DNA of 64,000 nt from Desulfolutivibrio sulfodismutans DSM 3696. Its GTDB lineage: Bacteria > Desulfobacterota > Desulfovibrionia > Desulfovibrionales > Desulfovibrionaceae. Under the pieces are notes generated by a model, which saw nothing but the letters and a program-made list of their open reading frames with translations, did no database searches and was not told the origin of the DNA. Positions 1 to 64,000 of the stretch are shown piece by piece. How positions within the stretch are numbered: position 1 is the first letter of the stretch; each line of letters starts with the position of its first letter. The stretch is taken from contig NZ_CP045504.1 of assembly GCF_013376455.1 (NCBI RefSeq), forward strand, positions 4,113,001 through 4,177,000. The letters run 5' to 3'. A program made the translations under genes and the position numbers.

Positions 1-24
1 TTCGCGATTCCTGGAAGATGGGCG

Positions 25-699
25 ATGACCAAGAGCGAAAAGACAAACGGACAGTCCCCGGGGCTCGATATCCCGGTGGGGGCCAAACTGTCTCTGGAAG
101 TCCTGGGTATCGACGAAAAGCTTTCGTCGGCGCTTGTCGGCTTCACCAAGGGAAAATACCTTGTCGTGCAACTGCCCTCCCTGACCGAGGGCAGTCGGGA
201 CATGCTGTTCCAGTATTTGTATTCCGGGAATCCGGTCACCGTGCGCTATCTGAAATCCGGGGCGGTGTTCGGTTTTCGTTGTGAGGTCATCAAGTATCTG
301 TGCTCTCCCTTTCCCCTGCTTTTCATGACCTACCCCCTGCGGGTGGAGAGCTTCAACCTGCGCCGCCACAAGCGCATCCCGTGCCTTTTGCCGGTGAGCG
401 CCATGATTAAGGAAACCACCTATACCGGATTGATGACCGACCTGAGCCTGTCGGGATGCGGGGTGGGGCTGACGATCATGCGCAAGTACCAGCCCGCCAT
501 CGGCGTGGATGATCGGGTGCTGCTTCGCTGCTCCGTGTTCGGCGACCAGGATCAAAACCAACTGCACTGCCTGATCAAGCGGGCCGCCTCGGACGTGGGG
601 AAGCTCGAACTGGGACTGAAATTCACCGAATTGCCCGAAGCCTCCCGCCAGGGAATCGTCAGCTACATCCAAAGCGCCGCCGCCATCCTTGAGAATTAA
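25..699 (+). CDS. PilZ-domain cyclic-di-GMP binding protein (YcgR-like)
   Basis: A 224-residue cytoplasmic protein with the two-part layout of YcgR-type c-di-GMP effectors. Residues about 15-105 form a beta-rich N-terminal domain, and about 110-220 a PilZ domain. The PilZ ligand motifs are visible: RRHKR at 113-117 (RxxxR) and DLSLSGCG from 139 (DxSxxG). Binding of c-di-GMP is known for the family; the target here (flagellar motor, exopolysaccharide or other) cannot be told. The ATG at 25 was chosen over the one at 18 because only this frame encodes the domain. It stands alone, followed by a 580-bp gap. Confidence 0.9.
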   Translation: MTKSEKTNGQSPGLDIPVGAKLSLEVLGIDEKLSSALVGFTKGKYLVVQLPSLTEGSRDMLFQYLYSGNPVTVRYLKSGAVFGFRCEVIKYLCSPFPLLFMTYPLRVESFNLRRHKRIPCLLPVSAMIKETTYTGLMTDLSLSGCGVGLTIMRKYQPAIGVDDRVLLRCSVFGDQDQNQLHCLIKRAASDVGKLELGLKFTELPEASRQGIVSYIQSAAAILEN

Positions 700-1280
700 C
701 GCCGCCATTGACCGGTGCATCGTCTGGTAGGCCGACGCTCAACGTCCCTGGCCGCCATCTTTGAGAATGGGCGACCCCTGCGCCTTGAGCCTGAAGCTGG
801 ACCAGGCCGAAGGACGTCCCCGGATCGTGGCCACGCCGGGACGGGGCTGGACTCGGAAGATGGCGCGTGGCTTGGCGATCACCCTGAACGTCGACGGACT
901 GCCGCAGCCAGGCCGCATATCTGTATGATGTCGAAGGTCGCACTGGACAAAGCTCCATACCCCGAAAGTAATTTCCGAATTTTGCAGAAGAATCACCGAT
1001 GGATCACATTTGAAATAAATATGGATCGATTTGTGTAGAGGTGTCGTCGTTCGACAGTTATGCTTCATGATGTGGATGGAGTGTCAAGGAGTTGCAAAGC
1101 GTGTTACTGTGCCTTGTTTTTCTTGAAAGTATCCATGTCCTGTCATATGTCATCAGCCTCGTCGCCCAAGTTTGCGGCAGGAGTTGCGAAACGATATGCA
1201 AATGATTCGCAAGTGCATGTTTCATGTGATGAAAAAATGGTATGGGGATGAAGTTGATGGAGAGAATAGGAAAACACATC
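700..1280. other. Gene-poor gap with an 18-bp direct repeat
   Basis: No convincing gene. An 18-bp stretch ending the PilZ gene (679-696) recurs at 751-768 with one mismatch. A 53-codon plus-strand frame at 767-928 begins right there and resembles nothing I recognise. From about 950 to 1280 the DNA is clearly AT-richer than its surroundings and probably carries the promoter of the downstream kinase gene. No unambiguous -35/-10 pair could be chosen. Confidence 0.4.
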
Positions 1281-2861
1281 ATGAAGCCGATGTTTCTTTT
1301 CGTCGACGATGAAGAAAGCGTTTTGAACGCCATTCAGTATGTTCTTAGGTCCAGGGAACACGAATGGGACATGATATTTACGACGGATAGCATGGAAGCC
1401 CTGGATTTTGTCAGGAAAATGTTCGAGGCAGGGTCAGGGGGCGCAGAATACGCCAGAGAGTTCGCGATAATCGTGTCTGATGTCCAGATGCCAGGGATAA
1501 ACGGGATTGAGTTTTTCGAGGTGCTTCATACGATTTTTCCGGACACCATCCGCATTCTTTTGACGGGAAACACGGATTCCGGTTTCGCGATCCGGGCAAT
1601 AAACGAAGGGAAAGTTCACCGGTATCTTCTGAAGTCATGCATCATTGATGAATTGATCCCGGAGATGGAGTCTGCCTATCGGGAGTATTTCCGGGTAAAG
1701 GCGCAACGGGAAGAAGCTTATGCCGCGAAGCGGGCAAAGGCCGTTTTCCTTGACACCATGACCCATGAGATACGGACCCCGCTCAACGGCGTCATGGGCA
1801 TGTTGCAGCTCTTAAAGGAGACCGGCCTCACCTTGGAGCAGATGGAATATGTCCAGGCTGCCATGGACGCCTCCCGTCGATTGACCAAATTGTTCAACAA
1901 TGTTTTGGACTATTCCCGATTCGACTCGGGACAGGTGGAGACGCCGGACGTGGCCTTCCGCATCGGCGACGTGATGCGGCATCTCAACGATGCCCTGTCG
2001 GGAAAGGCGAAATCCAAAGGGGTGGCGTTTACCTGCACCGTCGACGAGAGGGTTCCGGAGCGGGTGTATGGGAAGGAGAGCCTCCTGCGGCAGGTGCTCT
2101 ACCACCTGGCGGAGAACGCCGTGAAGTTCACCGACTCCGGGGCCGTGGCGATTTCCGCGACGTTACTGCCGCATGCGGGGCCACGATTCTGTCGGATTTT
2201 GTTCGCGATCGAGGATAGCGGGTGCGGTATCCCGGATGAAAAGCTCCTCGACGTCTTCCAGCCGTTCACCCAGGTGGATGACTCCTACATCCGGCCTCGG
2301 GAGGGGGCGGGGCTTGGCCTGTCCCTTGTGCAAAAATTGCTGAAAATCATGGATGCCTCCGGCCTTGCGGTCGAAAACGGACCCTGCGGCGTCACGGTGT
2401 GTCTTTCCGCGGCCTTTCGCGTCTGGGAACAACCCCTCCCGTTGGCCGCACCAGGTGCGCCGTCCGGAAGCGCGGTCCCGGCGGCGGGAAAGATTCTTTT
2501 GGTCGCACGCGAGGCCCTTGCGGCGCGACGCATCAAAAAGGCGCTCCTGCTGCACGGTTTCGACGTGGATGCCGCTGTGGACGGAAACGCGGGCCTGCGC
2601 CGACTGTCCACAAACGACTACGACCTTGTGCTCCTGGATCTGCCCTTGCCGGATATGGAGGGCCAGGAGGCGGCCAGGATCATCCGGACCTCGCCGGGGT
2701 TGGCGGCAAAGGCCCATCTCCCCATTGTCGGGCTGTCGAGCGCGCCCGCGAAGCGGCAGCGTGAGCAGTCCCGCGAGCGGGGGATCGATGCCGTCGTGCA
2801 AAAGCCCCTTGATGACGCCGTGCTGCTGGACATGATCAAAACGCTCATGACGAGGCCATAA
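1281..2861 (+). CDS. Hybrid sensor histidine kinase: receiver - HisKA/HATPase - receiver
   Basis: A soluble 526-residue hybrid kinase. The N-terminal receiver (about 1-125) has VDDEE at 8-12, phospho-acceptor D67, T95 and K118. A dimerisation/phospho-acceptor helix follows with the H-box MTHEIRTPLNG (H162), then an HATPase_c domain with AENAVKF (N box), EDSGCGIPD (G1) and GAGLGLSL (G2). The C-terminal receiver (from about residue 405) keeps the acceptor in LVLLDLPLPD, but where the acidic pair should be it reads VAREALA. No membrane segment or sensor domain is seen, so input presumably reaches the first receiver from another kinase. Start 1281 places the receiver at the N-terminus; in-frame ATGs at 1242 and 1257 are possible. 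Confidence 0.9.
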   Translation: MKPMFLFVDDEESVLNAIQYVLRSREHEWDMIFTTDSMEALDFVRKMFEAGSGGAEYAREFAIIVSDVQMPGINGIEFFEVLHTIFPDTIRILLTGNTDSGFAIRAINEGKVHRYLLKSCIIDELIPEMESAYREYFRVKAQREEAYAAKRAKAVFLDTMTHEIRTPLNGVMGMLQLLKETGLTLEQMEYVQAAMDASRRLTKLFNNVLDYSRFDSGQVETPDVAFRIGDVMRHLNDALSGKAKSKGVAFTCTVDERVPERVYGKESLLRQVLYHLAENAVKFTDSGAVAISATLLPHAGPRFCRILFAIEDSGCGIPDEKLLDVFQPFTQVDDSYIRPREGAGLGLSLVQKLLKIMDASGLAVENGPCGVTVCLSAAFRVWEQPLPLAAPGAPSGSAVPAAGKILLVAREALAARRIKKALLLHGFDVDAAVDGNAGLRRLSTNDYDLVLLDLPLPDMEGQEAARIIRTSPGLAAKAHLPIVGLSSAPAKRQREQSRERGIDAVVQKPLDDAVLLDMIKTLMTRP

Positions 2862-2862
2862 T

Positions 2863-2879
2863 CCTCCGCATGCCGGAGG
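2863..2879. terminator. Short hairpin between convergent genes
   Basis: CCTCCG-CATGC-CGGAGG, a 6-bp stem directly after the kinase stop codon and upstream of the end of the convergent delta-60 gene. There is no T-run, so terminator function is only a suggestion. Confidence 0.3.
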
Positions 2880-2918
2880 CGCCGCCTCGCGCGCGTTGCT
2901 GCGGTTGCTTCCGTGCCG

Positions 2919-5333
2919 CTAGTTGAGCAGCAGCAGCAGCATGTTTGCCCCCGGATTGGCCGAAGGCTGCGGATCAAGAATGAATGCAGCCAGTCCCGAG
3001 CTCGCCGCCCCGTCGTAGGTGGTGAAATCCCCTCCGATCACCCCTCGTGTCAGTCCCACCCGGCGGATGACCCGGGCCCTGGCCGTGACCCCCCCGTCCG
3101 GGTCGAATCCGGCGTCCAAGGCGCCGGTGGCGGTTGCCCTGGCCAGTCGAGCCCGGTTGACATCGTTGTACTTCGTGAATCCTCCGGCGAAAAGTATCTG
3201 TCCATTGGGTTCAAGCGAGAGGGAATCGACATACGTCAGGGACGTGGCCCCGGTCGTGGACTCGAAGGGGTCCAAGGCCCCGGTGGTGGCGAACCGGGCA
3301 AGTCCCCGGCGTTGCGGCCTGCTCCAACTGCCATCGATGATCTCCCCGAAATCACCGCAGATGACAGACTTGCCATCGGATTGCACCCCGATTTCACGTA
3401 CCGTGCCGTTGGGGATGACCACGCCTGCCGACGGCGTAGTGGGGAGAAAGGTGGTGTCGATGGCCCCGGCGCCGGTGACGCGGGTGAAAAATCCCCGGGA
3501 CAGGCCTTCATAGGTGACGTAGCCGCCCACGTAGTATTTCCCGGAGCTTTCGGCCAGGGCATAGGTGGAGAGGCTTGTGCCGCTGGTGATCGTGATCTGG
3601 GGCGTGAAAGCGGCGTCGAGGCCGCCGTCGGTGTTGAGGCGGGCCAGGGGACTGCGCTCCTGCCCGGCGATCTTGCGCACATGGCCGCCTATCAGCACCT
3701 GATTCCCCGCCAGGGGCAAGACGGCGTAGACCGGGGCGGGCGAGTTGTCGTTTCGGGTCACGATGGGTGTAAAGGCCGTATCCACTGCCCCGGCGGCGGT
3801 GAACCGGGCCAGGCCGCCCAGGGGCCGTGTGGCCGCACCGACCAGGTCGCCTGCGGCAAAGACCAGGCCGTCCGAGCGCAGGGCCACATCGTGGACCACG
3901 CCGTCCGGACCAAGCCCGGCCGAGAACGTGGTGTCCACAGCGCCATCCCGGGTCAACCGGGCCAGCTTGGGCGACCAGACCCCGCCAAACCAGTTGAAGT
4001 TGCCGCCAATGAGGATTTTCCCGTCGGGCTGTGTCGCCAGATCGTTTACGGTCACGGTCCCCGAGGCGTTTCCGGAGGGATTGAAATTGGCGAACGTGCC
4101 AAGCAGCGTGCCGCCTGAGGAAATGACAGCCAGCCCCCCGCGGGTTTGTCCGTTGAAGGTTGTGAATCCCCCGGTGAGGGCGATGCCCACGCTGGCCAGG
4201 TTCCTGATGGCAAGGATGGGGGCGTTGGCCCCCGAGCCGACGGCAAAGGAGGTGTCCACGGCCCCGTTGGAGAGAAGATGCACAATGCGGTTGCAGGCCG
4301 TCCCGCCAAACGAGGTGAAGGCCCCGACCAGGATCAAGGAGTCGTCGTCAAGGCGCAAAGCCCCGGTTACGTCGCCGTTTGGCCCGGCGCCGATGTTGAA
4401 CGTGGCGTCAATCGTTCCGTTGCTGTTGCGGCGCAGAACCCGGTTGGACGACAGGCCAAAGGCCTTGGTGAAGTTGCCCACCACATAGGACTTGCTGTTT
4501 GCGGCCGAAAGGACGGCCAGTATGGGGCCGTCGTTGGACGCGCCGTCGGCTTCGTTGGTGATGACCGCCCCGGCGTTGGTCAGCGTCGTGCGCCAGTTGA
4601 TCTGGGTGGTGGTCCCGGAATTGAAGGCCCCGGCGACCGTGAGCCGGTTGGGATAGGATGGCTCGGCGGAGTCGACGGCCAGTCCGGTGACATAGGCCCG
4701 GGGGCCGTTGAACACCGGATAGTCTCCATCGGCGAATCCGTTGGCCTGGACACGGATCAAGTGCCGGGTGGGGTCCGTGGCTACCTGGGCCAGTTGCAGC
4801 CCCACGCCGCCGCACAGCACCTGGTCGTCGGACTGCACGGCCAGGGCGTTGATGATTCCCTGTCCGGCAAAGGCCGACCAGAAGGAGTTGTCCAGCGCCC
4901 CGGATGCGGACAAAAGGGCCAGATCGCGGTAGGTCGAGCCTCCTGCGAGAACCGAAAAGTCGCCGCCGACGAGGAATTTGTCGTCGCTGCGCCGGACAAC
5001 GGCCCGTATTTCTCCGGAAAAGGCGGGAGGGGCGAAAGAGGTATCCACATTGCCTGTGGCATTGACGCGTACAATACCTGTGTAACCCGATCCATTGACG
5101 GTCAAGAAGGAACCATAAACGATGAAAGACGTGGAGGACTCCTGGTAAATGCCGTATATTACAGATTTATTCTGAGCCCCAAACCCGATGGCAAAGTCTG
5201 GATCAAGGCTGCCAGGTATTGCTGCAGCCATGCTCTGTACAGGAGAGTTGGAAAATATTAATAGTGATATGGAAAGTAGGAAAACAATTTTTACGCAAAA
5301 TTGTTTTGAAAAGAGGCTGCAAACGTTTTGCAT
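2919..5333 (-). CDS. Secreted delta-60-repeat beta-propeller protein with NMLLLLLN C-terminus
   Basis: An 804-residue exported protein. The N-terminus has a basic start, a hydrophobic core (IVFLLSISLLIF) and a likely cleavage site near residue 38. The rest is a chain of about 50-60-residue units of the form 'G-x-D-x-x-F ... V-x-A-x-x-x-Q-x-D-G-K-I-L-I-G-G-x-F', which is the delta-60 repeat family expected to fold as propellers. No catalytic motif is seen. The final residues are PGANMLLLLLN, closely matching the end of the NHL-repeat protein at 16457-18298. The start has GGAGG seven bases upstream. It is convergent with the hybrid kinase. Function is unknown; a surface or periplasmic binding role is inferred. 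Confidence 0.85.
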   Translation of the reverse strand: MQNVCSLFSKQFCVKIVFLLSISLLIFSNSPVQSMAAAIPGSLDPDFAIGFGAQNKSVIYGIYQESSTSFIVYGSFLTVNGSGYTGIVRVNATGNVDTSFAPPAFSGEIRAVVRRSDDKFLVGGDFSVLAGGSTYRDLALLSASGALDNSFWSAFAGQGIINALAVQSDDQVLCGGVGLQLAQVATDPTRHLIRVQANGFADGDYPVFNGPRAYVTGLAVDSAEPSYPNRLTVAGAFNSGTTTQINWRTTLTNAGAVITNEADGASNDGPILAVLSAANSKSYVVGNFTKAFGLSSNRVLRRNSNGTIDATFNIGAGPNGDVTGALRLDDDSLILVGAFTSFGGTACNRIVHLLSNGAVDTSFAVGSGANAPILAIRNLASVGIALTGGFTTFNGQTRGGLAVISSGGTLLGTFANFNPSGNASGTVTVNDLATQPDGKILIGGNFNWFGGVWSPKLARLTRDGAVDTTFSAGLGPDGVVHDVALRSDGLVFAAGDLVGAATRPLGGLARFTAAGAVDTAFTPIVTRNDNSPAPVYAVLPLAGNQVLIGGHVRKIAGQERSPLARLNTDGGLDAAFTPQITITSGTSLSTYALAESSGKYYVGGYVTYEGLSRGFFTRVTGAGAIDTTFLPTTPSAGVVIPNGTVREIGVQSDGKSVICGDFGEIIDGSWSRPQRRGLARFATTGALDPFESTTGATSLTYVDSLSLEPNGQILFAGGFTKYNDVNRARLARATATGALDAGFDPDGGVTARARVIRRVGLTRGVIGGDFTTYDGAASSGLAAFILDPQPSANPGANMLLLLLN

Positions 5334-5652
5334 GGCGGGCCTCCAGTTGAAATTTCAAGGATTGAATACGGTTTTGATCTGGGTTGTGCGTGAGGATGCT
5401 ATCCTTTGTATGTTCATTACTAGGGGAGAGCGAGGGGACGTGCAAGATAAAAGAGAGAGAATTTTTTTAAAATAAGGGACATTGATGCCGTCGTGCGGGT
5501 CGGGGGCGGGAATTCACGGGACCGGGGCTGCGCTGGGGGCCAACCCGGCATCTCCTCTTGCCGCGCCCCCTTTTCCGGGGCTAATGTCGCCATGTCCGGT
5601 TTGGCGCGCCGCGCCCGGTGGCGACGGCGACGCACAGGTGCAAGGAGCGTTT
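5334..5652. other. Divergent intergenic region, AT-rich
   Basis: This lies between the divergent delta-60 and FAD-oxidoreductase genes. The stretch at about 5240-5480 is AT-rich and includes T-runs and A-runs, so it probably holds promoters for both directions. An in-frame extension upstream of the oxidoreductase exists but lacks a ribosome site and looks non-coding. Confidence 0.4.
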
Positions 5653-7071
5653 GTGGCGGCTTCGAAAAAAGACAGGTTTGACGTCATCATCGTCGGGGCC
5701 GGGCCCGCCGGCCTTTTTTGCGCCTACTGGCTGGCCGAATACGGCAATCTGCGCATCCTGGTCCTGGACAAGGGGCAGGACCCGCGCAAACGCCGGTGTC
5801 CCATTGCCGGTCGGCAGGGGGCGGAATGCATGCACTGTTCGCCCTGCAACATCTTGTCGGGCGTGGGCGGGGCCGGGCTTTTTTCAGATGGCAAGCTCAA
5901 TTTCATCCATATTCTGGGCAAGACCGACCTGACCCAGTTTCTGCCCGGCCCCGAGGCCATGGCCCTTATCGAGGAGACCGAGGCCGTGTTCACCCGGTTC
6001 GGCATGGACGGCCCGGTCTATCCCACGGACATGGAGCAGGCCCGGGAGATTCGGCGGGGCGCCCGCCGCCAGGGCCTGGATCTGCTGCTGATCCGCCAGA
6101 AACACCTGGGCAGCGACCATCTGCCCGGCCTGATCACGGGCATGGCCGACCACATCGCCTCCCGCGGGGTGACCTTTCGCACCGGCGAGGAGGTGGCCGG
6201 GGTCGTGGTCGAGGACGGCCGGGTGCGCGGCGTCACCACGGCCAAGGGGGCCTACCGGGCCGACGCCGTGGTGCTGGCCCCGGGCCGGGTGGGCGCGGAA
6301 TGGATGGGGCGGGTGGCCAAGACGCTGGGGCTGTCCGTGTCCCAACGGGGCATTGAGGTGGGGGTGCGGGTGGAGGTCCACAACGACATCATGGACGATC
6401 TGACCAGCGTCATCTACGACCCCACCTTTTTCATCCGCACCGACCGCCATGACGACCTGACCCGCACCTTCTGCACCAACCGGGGGGGCTTCGTGGCCCT
6501 GGAAAACTACCAGGATTTCGTGTGCGTCAACGGCCACGCCTACCGGGACAGAAAGTCCGACAACACCAATTTCGCCTTTTTGTCCAAGGTGGTCCTGACC
6601 GAACCGGTCACGGACAACCAGGCCTACGGCGAGTCCATCGGCCGTCTGGCCTCCATCATCGGCGGCGGCAAGCCCATCCTGCAACGCTTCGGGGATCTGC
6701 GCCGGGGGCGGCGTTCCACCTGGGCCAAGGTCAAGGCCGGATATCTCCAGCCGACCATGACCGACGTGGTCTGCGGGGACGTGTCCATGGCCCTGCCGGG
6801 GCGGATTATGGCCAACCTGCGTGAGGGGCTGACGAAGCTCAATCAGGTGGTGCCCGGGGTGGCCAACGACGAAACCCTGCTGTACGCCCCGGAGATCAAG
6901 TTTTTCGCCACCCAGGTGGGGACCACGAAGGAGCTGGAGACGGCGGTGGCCGGTCTCTTCGTGGCCGGCGACGGCCCGGGGGTGGCCGGGAACATCGTGT
7001 CTGCGGCGGCCACCGGCCTTATTCCGGCCAAAGCCATCCTGGCCCGGCTTGCGGCTGAAGCGGCCACATAG
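5653..7071 (+). CDS. FAD-dependent oxidoreductase (COG2509-like dehydrogenase)
   Basis: A 472-residue flavoprotein. The dinucleotide-binding motif VIIVGAGPAGL lies within the first 20 residues. It is followed by a conserved Cys-rich segment (CPIAGRQGAECMHCSPC) and GGAGLFSDGK, typical of this dehydrogenase family. Near the C-terminus GLFVAGDGPGVAGNIVSA is the second FAD-contact motif. The natural substrate of the family is not established. The start is GTG 5653, with AAGGAG five bases upstream; the longer frame from 5482 has no such site. The small gene at 7154 follows after 82 bp and may be cotranscribed. Confidence 0.85.
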   Translation: MAASKKDRFDVIIVGAGPAGLFCAYWLAEYGNLRILVLDKGQDPRKRRCPIAGRQGAECMHCSPCNILSGVGGAGLFSDGKLNFIHILGKTDLTQFLPGPEAMALIEETEAVFTRFGMDGPVYPTDMEQAREIRRGARRQGLDLLLIRQKHLGSDHLPGLITGMADHIASRGVTFRTGEEVAGVVVEDGRVRGVTTAKGAYRADAVVLAPGRVGAEWMGRVAKTLGLSVSQRGIEVGVRVEVHNDIMDDLTSVIYDPTFFIRTDRHDDLTRTFCTNRGGFVALENYQDFVCVNGHAYRDRKSDNTNFAFLSKVVLTEPVTDNQAYGESIGRLASIIGGGKPILQRFGDLRRGRRSTWAKVKAGYLQPTMTDVVCGDVSMALPGRIMANLREGLTKLNQVVPGVANDETLLYAPEIKFFATQVGTTKELETAVAGLFVAGDGPGVAGNIVSAAATGLIPAKAILARLAAEAAT

Positions 7072-7153
7072 GCCCTTGCGACCAGGCGGGTGATCATGCC
7101 CGTCGCCCGGAAAACGCCGCCTGCGGGCGGAAGCGACCAACGGAGAGCGCGAC

Positions 7154-7387
7154 ATGAAGTACATCATCTTCGAGGATTTTTCCGGCAAGCCCGTGCCCAT
7201 GATCTTCCCGCACCGCATCGAGTTTGAGGAGATGCGCGAACAGATGCCCTACGGCCCGGCCATTTCGGCCGGGACGGTGAAGATGGCCGGGGGCGGTTTC
7301 GTCTGCCAGGGCGAGGCCAGGGAGCTGGGCGTGGCCTCGCGTCCCGTGGACGCGCAGATCATCGCCGACCATTTTCGGGACGCCTAG
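7154..7387 (+). CDS. Small conserved hypothetical protein (77 aa)
   Basis: An acidic, soluble 77-residue protein starting MKYIIFEDFSGKPVPMIFP. GGAGAG lies eight bases before the ATG. There is no membrane segment, signal peptide or metal motif. Its position 82 bp downstream of the FAD oxidoreductase on the same strand suggests an operon, and it may be a partner of that enzyme. I do not recognise the family. The coding evidence is the good ribosome site, normal codon use and compact hydrophobic pattern. Confidence 0.65.
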   Translation: MKYIIFEDFSGKPVPMIFPHRIEFEEMREQMPYGPAISAGTVKMAGGGFVCQGEARELGVASRPVDAQIIADHFRDA

Positions 7388-7714
7388 AACTGCGTTCGGT
7401 CTGTTCCGTTATGGGTTGACCAGCGGCAACGCCTTGAATTGATGTTTTTTTCTGCACCTGGGGCGGCCTTGCGGAGAACCAATTTCCTGCCGTTTCCGAG
7501 GACTGCCGCCGTTTCGCTGCGCGTGGGCGGCGGTCTCCGGCGGCCACGGACCTTTCTTCGGGAAATGGTGGGGCGGTTACGCCAGAGGTGGTCGGGTGCA
7601 TGGTCGCGGGCTGGGTGCGCCTGGGGGCGAGAGCATGATCCTTGTCGGGGCTGTCCATGGAAAATCCGGAAACGCCTGGAGTCCCCTGTCACATCGGGAC
7701 GGGCGTGTCCTTTT
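7388..7714. other. Convergent intergenic gap
   Basis: This lies between the small plus-strand gene and the end of speG. Imperfect inverted sequences (GACTGCCGCC ... GGCGGCGGTC, about 7500-7537) could form a loose hairpin. No gene or clear T-run terminator is seen. Confidence 0.35.
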
Positions 7715-8260
7715 TTAGGCAGCGTCTCCCTCAGGCGTGGATTTCGCAGTCTTCAAGTACGTCTCCTGCAAAATGTACATGCGTACCGCATCCGTATATT
7801 TTCCATTGCTGAAGAACTCTTCGACAAGGTGTCCCTCTTCGAGGAAGCCGCATTCTTTATAAATATGGATGGCCTTGTCGTTGTCCGTGGCTGCTTGCAG
7901 ATATATCTTATGCAAGTTCAGGATGCTGAAAGAATAGTCCAAGGCCTTGTTGACCAGATCGCGGGCAAACCCCCGGCCTTGGTGTTCCGGGGTGATGATG
8001 ATTTGAAATTCAGCGCTTCGGTGGATGGAGTTGATTTCGATGAGCTCCACGAGCCCCACGGGTTCCTTGTCGGCGGTTTCGGCGATAAACCGGCGCTCCG
8101 CATTGTCGTGAATGTGCTTGTTGTACAGTTCTTCAAGTTCATCAAAGGATTCGTAGGGCTCCTCGAACCAGTACGACATGATGTTCCGGTTGTTGTTGAG
8201 ATGATGCACAAAGCGCAGATCGCTTCGCTCCAGGGCGCGTAATGTGAGTTTCGGTTTCAT
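7715..8260 (-). CDS. speG: Spermidine N1-acetyltransferase SpeG (GNAT family)
   Basis: A 181-residue GNAT acetyltransferase that should transfer acetyl from acetyl-CoA to spermidine or spermine. It follows E. coli SpeG closely along its length: LRALERSDLRFVHHLNNN, YWFEEPYESFDEL, KHIHDNAERRF, VELIEINSIHRSAEFQIII, and the acetyl-CoA loop EHQGRGFA. The C-terminal block KAIHIYKECGF is also typical. Start 8260 was chosen because GAGG lies six bases upstream; the ATG at 8278 has no ribosome site. Codon use is less GC-rich than in neighbouring genes, which may indicate acquisition by transfer. Confidence 0.93.
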   Translation of the reverse strand: MKPKLTLRALERSDLRFVHHLNNNRNIMSYWFEEPYESFDELEELYNKHIHDNAERRFIAETADKEPVGLVELIEINSIHRSAEFQIIITPEHQGRGFARDLVNKALDYSFSILNLHKIYLQAATDNDKAIHIYKECGFLEEGHLVEEFFSNGKYTDAVRMYILQETYLKTAKSTPEGDAA

Positions 8261-8440
8261 TTTACGCCTCGGTTCCATAATGATTCTGGTGGGATGAAAT
8301 GGCGCTCAAGCGGATTGTCCAGGGTCGGTGAGGCGGCGCAACCCCCGGCCTGACGTCAGGCCCCTTTCTTGAAGCACAAAACGGGTGTCCGCACAAGCGG
8401 CCAGAGGGTTCGGGCCGCGCCGGACAAAGGAGTTGGAACG

Positions 8441-8935
8441 ATGCCGTATGGAAAAGGCCCTGCGTCCCAGGCAGCGGGCGGCGGGCGGCGGAAAAACCGG
8501 TTCCCGGCACGCGGGGGGCGGCGTTTCGCCCGGCTGGCGCTGTGGGCGTGCGCCACCTTGGCGATTTTGGAGGGGACGGCCCTGGCCCAGCCTCCGGTTT
8601 CCGTGCCGAACCAGGAACAGACCATGGCCCAGCCCCGGCCGCAGGCGGCGCTTCCCGGACAGCCCCCGGCCCATGCCGCCGATCCCCGGCAGGGCGAGCG
8701 GTGGCTGGCCAGCTACCGGGGCTGCATCGAGCGCAATGTGGCCGGGCTGGCGGCCCATGGCGGCGACGTGCGGCAGGTGGCGGAGACGGCCTATGGGGCG
8801 TGCCAGCATATGGCCTCCCTGGCCGGGGTTCCTGCCGGGCGTCGCGAGGCCTTGGAGCAGGCGGCCTGGAGCTACGCCCTGCAGGCGGCCCTGCGCCGCA
8901 TGGAGGAGCAGGGCGCGGGAGGCCTTGTCCCCTGA
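8441..8935 (+). CDS. Exported hypothetical protein (164 aa)
   Basis: A 164-residue protein with a basic N-terminus, then a hydrophobic stretch (LALWACATLAILEGTALAQ) that looks like a signal peptide ending near residue 48. A proline/alanine/glutamine-rich linker follows, then a helical C-terminal domain with two cysteines (YRGCIERN and YGACQHM). AAAGGAG precedes the ATG by eight bases. I do not recognise the family. The reading frame after its TGA continues with a diverged copy of its own C-terminal helix (see 8936-9013), so the gene may recently have been shortened. Confidence 0.55.
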   Translation: MPYGKGPASQAAGGGRRKNRFPARGGRRFARLALWACATLAILEGTALAQPPVSVPNQEQTMAQPRPQAALPGQPPAHAADPRQGERWLASYRGCIERNVAGLAAHGGDVRQVAETAYGACQHMASLAGVPAGRREALEQAAWSYALQAALRRMEEQGAGGLVP

Positions 8936-9013
8936 GCCCCGGCCAGGCGGGAGGCCTTGGAGCAGGCGGCCTTGCGCCGCCTGGAGGGCGAGGCGGGGGA
9001 CGGCCTGCCGTGA
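8936..9013 (+). pseudogene. In-frame tail repeating the preceding gene's C-terminus
   Basis: Directly after the TGA at 8933-8935 the same frame stays open for 25 codons and reads APARREALEQAALRRLEGEA..., ending at TGA 9011. This echoes RREALEQAAWSYALQAALRRMEEQ inside the preceding gene. It is either a small tandem duplication or the former C-terminus cut off by a stop codon. Readthrough is possible but there is no specific evidence for it. Confidence 0.5.
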
Positions 9014-9062
9014 TCCCTGGAAAACGCTGTGCGGCCCGGCCCCATGGCCGGACGGAAACGGT

Positions 9063-9848
9063 TCATTCCCCGTCCGGGCTGGTGTCCCTGGGCACGTTTT
9101 TCGCGGCCAGGGCCGTTACCTTCTCCACGGCCGCAAGCATTTTGGAGGCGATCCTGAACCCGGGATTGATCTCCAGGGCCCGGCGCAGAAATTCTCCCGC
9201 GTCCGGATAGTCCTCGGATTCGAAATGGATGCGGGCCATGTTGAACAGCAGATGCTCGTCGTCGGGATTTAAGGTTACCGCCTTGCGGTAATAGGTGAGC
9301 GCCTTGTCCAGCATGCCCGACTTGCGCATGCGGATGCCGAATTCGTTGAACAGGTGGACGTGCTCGGGCTCGAAGGCCAGATCCAGCGACATGATCTTGT
9401 TGAAGATGTCCCCGGCCTCGTCCGTGTGTCCCCCCTCCAGATAGGTGATGCCCAGACTGAAGATGGCCCGGATGTTATCGGCGTCCACGACCAGCACGTT
9501 TTTAAAGGACGCCTCGGCCTTCTCCAGGCGGCCTGCCGCCAGATGCCGGTCGCCTTTCTTCAATTCCCTGGCCACGGCCTCCAGGGCCGGTTTGACCTTG
9601 TTGTAATAGATCAGCGGTTCCGGGCGGAATCGCTTGATGAACATGGCTTGATCGATGGGGGTTTTCTCTCCGGCCGGGAGGAAGGAGGCGCTTAGCGGCT
9701 GGATGGCGATGCCGCCGTCCGGCGTGCGCTGGGCGTAATAGTAGATGCTGCGTTCCACGGTCCTGGTCGTGTCGCCCGTGCCGATTTTTGACTGCTCCCT
9801 GTCCGAGACGGCGACCTGGAAAGCGGCTTCGTCGGCTTTGCTGTCCAT
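9063..9848 (-). CDS. TPR-repeat protein, paralogue of the one at 53008-53904
   Basis: A 261-residue cytoplasmic protein with a conserved N-terminal segment (KIGTGDTTRTVERSIYYYAQ, about residues 20-40). It is followed by at least four tetratricopeptide units, for example EASFKNVLVVDADNIRAIFS and ALTYYRKAVTLNPDDEHLLF. It aligns over its whole length with the 298-residue protein at 53008-53904, including the GTGxTTR segment and HLFNEFGI. TPRs mediate protein contacts; the partner is unknown. Start 9848 has AAGGA upstream and removes an unsupported 15-residue extension. Confidence 0.8.
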   Translation of the reverse strand: MDSKADEAAFQVAVSDREQSKIGTGDTTRTVERSIYYYAQRTPDGGIAIQPLSASFLPAGEKTPIDQAMFIKRFRPEPLIYYNKVKPALEAVARELKKGDRHLAAGRLEKAEASFKNVLVVDADNIRAIFSLGITYLEGGHTDEAGDIFNKIMSLDLAFEPEHVHLFNEFGIRMRKSGMLDKALTYYRKAVTLNPDDEHLLFNMARIHFESEDYPDAGEFLRRALEINPGFRIASKMLAAVEKVTALAAKNVPRDTSPDGE

Positions 9849-9994
9849 GTGAGTCCTTGATTTGTGTGGAGTTGCAAAGGCACGGCGTTGCAACGTGCCG
9901 ACCGTGGAGTCTGCCGGACGGACAATCTGTGCATGTTTATATCAGGATTGTGAAAAGAAGGGAACGTGGTATCGGATGGCAAAACCCCATCGAT

Positions 9995-10086
9995 CCTTCG
10001 CCCGTCAGGGCGAAGGTTGCGCGGGGTCCAGGGGGCCGTGTCCCCTGGTGGCGGGGGGCGCGGGGGGAGGCAAAGCCTCCCCCCGC
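9995..10086. repeat. Three-hairpin element next to cooS
   Basis: Three consecutive inverted repeats lie just beyond the cooS stop codon. They are CCTTCGCCC-GTCA-GGGCGAAGG (9995-10016), CCAGGGG-7 nt-CCCCTGG (10028-10048), and a 12-bp perfect stem GCGGGGGGAGGC-AAA-GCCTCCCCCCGC (10060-10086). The second and third resemble the last two hairpins at 52054-52103 in sequence and order, so this looks like a dispersed intergenic element. It could end or protect the cooS transcript. Confidence 0.75.
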
Positions 10087-10094
10087 ACGTCTTT

Positions 10095-11975
10095 TTACGG
10101 CGTCAGTCCCAGGGCCTTGCGCTTGGCCCGCACCCGGGCGTCGATCAACTCCGCAGCCTTGACCGGGTCGCCCTCCACGGCGAACGTGGCCCCGACCACG
10201 CCTTCCAGGCCCGACACGGCCAGATCGGTCACGGCCTTGCTGCCGAGAATCGGCGGGGCCAGCCCAAGGACCGTGAACACACCGCTGGCCACGGCGTACA
10301 GGCCGATGGTGGCGGCCTTTTCCGAATACCATTCCGGCGCGGCCGCGGCCACGGGCAGATCCGAGATGTCCACGCCCAGAGCATTCGCCAGCATGCCGCA
10401 CAGTTGGATGATGCGGGAGTTGTCCACGCAGCTTCCCATGTGCAGGACCGGCGGGATGCCCAGGGCCTTGCACACGGCCGACAGCCCGGGTCCGGCCAGA
10501 TCGGCGGCTGAGGGCATGAGCAGCCCCTGCTTTCCGGCGGACACGGTGACGCAGCCTGTGACCAGGACCAGCAGGTCGCGCTTGATGCATTCCCGGATCA
10601 GGTTGGAATTCTGGTAGTCGTGCTTCACCTTGGGGTTGTTGCAGCCCACCACGGCCACGGCCCCGCGAATCTGCCCGGCCTTGATGGCGTCCAGGAGCGG
10701 CCCGGCCGAGCCTCCCAGGGCCGTGAGGATGGCCTCGTTGGAGAAGCCGGTCATGATGTCCACGGGTTCGCCCGGGATGTCCACCCGGCCCTGGTCCCGG
10801 GCGGTGAACCGTTCGATGGCCAGCTCCACGACCTCGATGGCCTTTTGCCGGGCGTTATGCATGTCGAATTCCACATGCGTGGCCCCGGTGAAATGGGCCT
10901 TGGGCGAGGTGGTGACGATGCGGCTGTGGTAGCACCCGGCCACGGTGACGAGGCTGGGCATGATGCACTGGTAGTCCACCACCACGACCTCCACGGCCCC
11001 GGTGACGATGGCCAGTTCGGTCATGAGGTGGTTTCCGGCCATGGGGATGCCCTGGCGCATGAGCAGTTCGTTGCCCGTGCAGCAAAGCCCCGCCAGATTG
11101 ATCCCGGCGGCCCCGGCGGCCTTGGCCTTGGCGATAAGCCCCGGGTCGCGCACGGCGGCCAGGATCATCTCCGAGACGATGGGGCTGTGGCCATGCACCA
11201 GGATGTTCACATGGTCGGCCTTGAGCACCCCCAGGTTGACCTTGGCGGTTGCGGGGGCCGGGGTTCCGAAGAGGATGTCCGAGAGCTCGGTTGCGATCAT
11301 GGAGCCGCCCCAGCCGTCGGCCAGGGACAGGCGGGCGGCGTGCAGGCACAGACTTACGGCGTCGTTGTCCACGCCCATGTGGGTGCGATGCATCATCTCC
11401 ACCACGTCGCGGTCGATGCCCCGGGGGGTGATGCCGAACTTTTTCCACACCTCCTGGCGCTTGGCCGGAACCCGGCCGAGAAACGACATGGAGCCGCGCT
11501 TAAATCCGTAGTCCTCATAGAACTGGTCGGCCAGGGCGGCAGCCACGGCCTTGACGTCCTTTCCCTCGACCTCAAGGCCCACCTCGGCGGCGATGCGCCG
11601 AAGCTTGGCCTCGTCGCGGACGCCGTAGTCCGTGGTCTGGCCTTGGGCCACGGCGTGCAGGGTCTCCACCAGGTCGCGGCCGTGGTCCGAGTGGGCGGCG
11701 GCCCCGGCAGCCACCATGCGGCCGAAGTTGCGGGCCACGATGACGTCGGCGTCGGCCCCGCAGACCCCGCGTTTGGGGCCGTTGCCGAAGGGATCGATGC
11801 GGCAGGGGCCCATGATGCAGTTGCGGCACGACAGTCCCAGTTCGCAGAAGCCGCACTGGGGCTCTTGTTCCTCCAGACGGTCCCAGACGGTTTCCACCCC
11901 GTCTTCCCGGGCCTTTTTGATCATGGCCCGGGCGTCGCTACAGATGGAATAGGCAGTGAGATCTTTTTTGGCCAT
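10095..11975 (-). CDS. cooS: Ni-Fe carbon monoxide dehydrogenase catalytic subunit CooS
   Basis: A 626-residue anaerobic CODH, catalysing CO + H2O to CO2 + 2H+ + 2e-. All expected C-cluster ligands can be placed: H263 (VHGHSP), C299 (LCCTGNE), C337 (YQCIMP), C445 (VGCNNP), C475 (TGCVTV) and C516 (GSCVDNSR). The B-cluster cysteines are C50, C53, C58 and C72. The dimer-interface D-cluster cysteines are C41 and C44, a CX2C spacing as in D. vulgaris, where that cluster is [2Fe-2S]. Start 11975 has GGGGGA five bases upstream. It is the last gene of the operon cooC-oxidoreductase-cooF-cooS, so the nickel chaperone and electron acceptors are made together with it. Confidence 0.97.
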   Translation of the reverse strand: MAKKDLTAYSICSDARAMIKKAREDGVETVWDRLEEQEPQCGFCELGLSCRNCIMGPCRIDPFGNGPKRGVCGADADVIVARNFGRMVAAGAAAHSDHGRDLVETLHAVAQGQTTDYGVRDEAKLRRIAAEVGLEVEGKDVKAVAAALADQFYEDYGFKRGSMSFLGRVPAKRQEVWKKFGITPRGIDRDVVEMMHRTHMGVDNDAVSLCLHAARLSLADGWGGSMIATELSDILFGTPAPATAKVNLGVLKADHVNILVHGHSPIVSEMILAAVRDPGLIAKAKAAGAAGINLAGLCCTGNELLMRQGIPMAGNHLMTELAIVTGAVEVVVVDYQCIMPSLVTVAGCYHSRIVTTSPKAHFTGATHVEFDMHNARQKAIEVVELAIERFTARDQGRVDIPGEPVDIMTGFSNEAILTALGGSAGPLLDAIKAGQIRGAVAVVGCNNPKVKHDYQNSNLIRECIKRDLLVLVTGCVTVSAGKQGLLMPSAADLAGPGLSAVCKALGIPPVLHMGSCVDNSRIIQLCGMLANALGVDISDLPVAAAAPEWYSEKAATIGLYAVASGVFTVLGLAPPILGSKAVTDLAVSGLEGVVGATFAVEGDPVKAAELIDARVRAKRKALGLTP

Positions 11976-11992
11976 GGTTTCCCCCATGTCGG

Positions 11993-12526
11993 TCAGGACC
12001 GCACGCCGTAGGCGGCGTGGGCCAGACGGTTGGTTCCTTCCTTGAGGTACAGGTTCACGTCCTCGAAGGTTAGCGCCCCGGTCTTGCAGGCCGCCACGCA
12101 GGCCGGGACGTCCCCGGCCGCCACCCGCTCGAAGCAGCCGTCGCACTTGACGGCCACGGACGGATGCCCGGGTGCGTCCTTGTCCCGGTAGAAGCGGATC
12201 ACGTAATAGGGGCAGGCCATGGCGCACATGCCGCAGCTGATGCACCGGGCCGGGTCCACGATTTTCAGGCCCTCGGCCACGTCCGAACGGATGGCCGCAG
12301 GCATGCACGCCTCCTGGCAGGGGGCGGGCTCGCAGTGGCGGCACTTGTTGGGAAAGGGTTTTTTCTCCGGCCCCACGCCGATGTGGATACGCGGTTTGGC
12401 CAGGATGTCCTCGCGGATGGCCGAGGCCAGGGCCTTGGTCTGCGAGTGGGCCTCGGCGCAGCGGATCATGCACTGCATGCAGCCCACGCACAGCTCCGGC
12501 CGGACGATGACGGTTTTTTTCAGCAT
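11993..12526 (-). CDS. cooF: Four-cluster ferredoxin-like electron-transfer protein CooF
   Basis: A 177-residue protein with four [4Fe-4S] binding motifs: CVGCMQCMIRC near the start, CRHCEPAPCQEAC, CISCGMCAMACP, and CDGCFERVAAGDVPACVAAC. This is the arrangement of CooF/HycB-type subunits, which take electrons from CooS. GGAGGATCC precedes the ATG. It lies 17 bp before cooS and 43 bp after the FAD oxidoreductase gene. With no CO-linked hydrogenase genes in the window, the oxidoreductase next door is the most likely electron acceptor, which is an inference from context. Confidence 0.93.
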   Translation of the reverse strand: MLKKTVIVRPELCVGCMQCMIRCAEAHSQTKALASAIREDILAKPRIHIGVGPEKKPFPNKCRHCEPAPCQEACMPAAIRSDVAEGLKIVDPARCISCGMCAMACPYYVIRFYRDKDAPGHPSVAVKCDGCFERVAAGDVPACVAACKTGALTFEDVNLYLKEGTNRLAHAAYGVRS

Positions 12527-12569
12527 GGATCCTCCTTCGCGTGACACGGGCCGGTAAGGCGGCCCGGGT

Positions 12570-13835
12570 TCAGCCAAGCCGCGCGTTTCCGGTCAGTGCG
12601 CCGCCCGGCGCGGCCAGGGGGGCGGCGTTTTTCGGGTTGTCGAGCCAGAAGTCGGGGATGTCCCGACGCCGCAGGCCCCGCCGGATGGCGAAGGCCAGCT
12701 CCCCCAGCCGGGGAGGGGCGTCCAGGCCCACGGCGCCGATGATCCGGTCGTCGCGAAAGACCAGTTTGAGGTACGATCCCCGGGGGCCGTCCGCCACGAC
12801 GGACTCGGCCCCGGCCGTAAAGGCCGGGTTGACCGCGCCCACGGAGATCATGCGCGAGCCGAAGACCGGAATGGCGTTCTGGGCCAGGGTTCCGGGATAC
12901 GCGGCCCGCACCCCGGCCATGTTCAGGGCCGCCACCCGGCCTTGTTCCACGGCCACGGGCCACACGGCGTTGATGCGCGCGTCGCCGTGCACCATGTCCG
13001 GAACCTGGGCCACGTCCCCGGCGGCGTAGATGCGTTCGTCGGCGGTGCGTAAGTATCCGTCGGCCAAAACGCCTTGGTCCAGGTCCAGGCCGCTGTCCGC
13101 AAGCCACTGGATGCGGGGGATGACGCCCTTTCCGGCCGCCGCCAGATCGACCTCCAGACTCTCCCCGGTGTTCAGACGCAGGCGCAGGGGCCGCGCCGTG
13201 CCCGCCTCAACCTCACGCACCGAGGTGGAGGTGTGCAGGGTCACGCCCGGGGCGTCGGCCAGACGCCGCCCCACCCAGTCGCCCACGTATTCGTCCACGT
13301 TGAGGGCCAGGGGGCGCGGGGAGGCGACGACGAGATGCACGGCCATGCCCCGGGCCAAAAGCCCCATGGTCAGCTTAAATCCCACCAGGCCTCCGCCCAA
13401 AACGGCGGCCACGCCCCCCGGGCGCACCCGGTCCATGACCCGGGCCAGATCGGTGCGGCCCCGGAAAAAGCAGATCTCATGGCACAGGGGGCCCGAGACC
13501 CCGGCCGGACGCGGCCCGGCCCCGCAGGCCAGAAGCAGCCGGTCGAAGGCGACCTCGCGGCCCGAGGCCAGCCCCACGAGGCCACGGCCGACGTCCAGGG
13601 CCACGGCCCGCTCGCGGGCCAGCGTGACCCCGAGGGACTGAAAAAAGGCGTCGTCAGCCACGGTCATGGCCTCGGGGGGCATCTCCCCGGCCAGGGCGTA
13701 GCTGATCAGCGGCCGGGCGTAGACCGGCAGGGGCGCCGGGTCCACGCCCACGATCTCGGCGGCGGGATCGGCCCGGCGCAAATAGGCGCAGGCGCTTCGT
13801 CCGGCCGCATGCAGTCCTACGACGACGTAGCGCAT
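12570..13835 (-). CDS. FAD/NAD(P)-dependent oxidoreductase of the CODH operon
   Basis: A 421-residue pyridine-nucleotide-disulfide-type flavoprotein. The N-terminal FAD fold carries VVVGLHAAGRSAC (the second glycine of GxGxxG is replaced, as in other CooF-linked members). The NAD(P) fold carries AAVLGGGLVGFK near residue 155, and ERIYAAGDVAQV is the second FAD motif near 285. In several bacteria an enzyme of this type is coded between CODH and CooF and is thought to pass CO electrons to NAD(P)+. Its first 19 bases overlap the end of cooC, indicating translational coupling. Confidence 0.88.
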   Translation of the reverse strand: MRYVVVGLHAAGRSACAYLRRADPAAEIVGVDPAPLPVYARPLISYALAGEMPPEAMTVADDAFFQSLGVTLARERAVALDVGRGLVGLASGREVAFDRLLLACGAGPRPAGVSGPLCHEICFFRGRTDLARVMDRVRPGGVAAVLGGGLVGFKLTMGLLARGMAVHLVVASPRPLALNVDEYVGDWVGRRLADAPGVTLHTSTSVREVEAGTARPLRLRLNTGESLEVDLAAAGKGVIPRIQWLADSGLDLDQGVLADGYLRTADERIYAAGDVAQVPDMVHGDARINAVWPVAVEQGRVAALNMAGVRAAYPGTLAQNAIPVFGSRMISVGAVNPAFTAGAESVVADGPRGSYLKLVFRDDRIIGAVGLDAPPRLGELAFAIRRGLRRRDIPDFWLDNPKNAAPLAAPGGALTGNARLG

Positions 13836-14611
13836 GGCACACACCTCGGGTGTTGCGGTTGATCCGGGAATGGGGCGGCCAGGGCGGCCAGGATGTCGTT
13901 CATGGCCGCGTCGATGTCGGATTGCTCGGGAAGCCCCAAAACCGACGGGTTGCCCATTTGGCGGGCGGCGAGACCGGGCAGGGGGGGGATGGTTGCGGCC
14001 AGGGGCGGCAGCCCGGGAATGTCCGGCAGGGATTCGCCCGGAGTTGCCCGGTTGAGCACCAGCACCTGGCGCGAAAGCCCCAGTTCGGCGGCCATGGCGG
14101 CCACCCGGGCGGCTACGGTCAGGCCTCGGAAGCTCGGCTCGCTGACCACCACCAACCCGTCCACCCCGGCCACGGTGCCTCGGCCCAGGTGCTCCACTCC
14201 GGCCTCCAGGTCCACCACCAGCCACTGGTCGCGGTCCAGGACCAGATGGGCCAGAAGGGCCTTCAAGAGGGCATTGGCCTCGCAGGCGCAGCCGCCCCCG
14301 GCCCCGGCTACGGAGCCCATGACCAGAAGCCGGGCCAGACCCGCCTTCACGCTCAGGCGCTCGGGCAGATCGGCCACCTCGGGGGTCAGGCTGATCATGC
14401 CCGAGCCTACCCGACGCCGGATCAGCTCGGCGTCGCCGATGAGCGGGGCGGGGATGTCTCCTGGGGCAAGTCCCATGGCCGCGCCCAGGGACAAGGCCGT
14501 GTCCGCGTCCACAAGCCAGGTGTCGCGACCCTGCCGGGCCAGACGGTCGCCGAGCCAGGCGGCGATGGTGGTCTTGCCTACGCCGCCTTTTCCAGCCACG
14601 GCCAGCTTCAT
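13817..14611 (-). CDS. cooC: CODH nickel-insertion ATPase CooC
   Basis: A 264-residue MinD/ParA-type ATPase needed to load nickel into the CooS C-cluster. The deviant Walker A motif GKGGVGKTT lies at residues 8-16. A CxC pair (GCACEANALLK, near residue 110) matches the metal-binding cysteines of CooC dimers. GGAGG lies five bases before the ATG; the extension to 14629 is not needed. It is the first gene of the coo operon, transcribed leftwards from the gap at 14612-15063. Confidence 0.93.
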   Translation of the reverse strand: MKLAVAGKGGVGKTTIAAWLGDRLARQGRDTWLVDADTALSLGAAMGLAPGDIPAPLIGDAELIRRRVGSGMISLTPEVADLPERLSVKAGLARLLVMGSVAGAGGGCACEANALLKALLAHLVLDRDQWLVVDLEAGVEHLGRGTVAGVDGLVVVSEPSFRGLTVAARVAAMAAELGLSRQVLVLNRATPGESLPDIPGLPPLAATIPPLPGLAARQMGNPSVLGLPEQSDIDAAMNDILAALAAPFPDQPQHPRCVPCATSS

Positions 14612-15063
14612 ACACGCCTCCGGCCACATGCGGGCAAAAGGGTTTTTTCCGACTGTAGAAAGCTATCCCCTGGACGTGGCGGGGTCAATGAGTGATTTTT
14701 TGGCTGGCGAAGCAGAATGTGAAACGTGTATTTTGCGTGTCATGATATGGGAAAATATATGCTGGTTGGCAGGGAGGAACGGACTCTGTGCATTTTGTAA
14801 CGAGGCAGGACACGATGTTGCCTGGCCCAAGGCGTCGCCATCAGAAGAAGGACCGGCCGGTTCTGGCCGTGCTGTCTTGACAGGCGGCGTGCGCCATGAA
14901 AGGCAAGAGGGTGCTTTCATGGGAAAAATACCGTATGGCGCATGTCGCTTTCGCCATGTGCAGGCCATCCGCATCTGTGGGCGCAACCGCCAGGAAGGCT
15001 CGGCAATATCGTTTCTGACGCAGTGGGCGCTACGGATGTCGCCCCTGCAGGAGGAGGCCAGGC
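14612..15063. other. Divergent control region between coo operon and radical SAM gene
   Basis: A 450-bp gap with no credible gene. About 14690-14770 is AT-rich and probably includes the coo promoter; ATAT-GGGAAA-ATAT around 14745-14758 is a small inverted repeat. A clear CooA/CRP-type site could not be identified. The right half is GC-rich and leads into the ribosome site of the radical SAM gene. Confidence 0.4.
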
Positions 15064-16008
15064 ATGGGCCATACGGAGGCGGACGGCATGTCCGACGCAG
15101 CAGCGGGCATCACCCTGGTCAATCTGGAATTCAATTCCTCGTGCAACCTGCGCTGCCGCCACTGCTCCCTGGATCATCGCAAGAAACGGCGCATCATGGA
15201 ACCGGCCACGCTTTCCCGGGTCATGGGGCTTCTGGCTGCCGGGCAGTTGCCGAATCTTCGCCGCCTGGACCTGCATAACGGGGGCGAGACGCTGTTGCAT
15301 CCCGACCTGCCGGGCATGCTGGCGATCATCGCCGCGTTCCGGCAGCGGCTTGGGGCCGGGGCCGTGGTGGGGCTTTTGACCAACGCCATGTTGCTAACCC
15401 CTGAGATATCGCGGCACATCCTCGCCAGCCGGGCCGTGGATCAGTTGCGGGTGAGCCTGGACGGCGGCAGCCCGGAACGCTTCGAGCATATGCGGCGGGG
15501 GGCGAAATGGGACACGGTGGCCAAAAACGTGGCCGCGTTCATGCGCCTGAACGCAAAACACGGCCACCCGGTGCGCACCGAGGCCATCTGCGTCATGCCT
15601 CCGCAGCTTCTCCCGGATGGACCGTTCGCGCCGCAGTTCGTGGCCCTGGCCCAGACCTTCGACAAGGTCAGCCTGCGCCCGCCCCACAACTGGGACGGCA
15701 GCCGGGAACTCGGCATCGACGACGCCAGCTACCGGGCCACGGCCGCCAGTCGGTCGGGCGAGGCCTGTTTTCTCTTGTCGCGCAATCTGGTGGTGCTGCC
15801 GGACGGGTCGGTGACGGTGTGCTGCAACGATTTGAACGCCCGGGGGGTCTTTGGCTCCATACTGACGGAGGATTTCCGAGCCCTGGCGGGGCATCCGGCG
15901 CGGCAGGACTGGCTTGGGCTCTTCCGGGAGGGCCGCCAGGGCGAGATCGAACTGTGCCGGAACTGTTCGGGTTTTTTTGCTCCTCCGGGACGCGGGGAAG
16001 AGGCGTAA
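15064..16008 (+). CDS. Radical SAM protein with SPASM-like C-terminus
   Basis: A 314-residue radical SAM enzyme. The [4Fe-4S]/SAM motif CNLRCRHC has cysteines at 27, 31 and 34, followed by HNGGETLLHPDL in place of the usual GGEP loop. The C-terminal part has CFLLSRNLVVLPDGSVTVCC and a closing ELCRNCSG, the layout of SPASM auxiliary-cluster proteins that modify peptides or proteins. GAGGAGG lies six bases before the ATG. No precursor peptide gene is evident next to it, so the substrate is unknown. It is divergent from the coo operon. Confidence 0.85.
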   Translation: MGHTEADGMSDAAAGITLVNLEFNSSCNLRCRHCSLDHRKKRRIMEPATLSRVMGLLAAGQLPNLRRLDLHNGGETLLHPDLPGMLAIIAAFRQRLGAGAVVGLLTNAMLLTPEISRHILASRAVDQLRVSLDGGSPERFEHMRRGAKWDTVAKNVAAFMRLNAKHGHPVRTEAICVMPPQLLPDGPFAPQFVALAQTFDKVSLRPPHNWDGSRELGIDDASYRATAASRSGEACFLLSRNLVVLPDGSVTVCCNDLNARGVFGSILTEDFRALAGHPARQDWLGLFREGRQGEIELCRNCSGFFAPPGRGEEA

Positions 16009-16456
16009 GGGCCGGGCGGCAGACCGTTGGGTATGGCGCTGGCGCAGGGCTTGTGTCTGGCGTCTGCTGGCCGCAACATCGCCATGGGTGGCTGGCGAAT
16101 TTCGCATATTTTTCGGGATATATAAAATTGCATCGGAACATCGCCGCATGCTCAAGTAAAAATGATTTTATCGGCAATTTTAGGATGGTTGTGGATGCGG
16201 AAGATCCGCAACGCCGAAATGAAAACCAGGCGATGGAGTATTCCGAAATAAGGCTTGCACATCCTTTTCATTTCTGATCTATCAGGTGGACGATTGAGTC
16301 TTTCTGTTCGCGAGATGTTCTTCTTTTTCAAAGACTATTATTTTCAAGAAAATTTTTCGTTCCCGTGATCTGCAGGACGTCTGTGAAGGCTGTGCCTGAC
16401 ATCCCGGCGGCATGCCCTTGGCCGAGAACCCTCATCCAAACCAGAGAGGAATGGAT
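16009..16456. other. Intergenic region before the NHL protein
   Basis: No gene seen. From about 16090 to 16380 the DNA is markedly AT-rich, including a T/A-rich stretch at 16310-16360, and likely carries the NHL gene promoter. A small hairpin (GCGGA-AGA-TCCGC) lies near 16200. Confidence 0.4.
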
Positions 16457-18298
16457 ATGGACGCTTCCCGACGACTCCAGACGGTATGCGCAGTCCTGGC
16501 CCTGTGCCTGTGCTGCGGCGTCGCCGCAGCACAGGCCGCCGCAGGCCGCACCGTGGGCTTTTTCCCCCCGGGGGACATCGCCTATCAGGCCTTTTATCAG
16601 CCCAAGGCGGTGTGGGTGGACTCCGTGGGCAACCTTTTCGTGGCCGACACGGGCAACAACCGGATCATGAAGTTCGACGCGAACGGGGCGTTTCTGACGT
16701 CCTTCGGCTCGGCCGGGACCGGCGACGGCCAATTCGACACCCCCTCGGGCCTTGCCCTGGATGCCGCAGACAACGTGTACGTGGCCGATACTGGCAATGA
16801 CCGCCTCCAGAAGTTCACGTCCGCGGGGACGTTCGTGGCCGTGATCGGCTCGCCGGGGACGGGCAACGGGCAGCTTGACGCGCCCATGGGGCTGGCCCGG
16901 GACGGCCAGGGCCACATTGTGGTGGCGGACTCGGGCAACAACCGCTTTCAGCGGTTTTATTCCAGCGACGGCAGCTACGCGGGGAAATGGGGCTCGGCGG
17001 GCACGGGCGACAAGCAGTTCAACGCCCCCCGGGGCCTGGGCGTGCAGTTCCCCGGCGGGACGTATTACTACCATGTCGATACGGGCAACAACCGTATGCA
17101 AAAGATCACCTCGGGCGGGACGTTCATGACCAAATGGGGCACGACCGGCACGGGCGACGGCCAGTTCAACCAGCCCACGGAAACCCGGGTGGACGGCAGC
17201 GGCAACGTCTTCGTCTCGGACTCGGGCAATCACCGCATCCAGAGGTTCAACACGATCGGGACCTTCCTGGGCAAATGGGGAACCCAGGGGCTCGGCGCGG
17301 GACAGTTGTCCTCTCCCACGGGCATGGCCCTGGACGCCTCGGGATATCTGTACGTGGCCGACACGGGCAATAGCCGCATCCAGAAGTTCGACGCCTCCGG
17401 AACCGTGCAGGCCGTCTACGGAACCTGCGGCAACGACGACCTGCGCTTCAGCCAGCCGGGCCAGGCGGCCTTTCAGGCCTCGGGGCACATGCTGGTGGCG
17501 GACACCAAAAACGACCGGGTCAAGCGCTACGACGCGGCCGGGAATTTCGTCGAGGTCTGGGGGAGCGCGGGTTCGGGCGACGGCCAGCTCGACGGGCCCT
17601 CGGGGATGGCCGTGGCCCCTTCGGGGAAGGTCCATATCGTGGACACCAACAACCACCGGGTGCAGATCTTCGACGCCGCCGGGAACTACCTGTCCCAGTA
17701 TGGCGGTTCGGGCAGCGCCGCAGGGAAGTTCTGGCTGCCCACGGGCATCGCCCTGGTCGGGGAAAACACCGTCTATGTCGCGGACAGCGGGAACAACCGC
17801 ATGCAGAAGCTCGTCTTCGGATCGGGTTCTCCCACGGCCACGGCCTGGGGAAGCAACGGGAGCGGTCAGGGGAATTTCAACATGCCGCGCGATGTGGCCG
17901 TGGACGCCTCGGGAAACGTGTACGTGGCCGACCGGGGCAACGACCGCATCCAGAAGTTCACCGCCGACGGCGTGTTCCTGGCTGCCTTCGGCACGGAGGG
18001 GGCCGGGGAGGGCCAGTTGTCATCCCCGGCGGGCGTCGCGGTGGACAGGGAAGGCAGGCTGGTGGTCGCGGACCAGGGCAACCACCGCATCCAGCGGTTC
18101 ACCACGGCGGGTGGGTTCGTGGATGCCTACGGGTCGCTCGGCAGCGGCGACGGGCAGTTCAACGTGCCGACCTACGTGGGCGTGGACGCCGCCGGGGTTC
18201 TGTACGTGAGCGAGGCCCGCAACAACCGGGTGCAGTTGGTGTCGTTTGCGTCGGGGGCTGGCCCAGCCACGAATATGTTGTTGCTTTTGAACGAGTAG
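16457..18298 (+). CDS. Secreted NHL-repeat beta-propeller protein with NMLLLLNE C-terminus
   Basis: A 613-residue exported protein. It has a signal peptide with core CAVLALCLCCGVAAAQA, then about a dozen NHL units of 45-50 residues, each with the recurring pattern V-A-D-T-G-N-N-R-I-Q-K-F and GSAGTGDGQF. Two six-bladed propellers would use this number, an inference from repeat count. No enzyme domain is fused. It ends GPATNMLLLLNE, almost the same as the delta-60 protein at 2919-5333. Start 16457 lies six bases after AGAGAGGA; the ATG at 16451 touches that site and is less likely. Confidence 0.88.
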   Translation: MDASRRLQTVCAVLALCLCCGVAAAQAAAGRTVGFFPPGDIAYQAFYQPKAVWVDSVGNLFVADTGNNRIMKFDANGAFLTSFGSAGTGDGQFDTPSGLALDAADNVYVADTGNDRLQKFTSAGTFVAVIGSPGTGNGQLDAPMGLARDGQGHIVVADSGNNRFQRFYSSDGSYAGKWGSAGTGDKQFNAPRGLGVQFPGGTYYYHVDTGNNRMQKITSGGTFMTKWGTTGTGDGQFNQPTETRVDGSGNVFVSDSGNHRIQRFNTIGTFLGKWGTQGLGAGQLSSPTGMALDASGYLYVADTGNSRIQKFDASGTVQAVYGTCGNDDLRFSQPGQAAFQASGHMLVADTKNDRVKRYDAAGNFVEVWGSAGSGDGQLDGPSGMAVAPSGKVHIVDTNNHRVQIFDAAGNYLSQYGGSGSAAGKFWLPTGIALVGENTVYVADSGNNRMQKLVFGSGSPTATAWGSNGSGQGNFNMPRDVAVDASGNVYVADRGNDRIQKFTADGVFLAAFGTEGAGEGQLSSPAGVAVDREGRLVVADQGNHRIQRFTTAGGFVDAYGSLGSGDGQFNVPTYVGVDAAGVLYVSEARNNRVQLVSFASGAGPATNMLLLLNE

Positions 18299-18309
18299 GA
18301 AAAAGGACG

Positions 18310-18978
18310 TCAGCCCCCGGGGGCGTGCCGGGCCACAGTCCTCGCCAACTGCCGGGCGACGGCCCGGGCTGGCGCGCCCTCGGTCCCCACAAGCTTGAGC
18401 GGCAGGCAGACCAGTTCCACGAGCCCGGGCGAAAGCCCGGACAGATCGAGTCCCTCCAGGAGCCATATCCCGGCTTCGAGCAATATCCGGTGCGTGGCCG
18501 CGCCGTCGTCGTGAAACCCGCCCACGGACAGATAGTCCACCCCGACAAGCCGCACCTTTTTTTCGGCCAGATACCGCGCCGCGTCCGCGGCGACATACGT
18601 GAAATCCTCGGCGAATGGGCCGGGTCCGGCCAGCCGCGCGGAATTGGCGGTCTGAAACAGCAGCCGCTCGCCGCGCCGGATGTCGTGCCGCGTAAGCTCG
18701 GCGGCGGTGACGGCCACCGGGTCTTCGATGCCGATGACCCGGGCCTCGCCTATCCCTGTCTCAATCGGCATGGCCGTCATGTCCGGCCCTCCCGGGAGGT
18801 AATGCGACGGCGCGTCCAGATGGGTCCCGGCGTGCACGCACATGGAAAGCCGGGTCACGGTGCAGGCGTCGCCTTTGGCCAAATCCTGCACGAGGTCGAA
18901 CTGCGTGGCCGGGTCGCCGGGCCACACGGCCATGCCCGGATGCACGGGGCGGGAAATATCGATCCAGGGGGCGGGCAT
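18310..18978 (-). CDS. Cyclase-family metal-dependent hydrolase (kynurenine formamidase-like)
   Basis: A 222-residue member of the putative cyclase/KynB family. The metal-binding signature HAGTHLDAPSH is near residues 50-60. IDISRPVHPGMAVWPGDP at the N-terminus and VGVDYLSVG are also typical. Family members hydrolyse N-formylkynurenine or related amides using zinc or manganese; no other tryptophan-degradation gene is nearby, so the substrate is left open. GGAGG lies four bases before the ATG. It is convergent with the NHL gene, with 11 bp between the stop codons. Confidence 0.85.
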   Translation of the reverse strand: MPAPWIDISRPVHPGMAVWPGDPATQFDLVQDLAKGDACTVTRLSMCVHAGTHLDAPSHYLPGGPDMTAMPIETGIGEARVIGIEDPVAVTAAELTRHDIRRGERLLFQTANSARLAGPGPFAEDFTYVAADAARYLAEKKVRLVGVDYLSVGGFHDDGAATHRILLEAGIWLLEGLDLSGLSPGLVELVCLPLKLVGTEGAPARAVARQLARTVARHAPGG

Positions 18979-18987
18979 GGGGCCTCC

Positions 18988-19077
18988 GTTTCGTGCGCAT
19001 TGGGACGTTCGGAACAGGCAGGGAACAGGACGGACTCCAGACGGCATGGCGGCCGCTGTTTCGTGCGCGTTGGGACG
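18988..19077. repeat. Pair of 20-bp direct repeats, 70 bp apart
   Basis: GTTTCGTGCGCATTGGGACG at 18988-19007 recurs at 19058-19077 with a single A-to-G change, upstream of the cyclase-family gene. Weaker similarity extends a few bases on the left side. It may be a local duplication or paired protein-binding sites. Confidence 0.6.
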
Positions 19078-19238
19078 GCCCGGGGCCGCCCGGACAATGA
19101 TAGTCCGCCGGGTGGTGAAAACACAACCTGCCCCACGCGAGGCCTGCCGCCGTCTGCCTGCCTCTGCACACGGTCGGGCCGCCCCGGCCCGCATGGTCGA
19201 CGCTGAAAAGTTTAAAAAATAGCGGGTTAACTCGTGTC

Positions 19239-19267
19239 TTGACAAATATTGCTATAGCAACAATAAG
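19239..19267 (+). promoter_or_regulatory. Sigma-70-type promoter with palindromic operator in the spacer
   Basis: TTGACA (19239-19244), a 17-base spacer, then AATAAG (19262-19267). The spacer contains the perfect 12-bp palindrome TTGCTATAGCAA (19249-19260). This is where a repressor would block polymerase. It faces the membrane-protein pair at 19379 and 19895. Confidence 0.55.
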
Positions 19268-19378
19268 CAGCGTATGAATATGCCGCGCCAGGCGGACCCA
19301 GTCGCCAGACGGCGACGCCGAAAGGGCCGCCTGCCCGGCGCGGGGTCGCGCCGCGGGGAGCGGGCAAGGAGCCGGATG

Positions 19379-19705
19379 ATGTCTACGTTTCTGGAAACAT
19401 GCCGCATGCGGCTTCAGGGGGTGTCCATGCTGGCCGCCTCCTGCTGGGTGGGAGGGACGATGGCCTTGTGGCTTTTGGCCACGGGAGAGGCCGATCCGGT
19501 AGTCGGGTCGGCGGGCGTCGGGGTTGCGTACGGCGTCAATCGGGTCGTCGGCTCGGCGAGAATGGCGGCGATGGTGGTCCTGGGGGCCGCAGGCTGCCTG
19601 ATAACGGGCCTTCTGTATGGCCTTTTTTCGCTCTGGGGGTGTTGTTTACACGGCTGGCTGCATTTCAGGGGCAGGCATCGCCAGGCAGCAATCCGACACG
19701 CCTGA
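19379..19705 (+). CDS. Truncated paralogue of the downstream four-helix membrane protein
   Basis: A 108-residue frame aligning with the first ~95 residues of the protein at 19895-20416. Shared pieces are CWVGG, YGVNR, GCLITGLLYGLFSLWG (compare SCLATGLVYGLFTRWG) and the HGW/QGW block. After that it diverges into a basic tail and stops, so about the last third of the paralogue is absent; no other frame continues it. It may be a decaying duplicate or a short functional two-to-three-helix form. AAGGAG is seven bases upstream. Confidence 0.55.
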   Translation: MSTFLETCRMRLQGVSMLAASCWVGGTMALWLLATGEADPVVGSAGVGVAYGVNRVVGSARMAAMVVLGAAGCLITGLLYGLFSLWGCCLHGWLHFRGRHRQAAIRHA

Positions 19706-19894
19706 AGCAGCGGCGCGTAGCTTTTGTTTCCCACGGATGCGGCACGGCTGTCGGCCACGGATTTTTCCCGGACCCGCGCGGCCAACAACGTCGTACTCTT
19801 TGCGGGATTTGCGGATGCGGATCGGGCGCGCCGTCTTTCCGGCCTGGATCGCATGATCGCCACGCCCGGAAGACCCCCAGAAAGGAGCAGGAGC

Positions 19895-20416
19895 ATGTAC
19901 AAGCTGTCGGCGACGGGACTGAAATGGCTCAAGGGGCTGCATCTTCTGGCCGTGGCCTGCTGGGTGGGCGGCGGCGTTGCCCTGTGCCTGTTGTCCATGG
20001 GCAAGGATGGCTTGGGCGAGGGGGCGTTTGGCGGCGGGGCGCTCTATGGCGTCAACCGGGCCATCCATGTGGTGGACATGGGGGTGGTGGTGGCCATGGG
20101 GGCCATGAGCTGCCTGGCCACGGGGCTCGTTTACGGCCTCTTCACCCGCTGGGGGTTTTTCGAGCAGGGCTGGATGATCTTCAAGTGGATCGTGACCGTG
20201 GGGTGCATCCTTTTCGGCACCTTCTACCTGGGCGAATGGGAGGTGGCCGTGATGGACATGTCCCGGGACATGGGCCTGGCCGCCCTGGCCGACGCCGGAT
20301 ACCAGCGTTTGGAGCGGCTGTACGCGGTCTTCGGGCGCATCCAGGTGGGGCTTTTGGTCGTGACGCTTTTCGTATCGGTCTTCAAGCCCTGGCGCGGCAA
20401 AAAGACCCTTTCCTAG
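19895..20416 (+). CDS. Four-helix integral membrane protein, function unknown
   Basis: A 173-residue protein with four likely transmembrane helices, at about 12-32, 55-85, 95-112 and 145-165. The first carries KGLHLLAVACWVGGGVALCLL; a histidine in the first helix followed by WVGG is reminiscent of CopD- and heme-associated membrane families, but I cannot assign one. AAAGGAG and GGAGC lie upstream of the ATG. It follows a truncated copy of itself after 189 bp and probably shares the promoter at 19239. Confidence 0.7.
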   Translation: MYKLSATGLKWLKGLHLLAVACWVGGGVALCLLSMGKDGLGEGAFGGGALYGVNRAIHVVDMGVVVAMGAMSCLATGLVYGLFTRWGFFEQGWMIFKWIVTVGCILFGTFYLGEWEVAVMDMSRDMGLAALADAGYQRLERLYAVFGRIQVGLLVVTLFVSVFKPWRGKKTLS

Positions 20417-20450
20417 CCGCCGGGGCTTCTCCCGGGCAGCCCCTGTGGGC

Positions 20451-22898
20451 CTAGGCCGCGCCGTCCGCCCGGGCCAGGGCCGCGTTGGCCTCGTCGGTTC
20501 TTCCCTGGGCGGCCAACGCCCGGGATAACACGCCCCAGAACTCCTTGCGCTCCGGGCGAAGGGCCACGCTTTGCCGGGCCATGGCCTCGGCGATGGCCGG
20601 GTCTTCGCCGCCGTCCAGGTACAGGCGGGCCATGAGGCTTAAGGAAAAGGCGTCCTTGGGGTCATGCACCAGGGCCTGATGCAGATATTCCCGGGCCGTC
20701 TCGGGCTCCTTGCGCTTGACGGCCAGCCGGGCCATGTGGCGCATGCCCACCCCGGGCTGGAGGCCCTCGGCCCGTTTGTAATATTTCAGGGCGTCGGCGA
20801 ACCGTTTGCCTTCCTCGGCCATACGGCCCAGGCGAAGCAGGCTGAACACATCGTCGGGGTTGCGTTTCAGGCAACGCTGGAAGGCCTTGCGGGCCAGGGC
20901 GTTTTCCCCCAGGCGGCGGCACAGGCAGCCGTAGTTGTACAGCGCCATGGCGTTTTTGGGGTCGTGGGCGATGACCCGCTCGAATTCCGCCTTGGCCTGG
21001 GGCAGGCTGCACAGCTTGGCCAGGCAGATGCCCAGGGAATTGCGGGCCAGGGTGTTGGCCTCGTCGGCCAGAAGGGCCAGCTTGTATTCCTCCATGGCCG
21101 CATAGATGTCGCCCAGGGCGAAGAGCCGGTCGGCGCTGATGGTCAGGGAGATGGAGTCGAACACGGCGATGCGCGGCGGCGTGGGCAGAAGCAGGGCGTG
21201 GTCCAGGGCCTTGCGGCAGTTTTCCATGGCGTCGGCCTTGGAAAACGTCAAAAACGGATATCCGGCCACCCCGGCGGCCATCTCGATGCCCAGCCGCTCC
21301 CGGACCTTGAGCAGGGCGTCGGACAACGGCTCCATGACCTCGGCCGGTTCGCGTCCGGGCAGGTAGAACACCAGCCGGGTGGTGCTGTAGCGGCCGCCCT
21401 CGGCCCCGGGACCGAAAAGCCCCTTGATGACGGCGGCCACCTCCCGGATGTCGGATTCCACATGGCGGCCGGGCCGCGAGACCTCGTCCGGAGGGGCGTC
21501 GGGCAAAAGGGCCAGGACCAGGCAGAAGCGCGGCACGCCTTCGCGCGCGGCGCTCAGGAAACGCGGGAAATCCCGGTGGCCGAAAAGTCCGCTGATGGCC
21601 TCCTTGCGCGGCGGCCGGGCGGCGTCATTGCCCGGGGCGCATGGATCGTCGGCCGAGGCCGCGTCCGGGGCCAGGATGAGGCGGTCGCCGGGGTCGATGG
21701 TCCAGGAAGGGTCGCTGGTGTGCAGGATCTCGGCGAAGGCCATGTCCTCGCGCACGTCCATAAGGGCCAGCTCGCCCTTGATCATGGTCGGATAGCGGCC
21801 AAGCAGGCGGCGGTCGTCGGATTTTTTGATCTCGGCCGTTTTTTCGTAGCGCGGCGACCACACCAGAAAACGCTGGCCGCCCTCGGCGTCCACGGACTTG
21901 CCCAGGCTCACGGTCACCCGGCCAAGGGGCAGCGTCTCCAGGACCATGCCGCCCTCGGCCAGAACCCGGGAAAAGGGCATGGTCTGGTCCCGGCCCAGGT
22001 CTTTGGCTGCGGACAGGGCCTTTTTGGCCTTTTTGAGCATGATCCGGGCCTGCTCGGCCACCGGGGCCACGAACTGCCCGCCGCGCACGTCCTGGGGGTA
22101 GTTGGCGAACCCGGCGCTGGCCGTCAGGGTGATGGTCTCGCCCGTGACGCCGTATTCCAGGCGCAGGCGTTTGACGGCGGCGCGCACGGCCTCGGCCGTT
22201 TCCCTGGTCCTGGCCGGGGTGGCCCCGGGCAGAAACAGGGCGAACACGTCGTCGCCGATGCGCGCCGCAAGGCCTCCCTGGGGGCATTCCCGGCCGATGT
22301 CCCGGCCGAGGCGGGCCAGCACCGACTCGGCGAACACGAAGCCGTACCGCTGGCTCACCCAGCTGAAAAAGTCGATGTCCGCCAGGATGAGCCCGAAGCA
22401 GCCGCGCACGCCGGTCAGGTTGGGGTCGAAATAGCTGGCCGAACCGGGCAGGATGCGGTCCTGCACCAGGTCGATCTCCCGCTCCATGGCCGCCGTCAGC
22501 CCCGGCAGGGTGAAAAGGCCCGTGATCTGGTCGGTCACGGCCGCCTTGTACAGGCGGATCTGCTCCAGGCACATGGCCGCCGCCGCCGGAAGCGCGGCCA
22601 GTTGGGTGCGCGGGGCGGCCATGCGCACCCCCTTGGCCACAAAAATTCCCAAAAGCTCACCCTCGGCGGCCAGGGGCAGAAGCACCCGGCCCTCCTCGGG
22701 CAGATGCGCGGCCTGGTCGAGGTCCGGCCCGAAGGATGCAGCCGTTTCCGCAGACAGGGATTGCGGGAAATAGAGGCTGTAGGTCTTAAACGGCAAAAAC
22801 GGGGACAGGGCGTCTTTGAGAAAATGTTCGAAGGTGATGAGGTCTTGGCGGGCGAGTTTCGTCCGGTCCAGGTCGAGAAGTTCCCATTGCCTGCGCAT
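20451..22898 (-). CDS. Degenerate GGDEF-domain protein with C-terminal TPR array
   Basis: An 815-residue soluble protein. Residues about 1-130 resemble a GAF-like sensor. About 135-300 is a diguanylate-cyclase fold with DIDFFSWVSQRYG and, at the active-site loop, RIGDDVFALF where GGDEF is expected. A middle region (about 460-600) again looks cyclase-like (RLVFYLPG, AAGVAGYP). Residues about 610-815 contain six or more TPRs (ALYNYGCLCRRLGENALARK, ALKYYKRAEGLQPGVGMRHM). With the signature altered, c-di-GMP synthesis is doubtful; a binding or scaffold role is inferred. It is divergent from gspF. Confidence 0.8.
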   Translation of the reverse strand: MRRQWELLDLDRTKLARQDLITFEHFLKDALSPFLPFKTYSLYFPQSLSAETAASFGPDLDQAAHLPEEGRVLLPLAAEGELLGIFVAKGVRMAAPRTQLAALPAAAAMCLEQIRLYKAAVTDQITGLFTLPGLTAAMEREIDLVQDRILPGSASYFDPNLTGVRGCFGLILADIDFFSWVSQRYGFVFAESVLARLGRDIGRECPQGGLAARIGDDVFALFLPGATPARTRETAEAVRAAVKRLRLEYGVTGETITLTASAGFANYPQDVRGGQFVAPVAEQARIMLKKAKKALSAAKDLGRDQTMPFSRVLAEGGMVLETLPLGRVTVSLGKSVDAEGGQRFLVWSPRYEKTAEIKKSDDRRLLGRYPTMIKGELALMDVREDMAFAEILHTSDPSWTIDPGDRLILAPDAASADDPCAPGNDAARPPRKEAISGLFGHRDFPRFLSAAREGVPRFCLVLALLPDAPPDEVSRPGRHVESDIREVAAVIKGLFGPGAEGGRYSTTRLVFYLPGREPAEVMEPLSDALLKVRERLGIEMAAGVAGYPFLTFSKADAMENCRKALDHALLLPTPPRIAVFDSISLTISADRLFALGDIYAAMEEYKLALLADEANTLARNSLGICLAKLCSLPQAKAEFERVIAHDPKNAMALYNYGCLCRRLGENALARKAFQRCLKRNPDDVFSLLRLGRMAEEGKRFADALKYYKRAEGLQPGVGMRHMARLAVKRKEPETAREYLHQALVHDPKDAFSLSLMARLYLDGGEDPAIAEAMARQSVALRPERKEFWGVLSRALAAQGRTDEANAALARADGAA

Positions 22899-23022
22899 GT
22901 TCCCGACCCTAGCCCCGAAACCGCTGAAAAACAAGCGGGAAGGGGATTTTCGCGCCCGCCGGGGAGGGAGGGTAGGGCAAGGGGATGTTGCCGCCTGCGG
23001 GGGAAACGGATAGAACGCGGCT

Positions 23023-24264
23023 GTGCCGGTCTACGACTACACGGCCATCGATGCCCAGGGCAAGGCGCGCCGGGGCATCGTCAGCGCCGACAGCCGCCAG
23101 GAGGCCCAGCGGAAACTGCGCGCCGGGGGGCTGTATCCCACCGGTCTGCGCGAGGGCGCATCCGCCGGTTCGGAGTCCGAAGCGACTCGCGACGGCGAGC
23201 GTCCCGCTTCCCTGGCCCTTTTTCGCCGCCGGGTGTCCGGGGAGGACATGTCCGTGGCCATGCGCCAGCTCTCGGGTCTGCTTGGGGCGGGGTTTCCGCT
23301 GCTTCGGGCCCTGGAGCTCATGCGCGGCCAGACGACCTCCAAGGCCCTTTTCCGGGTGCTCTCCCAGGTCTGCGAACGCATCAAGGAAGGGTCGAGCCTG
23401 TCGGCGGCCATGCTGGAGGAGCCCGGGGCCTTCACCCCGGCCCAGGCCGGGATGGTCCGGGCGGCCGAGGCCTCGGGGGCCCTGGACACGGTCATGTCCG
23501 GCATGGCCGATCTCATGGAGCAGCAGCAGGCCCTGCGGCGCAAGATCATGGCCTCCCTGGCCTACCCGGGGCTGATGCTGGTCGTCGGGGTGGGCGTGGT
23601 GGGGTTTCTCATGGCCTACGTCATCCCCAACGTGGCCCGCATCTTCACCGACTTGAAACACGATCTGCCCCAGGCCACGGTGATCCTCATGGCCGTAAGC
23701 TCCTTCATCGAATCCTACTGGCCCCTGCTTCTGATCGGGGCGGCCCTTTGCTGGTTCGGCCTGTGGCGGTCCTGGCGTTCCCCCCGGGGACGCCCGGTGT
23801 GCGAGACCGCCCTGTTCCGTTTCCCCGTGTTGGGGAGCATCATGTCGGGCTACGCCATGGTCCGCTTCGCCCGGACGCTTGGGTCCGTGCTGGAAAACGG
23901 CCTGCCCATCATCCGGGCCCTGGACGTGGTGGCCAAGGCCACGGGCAGCGTTTTGGTGGAGCGCGATCTGGTCGACGTGCGCCGGGAGGTGGGCGAGGGC
24001 ATGAGCCTGGCCGCCGCCCTTGGCGGCAAACCGCGATTTCCCGGGCTCCTGGTCCAGATGGCCGCCGCCGGGGAGCAAAGCGGGGCCCTTGACCGCATGC
24101 TCAAAAAGGCGGCGGACATCATGGAGGACGGGGTCAAAAGCCGTCTGGCCATGGCTTCGGCCCTGTTCGAGCCGCTCTTGATTCTGGCCTTGGGGATGGT
24201 GGTCGGCTTCATCGTGGTGGCCGTTCTGCTCCCCATATTTGAAATAAGCAGCCTCATCGGATAA
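23023..24264 (+). CDS. gspF: Type II secretion inner-membrane platform protein GspF
   Basis: A 413-residue polytopic protein of the GspF/PilC family. Its two repeated cytoplasmic domains are each followed by membrane helices ([55 protein letters not shown]). Family motifs [20 protein letters not shown] and [20 protein letters not shown] mark the two repeats. It anchors the secretion ATPase and the pseudopilus assembly site. The start is GTG. It is the first of nine consecutive gsp genes; gspC, D and E are not in the window. Confidence 0.95.
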
Positions 24265-24292
24265 ACCGGAAGCAAACACGGAGCGACACGAC

Positions 24293-24751
24293 ATGCGCCA
24301 CATCCTCCCCCATAGCCGCCTTGCCGCCCTCGGGCAGGCAGGCATGACGCTTATCGAGATCATGGTGGTCATCGTGATTTTGGGCATCCTGGCCGGTCTG
24401 GTGATTCCCCGGATCATGGACCAGCCGGACAAGGCCAAGGTGGTCAAGGCCAAGATGCAGATCGAGAGTCTGTCCACGGCGCTCAAGCAATACAAGATCG
24501 ACAACGGCGTCTACCCGACCACGGAACAGGGCCTGGAGGCTCTGGTGCAAAAGCCCACCATCGGCAAGATCCCCAAGAATTTCCCCGCAGGCGGCTACAT
24601 CCAAAAGACCCCTTCCGATCCCTGGGACAACGCCTACATCTACACCAGCCCCGGCGACCACGGCGATTTCGACATCGTCTCGCGCGGCGCCGATGGCGAG
24701 GAAGGCGGTGAAAAGGCCGATGCCGACATCAAGAGCTGGGAGCTTGAATAA
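24293..24751 (+). CDS. gspG: Major pseudopilin GspG
   Basis: A 152-residue major pseudopilin. The prepilin site is [21 protein letters not shown], with the usual glutamate at +5 of the mature protein and a long N-terminal helix. The GspG-specific block [19 protein letters not shown] and the C-terminal [20 protein letters not shown] are present; the latter holds the calcium-site acidic residues. It is expected to be cleaved and N-methylated by the prepilin peptidase encoded at 36486-37277. Confidence 0.97.
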
Positions 24752-25313
24752 CCCCCCGGCCCCGGGCTTCACCCTGGCCGAAACCCTGGTGGTGCTTTTG
24801 ATCATGAGCGCCATGGCCGCCATGGTCCTGCCGGGGATCGCGCCCCTTCTGGGCGGCGAGGACTTTCGAACCGCCGCCGGGCGGTTGTCCGAGGCCTTTG
24901 CCCGGGCCAGACTCGATGCGGTCATCGACGGCACGCGCCGCCGGGTGGTGCTCGATCTGGACGAAGGACGCTTCTGGGTGGATCATGTGCCCCGGACAGC
25001 GTCCGGGGTCGATGTCCCGGATACCACTGCGGACGCCCAGGATGCCTCCCGGCGCGACCCCTCCCTGCCCGATCCCGTGAAGCGCGCCCTGCCTGACGAT
25101 CTCCGCCTGATCGAGGTGTCGGTATTCGGCGGCGATCCGGTGACCACCGGCCGGGTGTCCGTGCGGGTGCTGCCCCTGGGGCTTTCCGAACCGTGTTCCC
25201 TGGTCCTGGCGGATAAAAGCGAGACCGAACGGCGGCTGGACGTCCCGGCCACGGGGGCGCCCTCCTGGCGGGACGCCACGGGCGATGCGACGGTTGAGCG
25301 GGCCGCGCCATGA
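24720..25313 (+). CDS. gspH: Minor pseudopilin GspH
   Basis: About 197 residues with a prepilin leader ending [21 protein letters not shown]. This is followed by a GspH-type globular part ([35 protein letters not shown]). The start overlaps the end of gspG; ATG 24720 with AAAAGG just upstream is preferred, but ATG 24693 or TTG 24744 would also keep the leader. Its end overlaps gspI by four bases. Confidence 0.88.
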
Positions 25314-25735
25314 CGTCGGCCCGCGTCCTGGCCCATGTGCGTCCTGGCCTGCCGGACAGCCCGGCCCGAACCGGTTTCACCCTGCTGGAGACCATGGTGG
25401 CCGTGGTGGTCCTGGCCACGGCCATGGTGGCGGTGCTCTCCGTGTGCCTCAACATCCAAAACGCCCGCCTGCGGGCCGTGCGCGCCCAGGCCGCCGCCCT
25501 GACCCTTCGCGACCGGCTGGCCGACATGACGGCCTTCGGGGTCAACCGCCTGGAATCGCGTCAGGGCGTCCAGGAGACGGCGGGCGGCGACTGGCGCTGG
25601 AGCGTGGACGTGGCCGACTCGGCGCTTCCGGGCCTGAGTCTGGTCACGGTCACGGTGGCCCCGGACACCTCGGGCGAGGCCGACGAAAAGCCCGAGCCCC
25701 GGTTGCGCGTGACCAGCCTGTCGGGGCGGCGATGA
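25310..25735 (+). CDS. gspI: Minor pseudopilin GspI
   Basis: A 141-residue minor pseudopilin. The leader ends ARTG|FTLLETMVAVVVLATAM, followed by the typical GspI segment NARLRAVRAQAAALTLRDRL. It starts in the ATGA overlap with gspH and ends in the same kind of overlap with gspJ, so the run is translated in a coupled way. GspI is known to nucleate the pseudopilus tip with GspJ and GspK. Confidence 0.92.
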   Translation: MTSARVLAHVRPGLPDSPARTGFTLLETMVAVVVLATAMVAVLSVCLNIQNARLRAVRAQAAALTLRDRLADMTAFGVNRLESRQGVQETAGGDWRWSVDVADSALPGLSLVTVTVAPDTSGEADEKPEPRLRVTSLSGRR

Positions 25736-26481
25736 GGCGGGAGGCGCAGACGGCCCCGGCCGGATTCACGCTTTTCGAGGTGCTCACCGCCCTGGCCATC
25801 CTGGCCGGGGCCTTCGTGGGCATTTTCGCCGTGTTCCGGGTGGCCTCGGACGTGGCCGTCAACACCAGGGAACAGGGCGCGGCCCGGGAGACGGCCCGGG
25901 TGGTCCGGGTGCTTCTGGCCAGGGATCTGGATTCGGTCTTCCACCCGGCCGTGGCCGACCGCGCCGGGCGCTCGGGATTCCGATTTCTCGTGCCCAGCCC
26001 CTCGGGCGGCGATTCCCGGACCAGCGACGGGGATCAGGTGGTCGTGGACATGATCACCCTGGCCCGGCTCGACTTCGACCGCGACGAGCCAACGGCGGGG
26101 CTGACCCGGGTGCGCTATCTGCTGCGGCCCTCGGATGACGGCGAAACGCGGTTTACGCTGGTCCGGGCCGAACTGGCGGACCCGCATCTTCTTCCTTCGA
26201 CCCTGTCTGATCCGCCCTGGCGCGAGGTGACTTTGGCCCGGAACGTGGCGGCATTTTCCCTGGCCCCCCTGGATGAACGTCGGGCCGAACGCGACAGCTG
26301 GGACAGCCGGACGCGCGAAAGCCAGGGCAACGAGGCCCTGCCCCGTATGCTTGTGGCCACCTACCGGCCGGTGCGCGAGGCCACGGACACCTCGCCCACG
26401 GATGGCGACGGCCCGGCCGGTTCCTTCACGACCCGGCTGGCCCTGCCCATTGGCGGCGTCTCCCCCCAGGGGGTGCAATGA
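25732..26481 (+). CDS. gspJ: Minor pseudopilin GspJ
   Basis: A 249-residue minor pseudopilin. The leader ends APAG|FTLFEVLTALAILAGAF, followed by a GspJ-type core (VVRVLLARDLDSVFHP, TRVRYLLRPSDDGETRFTLV). ATG 25732 overlaps the gspI stop codon; an in-frame extension further upstream is inside gspI and was rejected. It is longer than the usual ~200 residues by a loop in the second half. Confidence 0.9.
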   Translation: MRREAQTAPAGFTLFEVLTALAILAGAFVGIFAVFRVASDVAVNTREQGAARETARVVRVLLARDLDSVFHPAVADRAGRSGFRFLVPSPSGGDSRTSDGDQVVVDMITLARLDFDRDEPTAGLTRVRYLLRPSDDGETRFTLVRAELADPHLLPSTLSDPPWREVTLARNVAAFSLAPLDERRAERDSWDSRTRESQGNEALPRMLVATYRPVREATDTSPTDGDGPAGSFTTRLALPIGGVSPQGVQ

Positions 26482-27560
26482 ACCGGCCCGCTAGGCGCCC
26501 CGGGCAGGCCGGGGCGGCGCTTCTTCTGGTGCTCATCCTGGTGGCCGCCCTGTCCCTGGCCCTGGCCGGGGCCCTGCCCCTGGCCCGGCTGGAGATGGCC
26601 GGGGAGAGCACCGAGGCGGCGGCGGTCACGGCCCGGGCCCGGGTCGATTCCGGGCTGCTTCTGGCCGCGTCGCTTTTGTCCCGCGACGCGACGATCAACC
26701 AATTCGATCATCCGGGCGAGGCCTGGTCCGCCTTTTTCGCAAGCGACGCCGAAAGGGCCAGGATCATGGCCGAGGGGCAGGTCACGGACAGCGCGGTGGC
26801 CGGGCTTTTTGCCGATGGCGCGCTTTCGGGCACGGTGACGGACGAATCCGGGAAGATTCCGGTCAACGCCCTGATCATCGGCGGCTCGTCTCCCTATGTC
26901 CGGATTCTGCGCGATCTGTTGCTCGGCCCGACCTTCAAACTGACCGAGGTCGAGGCCAACCGGGTGGTGCTGGCCATCCTGGACTGGGTGGACGTCGACA
27001 GCCAGCCCGCAGACTCCGCAACCCTGGGCAGCGACTTCCGCTCAGGGTACAGCGGCGCCGAGGCCCCGTACTATACCGCCCTGGGCCGGGACCACCTGCC
27101 GCCCAACGCCACCATGCTGTCTTTGGGGGAACTGTTGCGGGTGCGCGGGGTGACCCCCGCGATCTACGACGGCACGGCCGGTCGTCCGGGGCTCAAGGAT
27201 CTGCTCACGGTCCACGGCAAGGGGACGACGGGCATCAACGTGAACACCGCTCCCGAGCCGGTGCTGGCGGCCCTGGCCTGGAAAAACGGCGAATCCGCGG
27301 CCCTGGCCTTCGCCCGGGACGTGGTCGAGTTCCGGGCGCAGCCCGGCAACTTCGCCGCCCTGCAGAATCCTGAATGGGTGCGCACCACCCTTTCGGCCCA
27401 TGCCAACCTGGTGTTGGCCGGAGTTTCGCTCACGTCCCGAGGGACGTATTATTGCGCCGATCTCACAGGCGTGTCGGGTTCCTCCAAGGCCCGGCTCCTG
27501 GCCTGGCTCAGGCGGGACGATGACGGCAAAATCGTGGTGGTCGCCCGCCGGGCGTGGTAG
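26478..27560 (+). CDS. gspK: Minor pseudopilin GspK, pseudopilus tip
   Basis: A 360-residue large minor pseudopilin. Its leader is short and the hydrophobic segment begins GQAGAALLLVLILVAALSLA, lacking the glutamate at +5, as is normal for GspK. The family hallmarks INVNTAPEPVLAAL and VVLAILDWVDVDSQP (helix-hairpin-like domain) are present. GspK sits at the pseudopilus tip with GspI and GspJ. It overlaps gspJ by four bases. Confidence 0.93.
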   Translation: MNRPARRPGQAGAALLLVLILVAALSLALAGALPLARLEMAGESTEAAAVTARARVDSGLLLAASLLSRDATINQFDHPGEAWSAFFASDAERARIMAEGQVTDSAVAGLFADGALSGTVTDESGKIPVNALIIGGSSPYVRILRDLLLGPTFKLTEVEANRVVLAILDWVDVDSQPADSATLGSDFRSGYSGAEAPYYTALGRDHLPPNATMLSLGELLRVRGVTPAIYDGTAGRPGLKDLLTVHGKGTTGINVNTAPEPVLAALAWKNGESAALAFARDVVEFRAQPGNFAALQNPEWVRTTLSAHANLVLAGVSLTSRGTYYCADLTGVSGSSKARLLAWLRRDDDGKIVVVARRAW

Positions 27561-27628
27561 ACGTTGCCCCGGGGGAACGCCCCCCGGCGGCGTCGGACGT
27601 GGCCTGACGGCAAGAAGGAAAGGCGGGA

Positions 27629-29242
27629 ATGCGCATAGCGGGAATCGACGTGTCGGGAAGCGAGATTCGGCTCGTGGTCCTGACGCGCACCCTTTTTCGA
27701 ACCCGGTTCGAGGGCATGGCCCGGGCCGTGGTTTCTCCCGAAGCCACCCCGGCCGCAAAGGGCCGCGCGGCGCGCGATCTGCTTTTGTCCCAAGGGTTTG
27801 GCGGCGCTGCGGCGATCCTTGGCATGGACTCGGAAGCGGCCATGGTGCGCCGGGTGGTTTTTCCCTTCAGTTCTCCGGGAAAAATTGCCAAGGTGCTGCG
27901 GCTGGAGCTTGAATCCGTCATGCCCGGCCCCCTCGCGGGGCAGGCATTGTCCTGCGTCAGGGCCGGAAGCGACGGCCCGCAGCCGTCCGGGATTTTCGGC
28001 CTGTCTGGCCGATCCGGACGGCACGCCTATCAGGCCGCCGCCATTCCCATGGGCGTGGTTGAGCGGCATCGGGAGGGATTTTCGGCCCTGGACCCGGAGG
28101 TGTTGGACCTGGATCTGACCGGTCTGTGTTGGGCGGCCCTGGCCACCCAACACGCCCTGGCCGCGCCGTCCCCGGCCGGACAGGGCCTTGCGGCGATCCT
28201 TGGCGGCCTCGTCGCCCGGCCGCCGGACGCGGCATCCCGGCACCCGGTTCTGGCCGTGGACGTGGAGCCCGGCCGGGCGCTTCTGGCCTTGTGCGCCACG
28301 GGGCAACCCCGGCGGGTGCGCCAGGCCTCCCTGGCCGGAATGGACCCGGGCGGCGAGGCGTGGTTTGCGGAGTTGTGTCGGCAGATCGTCTTGACCCTGG
28401 CGGCCGAGACGGGGTTTGGCCCGGCCGATATCCTGCTTTTCGGGACGCTGGCCGATGCCGGACTGGCCGAACGGCTGGCGGCGCGGCTGGAGGAGCGGCC
28501 TGGGTTTGGCCTGTGCCGCGAGGTGCGCTGCCCGGCGGACCTGGGAAGCCTTCTTTTTCCCGGCCAGGACAAGGCCCGGGAACTCACTGTGGACATGGCC
28601 GTGGCCTGCGGCCTGGCGCTTCGCGGCGTCGGGGCGGGGGGGCTCAATTTTCTGGACGACGACCCGTCCGGGAGCTCCCTGGTGCGCGAGGCCCTGGGGC
28701 TTTCGGGGCAACCCGGGCATCTTCGGCGGGCCGTGCTCCTCGGGGCCGGGCTGGGGATGGCGATACTGGCCTACGGGGCGGACGCCTCAGTCGACATCCA
28801 ACTCAAAAAGGCCTGGCTGGCCCGTCTGGAGGGGGAGTTGGCCACCCTCGTGGCCCAGGCCGCCCCGGGCACGCGCAAGGGCATGGAGCCCGGCCAGTAT
28901 GTCAGCGTGCTGCGGGACCGGCTCCGGGAGATGGAGGCGGCTTGGCCCGCCAGGCTGCGTTCCGGGGTGGGCGGCGGACTGACCCAGCTTTTGCGCACGG
29001 TCTCCCGGGCCATTCCCGAGGGATCGCCGGTGGTGGTGGGGGAATTCACCGTGGACGGGCGGCGGGTGCGCATGACGGCCACGGCCGACGCCTATGAGAC
29101 CGTGGAGTCGGTACGCGCCAAGCTTTTGGAATCGGGCGGTTTTTCCGCTGTCGAGATCAAGGGGGCGACCTCCAAGGCGGGGGGCGGCGGGGTGGAGTTT
29201 GAACTGGAGATGACCGCCAGCGGCGCAAAGGACGGCCTGTGA
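27629..29242 (+). CDS. gspL: Type II secretion protein GspL (actin-fold platform protein)
   Basis: A 537-residue protein with an N-terminal PilM/actin-like cytoplasmic domain (MRIAGIDVSGSEIRLVVL). It has one membrane helix near residue 375-390 (AVLLGAGLGMAILAYGA) and a periplasmic ferredoxin-like C-terminus. The order and overlap with gspM fit GspL, which couples the secretion ATPase GspE to the pseudopilus. Sequence similarity to classical GspL is modest, so the name rests partly on position. Confidence 0.85.
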   Translation: MRIAGIDVSGSEIRLVVLTRTLFRTRFEGMARAVVSPEATPAAKGRAARDLLLSQGFGGAAAILGMDSEAAMVRRVVFPFSSPGKIAKVLRLELESVMPGPLAGQALSCVRAGSDGPQPSGIFGLSGRSGRHAYQAAAIPMGVVERHREGFSALDPEVLDLDLTGLCWAALATQHALAAPSPAGQGLAAILGGLVARPPDAASRHPVLAVDVEPGRALLALCATGQPRRVRQASLAGMDPGGEAWFAELCRQIVLTLAAETGFGPADILLFGTLADAGLAERLAARLEERPGFGLCREVRCPADLGSLLFPGQDKARELTVDMAVACGLALRGVGAGGLNFLDDDPSGSSLVREALGLSGQPGHLRRAVLLGAGLGMAILAYGADASVDIQLKKAWLARLEGELATLVAQAAPGTRKGMEPGQYVSVLRDRLREMEAAWPARLRSGVGGGLTQLLRTVSRAIPEGSPVVVGEFTVDGRRVRMTATADAYETVESVRAKLLESGGFSAVEIKGATSKAGGGGVEFELEMTASGAKDGL

Positions 29243-29814
29243 GCGAATCCGTGCGCCGAATGGCCCTTTTTGCCGTGGCCGGCCTTCTGGCCCTTTTGGC
29301 CCTGGACAGTTGGGTGCTGTCCCCTGTGGCCGAGACCCGGCACAAACTCGCCACGCGCATCGAGCGGGCCGAAAAGGCCCTGGCCGAGGCCGGGGCCCTG
29401 GAAAAGCGCCGCCAGGAGGTGGCCGCCCGGTTAAGCGAGGTCGCCGGGGCCAGCGGGGACGTGAACCTGTTCGCCCTGCTCCAGACCATGGCCAGGGAGG
29501 CCGGGGTGTCCGGGCAAATCGAATACATGCGGCCGTCCAGCCGGGAGGCGGGGTCGGGGATGCGCGAGGAGATCGTGGACATGCGGCTGCGGCGCGTGGC
29601 CCTGGGGGACATGGCCGCTTTTCTGGGCCGCATCGAGGCGGCCCCGGAGGCCCTGTCCGTGCGCAAGCTGTCGTTTCGGGCCGATCCCGCCGAGGGCCTT
29701 AATGCCGATGTGTCCATTTCCGTGCCCGTGGGCCGGGAACAGGCCGCAACCGACAAGCCGTCGTCCCCTGGTCCGGGGCCGAACCGGGACACGCCCCGGG
29801 AGGCCGCCCCATGA
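29239..29814 (+). CDS. gspM: Type II secretion protein GspM
   Basis: A 191-residue bitopic protein: a membrane helix at about 8-25 (LFAVAGLLALLALDSWVL), a coiled-coil stretch (about 35-70), then a small alpha/beta domain. This is the GspM/PilO layout, which pairs with GspL. It begins at GTG 29239 overlapping the gspL stop, and ends in a four-base overlap with gspN. A proline-rich tail of 30 residues is probably disordered. Confidence 0.82.
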   Translation: MSESVRRMALFAVAGLLALLALDSWVLSPVAETRHKLATRIERAEKALAEAGALEKRRQEVAARLSEVAGASGDVNLFALLQTMAREAGVSGQIEYMRPSSREAGSGMREEIVDMRLRRVALGDMAAFLGRIEAAPEALSVRKLSFRADPAEGLNADVSISVPVGREQAATDKPSSPGPGPNRDTPREAAP

Positions 29815-30863
29815 GCGTGTCCGCCTTGGTGGCGCGGGTGCGGCGTCTGGCCGGGAGAAGCGCCCCGGAAGGCGACTCCGTGGACCGCGCCGCGTCCATC
29901 CCGACCCCTGCGCCGACCCCTGCGCCGCCCTCCGGCCAGCCTGGCGCGCCGCGTCCGTCCCTGGCCGTCCGGGTGGCGTTCGCCGCCATCCTGGCGGTTT
30001 TCACCCTGTCCCTGTCCCTTTTTATGCTGGCCGCCAGGTTTCCGGACGAGCGGCTGCGCCTGTGGGCGGAACGCACCCTGTCGCCGGGACACGGCCTGAA
30101 CCTCTCCGTGCGCGAGGCCCGGGCCACGCTGTTTCCTCCGGGGGCCGTTTTGAGCGGGCTGCGGCTTCGCCTGGAGGGCGCAGCGGACCCCCTGGCGGAC
30201 ATGCCCGAGGCGCGCCTGGGGCTGTCCCTTTGGGCGGTCTGCCTGGGCCGCCTGGAGGTGTCGGCCGAGGGCCGGACGCTGGGCGGCGAGCTGACCGTCG
30301 AAGCGGCCTCGGACGACATCTTCGGGGGCGGCTGGCGCGAGGTGGTCATAACGGCCAGCGGCCTTGATTTTGGCCGGTCGCCGGGGTTGCCCTGGCTCGT
30401 GAACCGTCATGCAGGCGGGCGGCTTTCGGGGGAGTTGCGCCTTGTGCCGGGAAAAACCGTGTCCGGGAAGGCCGGGGTCTTGCTGGAGGACGCCTTCCTT
30501 GAGGTCGAGGGGGAGATGCTGCGGGCCGTGCGCGTCGAACTGGGGCGGATGGCCATACGGGCCGAATACAAAGACGGCGGGCTGGATGTTTCGGAATGCT
30601 CCGTGGCCTCGGACATGCTGCGGGGCGGCCTGACGGGGCGGATCGATTCGCCCGGGCCGGGCGGGGACATTCGGGCCAGCCGACTGGCGCTTGCGGGAAC
30701 CCTGACCGACGAGGTCCAGGCCGAGGTCACTTCCCCCCGGCCTGCCGGGCTGCGGCTAACGGGGACCGTTTCCGCGCCGGTTCTGACCTGGGAGGCCGGG
30801 GCGGATTCGGGCAAGGCAGGGCAGAGCCCTCCCACGCCGCCTGCCCCGCCCGGCAAGCCGTAA
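29811..30863 (+). CDS. gspN: Type II secretion protein GspN
   Basis: A 350-residue protein with a proline-rich cytoplasmic start, one membrane helix at about 53-73 (VAFAAILAVFTLSLSLFML), and a large periplasmic beta-rich region. The position after gspM and the AsmA-like repetitive beta pattern (LFPPGAVLSGLRLRL, GLTGRIDSPGPGGDI) match the GspN family found in delta-proteobacterial systems. Its exact role in secretion is not settled. It ends the operon, 3 bp before the stop of the convergent TPR lipoprotein gene. Confidence 0.8.
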   Translation: MSVSALVARVRRLAGRSAPEGDSVDRAASIPTPAPTPAPPSGQPGAPRPSLAVRVAFAAILAVFTLSLSLFMLAARFPDERLRLWAERTLSPGHGLNLSVREARATLFPPGAVLSGLRLRLEGAADPLADMPEARLGLSLWAVCLGRLEVSAEGRTLGGELTVEAASDDIFGGGWREVVITASGLDFGRSPGLPWLVNRHAGGRLSGELRLVPGKTVSGKAGVLLEDAFLEVEGEMLRAVRVELGRMAIRAEYKDGGLDVSECSVASDMLRGGLTGRIDSPGPGGDIRASRLALAGTLTDEVQAEVTSPRPAGLRLTGTVSAPVLTWEAGADSGKAGQSPPTPPAPPGKP

Positions 30864-30866
30864 CCG

Positions 30867-31838
30867 TCAGGGACAGGTTCCCTGGCGGCGGCATTCCTCG
30901 ATGGATTGGCATGAGCCCAGTTCGCAGGCCCGGACCAGATCGTCGCATCCGGCCGCGTCTTCCAGGCGCAGGCGCATAAGCCCCAGGTTCTTCCATCCCT
31001 TGACGAATTTCGGATCGACGGCCACCGCCCGGCGGTAGTCGTCCACGGCCTCCTTGTTGCGTCCCAGGCGGCCCAGGGCGATGGCCCTGTTGAAATAGAT
31101 CTCCTTGTCTTCGGCCACGGCCAGGGCCCGGGAAAAATCCGCCACGGCCTCGGCGTCCTCGCCCCGCATGAGCCGGATGTAGCCCCGGTTGTTCAGGGAA
31201 TTGGCGTCGTTTGGACGCATGGTCACCAGATAATCGTAGATGGGCAGGGCCTTTTCGTATTCCAAGCGGGCCTGGAGCACGGCGGCCTTGTTGAACAGCG
31301 GTTCGAAGGGGGCGTCGCCCATGAGGGAGGCGGCCCGGTCGAAATGCGTCAGGGCGTTGTCGGTTTCGTCCAGGGAAAAATAGACCAGCCCCAGATTGTT
31401 TTCGGCCTGGGCGAAATCGGGCTTGAGCGCCAGGGTGATCTCGAAGTCGGCCGCGGCCTCGCGGTATTTTTCCAGCCGGGCCTTGGCCAGTCCCCGGTTG
31501 TAATACCCGGCCGTATGGGTCTTGTCCTGGGACAAGAGAACGTTGAGGGTCTTGATGGAGTCCGCGTAGCGGCCCAGCTTGTACAGAACCACGGCCCGGC
31601 CCAGAAGGGCCTTGGCGGATTTCGGGTCTTTGGCCAGGGCCCGGTCGTAGAGGGGCAGTGCCTCCGGATAGCGTTTTTCGGCATAGAGCTGCCCGGCGAT
31701 GGCCATGTCGTTTGCAGCTCCCGGGTCCGTCTTGGACGCGCCGTGGGCGCCGCACCCAGATAAAAGGGCCGCGACGATCCATACCGTCGCCGCAAAAACG
31801 GCGAAGGCGGGCAGGGCGCGGGGACGGGCAATGGGCAT
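30867..31838 (-). CDS. TPR-repeat lipoprotein
   Basis: A 323-residue lipoprotein with signal peptide and lipobox ALLSGC (cysteine near residue 30). It is followed by about seven TPRs (HTAGYYNRGLAKARLEKYRE, QAENNLGLVYFSLDETDNAL and others). The last 30 residues are cysteine-rich (CDDLVRACELGSCQSIEECR), resembling the ends of Sel1/Cys-rich repeat proteins. Start 31838 has GGGAG six bases upstream. It is convergent with the gsp operon, so it is not cotranscribed. PilF/GspS-like helper function is possible but unproven. Confidence 0.8.
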   Translation of the reverse strand: MPIARPRALPAFAVFAATVWIVAALLSGCGAHGASKTDPGAANDMAIAGQLYAEKRYPEALPLYDRALAKDPKSAKALLGRAVVLYKLGRYADSIKTLNVLLSQDKTHTAGYYNRGLAKARLEKYREAAADFEITLALKPDFAQAENNLGLVYFSLDETDNALTHFDRAASLMGDAPFEPLFNKAAVLQARLEYEKALPIYDYLVTMRPNDANSLNNRGYIRLMRGEDAEAVADFSRALAVAEDKEIYFNRAIALGRLGRNKEAVDDYRRAVAVDPKFVKGWKNLGLMRLRLEDAAGCDDLVRACELGSCQSIEECRRQGTCP

Positions 31839-31987
31839 GAGGGCTCCCGGTAAAAGTCGGTTCATGCGGCCTGTGATCCGATGAATTGGGAAATCTAAAG
31901 CATTGCGGCCCGGCGGGCAACCATGGCGGTCGGCCCGGGGGCGGTCGGCCCGGGGGCGGCGGCCCATCGGCCCCGGCGACGAGAGGG

Positions 31988-32602
31988 TCAGGGCGGCGGG
32001 GGCGTTGCCCGGCCGAGCCGGAAGATGCCGTAGGTGGCCAGAAGGTTGGGAAAAAGGGTGGCCACCCGGCCGGTTTCCTGGTGGTGCGGGGTGCGTATGG
32101 CCGTCTCGTGCAGGATGGCGAACCCCGAGGCCTTGCAAAAGCGCCGGAAGTCCTTGAGGGCGATGACCCGGATGTTGGGGGTGTCGTACCACTGGTAGGG
32201 AAGCTCCCGGGAGACCGGGGCTTTGCCCTTGAAAAAAAGCTGGGCGCGCACGCCATAGTGGGCGAAGTTGGGGAAGCTGACGATGCCGCGTTTTCCCACC
32301 CGCAGCATCTCCCGGATGAGCCGGGCCGGATCGTAGACCTGTTGCAGGGTCTGGCTCAGGATCACGTCGTCGAAGGCCTGGTCCGGATAATCGCGCACCT
32401 CTTCGTTGATGTCGCCATGCACCATGGACAGCCCGCGGGTGAGTCCCTCGGCCACCTTGGCCTCGTCGATCTCGATGCCCGAGCCGCGGATGCCCTTTTC
32501 CCGGATGAGGTGGGAGAGCAGATCCCCCGCGCCGCAGCCCAGGTCCAGCACCTTGGCGCCAGGCTCGATCCAGGAGGCGATGATTTGCAGGTCGTAGCGC
32601 AT
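31988..32602 (-). CDS. metW: Methionine biosynthesis protein MetW
   Basis: A 204-residue Rossmann-type methyltransferase-like protein. The SAM motif VLDLGCGAGDLL is at about residues 18-29, and ILSQTLQQVYDPARLIREML and PYQWYDTPNIRVI are MetW hallmarks. MetW works with MetX in homoserine acetylation or its control in many proteobacteria; the exact mechanism is debated. It begins 4 bp after the metX stop codon, so the two are one transcript. Confidence 0.95.
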   Translation of the reverse strand: MRYDLQIIASWIEPGAKVLDLGCGAGDLLSHLIREKGIRGSGIEIDEAKVAEGLTRGLSMVHGDINEEVRDYPDQAFDDVILSQTLQQVYDPARLIREMLRVGKRGIVSFPNFAHYGVRAQLFFKGKAPVSRELPYQWYDTPNIRVIALKDFRRFCKASGFAILHETAIRTPHHQETGRVATLFPNLLATYGIFRLGRATPPPP

Positions 32603-32606
32603 CCGG

Positions 32607-33887
32607 TCAGCCCCCTGCCTTCGCTTCGCCCGTATCGGGCGTATCGGGCGTCTCGGCTCGGGCGGTCTGCCGCATGCGGTCCAGAAAACGCTCGATGATG
32701 GCCGAAAGGCGCGGATTGCGCAGCAAGAAGGCGTCGTGGCCCCAGTCGGCTTTTATCTCCACGAAGCTCACGTCCAGGCCGTTTTTCTTCATGGCCTGGA
32801 CCATGGCCTTGGACTGGTAGGTCGGATAGAGCCAGTCCGAGGTAAAAGACACCACCAGATAGGCGCACCTCGCCTTGGCGAAGGCCGAGACGGCCGAGCC
32901 GCCGCCGTGGGCGTTTTCCAGGTTGAAATAGTCGGCGGCCTTGGTCACGTACAGGAAGGAATTGGCGTCGAAGCGGTCCACGAATTTTTTGCCCTGGTGG
33001 CGCAGATAGCTTTCCACCTGGAAATCCGCCTCGAAGTTGAACGAGATGTCGCAGCGGTCCTGCAGCCTGCGGTCGAACTTGGCCCGCATGGCCTCGTCGG
33101 AGAGATAGGTGATGTGTCCGATCATGCGGGCCACGGCCAGCCCCGTGTCCGGCTTTTCCGGGTGGGCGTAATAGTCGCCGCCGCGCCAGTTCGGATCGGC
33201 CATGATGGCTTGGCGGGCCACCTCGTTGAAGGCGATGGCCAGGGCCGAATGCTTGGTGGTGGAGGCCAACGACACGGCCCCGCGCACCATGTCCGGATAG
33301 CGCACGGACCATTCCAGAACCTGCATGCCGCCCATGGAGCCGCCCACCACGGCCAGAAGCCTGGTGATGCCCAGATGGTCCACCAGGGCCTTTTGGGCCG
33401 CGACCATATCGCCGATGGTCACCACGGGAAATTCCAGGCCGTAGGGCGCGCCCGTGGCCGGATTGATCGAGCCTGGTCCTGTGGAGCCCATGCAGCCGCC
33501 GAGCACGTTGGCGCAGATGACGAACACGGCGCCAGTGTCGATGCCCTTGCCCGGGCCGATCATGCTGTCCCACCAGCCGGGCTTGGGGTCGGAGGCGTCG
33601 TAGTATCCGGCGGCGTGGGAGTCGCCGGTTAAGGCGTGCAGCACCAGCACGGCGTTGTCTTTTCGCGGGGAAAGCGCGCCGTAGGTCTCGTAGGCCAGGG
33701 TCACCGGGCCGATGGACAGGCCGGATTCCACGGTCAGGGGATGGGGCGGGGCGGCGAAGGTGAAGAACTTTTTCTCCACCAGCCCCACGGAGCCTCCCGG
33801 GGCAGTCTGATCGACGTATTCGCTCACGGTGCGCGCCACTCCTTGACCGGCATGGGATTTCATAACGCCGAAGCAGGGACTTGTCAT
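32607..33887 (-). CDS. metX: Homoserine O-acetyltransferase MetX
   Basis: A 426-residue alpha/beta-hydrolase-fold enzyme transferring acetyl from acetyl-CoA to homoserine, the first committed step of methionine synthesis. The catalytic triad is visible: serine in VVGGSMGGMQ, aspartate in SFTSDWLYP and histidine in DWGHDAFLL. The acyl-site motif GGCMGSTGPGS is also present. It is somewhat longer than typical at the N-terminus; ATG 33863 is an alternative start, and neither has a strong ribosome site. metW follows immediately. Confidence 0.95.
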   Translation of the reverse strand: MTSPCFGVMKSHAGQGVARTVSEYVDQTAPGGSVGLVEKKFFTFAAPPHPLTVESGLSIGPVTLAYETYGALSPRKDNAVLVLHALTGDSHAAGYYDASDPKPGWWDSMIGPGKGIDTGAVFVICANVLGGCMGSTGPGSINPATGAPYGLEFPVVTIGDMVAAQKALVDHLGITRLLAVVGGSMGGMQVLEWSVRYPDMVRGAVSLASTTKHSALAIAFNEVARQAIMADPNWRGGDYYAHPEKPDTGLAVARMIGHITYLSDEAMRAKFDRRLQDRCDISFNFEADFQVESYLRHQGKKFVDRFDANSFLYVTKAADYFNLENAHGGGSAVSAFAKARCAYLVVSFTSDWLYPTYQSKAMVQAMKKNGLDVSFVEIKADWGHDAFLLRNPRLSAIIERFLDRMRQTARAETPDTPDTGEAKAGG

Positions 33888-34132
33888 CCGGGGTCCGGGG
33901 ATGCCCCGGGGTATGTATCGGGGGATGTCCGTGAGGATGTCCGTGAGGATGTGGGGGAGATGGCCCCGCGTGTAGGGGGGGGCCGGGTGCGGGGTAGGCC
34001 TGAACAGAGGGCGGCGCGGGCCCGCGTTCCCGCCGCGCCGGGCAGAAACAGGGGCTTTGCCCTTTGGGGCGCATGGGATATAGGGGCCTTGCCCCGTGCG
34101 GAACCATCCGCTGCGGGGCCACGGAGGATAGT

Positions 34133-35950
34133 GTGAACATAACGAGATGCGGCGGCCTCGCCGCCATATGCGCTTTGTTTTTCTGCCTTGGGCTGGCCGG
34201 GGCCGCCCTGGCCGCCGACCCCGGGAAAAAGCCCGACGGATTCCGGGGGATCGCCTGGGGAACCGAGGCGTCGTCGTTAAAGGACATGACCCTGGTTGAG
34301 ACCGACGGGGAGTTTACGGATTACGACCGCAAAGGGGACAAGAAGGATCTGGGCGGCATGCCCGTGGCCATGGTCACCTACGGATTTTACAAGGGTAAAT
34401 TCTACCATGCGGCCATCGCCTACGAAGGGACCACGGGGTTTGACGCCGTGCAGGAGCACCTGGCGGCCAAATACGGGCCGCCCGACGCCGTGGCCGAGCG
34501 TACCGACGACGCGGGCCGGGCCTATGTGCTGGCGGCCTGGAACTGGCCGGGCTACGCCTATATCGGACACCGCCGCTACAAGGACGGCAGCGCCGGACGG
34601 GTGTTTTATTTCTACAGCCCCCTGGTGGAGGCCTCCAAGGCGGCGGCGGCCTCGTCCGTGGCCACGGCGGCCATGGACCCCCAGGCCCCGGGCGCGGGCA
34701 AGGCCCCGGCTACCCAGGCGAAACCCCGGCCGGGCAGCGACGAAAAGCCGGGAAAGCCCGAACCCGTCGCCAGGCCTTCGTCTCCCGCCCCGGCCGCCCC
34801 GGCCGTTCAGGACGAAGCCGCGCCATCCCTGGCCGACAAGGCCAGCACCCGGCCCGCGCCGACGATTCCGGCCGAGCCCGGCCAGGGGAGAACCCACGTG
34901 GTCGAAAAGGGCGACATGCTTTCGGCCCTGGCCAAGCGCTACGGCGTGCCCAGAAACGACATCCTGGCCGCCAACCCGGGGATCAATCCCACCAATCTCA
35001 AGCTTGGGCAGACATTGATCATCCCGGCCGGGGGCAAGGCCCCGGCGGTTTCCGAGCCCCAGGCCGCCGTGACGACCTCTGCCGCCGCCCCAGAGGCGCA
35101 CGCTCCCCCGGTCCCGGAGGCGAAACCGGCCCAGAAGCCCCATCCTCCCATGGAAACGGCGGCCGCTCCCGAGACGGCCCCAGCGTCCGTGTCCGGCGAG
35201 GAAGCCAGGCCGGTCCAAAAGGCCCCGTCCGAGGCCGTGAAGACGCCTGCGACGGAGAAAAAGGCCGCGCCAGGAACCCATATCATCGTCCAGGGCGACA
35301 TGATCTCGGGCCTGGCCAAGCGGTACGGGGTCACGGAAAAGGACATCCTCAAGGCCAACCCGGGCCTCAAAGCCAGCAACCTCAAGCTGGGTGCGGTCGT
35401 CAGGCTGCCCCACGGCGCAACCCTGGGAGCCGCCGAGCCGCACGGCGCCGCTGAAGTGGCGGCGTCCGCGCCCGAGCCGAAAACGGAACCCCGAACCGAG
35501 CCGAAGCCCGAACCCAGGACCGAGCCGAAGCTCGAATCCAAGCCCGAGGCCAAAGCCGAGGGGAATGCCGAACCCTCTCCCGGGCCAAAGGCCGAGGCCG
35601 CCCCCGAGATGGCCGCCCCCCCGGCGAAACCCGGGCCGAAAGCCGATTCCACGGCGCAGGCCGGGGTGGAAACCAAACCCGAGCCCACGCCGCAACCCGC
35701 CCCTGAGGCCACGCCCCGGGTCGCCGGGCCGGAACCCGGGACCGCGCCGAAGGCCGAGACCCGGCAGGCCGCCCCCAATGACGGACAGAAGGCCCAGGCG
35801 GCCAGGCCCCGGGAGCATGTGCTGGAATTCGACGACACCGTGTCCGGGCTGGCCAAACGCTACGGGGTCACGGAAAAGGCCATCCTCAAGGCCAACCCGG
35901 GGCTCGATTCCCGCAAGCTGAAGCCTGGGCGGAAAATCAAGATCCCTTAA
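34133..35950 (+). CDS. Exported protein with three LysM domains and long Pro/Glu-rich linkers
   Basis: A 605-residue exported protein. It has a signal peptide (ALFFCLGLAGAALAA), an N-terminal domain of about 130 residues (FRGIAWGTEASSLKDM...), then three LysM domains. Those begin THVVEKGDMLSALAKRYGV, THIIVQGDMISGLAKRYGV and EHVLEFDDTVSGLAKRYGV; the last ends the protein. Linkers of 60-110 residues are rich in Pro, Ala, Glu and Lys, with near-tandem EPKTEPRTEPKPEP units. LysM domains bind peptidoglycan, so a cell-wall-associated role is inferred. The start is GTG 34133, with GGAGG five bases upstream. Confidence 0.88.
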   Translation: MNITRCGGLAAICALFFCLGLAGAALAADPGKKPDGFRGIAWGTEASSLKDMTLVETDGEFTDYDRKGDKKDLGGMPVAMVTYGFYKGKFYHAAIAYEGTTGFDAVQEHLAAKYGPPDAVAERTDDAGRAYVLAAWNWPGYAYIGHRRYKDGSAGRVFYFYSPLVEASKAAAASSVATAAMDPQAPGAGKAPATQAKPRPGSDEKPGKPEPVARPSSPAPAAPAVQDEAAPSLADKASTRPAPTIPAEPGQGRTHVVEKGDMLSALAKRYGVPRNDILAANPGINPTNLKLGQTLIIPAGGKAPAVSEPQAAVTTSAAAPEAHAPPVPEAKPAQKPHPPMETAAAPETAPASVSGEEARPVQKAPSEAVKTPATEKKAAPGTHIIVQGDMISGLAKRYGVTEKDILKANPGLKASNLKLGAVVRLPHGATLGAAEPHGAAEVAASAPEPKTEPRTEPKPEPRTEPKLESKPEAKAEGNAEPSPGPKAEAAPEMAAPPAKPGPKADSTAQAGVETKPEPTPQPAPEATPRVAGPEPGTAPKAETRQAAPNDGQKAQAARPREHVLEFDDTVSGLAKRYGVTEKAILKANPGLDSRKLKPGRKIKIP

Positions 35951-36485
35951 GCGATGGTCCTGCCGTCCTGTCCCGGCCGGACTCGGTGGCGGCGGCCAAT
36001 GTCCGGCTTCGACGAATTGCGTTGCGCTCCACGTCGCCGCCGTTCATTTGCCTCTGATCCGTCGCCCGGCCCTGGCGACGGGGATGCAGTGATGCCCCGG
36101 CGCCGCAACGAAAGAGGGAAGGCGAAAGCCTCCGGCGGCCAGACGGAGCCGCGCTCCCTTTGGAAACCCCGGGCGCTGCGCCGGGAAGCAGGCCTGCCGC
36201 CAGCATGTCTTTTCTGGGGATGGCCGCCGATTGGCCGTGAGGGTCAGGCCGGGCGACGGGTTGGCGCAGGGCGCGCCCGGCAGCGCGAAGCATTGCTGCC
36301 GAAGCGCCGTGTCGCGAACCCCGAGCCCGGCAGATCAGCGGACTCTGCGGCGTTCGCTACGGCCTCTGCGGCGTTCGCTACGGCCTCTGCGGCGAACCCC
36401 GAGCCCGGCAGATCAGCGGACTCAGAAGCTCGGGCGCAAGGCGAACTCTTACGACCCTCCGAGGGCATGTCAGCGGATTGCGGAC
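35951..36485. other. Gap between LysM and prepilin peptidase genes
   Basis: No credible gene; frames crossing it on both strands are low-complexity and lack ribosome sites. It contains the compound repeat described at 36314-36423. Confidence 0.4.
36314..36423. repeat. Compound repeat: 32-bp direct repeats flanking 21-bp tandem units
   Basis: A 32-bp sequence (GCGAACCCCGAGCCCGGCAG...) at 36314-36345 recurs exactly at 36392-36423. Between them the 21-bp unit TCTGCGGCGTTCGCTACGGC+C is present twice in tandem (36344-36364, 36365-36385) plus nine bases of a third. All periods are multiples of three (21 and 78 bp), so the minus strand stays open across it, but no start signal supports translation. 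Confidence 0.8.
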
Positions 36486-37277
36486 TCAGGATAAAAGCCG
36501 GGCCAGGGCGTTCGCGCCCAAAAGCACCTGGGCCATGGCCCCGAAGCACAGAAACGGCCCGAACGGAATGGGGATGGCGCTTTTTTTCCCCTTCCCGCCG
36601 AAAAGAAAAAACGGACTGCACACCAGCGCCGCCACGCTGCCCATGAGAATCGCCAAGGGCAGTCCCACGGCCCCGCACATGCCGCCGATGGCCAGCATCA
36701 GCTTCACGTCGCCGCCGCCCAGGCCGTCCACGCCGCGCAGATTCCGGTAGCCCCAGGACAGAAGCCAGAAGACCGCAAATCCCCCGCCGGCCCCGTACAG
36801 CGCCAGAGGCAGTCCCACCCCGGGCGTCAGCCACCCGGCCGCGATGCCCAGCACGGCGGCCGGATAGGTCAGGCGGTTGGGCAGAAGGAAGGTGCGCAGA
36901 TCAATGGCCGAGGCGACGATGAAAAGCCCTCCCACGGCCAGAAGAACCAGAAAAAGCGGCGTGGGGCCGTATTTCAGGGCCACAAGCGCGGCCCAGGCCG
37001 CCGAGACGATCTCCAGCAGCGGATAGCCGATGGGGATGCGCACCCCGCAGGAGGCGCATCTCCCCCGGGCCAATACATAGCCCAGAAGCGGGATCAGTTC
37101 CCACCAGGAGAGACGATGCCCGCAGGCCGGGCAATGCGACGGCGGCAACACGATGGACTGGCCCACCACGTAGCGGTGGGCGCACACGCTGTAGAAGCTG
37201 CCGAGCAAAAGCCCAAACAGCCCGGCCAGCCAGGGAAACAGGCGCACAAGCGCCGGATCGGCAAAAAACCGGATCAT
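36486..37277 (-). CDS. pilD: Type 4 prepilin peptidase / N-methyltransferase (PilD/GspO)
   Basis: A 263-residue polytopic aspartate protease that cleaves prepilin leaders and methylates the new N-terminus. The zinc-binding cytoplasmic loop has C49, C52, C74 and C77. The catalytic aspartates are D126 (ASAIDLRTFLLPN) and D190 (GLGGGDVKL). It is likely to process GspG-K from the operon at 23-31 kb. Unusually, it is the last gene of the hydrogenase operon: its ATG shares one base with the hydrogenase-protease stop (TGATG). Confidence 0.96.
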   Translation of the reverse strand: MIRFFADPALVRLFPWLAGLFGLLLGSFYSVCAHRYVVGQSIVLPPSHCPACGHRLSWWELIPLLGYVLARGRCASCGVRIPIGYPLLEIVSAAWAALVALKYGPTPLFLVLLAVGGLFIVASAIDLRTFLLPNRLTYPAAVLGIAAGWLTPGVGLPLALYGAGGGFAVFWLLSWGYRNLRGVDGLGGGDVKLMLAIGGMCGAVGLPLAILMGSVAALVCSPFFLFGGKGKKSAIPIPFGPFLCFGAMAQVLLGANALARLLS

Positions 37278-37789
37278 CAGGCTCCGTCGCCGTCGGGGGA
37301 CAGGGGTTCATAGTCCCCCCCGGCCTTTTTGATTTCTTCCAGGGCCACTTCGAAAATGACCGGCATCTTTTCGGCCATTTGCGGCGTAATGTCCACCGCC
37401 ATGGTCTGGTAGTCGAAGGGCTCGACGCCGACCACCACGGCCTCGGGCCGGTTTCCGGCCAGACCGCAGCAGATCAGCGTGTCCACCAGGTCCGACTGGT
37501 GCATGGAGTTTTTAAAGGCCAGGGACTTGCGCAGATCCTCGCCGGTCAGCAGATAGACGCTGCCCGGTTCGTCGCCGCCTAAAACGGCGTCGATGACAAT
37601 GAGCTTTTCGCACTGCATGATGGGGTCCATCAGCCGCATTCCGAGGGTGCCACCGTCCATGAGCGTCACGTTGTCGGAAAAGCGGTAGTCGCGCAGCAGG
37701 GCCTCCACGGCCCGGACCCCCACGCCCTCGTCGGTGTACAGGATGTTGCCCACGCCAAGAACCAGGATTTTGGGAACGGTGTCGTGCAT
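37277..37789 (-). CDS. hynD: [NiFe] hydrogenase maturation protease
   Basis: A 170-residue HupD/HycI-family endopeptidase that removes the C-terminal peptide of the large subunit after nickel insertion. GVGNILYTDEGVGVRAVEAL at the N-terminus contains the nickel-sensing glutamate, and DGGTLGMRLM and DAVLGG complete the metal site. It lies 68 bp after the large-subunit gene and is coupled to pilD downstream. The ATG at 37789 was chosen as it gives the normal family length. Confidence 0.95.
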   Translation of the reverse strand: MHDTVPKILVLGVGNILYTDEGVGVRAVEALLRDYRFSDNVTLMDGGTLGMRLMDPIMQCEKLIVIDAVLGGDEPGSVYLLTGEDLRKSLAFKNSMHQSDLVDTLICCGLAGNRPEAVVVGVEPFDYQTMAVDITPQMAEKMPVIFEVALEEIKKAGGDYEPLSPDGDGA

Positions 37790-37857
37790 AGGGTACCGCC
37801 AAAAAACGGGAACCCGGCGCTGGCCGGGTTCCCGCATGGATGCGTTGCGTCTTGAGG

Positions 37858-39552
37858 CTAGCGGATGCGGAACTTCAAGACTTCGTTGGTTTCGGGCTCG
37901 ATCACGTGCACGCCGCAGGCGATGCAGGGATCGAAGGCATGCACGGTGCGCAGGATCTCGACCGGACGCTTGGGATCGGCGATGGGGGTGCCGATCAGGG
38001 CCTCTTCCACGGGGCTGACGGCCCCGGCGGCGCAGCGCGGTCCCAGGTTCCAGGTGGAGGGCACCACGAGCTGGAAGTTGTCGATCTTTTTGTCCTTGAT
38101 CTTGATCCAGTGGGACAGGGCGCCGCGCGGCGCGTCCACCAGGCCCACGCCCTCGGCCTCGGCGGGCATTTCCCATTTGGCGGCCAGGTTGGTGTCGCCC
38201 TTTTTGATGTTGGCGGCGTATTCCTTGATCCAGCCGTCCATCTTCTCGGCGATGATGGCGGTCTCGATGCCGCGGGCTGCCGTGCGGCCCAGGGTGGAGA
38301 ACAGCGCCGTGGCCGGGATGCTGAGCTTTTTCAGCACGGTGTCCACGAGGCCCTTGGTCTCCTTGTGTCCCTTGGCGTAGGCGATGAGCACCCGGGCCAG
38401 GGGGCCGACTTCCATGGCCTTGCCGTTGTAGCGGGGGGCCTTCATCCAGGAATAGCGTTCCTTGTCATCAAGCTTGGTGTACTGCGGGTCGGTGACGCCC
38501 TCGTACGGATGGTGGGGCTGGTCGCCCTTGTACCAGGAGTACTTGACGTGCTCGGTGATGGCCTTGAGGTCCACCTTGTCGATTTTCTTGAGATCCCGGT
38601 TCATCATGACGCCGGCCGGGAAGTAGCAGGATTCCATGTATTTGGCGGTATCCTGGACGTTGGTCGGGAATTCGCCAAAGGACATGAAGTTGGTGGTTCC
38701 GCCGATGCCGCCCCAGTCTTTGTAGAAACCGGCCACGGCCAGAAGGTCGGGGATGTACACTTCGTCCACGAACTTCTTGGTTTCCTTCCACAGCGCGGTG
38801 AACTCGGCGATGCGATCCGGGGTCATGGCGTCGTAGTTGGTGCAGCCGCCCACGATGGTGAACTGGGTGTGGGGGTTCTTGCCGCCGAACACGGCCATGC
38901 AGCGCGCGGCCTTGACCTGCAGGTGCAGGGCCTCCAGGTAGTGGGCCGTGGCGATGAGATCGACCTCGGGCGGCAGGTAGTAGGCCGCATGCCCGCCCAG
39001 GAAGTAGGCGTTGGTGAAGATGCCCAGCTGTCCGGTCTCCACGAAGGCTTTCAGGCGGTCCTGCACGGCCTTCAAGGATTCGGCGGAGTTGCCCGGGCGG
39101 GACGGGGCGATGTTGGCGGCCAGTTTGGCGGCCTTCTGGGGGTCGGCCTTGAGCGCGTTGGTGACATCGACCCAGTCCAGGGCGTGCAGGTGATAGAAAT
39201 GCACGATGTGGTCATGCAGATACTGGGCGGCCATGACCAGGTTGCGCATCATGCGGGCGTTGGCCGGGATGTTGACCTTGACGGCGTTGTCCACGCAGCG
39301 GGTGGAGGCCAGGGCATGCACGTAGGTGCACACGCCGCAGGCGCGCTGGGTGAAGTGCTGGGCGTCGCGGGGGTCGCGGCCCTTCAGGATGATTTCCAGG
39401 CCCCGGAAAAGCTGCGAAGAGCTCCAGGCGTCCTTGATCTTGCCGTTTTCCACTTCGACCATGATCCGCAGGTGTCCCTCGATCCTGGTAATGGGATCGA
39501 CGATGACCGGCCCTGTGAAGGTGCTCTGCGGAGTGGGTTTACTTTCAGCCAT
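37858..39552 (-). CDS. hynA: Periplasmic [NiFe] hydrogenase large subunit
   Basis: A 564-residue catalytic subunit holding the Ni-Fe site. Nickel ligands are C72 and C75 (RACGVCTYVH) and C543 and C546 (DPCIACGVH). The 15 residues after H549 (VIEPETNEVLKFRIR) are the peptide removed on maturation. There is no signal peptide, so it is exported with the Tat-signal-bearing small subunit. Start 39552 has GGAGG five bases upstream. No selenocysteine codon is seen; both C-terminal positions are cysteine. Subunit letters differ between species; here hynA is the large one, as in D. vulgaris. Confidence 0.97.
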   Translation of the reverse strand: MAESKPTPQSTFTGPVIVDPITRIEGHLRIMVEVENGKIKDAWSSSQLFRGLEIILKGRDPRDAQHFTQRACGVCTYVHALASTRCVDNAVKVNIPANARMMRNLVMAAQYLHDHIVHFYHLHALDWVDVTNALKADPQKAAKLAANIAPSRPGNSAESLKAVQDRLKAFVETGQLGIFTNAYFLGGHAAYYLPPEVDLIATAHYLEALHLQVKAARCMAVFGGKNPHTQFTIVGGCTNYDAMTPDRIAEFTALWKETKKFVDEVYIPDLLAVAGFYKDWGGIGGTTNFMSFGEFPTNVQDTAKYMESCYFPAGVMMNRDLKKIDKVDLKAITEHVKYSWYKGDQPHHPYEGVTDPQYTKLDDKERYSWMKAPRYNGKAMEVGPLARVLIAYAKGHKETKGLVDTVLKKLSIPATALFSTLGRTAARGIETAIIAEKMDGWIKEYAANIKKGDTNLAAKWEMPAEAEGVGLVDAPRGALSHWIKIKDKKIDNFQLVVPSTWNLGPRCAAGAVSPVEEALIGTPIADPKRPVEILRTVHAFDPCIACGVHVIEPETNEVLKFRIR

Positions 39553-39621
39553 ATTGTCCTCCATCAAGCGATGATGATTCGTGAGTGACAGCCGACCTGA
39601 ATTCTCGGGCGGCGGCCTTGG

Positions 39622-40563
39622 CTACTGTTGATAGAACGGGCTCATGGAATCCCAGAAATCGGGCTCGCTGCACCCGATGCAGGGATGTCCGGCCTGAACC
39701 GGCCAGTTGGTCTGGTTGAACAGCACCTTGGGGCAGTTGTTGTAGGTGACCGGCCCCTTGCAGCCCAGTTCGTAGAGGCAGTAGCCTTTTTTGGCTTCCT
39801 CGGAGTCGAAGGACGGCGCGAATTCCGAGGCGTCGAAATGCTTGAGACGGGGACAGTTGTCGTGGACGGTCTCGCCGAAGAACATGTTCGGACGGCCGTC
39901 CTTGTCGAGTTCGGGAATGCCCTTGGTCAGCACATGCACCACGGCGCCCACGAAGTTGATGGGGTTGGGCGGGCAACCGGCGATGTTGATGGTGGTCACG
40001 CCGGTGGCTTCCTTGACGCTGACGGCCTGGCTGGGATTGGGCTTGGCCTTCTGGACGCCGCCGAAGCAGGAGCAGGTGCCCATGCAGATGACGCCCTTGG
40101 CTTTGGGGGCCAGTTCCTTGGTGGTCTCGAGCATGGTCTTGCCGGAGACTTTGCCCCAGGCGCCGTTTTCGATCATGGGAATGCCGCCCTCGACGACCAG
40201 GAAGAATCCGTCCGGCGCAGCCACGGCCTTGTGCAGGGCTTCCTCGGCGGCCTCGCCTGCGGCGGCCATGATGGTCTCATGGTAGTCCAGGGAGATGGTG
40301 TCCAGGATCAGCTCGTCGATAAACGGTTTCACCGTGCGCAGGATCGCCTCGGAGCAACCCGTGCATTCGGCGTTGTGCAGCCAGACGACGGAGGGACGCT
40401 TGGCTGCGGTGAGCGCCTGGGCCACCTTGGGCGCGAACGCCGGGCCCATGCCCATGGCGGCGGCCACGGACGCGCAGAACTTCATGAAGTCGCGGCGCGT
40501 GACGCCCCGATCTTCAAGCCGTTTTTCAGCATTTTCCCTGCCAAGACCCACAGAGAATTTCAT
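39622..40563 (-). CDS. hynB: Periplasmic [NiFe] hydrogenase small subunit, Tat-exported
   Basis: A 313-residue iron-sulfur subunit. The Tat motif TRRDFMKFC at 22-30 is followed by a hydrophobic stretch and a likely cleavage site after AQA (residue 50). Cluster ligands begin with ECTGC (C67, C70) and continue with [16 protein letters not shown] and [10 protein letters not shown]. It relays electrons from the Ni-Fe site to periplasmic cytochrome c3, by family knowledge. AGGAGG lies seven bases before the ATG; a longer frame upstream was rejected. It is the first gene of the operon. Confidence 0.97.
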
Positions 40564-40790
40564 AAAACTCCTCCTTTCAGTTAGGGCCAACGCGCCGGCT
40601 GTATCGCCACCCTCGGGATTCCGGCGCACTGGTTGTGCCGTTGCCGACAGCGGCCTGTCTCTGTGTCCCCTTCGTTGCGGGACTGAAGCATGGCCGCCAA
40701 CGTGAAAAACATCACGATATACTTCCGTCCAAGAATCACTTTTACAACGAAAGGTCAATGGGGTTCCGGAAAAAAACAAGCAAAGACGCA

Positions 40791-40813
40791 ATCATAGCAT
40801 GTAACTGTACAGT
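40791..40813 (-). promoter_or_regulatory. Candidate hydrogenase operon promoter with palindrome
   Basis: Reading leftwards, an extended -10 TGCTATGAT (its TATGAT lies at 40791-40796) is preceded by the perfect palindrome ACTGTACAGT (40804-40813), which covers part of the -35 region. The predicted leader is about 220 nt. No good -35 hexamer is seen, consistent with an extended -10 or an activator-dependent promoter. Confidence 0.4.
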
Positions 40814-40871
40814 CTGGTCGAGTCCGTATTACCTTTTTTATTTTCTTATGCAGACGGCAGGGACGTCTTTT

Positions 40872-41804
40872 TTATTGTGCTGCATGTCCATTTTTGTCAG
40901 ATTTCTTCCCCTCGACCAATCCGGATCGATCACCACGCAGCGCCCTGGCTTTTATCAATAGCTCGGGCCGGTATTCAAAATGCATGATGTCATATTCCGC
41001 CCACTTACCACCCCAAATGAACCCTTCGGCCTCAAAGGCCGCAACCACCTCCTCCGGGAAGGACTGCCTCCGGGCCAGCTTGTCCGAGGGACGCCGGTGG
41101 TGACGCCAGTACGGGTTGCGGCCCGGATTGACGTCCACGGCGATGCCCAGGGCGTGCATGCTCAGGCGGCTGGTCCCGGCGATGGTCCGCCAGTTGAAGG
41201 TGCCCACCACCGGGTAGAGCACGTCCCGCAGTCCGCGATCCCGGGCCACCAAGTCCTCAAGCCGGGCGGCGACCCGCTCCAGGGCGTCCGCCGCGCCGTT
41301 TCTGGTGTTGAAGGGCACCGTGCGGTCCAAAAAGCGCACCGGGCGGCAGGCGGCCGACACCTCGGCCGCGTCCCGGCCGTAGACCTCGGTCAAAAACTCC
41401 GTCACCCGCCGTCGGCCCGGATGCTGCCCGGCCGGGGGGTCGCCGGCCAGCGGGCCGGGCTGGTACGGCTGGGCCAGCATGTCTTCCAGGTCGGGGGCCT
41501 CCAGGGCCTCATCCGCCGACTTGGCGCGGCCGTCGTCATAGACGAACCGCTTTCCGGATCGGGTGACCACGAAAAACCGGCCATCTTCGTCCACGACCTC
41601 CACGATCACCCCCGGATAGGCGGCCAGCAGGACCGCCAGGTCAAGCTGCTGCGCCGTCCCGGACTCTCCGAGGGCCGCCGCGCCGTGGGGCGTCTCGGCA
41701 GCCCCGGCCCGCGCCGTCGGCAGGGCGACTCCGGCAAAACACAGTGATCCAGTCAAGATATAAGTCCATATCCGATATGCGCAAGAATGCGGAAAAATGA
41801 TCAT
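40872..41804 (-). CDS. Exported M15-family peptidase (D-alanyl-D-alanine carboxypeptidase-like)
   Basis: A 310-residue exported protein. A signal-peptide-like segment (YILTGSLCFAGVALP) is followed by an unusual 110-residue N-terminal region. The C-terminal domain carries the M15 zinc signature: SMHALGIAVDVNP (HxxGxAxD type) and DIMHFEYRPE. It probably cleaves peptidoglycan peptides in the periplasm. The ATG at 41804 gives a proper signal peptide; 41846 is possible. It lies upstream of, and in the same direction as, the hydrogenase operon, but 308 bp apart. Confidence 0.85.
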   Translation of the reverse strand: MIIFPHSCAYRIWTYILTGSLCFAGVALPTARAGAAETPHGAAALGESGTAQQLDLAVLLAAYPGVIVEVVDEDGRFFVVTRSGKRFVYDDGRAKSADEALEAPDLEDMLAQPYQPGPLAGDPPAGQHPGRRRVTEFLTEVYGRDAAEVSAACRPVRFLDRTVPFNTRNGAADALERVAARLEDLVARDRGLRDVLYPVVGTFNWRTIAGTSRLSMHALGIAVDVNPGRNPYWRHHRRPSDKLARRQSFPEEVVAAFEAEGFIWGGKWAEYDIMHFEYRPELLIKARALRGDRSGLVEGKKSDKNGHAAQ

Positions 41805-42006
41805 GGCGAGACGTTCTCCTCTCCCCCTGGGTTTCGTCTGAAACATGCGCCAAGGGCACAGGGAGTTGCGGCTTCCCTTGCCCGGCGATCAACGGTATTT
41901 TGCCATCGAACTCCCTCGCCCGCCAGCCTGCCCGCATGCTGCGGGCCAAGCAGGGGCGGCCCTGCAAGGGACGCCCCTTTCCCGGTATCGCCAAAAGGAG
42001 AGAAAA

Positions 42007-42333
42007 ATGGACGCGACGCGGCAAAAATCCATTCCGGGGCTTCTCGTCATTGTCATTGTCGGCGTGGTCATCCTGTATGCCGCCCTGTTGACCGCCATGG
42101 CCTTCCGGGACACGGCGGACGCGGTTTCGCCGTCCCCGCCGCCAGCCGCCCGGGACGGCGCCGCCGTCCCCGTTGCGGCCCCGAAGCCCGGCATGTCCTC
42201 CCCCGGGCAATCCCGGCCCCCCGTTGCGCAGCCCCTGCGCGTCAGCCCCACGGGCCCCGTGGGCAAGGCCTCGGAGGATCCCCTGCCCGGGGCCGGGAAC
42301 CTCCCCGGCGGCGGCAAGGCCCTGGGAAACTAG
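42007..42333 (+). CDS. Small single-pass membrane protein with proline-rich tail
   Basis: A 108-residue protein: a short basic start, one membrane helix at about 10-32 (IPGLLVIVIVGVVILYAALL), then a disordered proline/glycine/alanine-rich tail. AAGGAG lies six bases before the ATG. I do not recognise the family. It stands between divergent M15 peptidase and recJ, with no clear partner. Confidence 0.6.
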   Translation: MDATRQKSIPGLLVIVIVGVVILYAALLTAMAFRDTADAVSPSPPPAARDGAAVPVAAPKPGMSSPGQSRPPVAQPLRVSPTGPVGKASEDPLPGAGNLPGGGKALGN

Positions 42334-42404
42334 GGCGGTCGGCCCTTCGCCGGTGTCGTCGGGGCCTGACTCCCAAAATGGCAGGCGGCGTGCCCGGGGA
42401 ACAC

Positions 42405-42428
42405 GTCCCGTCGCCGGGACGACGGGAC
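42405..42428. terminator. Hairpin after the small membrane protein gene
   Basis: GTCCCGTCG-CCGGGA-CGACGGGAC, a perfect 9-bp stem in the gap before recJ. It has no T-run, so termination is uncertain. Confidence 0.4.
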
Positions 42429-42617
42429 GACGTGCGCCAGCGGTCCCGGTTTTCGGTTTCGGCCAAGGCTTTGGCCGTACTGCCGGTGTTTTCTCCGCAT
42501 CATTATATATGAACGTCGCGGTCGACAGGGCGGGCCGGGTTCTGGCGGGCGCATGTCCATGGCGCACGGCTTGTGCGGGGGGTTGCAATTCCCTGGCGGG
42601 TTGGCGATGGTGGCGGC

Positions 42618-44336
42618 ATGAGCATGAGCCTGGAAAAAAGCTGGAAGATGCGCGGCCAGGGTGGCGGCGCGACGGGGTTCGGACATCGCCTGGGCGTCTC
42701 CGATCTGGTGGTGGAACTCTTGCGCGGCCGGGGGCTTTCGACCGTGGAGGAGATGGACGTTTATCTGTCGCCGGGATTGCGGCATCTCATGCCGCCGGGG
42801 GAGATTCCGGGGCTGACGCGCGGGGCCGAGGTCGTGGCGGCGGGCCTTGCCGCCGGGAAGCGGCTGGCCGTGTGGGGCGATTACGATGTGGACGGGGTGA
42901 CCGGCACGACGCTTCTGTTGGATTTTTTGCGGCAAAGGGGCCTCCCGGCGGCTTGGCGCATCCCGAACCGGCTGGAGGAGGGCTACGGGCTGAACATGGC
43001 CGGGATCGAGGCCCTGGCCCGGGACGGGGTTTCCCTGCTGGTGACGGTGGACTGCGGCATCACCAACGTGGCCGAGGTGGCCCGGGCCAAAGAGCTGGGG
43101 ATGACGGTGGTGGTCACGGACCACCATCTGCCCGGGCCGGAGCTGCCGCCTGGGGATGCGGTGTGCGACCCCAAGTTGTCGGAGAACGCCGGGAGCGATC
43201 TGGCCGGGGTGGGGGTGGCTTTTTTTCTGGCGGCGGCGCTGAACCGCATGCTCCCGGGGACGCCGTGCGACGTGCGCAGGCTCCTGGATCTGGTGGCCAT
43301 GGGGACGTTGGCCGACGTGGTGCCGCTACGGGGCCAGAACCGGATTCTGGTCAAAAACGGGCTGTTGCTCCTGTCGGAGGCGCTCCGGCCCGGGGTTCGG
43401 GCCCTGCGCGAGGTCTGCGGGCAGACGCCGGGGACCCCCATCGGGGCGGGGCAGGTAGGCTTCGGCCTGGCCCCACGCATCAATGCCGCCGGGCGCATGG
43501 GCCGGGCGGATGCGGCCATGGACCTGCTCCTGGCCGGGGACATGGACACGGCCAGACCCCTGGCGGCCTTCCTGGATCAGGAAAACACCGAGCGCCGCCA
43601 GGAGGAGGAGCGCATCCTTGAAGAAGCCCGGGCCCAGGCGGCGACGTTCCCTGGCCGGGCTTCCCTGACCCTGCACGGGCCGGGCTGGCATTCGGGGATC
43701 ATCGGCATCGTGGCCTCGCGCATCGTGGACGCCACGCACAAGCCCACCCTGATCGTGACCGAGGAGGGCGGGGCCCTCAAAGGGTCGGGCCGCAGCATCT
43801 CCGTGTTGGATCTGCACGAGGCCCTGACCGAGGTGTCGGATCTGTTCAGCAAATTCGGCGGGCACCGGCAGGCGGCGGGCTTTTCCCTGGCGGACGGCGA
43901 CGTCGCGGCCCTGCGGGAGCGGTTCGAGGCGGCCGTGGTGCGGCGCATCGGGGCCGAGCCCATTCCGCCCGTGCTGACCTTGGACGGCGAACTGGGTTTT
44001 TCCCGCATCGACGCCGGACTGGTGCGGGAGATCGAGCTTTTGCAGCCGTTTGGGCCGGGCAATCCCGAGCCGCTGTTTTCCTCTCCGCCGGTGACGGCCC
44101 TGTCCCGGCGGACCTTTGGGGGAGGCGGGGACCATGTGGTGGTGTCGCTTCGCGACGAAACGGCCCAGGTGACCCTGCGGGGCAAGGGCTGGCGAATGGC
44201 GGGCGAAATCGCCGAGGCCATGGTGGGCCGGGCCGTGCAGGTGGCCTTCACGCCGCGCCTGGACACCTACGACGGACTGCCCAGGATCGAACTGCGGATC
44301 AAGGATGTCAAGGATATCAAGAGTTCGGGGAGCTAG
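42618..44336 (+). CDS. recJ: Single-stranded-DNA-specific exonuclease RecJ
   Basis: A 572-residue DHH-family 5'-3' exonuclease of recombination and mismatch repair. GDYDVDG (87-93), TVDCGIT and the DHH triad TDHH (168-170) are the metal-binding motifs. DPKLSE and the C-terminal DHHA1 part (SGRSISVLDLHEAL, FGGHRQAAGFSL) with an OB-like end are complete. Length and motif order are normal. The ribosome site is weak; ATG 42618 best fits the family N-terminus. Confidence 0.96.
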   Translation: MSMSLEKSWKMRGQGGGATGFGHRLGVSDLVVELLRGRGLSTVEEMDVYLSPGLRHLMPPGEIPGLTRGAEVVAAGLAAGKRLAVWGDYDVDGVTGTTLLLDFLRQRGLPAAWRIPNRLEEGYGLNMAGIEALARDGVSLLVTVDCGITNVAEVARAKELGMTVVVTDHHLPGPELPPGDAVCDPKLSENAGSDLAGVGVAFFLAAALNRMLPGTPCDVRRLLDLVAMGTLADVVPLRGQNRILVKNGLLLLSEALRPGVRALREVCGQTPGTPIGAGQVGFGLAPRINAAGRMGRADAAMDLLLAGDMDTARPLAAFLDQENTERRQEEERILEEARAQAATFPGRASLTLHGPGWHSGIIGIVASRIVDATHKPTLIVTEEGGALKGSGRSISVLDLHEALTEVSDLFSKFGGHRQAAGFSLADGDVAALRERFEAAVVRRIGAEPIPPVLTLDGELGFSRIDAGLVREIELLQPFGPGNPEPLFSSPPVTALSRRTFGGGGDHVVVSLRDETAQVTLRGKGWRMAGEIAEAMVGRAVQVAFTPRLDTYDGLPRIELRIKDVKDIKSSGS

Positions 44337-44384
44337 GTTCACTTTTTGAAAAAGGTGAGTTCAACTTTTTTAACCGTAAAAAAT

Positions 44385-44426
44385 TTTATACCTGCGTCAA
44401 AAAACCACCGTTTTTCCCTTGCCAAC
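44385..44426 (+). promoter_or_regulatory. Porin 1 upstream conserved box
   Basis: The first copy of a two-part element shared by the three porins: ATACCTGCGTCAAA, 11 bases, then TTTTTCCCTTGC. It ends about 130 bases before the start codon. It may be a promoter for an alternative sigma factor or a regulator site; it does not match the sigma-54 -24/-12 pattern. Confidence 0.55.
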
Positions 44427-44551
44427 CACATGGGCCAGGCGTAAAAAGGCCTCACGCATCCGCGCGAAGGGTTCCGTTTTTTTGGGGAAAACCTCGCGAA
44501 GGATGGCAGGCATCGGCATCTGGTTGCAATGTGTAAAACGGAGGAAGGAAC

Positions 44552-46066
44552 ATGAAGCGTTTGACCCTTGCTTTGGCGGCCATTTTGCTCCTGGGTTGCT
44601 TCGCCAGCGCCCAGGCGGCCACCGAAGTGAAGATGACTGGTGATTTTCGCGTCTATGGAAACTGGTGGAGCGGCCGTAACTTCACCGGCTGGTCCAATCA
44701 GTTCAACGGCGGCTCCGCTGCCGGAACCCAGACCGAAGACGACTTCGGCGTCAACCAGCGCTTTCGCCTGCGCACCGACTTCGTGGCCAACGAGGCCCTG
44801 AAGTTCCGCTTGGGCATCCGCGTGAACAACCAGTGGTGGGGCCGCGGCACCCTGACCGCCGACGCGCCCGCCGTGTCCATCGATGTCTACCAGGCCTACC
44901 TGCAGTTCAAGTGGCCGGACACCGACATCGAGATCACCGCTGGCCGTCAGCCCCTGGCCCTGCCCCAGAGCGGCTATTTCGACGGCGGGCTGGTCTTCGA
45001 TTCCGAAGCCGCCGCCCTGGTGATCACCGCTCCCCTGGTGCCCGACACCCTGGGCCTCTTGATCGGCTACAGCCGTTTCTATGACGACGGCCAGTGGGAC
45101 ACCACCACCACCCAGGTGGCTGATGAGCTGGACCTGTTCTTCATGGCCCTGCCCATCACCCTGGACGGTTTCAGCATCACCCCCTGGACCGCTCTGGGCA
45201 TCGGCGGCCGCGACGCCGACTACGACAGCCTGGTGGCCGCGAACCTGGTCACCCCGGGCTTCAGCGATGTGGGTTGGAAGAACAATCAGAATGCCTATTG
45301 GTGGTTGGGCGGCGCGATCGAGATCGACGCCCTTGATCCCATCAAGTTCTACGCCGACGTGATCTACGGCCAGGGCGCCATGAGCGATCGCAAGGTCAAT
45401 CAGCGCGCTGGCTGGTTCATTGACGCCGCCATCGAATACACCGGCTGGGATGTCCTGACCCCGTCCGTGTTCGGCTGGTGGAGCACCGGTGAAGACGGCT
45501 CCTGGAGCAACGGCAGCGAGCGTATGCCCTACACCGTGCCCTCCTGGAACGCCGGCGCCTCCTTCCTGTTCGACGGCGGACAGGAACTCGGCGCTGACAG
45601 CAACATGTACATGAACCCGATCGGCACCTGGGGTATCGGCCTGTCCCTGAAGGACATCTCCTTCATCGAAAAGCTGACCCACCGCATCACCTTCGCGTAC
45701 GTGCAGGGCACCAACTCGTCCAAGGCCATCCGGGCGACGAACTACACCAACTACCTGATCAGCGCCACCGGCATGGCCGTGCCCATGACCGGCACGACCT
45801 ACAGCCCGGCCTACTATGGTGTGGATTACTACGCCCCGAGCTACACCTCCAACGGCCTGTTCGCCATGGGCCGCGACCTGACCGCCAGCGAGTACGTGAT
45901 CGGAGTGAACTTCGACCACAAGTACATGATCTATGAAAACCTGGCGGCCATCGTCGAGACCGGCTACGCCCACGGCGACTTCCAAAAGAGCGTGTGGGGT
46001 TCGCGCCTGGTCAACAAGTCCCAGGACGCCTGGCGCGTGGCCTTCGGCCTGCAGTACAAGTTCTAA
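44552..46066 (+). CDS. Outer-membrane homotrimeric porin, copy 1
   Basis: A 504-residue outer-membrane beta-barrel of the Desulfovibrio porin type. The signal peptide MKRLTLALAAILLLGCFASA ends near residue 22-24 (AQA). Alternating hydrophobic strands follow, and the protein ends LQYKF with the C-terminal phenylalanine needed for barrel assembly. A GGAGGAAGGA ribosome site is shared by all three copies. It differs from copies 2 and 3 mainly in two regions, about residues 222-250 and 385-430, probably surface loops. Expected role: diffusion of small solutes. The TMT motif (KMTGDFRVYGNWW) starts the mature barrel. Confidence 0.92.
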   Translation: MKRLTLALAAILLLGCFASAQAATEVKMTGDFRVYGNWWSGRNFTGWSNQFNGGSAAGTQTEDDFGVNQRFRLRTDFVANEALKFRLGIRVNNQWWGRGTLTADAPAVSIDVYQAYLQFKWPDTDIEITAGRQPLALPQSGYFDGGLVFDSEAAALVITAPLVPDTLGLLIGYSRFYDDGQWDTTTTQVADELDLFFMALPITLDGFSITPWTALGIGGRDADYDSLVAANLVTPGFSDVGWKNNQNAYWWLGGAIEIDALDPIKFYADVIYGQGAMSDRKVNQRAGWFIDAAIEYTGWDVLTPSVFGWWSTGEDGSWSNGSERMPYTVPSWNAGASFLFDGGQELGADSNMYMNPIGTWGIGLSLKDISFIEKLTHRITFAYVQGTNSSKAIRATNYTNYLISATGMAVPMTGTTYSPAYYGVDYYAPSYTSNGLFAMGRDLTASEYVIGVNFDHKYMIYENLAAIVETGYAHGDFQKSVWGSRLVNKSQDAWRVAFGLQYKF

Positions 46067-46097
46067 TGAAAGTGTAGCCGGATCATGCCGATGCCGT

Positions 46098-46129
46098 GGC
46101 CGGAACCTTCGGGTTCCGGCCTTTTTTTT
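46098..46129 (+). terminator. Rho-independent terminator of porin 1
   Basis: GGCCGGAACC-TTCG-GGTTCCGGCC, a perfect 10-bp stem with a UUCG loop, followed by eight Ts. It lies 31 bp after the stop codon. An intron remnant begins directly after it. Confidence 0.95.
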
Positions 46130-46130
46130 G

Positions 46131-46215
46131 GTGCGCCCGGCAGGGCGCACCCACTTGGAGGTGAAAGTCCTCTCCAGACCTGGCAGGGGGAGCTGGTAGC
46201 CGGACGACGCAAGAT
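46131..46215 (+). mobile_element. Group II intron 5'-end remnant
   Basis: The sequence starts GTGCGCCCGGCAGGGCGCAC, matching the 5' end of bacterial group II introns (Ll.LtrB begins GTGCGCCCAGATAGGGTG). It continues with GGAGGTGAAAGTCCTCTCC and GGGAGCTGGTAGCC, which are typical domain I pieces. Similarity fades near 46215. There is no reverse-transcriptase gene and no domain V/3' end in the following 500 bp, so it is a dead fragment. It sits one base after a terminator T-run, the preferred target type of some bacterial group II introns. Confidence 0.7.
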
Positions 46216-46538
46216 GCAAAACGCGGCGGGAATCGCAACGCTCCGGAACCGTACGCCCGGTGCTGCGCGAGGGCGGAGCCCTTTCGGTCCCTGACTGCCC
46301 GGTGTTTTTACGCCACAGTGGCTCCATCGCCATCGTACTGGCCGGCTGAGGGCAATTCGCCATGGCGGGGGGAGGGGAGGCGGCTGGGCGGAATGCGCAT
46401 GGGTTTTCGTCTCTTGGCCTGGCTCTGCGAGATGCTCTTTTTGCACTGCGCAGCGGCCGGAGGGAGGGGCGACGGCTTGTTTAGAATCTTAATATAATGA
46501 AATTACAGAGAAATATAGAATTGCACAGAAGGTAGAAT
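46216..46538. other. Gap between porin 1 remnant region and porin 2 promoter
   Basis: No gene. The first 200 bp are GC-rich and could be further degenerate intron sequence. The rest (from about 46480) is AT-rich promoter DNA. Confidence 0.35.
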
Positions 46539-46582
46539 TTTTTGTACCTGTGTCAAATTTACAGCCATTTCCCCTTGCATGT
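46539..46582 (+). promoter_or_regulatory. Porin 2 upstream conserved box
   Basis: The second copy of the porin element: GTACCTGTGTCAAA (46544-46557), then ATTTCCCCTTGC with the same spacing as in the other two. It ends 127 bases before the start codon, and the leader between also shows scattered identity. Confidence 0.55.
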
Positions 46583-46702
46583 GTTTTCCGATTGGGCTAA
46601 AGCTTGCACATGCTTTCACAGAGGGCGGTCAGTTTTCATTGGCTGATCCTGGGAAAGCTTGCATCGGCAACCGGCACATATCCAAACCATGGAGGAAGGA
46701 AC

Positions 46703-48217
46703 ATGAAACGTTTGACCCTTGCTTTGGCGGCCATTTTGGTCCTGGGCTGCTTCGCCAGCGCCCAGGCGGCCACCGAAGTGAAGATGACCGGTGATTTCCG
46801 TGTCTATGGCAACTGGTGGAACGGCCGCAACTTCACCGGCTGGTCCAATCAGTTCAACGGTGGCTCCGCTGCCGGAACCCAGACCGAAGACGACTTCGGC
46901 GTCAACCAGCGCTTTCGCCTGCGCACCGACTTCGTGGCCAACGAGGCCCTGAAGTTCCGCTTGGGCATCCGCGTGAACAACCAGTGGTGGGGCCGCGGCA
47001 CGCTGACCGCCGACGCGCCTGCCGTGTCCATCGACGTCTACCAGGCCTACCTGCAGTTCAAGTGGCCGGACACCGACATCGAAATCACCGCTGGCCGTCA
47101 GCCCCTGGCCCTGCCCCAGAGCGGCTACTTCGACGGCGGGCTGGTCTTCGACTCCGAAGCCGCCGCCCTGGTGATCACTGCTCCCCTGGTGCCCGACACC
47201 CTGGGCCTCTTGATCGGCTACAGCCGCTTCTATGACAACGGCCAGTGGGACGCCACCACCACCCAGGTGGCTGATGAACTGGACCTGTTCTTCATGGCCC
47301 TGCCCATCACCCTGGACGGCTTCAGCATCACCCCGTGGACCGCTCTGGGCATCGGCGGCCGCAATGCCAACTACGACAGCCTGGTTCTCGCCAACCTGGT
47401 CACCCCGGGCGCCATCGCCCCGGGCTGGTCGGAGAATCAGAATACGTATTGGTGGTTGGGCGGCGCGATTGAAGTCGACGCCCTTGACCCCATCAAGTTC
47501 TACGCCGACGTGATTTACGGCCAGGGCGCCATGGCTGACCGTCAGGTCAACAACCGCCGCGGCTGGTTCATCGACGCCGCCATCGAATACACCGGCTGGG
47601 ATGTCCTGACCCCGTCCGTGTTCGGTTGGTGGAGCACCGGTGAGGACGGCTCCTGGCGCAACGGCAGCGAGCGTATGCCCTACACCGTTCCTTCCTGGAA
47701 CGGCGGCACCTCCTTCCTGTTCGACGGCGGACAGGAACTCGGCGCCGACAGCAACATGTACATGAACCCGATCGGCACCTGGGGTATCGGCCTGTCCCTG
47801 AAGGACATCTCCTTCATCGAAAAGCTGACCCACCGCATCACCGTCGCGTACACGCAGGGAACCAACGCGTCCAAGGCCTTCCGCAGCATCAACTACGCCA
47901 ACTACGCGATCACCGCCGCCGGCGTGGCCGTGCCCATGACCGGCGCCGTCGTGTCCCCGGCGTACTATGGCGTGGACTACACCTATCCTGGCTACACGTC
48001 CAACGGCCTGTTTTCCATGGGCCGCGACCTGACCGCCAGCGAGTATGTGCTTGGACTGAGCTTCGACCACAAGTACATGATCTATGAAAACCTGGCTGCC
48101 ATCATCGAGACCGGCTACGCCCACGGCCACTTCCAGAAGAGCGTGTGGGGCCCCCGTCTTGCCAACAAGGCGCAGGACGCCTGGCGCGTGGCCTTCGGAT
48201 TGCAGTACAAGTTCTAA
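46703..48217 (+). CDS. Outer-membrane homotrimeric porin, copy 2
   Basis: Also 504 residues and nearly identical to copies 1 and 3 through the signal peptide, the first 220 residues and most strands (for example TEVKMTGDFRVYGNWWNGRN and the ending WRVAFGLQYKF). It differs around residues 225-250 (LANLVTPGAIAPGWSENQNT) and 385-430 (VAVPMTGAVVSPAYYGVDYT). The second of these is shared more with copy 3 than with copy 1. The start codon follows GGAGGAAGGAAC; a longer frame from 46604 crosses the leader and was rejected. Confidence 0.92.
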   Translation: MKRLTLALAAILVLGCFASAQAATEVKMTGDFRVYGNWWNGRNFTGWSNQFNGGSAAGTQTEDDFGVNQRFRLRTDFVANEALKFRLGIRVNNQWWGRGTLTADAPAVSIDVYQAYLQFKWPDTDIEITAGRQPLALPQSGYFDGGLVFDSEAAALVITAPLVPDTLGLLIGYSRFYDNGQWDATTTQVADELDLFFMALPITLDGFSITPWTALGIGGRNANYDSLVLANLVTPGAIAPGWSENQNTYWWLGGAIEVDALDPIKFYADVIYGQGAMADRQVNNRRGWFIDAAIEYTGWDVLTPSVFGWWSTGEDGSWRNGSERMPYTVPSWNGGTSFLFDGGQELGADSNMYMNPIGTWGIGLSLKDISFIEKLTHRITVAYTQGTNASKAFRSINYANYAITAAGVAVPMTGAVVSPAYYGVDYTYPGYTSNGLFSMGRDLTASEYVLGLSFDHKYMIYENLAAIIETGYAHGHFQKSVWGPRLANKAQDAWRVAFGLQYKF

Positions 48218-48247
48218 TGGAGTCATGACCGGATAATGCCGATGCGG

Positions 48248-48281
48248 CGGCCGGGATCTTCGGATCCCGGCCGTTTTTTTT
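48248..48281 (+). terminator. Rho-independent terminator of porin 2
   Basis: CGGCCGGGATC-TTCG-GATCCCGGCCG, an 11-bp perfect stem with a UUCG loop and eight Ts, 30 bp after the stop codon. Confidence 0.95.
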
Positions 48282-48282
48282 G

Positions 48283-48318
48283 GTGCGCCCGGCAGGGCGC
48301 TGCCACGCGGAGGTGAAC
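48283..48318 (+). mobile_element. Short group II intron 5'-end remnant
   Basis: It begins GTGCGCCCGGCAGGGCGC, the same 18 bases as the remnant after porin 1, then GCGGAGGTGAA before diverging. Its position relative to the terminator T-run is the same. It is either an independent insertion or was copied together with the porin-terminator unit. Confidence 0.6.
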
Positions 48319-48674
48319 ATTTCAAAACGGTGCGGGCGAGCACGGGAACGCCACAGGGTGAACCCCGGCACTTCGTAATACTTCAGAGACTTCGACCAGG
48401 GGAATGGACGTGTTGTGTATTCTATCTGACGTAGTTTCAGATAAAATAACGGATATGTTGTGCAAGTTGCGGTTTCATCTGTCCGCTGGCGACGGACGAG
48501 GAATCCGGGGGGATTTATTTACGTACGAAAGCGAAATAGTGTGCATATTGTGATTGATATGGGGTGCTGTACGGTGTGTGCTGTGAATTGTTGTTGCAGA
48601 CGATAATCAAAATCAACTCATGCTATCTCTCTCTAATTTTTGAGAATAAATTTTTCTGTGTCATTAGTGTAAAA
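48319..48674. other. AT-rich gap before porin 3
   Basis: About 350 bp without a gene. The AT content is much higher than in the window generally, especially 48400-48670. It may carry additional regulator sites for porin 3; none could be defined. Confidence 0.4.
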
Positions 48675-48719
48675 AAAATTGTACTTGTGTCAAAAAAATT
48701 GCCTTTTTCCCTTGCAAAA
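48675..48719 (+). promoter_or_regulatory. Porin 3 upstream conserved box
   Basis: The third copy: GTACTTGTGTCAAA (48681-48694) followed at the same distance by TTTTTCCCTTGC (48705-48716). It ends about 130 bases before the start codon. The leader also repeats GGCATCGGCAACCGGCAC seen before porin 2. Confidence 0.55.
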
Positions 48720-48842
48720 GACACAATGCTTGGCTAGAAGTTGCACAAGCGTTCGTAGAGGGTGGTCTGTTTTTTTTGGGGCAGATCTTACGGATGCCAG
48801 GCATCGGCAACCGGCACGAATCCGCAACATGGAGGAAGGAAC

Positions 48843-50357
48843 ATGAAACGTTTGACTCTTGCTTTGGCGGCCATTTTGCTCCTGGGCTGTTTCGCCAGCG
48901 CCCAGGCGGCCACCGAAGTGAAGATGACCGGTGATTTCCGTGTCTACGGCAACTGGTGGAACGGCCGCAACTTCACCGGCTGGTCCAACCAGTTCAACGG
49001 CGGCACCGCCGCCGGAACCCAGACCGAAGACGACTTCGGCGTGAGCCAGCGCTTCCGCCTGCGCACCGACTTCGTGGCCAACGAGGCCCTGAAGTTCCGC
49101 TTGGGCATCCGCGTGAACAACCAGTGGTGGGGTCGCGGCACCCTGACCGCCGACGCGCCTGCCGTGTCCATTGACGTTTACCAGGCCTTTTTGCAGTTCA
49201 AGTGGCCGGACACCGACATCGAGATCACTGCCGGTCGTCAGCCCTTGGCCATTCCCCAGAGCAAGTACTTTGACGGCAGCCTGATCTTCGATTCCGAGGC
49301 CGCCGCCCTGGTGATCACCGCTCCCCTGGTGCCCGACACCCTGGGACTGTTGGTCGGCTACAGCCGTTTCTATGACAACGGCCAGTGGGACGCCACCACC
49401 ACCCAGGTGGCTGATGAGCTGGACCTGTTCTTCATGGCCCTGCCCATCACCCTGGATGGCTTCAGCGTGACCCCGTGGACCGCCATTGGCGTCGCCGGAC
49501 GCAATGCGGCCTACAACTTCGAGGCCGCCGCCAACCTGGTTTCCCCTGGCTACCTGATCCCGGGCTGGAAGGACCGTCAGAACGCCTATTGGTGGTTGGG
49601 CGGCGCGATTGAAGTCGACGCCCTTGATCCCATCAAGTTCTACGCCGACGTGATTTACGGACAGGGCGCCATGAATGAGCGCAGCAGCAGCCAGCGCCAT
49701 GGCTGGTTCATCGACGCCGCCGTCGAATACACCGGCTGGGATATCCTGACCCCGTCCGTGTTCGGCTGGTGGAGCACCGGTGAGGACGGCTCCTGGCGTA
49801 ACGGCAGCGAGCGCATGCCCTACACCTTCTCGTCCTGGAACGGCGGCACCTCCTTCCTGTTCGACGGCGGACAGGAACTCGGCGCCGACAGCAACATGTA
49901 CATGAACCCGGTTGGCTCCTGGGGCTTGGGCCTCTCCCTGAAGAACATCTCCTTCATCGAGAAGCTGACCCACCGCCTGACCTTCGTGTATGTGCAGGGA
50001 ACCAACTCGTCCAGGGCCTTCCGCAACATCAACTACGCCAACTACGCGATCACCGCCGCTGGTATTGCCGTGCCCATGACCGGCGCCGTCGTGACCCCGG
50101 CGTACTATGGCGTGGACTACACCTATCCCGGCTACACCTCGAACGGCCTGTTCACCATGGGCCGCGACCTGACCGCCAGCGAGTACGTGTTCGGACTGAG
50201 CTTCGACCACAAGTACATGATTTATGAAAACCTGGCCGCCATCATCGAGACCGGCTACGCCCACGGCCATTTCCAGAAGAGCGTGTGGGGCCCCCGTCTT
50301 GCCAACAAGGCGCAGGACGCCTGGCGCGTGGCTCTCGGTCTGCAGTACAAGTTCTAA
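48843..50357 (+). CDS. Outer-membrane homotrimeric porin, copy 3
   Basis: Again 504 residues with the same signal peptide and strand framework as copies 1 and 2. It is the most diverged of the three at residues about 135-160 (AIPQSKYFDGSLIFDS against ALPQSGYFDGGLVFDS) and in the loop at 222-250 (AANLVSPGYLIPGWKDRQNA). Its final 100 residues match copy 2. The conserved ribosome site is GGAGGAAGGA. The tandem arrangement gives either dosage or alternative pore loops. Confidence 0.92.
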   Translation: MKRLTLALAAILLLGCFASAQAATEVKMTGDFRVYGNWWNGRNFTGWSNQFNGGTAAGTQTEDDFGVSQRFRLRTDFVANEALKFRLGIRVNNQWWGRGTLTADAPAVSIDVYQAFLQFKWPDTDIEITAGRQPLAIPQSKYFDGSLIFDSEAAALVITAPLVPDTLGLLVGYSRFYDNGQWDATTTQVADELDLFFMALPITLDGFSVTPWTAIGVAGRNAAYNFEAAANLVSPGYLIPGWKDRQNAYWWLGGAIEVDALDPIKFYADVIYGQGAMNERSSSQRHGWFIDAAVEYTGWDILTPSVFGWWSTGEDGSWRNGSERMPYTFSSWNGGTSFLFDGGQELGADSNMYMNPVGSWGLGLSLKNISFIEKLTHRLTFVYVQGTNSSRAFRNINYANYAITAAGIAVPMTGAVVTPAYYGVDYTYPGYTSNGLFTMGRDLTASEYVFGLSFDHKYMIYENLAAIIETGYAHGHFQKSVWGPRLANKAQDAWRVALGLQYKF

Positions 50358-50387
50358 AGGACGCGTGATCTGTTTCGCCGATGCCTC

Positions 50388-50420
50388 GGCCGGGATCTTC
50401 GGATCCCGGCCATTTTTTTT
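50388..50420 (+). terminator. Rho-independent terminator of porin 3
   Basis: GGCCGGGATC-TTCG-GATCCCGGCC, a 10-bp stem with a UUCG loop, then A and eight Ts. No intron remnant follows this one. Confidence 0.95.
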
Positions 50421-50525
50421 CCATGTTCCGGGTTCCGTCTGGCCAGCCACGCCTTGCCTGTCGACTCCGGCAGGAGTACAAAGCGCCTTCGTCTGGCAAC
50501 AAGAGACCCCCCTCGGATGTGTCGC

Positions 50526-51794
50526 ATGGATGTCCTCGCCGGTCTGTTCCCCCTTCTCAAAGTGCTGGCCGCCTTCGCCGCCATGCTCACGGGCATCCGC
50601 CTGCGCCTTGGCCTGCCCTTGTCCATCCTGGCGGGCAGCATCCTTCTGGCCGCCCTGTTCGCCCTGTCCCCCCTGACCTGGATCGCCACGGCGGCCCGCG
50701 CCCTGGCCGACCCCCAGACCCTCAGCCTGGCGGGCATCGTGGCCTGCATCATGACCTTAAGCGACCTTCTGGAGAAAACCGGACAAAACGACCGGCTCAT
50801 GCGCGCCGTGGCTCCGTTGATCACAAATCCGGCCCTGCGCATCACCTTTTTCCCGGCGCTTATCGGCCTGTTGCCCATGCCCGGCGGGGCGCACTTCTCC
50901 GCCCCCATGGTCAAAAGCGTGGGCGACCCCCTGAGCGTCTCCGCCAAGGACCAGGCCCTCATCAATTATTGGTTTCGGCACCTGTGGGAACCCTGCTGGC
51001 CCCTGTATCCCGGCGTCATCATGGCCGCCTCCCTGGCCAACGTCTCTCTGGTCTCCATCATGGCCATCACCTGGCCCGCCGCAGTGGGCTGCGTCGCCAT
51101 CGGATGGTTTTTTTTTCTGCGGCAAAACCTCAAAACCACCGCCGCGCTTCCACATGTCACAGGAAAAACAGACTACAAAACCCTGCTCAAACTGGGCCTG
51201 CCCCTGCTGACGGCCATCCTCGGCGCGGTCGGCGCGGAGGCCGCCTTCGCCGCCCTCAAAAGCGATCTGCCCTTCGAAATCGGCGTCATGATCGCGCTTG
51301 CCGCCGCAAGCCTGGTCTGCGCCCTGCAAAACCGGGTTCCCGCCCGCGAGATCCTTTACGAGCTCAAAAACCGCCACACCCTGCACATGCTCGCGGTCAT
51401 CGCCGCCATCTTCATCTTCAAGGATGTCCTCGGGGCCACCGGCGTGGCCGAAACCCTCGCCTCCTCGGCCGGAAAAGAGGCCGTCCTGGTCACTGCCGCC
51501 GTCATCGTTCCCTTTCTTGTCGGTCTCGTCTCCGGCATCACCATGGCCTACGTGGGGGCCGCCTTCCCGCTGCTCATGGCCGTCATCCCCATGACCCAAA
51601 GTGGCCCGGATATGGCCTGGATCACCCTGGCCATCCTGTGCGGCTATACCGGCGTGCTTATCTCGCCCCTGCATATCTGCTTCATCTTCTCCTGCTCCTA
51701 CTACCACGTGGATCTGGCGTCCGCCTGGCGACGCCTCGTGGCGCCCTGCGCCATCTTCCTGGCCGCCAGCCTCGTCTACGTCGCCCTGCTCTAA
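50526..51794 (+). CDS. DUF401 family integral membrane protein (putative transporter)
   Basis: A 422-residue polytopic protein with about ten membrane helices. Conserved polar stretches FFPALIGLLPMPGGAHFSAPMV and NYWFRHLWEPCWPLYPGVI are typical of DUF401 members, which resemble gluconate/anion permeases. ISPLHICFIFSCSYY in the last third is also conserved. The substrate is unknown. ATG 50526 begins the first helix; 50517 and 50454 are alternatives, and none has a strong ribosome site. Confidence 0.85.
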   Translation: MDVLAGLFPLLKVLAAFAAMLTGIRLRLGLPLSILAGSILLAALFALSPLTWIATAARALADPQTLSLAGIVACIMTLSDLLEKTGQNDRLMRAVAPLITNPALRITFFPALIGLLPMPGGAHFSAPMVKSVGDPLSVSAKDQALINYWFRHLWEPCWPLYPGVIMAASLANVSLVSIMAITWPAAVGCVAIGWFFFLRQNLKTTAALPHVTGKTDYKTLLKLGLPLLTAILGAVGAEAAFAALKSDLPFEIGVMIALAAASLVCALQNRVPAREILYELKNRHTLHMLAVIAAIFIFKDVLGATGVAETLASSAGKEAVLVTAAVIVPFLVGLVSGITMAYVGAAFPLLMAVIPMTQSGPDMAWITLAILCGYTGVLISPLHICFIFSCSYYHVDLASAWRRLVAPCAIFLAASLVYVALL

Positions 51795-51795
51795 A

Positions 51796-52103
51796 CGGCA
51801 TCGGGGCTGCCGCCCCGGCCCCGCCCGGCATCGGGGCTGCCGCCCCGAGCCCCGCCCGGGGGGACCAATGTCCCCCCGGACCCCCCGTCACCGAGTCGTT
51901 GCCCCGGCCGCGTCGCGGCAGGGGCAACGACTCGGAAACGCGGGTGTTCGGCAGGGGCACAGGCCTCCGGCCAGGAGCCTGGGCCTTTGGGCACGGAACC
52001 TTGCGGCCCCTGGCTGACGCGAAAGCGTCGGCCAGGGGCCGCACGTTACGGGTCCAGGGGGCTTAGCCCCCTGGCGGGGGGCGTGGGGGGCAGCGCCCCC
52101 CAC
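51796..52103. repeat. Cluster of seven strong hairpins between convergent genes
   Basis: In order: two tandem 30-bp units each with CGGGGC-TGCC-GCCCCG (51802-51817, 51832-51847). Next, CCGGGGGGAC-CAAT-GTCCCCCCGG (51856-51879). Then a 15-bp perfect stem from CCGAGTCGTTGCCCC with an inner GCCGC/GCGGC stem (51891-51935). Then a 19-bp stem closed by a GAAA tetraloop with one T-G pair (52002-52043), CCAGGGGGC-TTA-GCCCCCTGG (52054-52074), and GTGGGGGGC-AGC-GCCCCCCAC (52083-52103). It separates the converging DUF401 and HDOD genes, so it could end both transcripts, but its size suggests more. Confidence 0.9.
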
Positions 52104-52122
52104 CCGCCTTTGCCTCCGGGTG

Positions 52123-52980
52123 CTATGCGGCGGCGGCGAACAGGTTGGGCGGGCGGGAGGCCAGGACGGTTTGTATGGATTCCAGGGTGTCGTCTATGGA
52201 GAGGCGGAATTTGGCCAACACGTTCTGCCAGGGTGCAGTGGCCGGTGCAACCGGATTGGTCAGGAAGTGGATGATGGCGTCGGCTGTACACAGTGTCAGG
52301 GCGGCGCGCCGATGGTCTGGGGCGTGTGTCGGGGCGTGGTGCCAGTTGACGGGTTCGGTAAGCTCGGAAGGCAGGTTCCAGGCCTTGAGGACCATGGAGC
52401 CGATGAGGCCGTGGTCGAGGCCCCAATGCCGGTCCTCGGCCAGGTGGAAGGGGATGACGTCGGTTTTGGCCAGGGTTTCGATGTCCTTCCAGTCGGCCGG
52501 GCGGTGCTGTGCGGTGAGGAGTTTTCCCAGGTCGTGGAGGACGCCGGCGGTAAAGAGATTGTCGGCGTCGGGGGCGCCGAGGACGGGGGCCAGTTCCTTG
52601 GCGGCCAGCCCCACGGCCAGTTGATGCTCGAAGTAGCTGGAGATGTCGAAGGTTCCGGGCAGCGGGTGGAGCGTGGCGATGTGGCGCACGCCCAGGGCCA
52701 GGATGAGGGTGCGAATCTCGTTTAAGCCCAGCACGGTGACGGCGCGGTTGACGGTGCGCACTTCGGATTGCAGGCCATAGAAGGCGGAGTTGGCCATGGT
52801 CAGGACTTTGGCCGTAAGCCCCTGGTCCTTGGCGATGGTTTCCGCGATGTCATCAAGGGGGGCCATGGAGCCGTCGCCTGTCTGGAAGAAAAGCTTGTTG
52901 AGCAGGATGGGTGAGAAGGGGAGTTCCAGGCGCAGGGTCGGCAGCTCCAGAAGAAAGCTTTGTCCGCGTTCGTGGTTCAT
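52123..52980 (-). CDS. HDOD-domain signalling protein
   Basis: A 285-residue protein made almost entirely of an HDOD domain. ETIAKDQGLTAKVLTMANSA, TVNRAVTVLGLNEIRTLIL and TAGVLHDLGKLL are family landmarks. HDOD proteins act in signalling without a proven enzymatic reaction. GGAGAGAGC precedes the ATG. It follows the TPR gene by 27 bp on the same strand, probably as one transcript. Confidence 0.9.
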   Translation of the reverse strand: MNHERGQSFLLELPTLRLELPFSPILLNKLFFQTGDGSMAPLDDIAETIAKDQGLTAKVLTMANSAFYGLQSEVRTVNRAVTVLGLNEIRTLILALGVRHIATLHPLPGTFDISSYFEHQLAVGLAAKELAPVLGAPDADNLFTAGVLHDLGKLLTAQHRPADWKDIETLAKTDVIPFHLAEDRHWGLDHGLIGSMVLKAWNLPSELTEPVNWHHAPTHAPDHRRAALTLCTADAIIHFLTNPVAPATAPWQNVLAKFRLSIDDTLESIQTVLASRPPNLFAAAA

Positions 52981-53007
52981 GCTCTCTCCAGGGGTATCCG
53001 GGGAAGA

Positions 53008-53904
53008 TCAGGGCTGCCCGCTGATTGGTCCGCCGGATTCGGGATCGGAGGGTGAAGAGGAGGCTGCGGTGTCGGCGCTGCCGATGATGTCGGAGGCGAC
53101 TTGGCCGGGCAGCAGATTTTTTTCCACCAGGTAGGTAATGAACTTCTTCGCCGCCATGAGATCGGGATTGATATCCAGGGCTTTTTTCAAATATTCAAAG
53201 CACTGCTCGATGTTTTTTTTCTCGAAGAAGGCCCGGGCGATGTTATAGAGGAGGTTCTCATCGCTCTGGGTCAGATCTTCGGCCCGTTTGTAGTAGTCCA
53301 GGGCCTGGTCGAGCATCTTGTTTTTGCGCAGGTTGATGCCGAACTCATTGAAAAGATGCTTGTGTTCCTTGTCGAAGGCCGCATCCAGCCGGACCAGGCG
53401 TTCGAAGATGTCCTGGGCCTTGTTGGCCTCGCCCCGGTCCAGGTAGGTTAGCCCCAAACCGAAGTTGGCCCGGACGTTTTCCTCGTCCACGGCCAAGGCC
53501 TGGCCGAATTCGAGTTCGGCGCTAAATATCTCCCCCTTGCTGCGGTGCTTCTCTCCCTTGACGATGGTCATGTTGAGTTCACGCATTTTGGGGTAGACGG
53601 TGCTGACGTAGAATTCAGGCTCCGGGGAAAACTTCTCCAGGAGCTCGTCCACGGTGATTTTGCGTTTCGGGCCGGAAGGGACGTAGTTTTTGTTGAGGGG
53701 CTGTATTTCCAGAAGCTTGTCGCCAAGCTCTTCCACGAACCAGTACATTTTCTGTATGGTTTTCCGGGTGGTGGTGCCTGTGCCCACGCGCTGGATGGCC
53801 TGGGTGGAAAAAACACCTTTGATCCGGTCATGGGCCTTGCCGGATGGTTGGTGCTTTTCACCGCCGGATTCGCGTACGGAAAAAAGTTCGTCCTTGTCAG
53901 CCAT
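53008..53904 (-). CDS. TPR-repeat protein, paralogue of the one at 9063-9848
   Basis: A 298-residue soluble protein. The N-terminal segment RVGTGTTTRKTIQKMYWFVE is followed by a linker (PEPEFYVSTVYPKMRELN) and four or five TPRs (ALAVDEENVRANFGLGLTYL, ALDYYKRAEDLTQSDENLLY). The last 30 residues are Ser/Gly/Pro-rich. It shares architecture and several blocks with the 261-residue paralogue 43 kb away. AAGGGG lies eight bases before the ATG. It is probably cotranscribed with the HDOD gene. Confidence 0.85.
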   Translation of the reverse strand: MADKDELFSVRESGGEKHQPSGKAHDRIKGVFSTQAIQRVGTGTTTRKTIQKMYWFVEELGDKLLEIQPLNKNYVPSGPKRKITVDELLEKFSPEPEFYVSTVYPKMRELNMTIVKGEKHRSKGEIFSAELEFGQALAVDEENVRANFGLGLTYLDRGEANKAQDIFERLVRLDAAFDKEHKHLFNEFGINLRKNKMLDQALDYYKRAEDLTQSDENLLYNIARAFFEKKNIEQCFEYLKKALDINPDLMAAKKFITYLVEKNLLPGQVASDIIGSADTAASSSPSDPESGGPISGQP

Positions 53905-54048
53905 TGTCGATGCCCCTTGCGTTCGGCGTTGCGATCCCCTGGGGGCTTTTCAAAAGATATACTTGAAGAATGCCGGATTTGAAAGAATTTTCTGCTTTCC
54001 GCAAGTTTTGGCGGGTGGGGGCGTGGGACGAGTCCCCATGAAACGTCC

Positions 54049-54669
54049 TCAGCGGAACTGGGCCACAAGCTTCTCCACAAGTCCGGGCAAAAGCCGGGTC
54101 CGGGAGCGTTCGGCCAGATACACGGCGCGTAGCCGGTCCAGGGCCTGTGGCAGGACGTCGTTGACCACCAGATAGTCGAAGCGGGCCGCCTGGGCGATCT
54201 CGCCAGCGGCATTGGCCAGCCTGCGGGCGACGACTTCAGGGGTTTCGGTGCCCCGGCCGGACAGCCGCCTGGCCAATTCTTCCCGGGATGGCGGCAGGAT
54301 GAACACGTAGGCCCCATCCGCAAAGACCTGGCGCAACTGGTCGGCCCCGGCCACGTCGATGTCGAAGAGCACGTCTTTTCCCGAGGCCAGCTGGTCCACC
54401 ACCGGGCGCATGGGCGTGCCGTAGAAATTGCCGTGCACCTTGGCCCACTCGGCGAAATGTCCGGTGTCCCGCAGGCTGGAGAATTCCTCCACGGACATGA
54501 AATGGTAGTCGCGGCCGTCCACCTCTCCGGGCCGGGGCGGGCGGGTGGTGGCGGACACGGAGAAGGCCAGCTCGGGAAATTCCCGGCACAGGGCCGCAAG
54601 CAGGGTGGACTTGCCCGCGCCGGAGGGGGCGCAGACCACGAATAAAAGTCCCAGCCGGTTAGTCGTCAT
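54049..54669 (-). CDS. gmk: Guanylate kinase
   Basis: A 206-residue enzyme phosphorylating GMP to GDP with ATP. The P-loop APSGAGKST is near residues 14-22. [19 protein letters not shown] is the GMP-binding region, and [14 protein letters not shown] the Walker B part. The start overlaps the end of remA by 11 bp, with GGAGG eight bases upstream. The order yicC-remA-gmk is widely conserved. Confidence 0.97.
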
Positions 54670-54922
54670 CTGATGCGTCCTCCTGGATGAAACGCTGGCC
54701 GATGGTCTCGGCCTGGATGCCCGAGAGCACCACATGGTTGGAGTCGGTGATGATGATGGAGCGGGTTTTGCGGCCCTGGGTGGCGTCCACCAGCCGGTTG
54801 TCCGCCCGGGCGTCCTCGCGCAGGCGGCGCATGGGGGAGGACGTGGGGCTGACGATGGCCACCACCCGCGAGGCCACCAGGAAATTGCCGAACCCGATGT
54901 TCAAGAGGGCGTTTTTCGCCAT
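54659..54922 (-). CDS. remA: RemA-like DNA-binding regulator (DUF370)
   Basis: An 87-residue member of the DUF370/RemA family: [39 protein letters not shown] and [18 protein letters not shown] match it end to end. RemA activates matrix genes in Bacillus; its target in delta-proteobacteria is not known. It overlaps gmk and lies 31 bp after yicC. Confidence 0.95.
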
Positions 54923-54953
54923 GGACGCGCTCCGTGTCGGCCAGCGGGCCGGA

Positions 54954-55835
54954 TCATTCGATGTTTTGCGCCTGTTCGCGGCATTTCTCGAGTTCGGCCT
55001 TGAAGTCCACCACGAGACGGCTGATGTCCATGCTCTGGGCCTTGTTGCCGCAGGTGTTGATCTCCCGGAAGGTCTCCTGGATGAGGAAGTCGAGCTTCTT
55101 GCCCATCTCGCCGCCGTCGGCCAAAAGCCGCCGCAGGCGCTTGAGATGTTCGGCCAGCCGGGTCAGTTCCTCGGAGACGTCCAGACGGTCGGCCAGGATG
55201 GCCGTTTCCTGCAGCAGGCGATCCTCGGAGACTTCGGCCCCGGCCTTGTCCATGGCCGTCCGGATGCGCGCCAACAGGGCGTCGGTGCGTTCCTGCTTCA
55301 CCCCGGGGGCCAGCCGAGCCAGGTCCGCACACCAGGCGTCCATGCTGCCAAGCCGGGCCACGATGTCCTTGGCCAGGCATTGCCCTTCTTTGGCCCGGGA
55401 TTCGGAGAAATCCGCCAGGGCGGCCCGCAGGCCCTCCGACAGGGCCGCCACCAGGGCGGGATCGGGTTCGTCCAGATCCTCCTGCCACAGGGCGGACACG
55501 GACAGCAGGCGGTTGACGTCCGGGGAAAACGAGGCGCCGCGTTCGGCCGCCAGGGCGGCCAGTTGGTCGAACATGGCCAGGGCCACGGGGCGGTTTAAGG
55601 AGATGTGCTGGATCTCGGGCCGCGGCGACTGGAAATGCAGATGGATTTCGATGCGCCCCCGGGTGGCGTACTCGCGGACGACCTTTTCGAGCTGCGTCTC
55701 GCGGCAGCGCAGAAAAAGGGGCAGCCGCCATTTGAGGTCGAGGAAGCGGCTGTTGATGCCCCGGACCTCCCAGGTCTGGGTGAAGGCGTCGTTTTCCAGT
55801 CGGCTGCGGCCGAAGCCGGTCATGCTTTTGGGCAT
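54954..55835 (-). CDS. yicC: YicC/YloC family endoribonuclease
   Basis: A 293-residue protein with the YicC N-terminal start [20 protein letters not shown] and the signature [17 protein letters not shown]. The C-terminal DUF1732 part has [20 protein letters not shown]. Family members cut RNA, as shown for E. coli YicC. AAAGGA lies nine bases upstream. It is the third gene of the run mtaB-DUF4416-yicC-remA-gmk. Confidence 0.95.
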
Positions 55836-55848
55836 GGGGTCGTGTCCT

Positions 55849-56409
55849 TTATGCGGATGATGGTTGGGGTGTGGCCTTGGAGATTTCCGGACATTGGCGG
55901 AAAATCCCCCGCAGCGCGGTCAGTTCGGCCTGAAGCTCCGGGGAGCGGTAGTCGGGAAACGTCCAGGGCAGGATGTGCCAGGAGCCTTTGCGAAAGACAA
56001 GGGTCAGATCGGCGAAAATGCCGTCGCGCAGATAGATGCGGTGCCCGAAGTTCTTGCCCGTGGCCAGGACCAGGCGCTCCTGGGTCAGCAGTCCCGGGTC
56101 GAGGTTGACCGTGCGGCGGCCGTCCTCGCGGGCCAGGGCCTTTTCCAGGGCGTTGGTGGCAAGCTTTACGTCCGCCAGGGCGTCCTGGGGAACCAGCCGG
56201 GAAAATCCCAGCAGGCGGCGTACGATGGGCGTGTCCAACTCGGCATCATAATATGTGGTGAAGGAAAAGGGCAAGTCTTCGGATATGCGGCAGGGGGGGC
56301 CGAGAAGGTCCGTGATCCGGGGCAACAGCACGGGCCACAGGTCGTCCATGCGGGCGCTTAAGACCGAGAGCACGGCCATGGCCGGGCCGGGATCGCCAGG
56401 GGTGCTCAT
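55849..56409 (-). CDS. DUF4416 family protein
   Basis: A 186-residue protein with the DUF4416 marks DLPFSFTTYYDAELDTPIVR, LGFSRLVPQDALADVKLATN, GRRTVNLDPGLL and GIFADLTLVFRKGSW. There is no known biochemical role. ATG 56409 overlaps the mtaB stop (ATGA), indicating coupling, and it precedes yicC by 13 bp. An association with the RNA-related genes on either side is suggested by context only. Confidence 0.85.
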   Translation of the reverse strand: MSTPGDPGPAMAVLSVLSARMDDLWPVLLPRITDLLGPPCRISEDLPFSFTTYYDAELDTPIVRRLLGFSRLVPQDALADVKLATNALEKALAREDGRRTVNLDPGLLTQERLVLATGKNFGHRIYLRDGIFADLTLVFRKGSWHILPWTFPDYRSPELQAELTALRGIFRQCPEISKATPQPSSA

Positions 56410-57734
56410 GAAGCGTCCTTATGGGGGGGCATCGGGGACGCGGCGCGGACCAGGATGTCCGTGGCGTCCGCCCCCGCGACCCCGAGCGGCACGGCCGCGA
56501 CCAGTTGCCGGAGGCGGATGTCGCCCTGTCCGGGGCCGCCCAGGCGGCATTCCAGGTAATATTCGCACACGCCCCGGGCGGGTCTGGCCCGTTCGGCCAC
56601 AAAGGCCAGCCGGGGCAGGGCGGCCACGGTGCGGGCGAAGGCGGTTTTTTTGTCCCGGGCCAGTTCGCGCAGGATGCGGGCGCGTTCTTTTTTCACGTCG
56701 GCCGGGAGCTGGCCGGGGAAATTTGCGGCCAGGGCGCCGGGACGCCGGGAATAGGGAAAGACATGGGCGTAGGTCAGGGGCAGGGCGCGGCAGAAATCCA
56801 GGGTGGCCCGGAAGTCGGTGTCCGATTCGCCGGGAAATCCGGTCAGAATGTCCGCTCCAAGGGCCATGACCGGCCAGATCCGGCCCAGGTCAGACACGAA
56901 ATCCGCCACGTCCGCAGGGTGATAATGGCCCCGGCGCATGGCGGCCAGAACTTCCGGGGCGGCGCTTTGCAGGGAAACATGCAGATGGGGGCATACGGAC
57001 GGCGCAGCGGCCAGGACATCCAGGGCCTTTTGCGTGAGCATGCCCGGGTCCAGGGAACTCAGGCGCAGGCGGACCAGGCCGGGGTGGGCCGATTCCAGGG
57101 TGCGCCAGACGGCGGCCAAAAGATCCCAGAAGTCGGGGGCCTGGGGCAGGTCGCGCCCGTAATGCCCAAGGTTGATGCCGCTTAGGACGATTTCCCGGAA
57201 TCCGGCTGCGGCCAGGCGCAGGGCCTCGGCCGTCACCTGAGCCACGGGCCGGGAGCGCGACGCCCCCCGGGCCCGGGGGATGATGCAATAGGCGCAACCG
57301 TGGGAGCAGCCGTCCTGGACCTTGATGACCGCCCGGGCCCGGGGAAATTCCGAGACGCCCGCAGCGGCGGCCATGTGCGGCGCGGCGGGGCTGTCGGAGA
57401 AAGGGGGCATGGCCGAGGCCACATCGGCGATCACCGGCGCGGCGGCGATGCCGGGCAGGCCGTCGAGAAAACCCGGTACGGCGCGTACGGCGCATCCGGC
57501 GGCAATGATTTCCGCCCGGGGGTGGTCGCGGCGCAGGGCGGCGGCGATGCGCCGGGATTCAGCGGCCGCCCTGGCGGTCACGGCGCAGGTGTTGACCACG
57601 AGAAGGCTGGCGTCGTCCGGGGAGTCGACCTCGACATATCCCCGGGCGTGCAACTCCTCGCGCAGGGCCTGGGCGTCGTAGGCGTTGACCTTGCAGCCCA
57701 GGGTGCGGAAATGAAATGTCCGGTCGCCGTTCAT
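56406..57734 (-). CDS. mtaB: tRNA methylthiotransferase MtaB
   Basis: A 442-residue MiaB-type radical SAM enzyme that converts t6A37 to ms2t6A37 in tRNA. The N-terminal UPF0004 domain starts FRTLGCKVNAYDAQAL, with its cluster cysteines also in VVNTCAVT and AAGCAV. The radical SAM motif is CSHGCAYC in VKVQ/IKVQDGCSHGCAYCIIP. HVFPYSRRPGALAA is typical. The C-terminal TRAM part is short. Start 57734 is chosen by homology; no strong ribosome site is visible. Confidence 0.93.
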   Translation of the reverse strand: MNGDRTFHFRTLGCKVNAYDAQALREELHARGYVEVDSPDDASLLVVNTCAVTARAAAESRRIAAALRRDHPRAEIIAAGCAVRAVPGFLDGLPGIAAAPVIADVASAMPPFSDSPAAPHMAAAAGVSEFPRARAVIKVQDGCSHGCAYCIIPRARGASRSRPVAQVTAEALRLAAAGFREIVLSGINLGHYGRDLPQAPDFWDLLAAVWRTLESAHPGLVRLRLSSLDPGMLTQKALDVLAAAPSVCPHLHVSLQSAAPEVLAAMRRGHYHPADVADFVSDLGRIWPVMALGADILTGFPGESDTDFRATLDFCRALPLTYAHVFPYSRRPGALAANFPGQLPADVKKERARILRELARDKKTAFARTVAALPRLAFVAERARPARGVCEYYLECRLGGPGQGDIRLRQLVAAVPLGVAGADATDILVRAASPMPPHKDAS

Positions 57735-57859
57735 GGTTTGGGGGCGCTTACCACCAAGCACGGCGAAGGTCCATGCCCGCGATCCGCCTTTGGGGACGCG
57801 GCGGGAATGGTTGTTGCTCATGGCATGGCATACGGAAAAAACTTCCCTTGGAGGCGGCC

Positions 57860-58012
57860 ATGCGCAGGTATATTCTCCCGATGTTCGATGTGGTGGTGTT
57901 TGGGTCGTTTGCGGTGTTTTTGGCCATGATGGCCTTGAGCATTCCCACCGACGCGCGCCTGCGGCTTCTGGCCAGGGTCTGGGAACTTGTGCGTATCTCG
58001 GGCGGCTGGTGA
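57860..58012 (+). CDS. 50-residue membrane miniprotein
   Basis: A 50-residue protein with one clear membrane helix (FDVVVFGSFAVFLAMMALSIP, split as DVVVFGSFAVFLAMMALS) and a basic/amphipathic end (RLRLLARVWELVR). GGAGG lies five bases before the ATG. It is divergent from mtaB and unrelated to the longer frame starting at 57716. I do not recognise a family. Confidence 0.55.
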   Translation: MRRYILPMFDVVVFGSFAVFLAMMALSIPTDARLRLLARVWELVRISGGW

Positions 58013-58172
58013 GGCGCGTCTTGGTTTAAGGACTTTGTCCTGAAAAAAGGACACCCCGGTTCCTTTTGAGGGATTCCCTTGGTCCCGTTTTCCGGGGAAA
58101 ATAAAAATTGTTTTTTATTCAGGCCTGTTGGAGTTGTACGCGGCATGGCCCGGATTTTGTAGATGTAGGGGA

Positions 58173-59081
58173 ATGCCCCTACACGACACGCTTCCCGCAT
58201 CGTCTTTTTCCCGTCCCTGCCCCGTGACCCCTGGTGGCCGCAGCAGGGATGAGGCCCATGGCCCGCATCGTGATTTTCCCGTTTCGTGCCGTCCCGTAGT
58301 CGACATGGAATCCGGCGTCGTCGCCGCTGTGAGCGCCGCGCCTGCCTGGTCCGAGATCGCAGGGACCGTGCGCTATCCCCGCCAGTACCGCGGCCTTGCG
58401 CAGGATTGTTTTGTCGGACTTGCGGCGGGCGCCCATACGGCAGCGCCTGCTGGTGGGCATCTGTCCGGCAGGGGCCTGCCCCTTTCGGTTCTTGAGCCGG
58501 TGTGCCGGGAATATTCCCGGTGGTCCCGCCACGGCGACGCCCCCGGACTCTTGTTGGCCGCTGTGGGAGCGCCCCGGGGTGGCCGGGATGTCGCCCGGGC
58601 GGCGGCAGTGGCCGCCAAGGTGGTGTCCGGCCTGGATCTCGATCCCGCCCGGGTGGTGCTGGTCTTTGACTGCGAGGAGCTTCAGGAGGAGCCGCTGGCT
58701 TCCCTGAACGCCTTTTTGGAACTGAAACGCCACGGCCTGAAACTGGGGATCGATTTTTCCGACATCGAACATCTTCCCTATCGCTTCCTGGAAATGTTGC
58801 CCGCCGATTATCTGCGGGTGGGGCATGAGGCCGACCACGGCCTTTCCCCTCAGGCGGCGTTTACCGGTCCCGGTTTCGCGGAGAGGCTCAAAAACGTGTG
58901 CGCCTTTGCCGAGAATCTGCTCATGGACGTGATCGTGGCCGGAGTGGACAGCGCCTCGAAGTACGATCTTTTGGCCGACTTGCGCTGCCGGTTCGGGCAG
59001 GGCGCGTATTTCCCAGCCGTTTCGCCCTCCGAAAAGTCGTTTGGACTTTTCGACACAAACGGCCCTCCCCCCGGTTTGTAA
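58173..59081 (+). CDS. Degenerate EAL-domain protein
   Basis: About 302 residues. The C-terminal two thirds follow the end of EAL phosphodiesterases: LKRHGLKLGIDFSDIEHLPY (compare GVxLALDDFGTGYSSL), FLEMLPADYLRVGHE and the closing LRCRFGQGAYFPAVSP (compare LGCDxxQGYYFxxP). The ExL signature and the acidic metal ligands are replaced, so c-di-GMP hydrolysis is unlikely; a binding or structural role is inferred. The N-terminus (to about residue 45) is low-complexity; ATG 58305 is an alternative start. Confidence 0.6.
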   Translation: MPLHDTLPASSFSRPCPVTPGGRSRDEAHGPHRDFPVSCRPVVDMESGVVAAVSAAPAWSEIAGTVRYPRQYRGLAQDCFVGLAAGAHTAAPAGGHLSGRGLPLSVLEPVCREYSRWSRHGDAPGLLLAAVGAPRGGRDVARAAAVAAKVVSGLDLDPARVVLVFDCEELQEEPLASLNAFLELKRHGLKLGIDFSDIEHLPYRFLEMLPADYLRVGHEADHGLSPQAAFTGPGFAERLKNVCAFAENLLMDVIVAGVDSASKYDLLADLRCRFGQGAYFPAVSPSEKSFGLFDTNGPPPGL

Positions 59082-59151
59082 CGACGGGGCGCGTCGGACG
59101 CGGGGAGATCCCATGCCCTCGGGTTTTCCCACGTTCGCCGCATCTGTACTT

Positions 59152-59190
59152 GGAGACGGGGCTACCCTCGCGCCCCGTCTCCTTTTTTTT
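59152..59190 (+). terminator. Rho-independent terminator after the EAL-like gene
   Basis: GGAGACGGGGC, a 9-base loop, GCCCCGTCTCC: an 11-bp stem followed by eight Ts (59183-59190), 70 bp after the stop codon. Confidence 0.95.
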
Positions 59191-59633
59191 GGGGCGCCCA
59201 AAGCGCCAGGCTGAAATGCCGCTTTGAAGGACAGGCATGCGCTTTTCAATGCACCGCCCCGGTTCAGCGGTTTTTTTCTGTCCGGCTGGAGGGAAATCTC
59301 CGGGAGCGTCTGTGTCAGGACGGTCCTGGCACGCTGGCCGTGCAGGCAATGCTGTTCGGTTGGGACGGGAGCGCCGATCCCCGCCGTTGCGGTTCGCAGG
59401 CAGGCCTGGGCAAGGGCGGGGATGGAATGTCCGAACAAGTTCCGGGTGCAGGAAGATACTAGAGCAACATTTCACAAGGCCCCAGGGGAGCTGTGTTGAA
59501 GACTCTTTTTCAACTTTCAGACCGCAGTTTTTTTATCACTTGCATATTGAAAAAGTGGTCAAGAAGCAGTAGATGAATTTTACGCGTGAGTTGAAGAAGA
59601 GGTTTTTGACTTTTTTTACGAGAGGAGACGGCA
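59191..59633. other. Gap before the MucR-type regulator
   Basis: No credible gene. The last 130 bp (from about 59500) are AT-rich and should contain the promoter of the regulator gene; TTGCAT near 59540 could be part of it. Confidence 0.4.
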
Positions 59634-60035
59634 ATGGATGATTATTTGAAGGAAGCTTTGGAAATCGTGAGAGCCCAGGCCAGCGTGCGAAACATGACCG
59701 AGGATGAAATCACCTCCATGGTTCGCCGCCTTGCGGACAGCATCCGGGCCATCGCCGAGGGCGTCGCGCCTGCGGCCGAGGCTGGTGCGGCCGTTCCCGC
59801 CGATCCCAAAAAGGCTGTGCGGGAAAAAAGCATCATCTGCATGGAGTCGGGAAAGTCGTTTAAGATCCTGACCAAGAAACACCTGGCCAAATTCGGCCTG
59901 ACGCCGGATGAATACCGGGCCAAGTGGGGGTATCCCAAGAACATGCCCCTGGTGTGCAAGGAACTGCAGCGCGAACGCCGCAAAAAGATGAAAGACATGC
60001 GGCTGTGGGAAAAGCGGGTCAAGAAACAGGACTAG
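59634..60035 (+). CDS. MucR/Ros family transcriptional regulator
   Basis: A 133-residue regulator. The N-terminal third is helical (DYLKEALEIVRAQASVRNMT), a linker follows, then the Ros/MucR DNA-binding fold: IICMESGKSFKILTKKHLAK, FGLTPDEYRAKWGYPKNMPL and a basic tail (RERRKKMKDM). In zinc-binding members the finger begins CxxC; here it reads CMES, so the second cysteine is missing, as in several zinc-less relatives. GAGGAG lies six bases before the ATG. Confidence 0.92.
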   Translation: MDDYLKEALEIVRAQASVRNMTEDEITSMVRRLADSIRAIAEGVAPAAEAGAAVPADPKKAVREKSIICMESGKSFKILTKKHLAKFGLTPDEYRAKWGYPKNMPLVCKELQRERRKKMKDMRLWEKRVKKQD

Positions 60036-60083
60036 CCCTGTTTTCCCGCCGCTTGCGGCGGAAGTGCTTCTCGATCCAAAAAA

Positions 60084-60108
60084 AGCCCGGAGCGACTCCG
60101 GGCTTTTG
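60084..60108. terminator. Bidirectional terminator between mucR-type gene and purE
   Basis: AGCCCGGAG-CGA-CTCCGGGCT, a 9-bp stem. It has TTTTGCTTT on the plus side and, read from the other strand, a run of Ts (AAAAAAA at 60078-60084), so it serves both converging genes. Confidence 0.9.
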
Positions 60109-60120
60109 CTTTGGCGTGGA

Positions 60121-60627
60121 TCAGATCGATGCGGCTGTTCGGGCTTCCAGGTCGGCGGCGGCCTTTTCCACCGAGGCCACAAACCCCTCCCTGTCCGCAG
60201 CGAGACGGGCAGCCAGGGCCGCGTCGGACAGGGCCAGGATCGAAAGCGCCAGCCAGGATGCGTTGCGCGCCCCGGCGGCATCCAGGGCCACCGTGGCCAC
60301 GGGAAATCCAGGCGGCATCTGCACCGTGGACAAAAGGGCGTCCATGCCGCCAAGGGCCGAGGCGGTGATGGGCACCCCGATCACCGGACGGATGGTGGCG
60401 GCGGCCACGGCCCCGGCCAGGTGGGCGGCCATCCCGGCGGCGCAGATGAACACCTGGCACCCGGCGGCCTCAAGCTCGGCCACCAGCCTCCGGGTGCGCT
60501 CCGGGGTGCGGTGGGCCGAGGTCACGGTGAAGGTGAACGGCACGCCATGCGCCGCCAGCACCTCGGCGCAGGGACGCATCTTGTCCTCGTCGGAGATGCT
60601 GCCCATGAAAATGGCCACCTTGCTCAT
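60121..60627 (-). CDS. purE: N5-carboxyaminoimidazole ribonucleotide mutase PurE
   Basis: A 168-residue purine enzyme. FMGSISDEDKM, TVTSAHRTPERT and VPITASALGGMDALLSTVQM match class I PurE, which rearranges N5-CAIR to CAIR. The usual GGAAHLPG loop reads AAGMAAHLAG here, two changes next to the active site. The class is therefore slightly uncertain. ATG 60627 overlaps the purD stop (ATGA) and is preceded by GGAGG. Confidence 0.93.
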   Translation of the reverse strand: MSKVAIFMGSISDEDKMRPCAEVLAAHGVPFTFTVTSAHRTPERTRRLVAELEAAGCQVFICAAGMAAHLAGAVAAATIRPVIGVPITASALGGMDALLSTVQMPPGFPVATVALDAAGARNASWLALSILALSDAALAARLAADREGFVASVEKAAADLEARTAASI

Positions 60628-61907
60628 GTCTTCGCCTCCCGGCGCAGCCCCTTGTCGCCGATGTCCGAGCGGCAAACGGCGTTGTCGAAATGGATCTTGG
60701 CCACGGCGGCATAGGCCCGGGCCTTGGCCCTGGCCAGATCCGCCCCCAGGGCCGTGACGCCCAGAACCCGCCCCCCCGAGGTCACCAGACGTTCGCCGTC
60801 ACGGCGTGTCCCGGCCTGGAACACGGTCACCTCCGGGTCGGCCTGGGCCGCCTCAATGCCGGTGATCTCCATGCCCTTGGGATAGTTTCCCGGATAGCCC
60901 GAGGCGGCCATGACCACGCATACCGCGCTTTGCCGCGACCAGCCCACCATGGCCTCGTTGAGGCTCCCCGTGGCGCAGGCCAAAAGGATTTCGGCCAAGT
61001 CGCCGCGCAGGCGCATGAGCAGGGGCTGGCATTCGGGATCGCCGAAGCGCACGTTGTATTCCAGGACCATGGGGCCCTTGTCGGTCATCATCAGTCCGGC
61101 GTAGAGCACGCCGCGAAAGGGATGGCCCTTGGCGGCCAGGGTGCGCATGATGGGGACGATGACCCGGTCGGCCATGCGGCCATATTCGGATTCGGGAAGG
61201 ATCGGGGCCGGGCAATAGGCCCCCATGCCGCCGGTGTTGGGTCCTGTGTCGCCGTCGAAGGCGGCCTTGTGGTCCTGGCAGGCGGAAAGCGGCACGCACC
61301 GCTCCCCGTCGCAAAAGGCCAGAAACGAGGCCTCCTCGCCGGAAAGCGCCTCTTCCACGATCACCGTCTCCCCGGCCGGGCCGAAGATCTTTTTCACCAT
61401 CATGTCGGCCACGGCGGCCTTGGCCTCCTCGACCGTCCCGGCCACCACCACGCCCTTGCCTGCGGCCAGCCCGTCGGCCTTGACCACCAGGGGCGCGCCT
61501 TTGGCCTCGATGTAGGCGCAGGCCGCCGCCGGGTCGGTGAAGGCCCGGAAATCCGCCGTGGGCACGCCTGCCTCGCGCATGATCTCCTTGGCGAAGGCCT
61601 TGCTGCCTTCGAGTCCGGCCGCGAAGCGATCCGGCCCGAAGCAGGGGATGCCTGCCTCAGCCATGGCGTCGGAAAGCCCAAGGGTCAGGGGCAGTTCCGG
61701 CCCGGCCACCACCAGCTCCACCCCGGTTTCCCGGGCGAAGGCCGCAAGCCCCGCCACATCGGAATCGGCGAGGGGCACGTTTTGCCCCATCTCCGCCGTG
61801 CCGCCGTTGCCCGGGGCGATGAAAAGCTCGGTCACGCCGGGGCTTTGCCTGAGTTTGACGGCCAGGGCATGTTCCCGGCCTCCGGATCCGACCAAAAGCA
61901 CCCGCAT
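60624..61907 (-). CDS. purD: Phosphoribosylamine-glycine ligase PurD
   Basis: A 427-residue ATP-grasp enzyme making GAR from phosphoribosylamine and glycine. MRVLLVGSGGREHALAVKL starts the N domain, VVKADGLAAGKGVVVAG is the ATP-binding part, and DHKAAFDGDTGPNTGGMGAY and EYNVRFGDPECQPLL are signatures. AAGGAGG lies five bases upstream. It is coupled to purE by a four-base overlap. Confidence 0.97.
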   Translation of the reverse strand: MRVLLVGSGGREHALAVKLRQSPGVTELFIAPGNGGTAEMGQNVPLADSDVAGLAAFARETGVELVVAGPELPLTLGLSDAMAEAGIPCFGPDRFAAGLEGSKAFAKEIMREAGVPTADFRAFTDPAAACAYIEAKGAPLVVKADGLAAGKGVVVAGTVEEAKAAVADMMVKKIFGPAGETVIVEEALSGEEASFLAFCDGERCVPLSACQDHKAAFDGDTGPNTGGMGAYCPAPILPESEYGRMADRVIVPIMRTLAAKGHPFRGVLYAGLMMTDKGPMVLEYNVRFGDPECQPLLMRLRGDLAEILLACATGSLNEAMVGWSRQSAVCVVMAASGYPGNYPKGMEITGIEAAQADPEVTVFQAGTRRDGERLVTSGGRVLGVTALGADLARAKARAYAAVAKIHFDNAVCRSDIGDKGLRREAKT

Positions 61908-62113
61908 GGGGCCTCCTTGACGATAATGGGTATTCGGGCCTGTCGCGGCCAGCGGCGGCGATTTTCCCAGGCCGCGTCGTTTTCCTGCGGCGTCAGCCGC
62001 CGGTTGGTCCGCCTCGCGCCGCAGTGTCCGCGTTTCGTGCAATAGCCGCAAAAGCTCCAGGCGGCAAGGTTGCAGGCGGCTCGGCCTGGGACGGACGGGA
62101 AGGGAGGCGGAGA

Positions 62114-62148
62114 CAAAAACGGGGACCGCGTCCATTGCGGTCCCCGTT
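62114..62148 (-). terminator. Rho-independent terminator of the chemoreceptor gene
   Basis: On the minus strand, AACGGGGACCGC and GCGGTCCCCGTT form a 12-bp stem with a 7-base loop, followed by TTTTTGTC. It lies 31 bp after the chemoreceptor stop codon. Confidence 0.9.
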
Positions 62149-62179
62149 CGGCCAGATCGTGTTGCTGCGGCGTTTGGCC

Positions 62180-64000
62180 CTAGGCCAGGGCCTTGGGACG
62201 TGAGCCGGGCAGGGCGGCGTCGCCGTTTTGCAGGGTGGCGATGAGGTCGTTTAAGGTCTGGGCCTGGGCGGCCAAGTCGCTTACGGCCCGGGCCGACTGC
62301 TCCATGCCCTCGGCCATCTCTGCGGCGATGGAATTGATTTCGTCCACCGAGCGGTTGATCTCCTCGCTGGCGGCGGACTGCTGTTCCGAGGCCGTGGCGA
62401 TGGAGCGCACCTGATCCCCGGCGTTGTCCACCAGATCCACGATCTCGTGCAGGGCCGAGCCGGATTTTTCCGAAAGGGACGTGGCCTGCGCCACGGCGGA
62501 AACCGCCGCCTCCACGCGCACCACCGTCTCCCGAGCCCCTTTTTGGATGCCGCCGATGGCCTCGCCCACTTCCTTGGTGGCGGTCATGGTCTTTTCGGCC
62601 AGCTTTCGGACCTCGTCGGCCACCACCGCGAACCCGCGACCGGCCTCTCCGGCCCGGGCGGCCTCGATGGCGGCGTTTAAGGCCAAAAGGTTGGTCTGGT
62701 CGGCGATGTCCGAGATGACCCCCATGATCTTGCCGATGTCCTCGGCCTGGCGGCCCAGGGCCCCCATGTTTTCTTTCAGTCCCACGGCCTCGCGCTGCAC
62801 CGTGCCGATGGCCGCCACCACCTGGGTGACGATGTCCGCGCCGTCCTTGGCCTTGCGGCTGGCCGCGTCCGAACGTTCGGCGGCCATGGAGGCGTTTTTG
62901 GCCACCTCCAGCACCGTGGCGTTCATTTCCTCCACGGCCGTGGCCGTCTCCTGGACCCGCTGGCGCTGCACCTCGGACCCCTTGCTCGACTGCTCGATCT
63001 GGGCTGAGAGCTGGGCCGCGGCCGAGGCCATGAGGTCCGAGACGTCCCGGGCCTTGTGGGCGGCGTCGGCGATCATCTCGTTTTGGGCGGCGATGAGTTC
63101 CTGCTGTTTTTTGATCTCGGTCAGATCCATGAACAGGGCGAACCCGGCGATGAGCTTGCCGTCCAGGTCGTAGAGGGGTGCTGCGTCGATCTGGGTGAAG
63201 ACGGTGTTACCCTTGCGGGTGGGCACCTCCACCTGGACATTGCGGATGGGCCTGCGCTCGGAGACGGCCTTTTCGGTGATGGTGTGGTGTCCTTCTTCAT
63301 TGTAGAAAAACCGGCTGACGGTCATGCCCAGGTAGTCGGCGGGCTTTCCGCCGTGCTCCAGGAAATCGATGACCGGCTGGTTGACGAAGACGATTTTACC
63401 CTGGGGATCGGACACGATGCAGGAGATGGTCATGGCGTCGAGCATGCCCTGGGAGAACCCCAGCTTGTTTTTGATCTCGGCCACCATGCCCCGGATGTTG
63501 GCGGCCAGGTCGGCCATCTCCAGACGGAAGTTCCCGGAGAGCTCGGCGGTGTAGTCCTGGGCCGCGACGCGCTTGGTGAAGACCTCGATGGCCGAAAGCG
63601 GCCTGGTCACCAGGGAACGCAGGAAAAGCGCGATGACCAGGACCACGGCCACGATGATCAGTGCTCCCACGCCCAAGAGCACGTTGCGCTGGGCGGTGGC
63701 GGTCTCGGTCATCTCCGAGGCGTAGGCGGTCATACAGATGGTCCACCCGGTCTCGGGCAGGGTGGTCACGGCCATGAATTTGTCTTCGCCCTTCCAGTCG
63801 TATTCCACCACGCCGTTTTTGATGCGCAGGGCCTCCTGGATGAAGTGTTCCGAGGACAGATCCTTCAGCAGGAGCGTCTTGTCCACGGCATGGGCGATGA
63901 TCGCGCCCGTGTCGTCGACGATGAATCCGTAGCCGCGCTCGCCGAAGCGCAGATGGTCCAGGTATTTTTCCGTGACCGAGGACCACTTGGGGACCACCGC
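62180..64000 (-). CDS. Methyl-accepting chemotaxis protein (5' end beyond the window)
   Basis: 606 residues are visible; the gene's start lies beyond the right edge. The order is the end of a periplasmic Cache domain ([20 protein letters not shown]), a membrane helix ([20 protein letters not shown]), a HAMP region, a PAS domain (about 190-310: [20 protein letters not shown]), then the MCP signalling domain. The hairpin tip matches [20 protein letters not shown] and [18 protein letters not shown]. No CheR-binding pentapeptide is present at the C-terminus (PGSRPKALA). The cytoplasmic PAS implies a second, internal signal. Confidence 0.95.

Follow-up and report, generated by a model that had tools for sequence, protein, structure and literature searches.

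A short leucine-rich C-terminus on exported proteins of unrelated families, a proposed portable sorting tag probably linked to type II secretion

In three genomes, 52 proteins (orthologs counted apart; G000 has 19, G002 14 and G051 19) share a short C-terminal sequence, roughly x-LLLL-x-[E/D/N/Q]-stop preceded by a P/A/G/S-rich stretch. This end is concentrated on apparently exported proteins, independent of the protein family. That it is a real, short and family-independent C-terminal sorting tag, absent from the annotation libraries searched, is well supported. On balance we lean towards reading it as a portable sorting signal with the type II secretion system (T2SS) as its most likely reader. 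G000, from a bacterium resembling sulfate reducers, is the genome containing the window, i.e. the whole stretch of 64,000 nucleotides analysed here. G001 and G002 belong to the same genus and G051 to the same order, G038 is of the same genus as G051, and G373 comes from another family of the phylum.

Two proteins of the window carry the leucine end. The first is a predicted exported NHL-repeat beta-propeller protein of 628 aa (16412..18298, + strand), identified by its translation, a Pfam NHL match (PF01436, E=2.4e-80), a signal-peptide-like N-terminus according to a simple hydrophobicity rule, and a beta-propeller model. Its tag reads GPATNMLLLLNE plus stop (18260..18298, +). The second, a delta-60 (DUF5122) protein of 804 aa also predicted to be exported (2919..5333, - strand; Pfam/NCBIfam, PF17164, E=4.5e-60), ends in NPGANMLLLLLN plus stop (2919..2957, -), and the end of its G002 ortholog is NPAPAALLLLQE. 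Both ends were re-read in frame up to the stop codon, and the shared NMLLLL terminus of the original prediction is real. As had been claimed, the two carriers come from different repeat families and the match is at protein level, since the leucine codons differ (TTG TTG CTT TTG in the NHL gene vs CTG CTG CTG CTG CTC in the delta-60 gene). The NHL protein also lies above the cutoff of the NCBIfam model for ScyF, a scytonemin PEP-CTERM protein. This match is achieved through the repeats and is best at residues 344-465, away from the tail, which contains no PEP-CTERM, so that the name ScyF would be misleading. A radical SAM/SPASM protein is encoded just upstream of the NHL gene (15064-16008), but it is probably unrelated to the tag because a like gene occupies the same place in G002, where the NHL gene is absent. 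Furthermore, three tandem genes of the window (44552-50357), by eye probable outer-membrane porins, have like ends ..QYKF.

NMLLLL itself proved too narrow as a motif. In the whole genome of 4.44 Mb it occurs at three places, namely the NHL end, the delta-60 end and the inside of an ORF resembling GlnD by eye. Among 59 relatives the pattern was present in 41, and none of the 29 relative loci read, a minority of the relatives' matches (32 loci with the three of G000), ends an exported protein in this way. A protein search of G000 revealed other NHL genes ending in GGMILLLLQE (two genes), GGMILLLFQE, PAPALLLLME, FSPGSLLLLLLE, PAPTGALLLLMGVE and SLAPVYLLLLAD, i.e. with termini such as LLLLQE, LLLLME, LLLLLLE and LLLLAD. 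One further NHL gene, with the end NPSILQMLLF, is an exception.

The DNA pattern for LLLLx[DEKN]-stop was found at 22 sites of G000 compared to 33 for a reversed-pattern control; the corresponding values are 19 vs 25 for G002 and 29 vs 20 for G051. As the count in G000 is not above the control, the signal lies in the nature of the sites and not in their number. Opened singly, 17 of the 22 sites were in-frame ends of apparently exported proteins, compared to about 0.2 such ends per 4000 proteins expected from composition. One of them is a 173-aa ORF at 249263 with a low coding score. The remaining five are internal, tiny or non-coding and represent no credible gene ends. None of the 22 ends a recognisable cytoplasmic protein, and the tag has thus withstood the objection, foreseen in the original prediction, that such ends might be equally frequent in cytoplasmic proteins. 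Two further proteins with slightly different ends (L057:5793 and L115:7830) bring the total to 19. Genes were called by a small codon-score script, and their start codons are uncertain.

The G000 carriers scanned belong to eight Pfam families: NHL, DUF5122, Lcl_C (two proteins), DUF3466, peptidase C10, sulfatase, right-handed beta-helix (two) and subtilase (two). Beside the tagged C10 peptidase we observed an untagged 759-aa gene (L118:2357-4636) whose N-terminal stretch resembles that of its neighbour. In the stretches fetched from G000 and G002 (129 and 100 called genes, respectively), 30 proteins pass a strict tail test, a rate inflated by the choice of these stretches around tags. A signal-peptide-like start is present in 27 of them, two are sulfatases with a Tat motif, and one is an NHL gene cut by the contig end. 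The Tat motif TRRQFLKG of the sulfatases was missed by the signal rule and seen on reading; in G000 one carrier possesses it and the others show signal-peptide-like starts. The rule is loose and accepts membrane proteins too, with 84 further untagged genes of the same stretches also passing it. A Sec or Tat export signal, as T2SS substrates have, is thus present according to the simple rule and the Tat motif. Since cargo of both pathways carries the tag, we infer a use at a step after export, and such a role is what the sequences suggest.

Tail anatomy was analysed in 55 tails collected from five genomes by a relaxed test (G011 gave none). They include two false ones, namely an antisense ORF of G051 and a G002 protein that by eye is RsmI-like, and do not include one identical tail, two ORFs missed by the gene caller (G000:249263 and G051:C53:16056) and the fragment L113:2-214. 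The hydrophobic run comprises 3-7 residues, and no K or R follows the hydrophobic core in any of the 55. The last residue is E in 34, D in 12, Q in five, N in three and I in one, and 47 tails contain proline in the upstream stretch. In a single-sequence model of the NHL protein of the window (mean pLDDT 68), the predicted propeller matches NHL structures and residues 610-628 have pLDDT values <50. In this one protein modelled, the tail is thus placed outside the predicted fold.

Five ortholog pairs of G000 and G002 were compared. The delta-60 proteins are 70% identical and end in SANPGANMLLLLLN and TVNPAPAALLLLQE, respectively, with the four leucines kept and the linker altered. The DUF3466 pair shows two synonymous changes in leucine codons and none altering the tag. 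The other three pairs say little because their DNA is nearly identical at the tail. Small as this sample is, it fits selection on the motif.

The distribution of the tag is patchy. In G002, tagged genes terminate at 13 of the 19 pattern sites. Of these genes, 11 have a signal-like start by the rule (the Tat sulfatase counted), one is cut by the contig end and one starts outside the stretch; one more tagged gene has a longer end (L158:2424). In G051, 8 of 29 pattern sites end tagged genes, and the total of 19 for this genome includes ends with methionine in the core or with other spacing. Between C27:230 and C27:31518 of G051, 12 of the 15 called genes carry the tag. One of the tagged genes of this contig is closely followed by a 21-aa open frame (C27:7163, L112) that ends in PGVLMLLLLDE and may be what is left of the tail of a decayed gene. 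Another contig of this genome (C35; L336, L337) contains putatively coding ORFs of 52, 59 and 206 aa, mutually alike and ending in VPVG[ILM]LLLL(L)..K, which were excluded from the tag count. None of the four pattern sites of G001 (a single-contig genome of the same genus, 99% complete) and none of the ten of G038 ends a tagged gene. Thus, of the sorting or anchoring tag originally proposed, a sorting tag on exported proteins has stood up well, in a form other than NMLLLL and in only some of the relatives.

More distant genomes show variant ends: FLPAMHLLLQ, VVPAMNLLLQ and FLPSLHLLLLQ in G017, LFLPLTILLSAP (core LTILLSAP) in G011, LLPVLLMLL in G033, and GAPILNLLLE and GAPILSLLLE in G373. These tails are looser and may represent another signal. 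An NHL protein of G199 (L325) ends in YLPLLRR and a small protein in FLPLVLR, possibly another short C-terminal tag; ends of this kind occur in Chloroflexota. NHL homologs were detected at 1e-40 in 19 of 395 genomes of the phylum. Of the 28 NHL loci read, 17 showed their C-terminus, and two of these ends were tag-like, both from G373; of 15 stretches fetched, seven were read, L312-L319 being left out. The delta-60 proteins of G034 are lipoprotein-like and carry no tag, and giant delta-60 ORFs were seen in G007 and G025 with their C-termini out of view. A scan of the genome contigs for a PG-form of the tag gave 16 matches, none of which ends a protein >50 aa with the tag, where we estimate about 15 to be expected; as G051 itself is absent from the matches, this says little on breadth. 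With a CTN-biased pattern, 297 genomes of the phylum were surveyed, yielding 11 sites in G000 (reversed control 6), 8 in G002 (4) and none in G001 (6). Some other genomes reached up to 16 raw sites (G193, G237), and further carriers may exist among them.

Gene context and co-occurrence suggest the type II secretion system, and not a protease or transpeptidase, as the partner of the tag. In the window, a gspF-like gene for a T2SS inner-membrane protein (23023..24264; TIGR02120, E=1.3e-118, below cutoff) starts 4.7 kb downstream of the end of the tagged NHL gene. It is followed, likewise on the + strand, by gspG encoding the major pseudopilin (24293..24751; TIGR01710, E=7.6e-54, above cutoff), a gspH-like minor pseudopilin gene (24693..25313; TIGR01708, E=2.9e-7, below cutoff), a gspJ/I-like minor pseudopilin gene of uncertain start codon (25285..26481; TIGR01711, E=1.1e-4, below cutoff) and the minor pseudopilin gene gspK (26478..27560; NF037980, E=1.7e-32, below cutoff, and PF21687, above cutoff). 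Further members are a gspL-like gene located between gspK and gspM (27629..29242; PilN domain, weak GspL match with E=0.023), a gspM-like gene (29239..29814; NF040576, E=5.3e-7, below cutoff) and a gspN-like gene (29811..30863; TIGR04411, E=3.6e-11, below cutoff). Of the proteins encoded in the window between 10095 and 37277, 16 were scanned, and none matched gspC, D or E. The NHL gene and the gsp genes do not form a single operon.

The context is closer in G051. Here, a tagged GDSL esterase gene heads an operon, 45 bp before the next gene. The operon continues with two genes for pseudopilins, gspK, an unnamed gene in the place of gspL, gspM, another unnamed gene, gspD and gspE, whereas gspF, G and H are missing from it. 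This gsp locus is flanked by two more tagged genes, and a further one is located in an operon with GspH-, Tt1218-, PilW- and PilX-type genes. By eye, with family checks on a minority of the neighbours, no other recurring partner gene was recognised beside tagged genes.

A GspK (PF21687) match was found in 19 of 59 genomes, 18 of them over the cutoff. By this match, T2SS genes, which a T2SS substrate needs in its own genome, are present in the tag-bearing G000, G002 and G051 and in G017, G011 and G033 with their variant ends. For G001, neither a GspK match nor an NHL homolog (at 1e-10) nor a delta-60 protein was found. Among 12 genomes picked for an NHL search, homologs were found in G011, G017 and G033, all with GspK, and not in G018, G025, G047, G038, G043 and G055 (all with GspK) or in G001, G012 and G027 (all without). 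As G011, G017 and G033 had been picked partly for having GspK, only G002 and G051 count as unbiased positives. An LLLLxE pattern was also run on the 59 relatives, and a minority of the sites listed were opened; for G047, which has a strong GspK match, none of the three sites among the matches listed represents a tag, as two do not end in a stop and the third is antisense. Genomes with GspK and without tag or NHL homolog indicate, in a small and partly chosen sample, that T2SS may be needed but is by itself insufficient.

With moderate confidence, resting on gene neighbourhoods and genome comparison, we consider that the tag is probably read by, or works with, type II secretion. Sec or Tat would carry the proteins into the periplasm, where they would fold. 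A flexible P/A/G/S-rich stretch would then present the oligo-leucine peptide with its polar, usually acidic, last residue, the exposed tail might be read by the T2SS apparatus, e.g. the pseudopilus tip or periplasmic parts, and the folded protein would be taken across the outer membrane. More tentatively, it is possible that the pseudopilus or secretin complex reads the oligo-leucine peptide directly, in which case it could be used on any folded exported protein. For TcpF, passages of PMC9565799 describe a flexible N-terminal peptide that hooks onto the minor pilin TcpB during secretion. According to passages of PMC7949064, T2SS substrate recruitment is elusive, and the accepted view argued there is that the signals are structural and composite, which counts against the tag as a T2SS signal. 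The choice of T2SS cargo is an open question, and a linear tag, if true, would allow direct testing. Even if T2SS is not the reader, a sorting tag invisible to the libraries searched would label exported proteins that are otherwise anonymous. No published tag of this kind was recognised in a search of the open-access literature.

Alternatively it might be that the tag serves surface anchoring or processing outside T2SS, an unknown enzyme or receptor binding the oligo-leucine end and retaining or modifying its carrier at the outer membrane or matrix, as rhombosortase and exosortase do with tags of other kinds. We regard this main rival as possible, though doubtful. Anchoring or processing is the function of other tags found at the C-terminus of secreted enzymes and repeat proteins, as passages of PMC1569441 and PMC13393428 describe, and surface holding has an analogy in GlyGly-CTERM, which according to passages of PMC13393428 confers association with the membrane and requires a signal of another kind for secretion. 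A plasmid search gave no near relative, although plasmid C2 has short stretches in common with plasmids of Desulfolutivibrio and Solidesulfovibrio; on a Bacteroidota plasmid, the annotation assigns a T9SS sorting domain to a distant delta-60 relative, which would also fit anchoring. On the other hand, with a hydrophobic run of at most seven residues and, in all 55 tails, no K or R behind the core, the tripartite layout of known intramembrane systems is missing. The processing system suggested in the original prediction thus loses ground, since a tail without transmembrane stretch and basic end is unlike a substrate of sortase, exosortase or rhombosortase type. Neither was any other recurring partner gene recognised by eye near the tagged genes, a minority of whose neighbours were checked for family.

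Prc/Tsp- and DegP-type proteases of the periplasm read C-termini, and the tail might be a stability determinant tuning recognition by such tail-specific proteases, as its unordered state in the NHL model would permit. We consider this unlikely, because a neighbour of one tagged gene, by eye a solute-binding protein (L162:2-814), has no tag, and because G001 of the same genus does without the tag while such proteases are, to our knowledge, near-universal. Shared ancestry, by which the tail would have been copied along with duplicated C-terminal domains or genes, may apply to three neighbouring NHL genes of G000 with a long common C-terminal stretch ending in GGMILLL[LF]QE; as a general explanation it is very unlikely, since the other carriers come from different families, their leucine codons differ and, judged by eye, the tails are not obviously alike beyond the core. 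A mere coincidence of hydrophobic C-termini is scarcely credible, for although the relaxed test also caught the RsmI-like protein and the antisense ORF (2 of 55) and the raw G000 count does not exceed the reversed control, 17 exported-protein ends face about 0.2 expected, and none of the G001 (0/4) and G038 (0/10) sites ends an exported protein.

A sorting tag remains our preferred reading, and it resembles several known C-terminal systems in part. Scans of 14 tagged proteins against NCBIfam (E limits 1, 0.1 and 0.01) gave no match to a CTERM tail model, and an LPxTG-like motif, as in LPXTG/sortase systems, occurs in none of the 55 tails. GlyGly-CTERM consists of a Gly-rich motif, a transmembrane helix and a basic end. 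The leucine tag has no hydrophobic stretch of helix length, no basic end and mostly an acidic last residue; GG is found in 15 of the 55 tails, where neither a helix nor a basic end accompanies it. Similar to the tag, GlyGly-CTERM in the rhombosortase system of Vibrio is a short motif that follows an unstructured linker at the C-terminus of enzymes leaving through T2SS (passages of PMC13393428). PEP-CTERM regions, the exosortase counterpart, are likewise found on many unrelated exported proteins and sporadically among genomes. They comprise a PEP motif, a transmembrane helix and a basic cluster (passages of PMC1569441), whereas PEP occurs in one of our 55 tails, and helix and basic cluster are absent. 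The TcpF-TcpB pair of the type IVb pilus shares the short flexible terminal peptide, and tagged G051 genes adjoin pseudopilin or pilin genes; TcpF, however, uses its N-terminus while the leucine tag is C-terminal, and binding to a pilin is hypothetical here. The T9SS, too, employs modular C-terminal sorting, which by annotation extends to the Bacteroidota delta-60 relative. T9SS domains are folded and comprise about 70-100 aa, compared to about 8-12 residues for the leucine tag.
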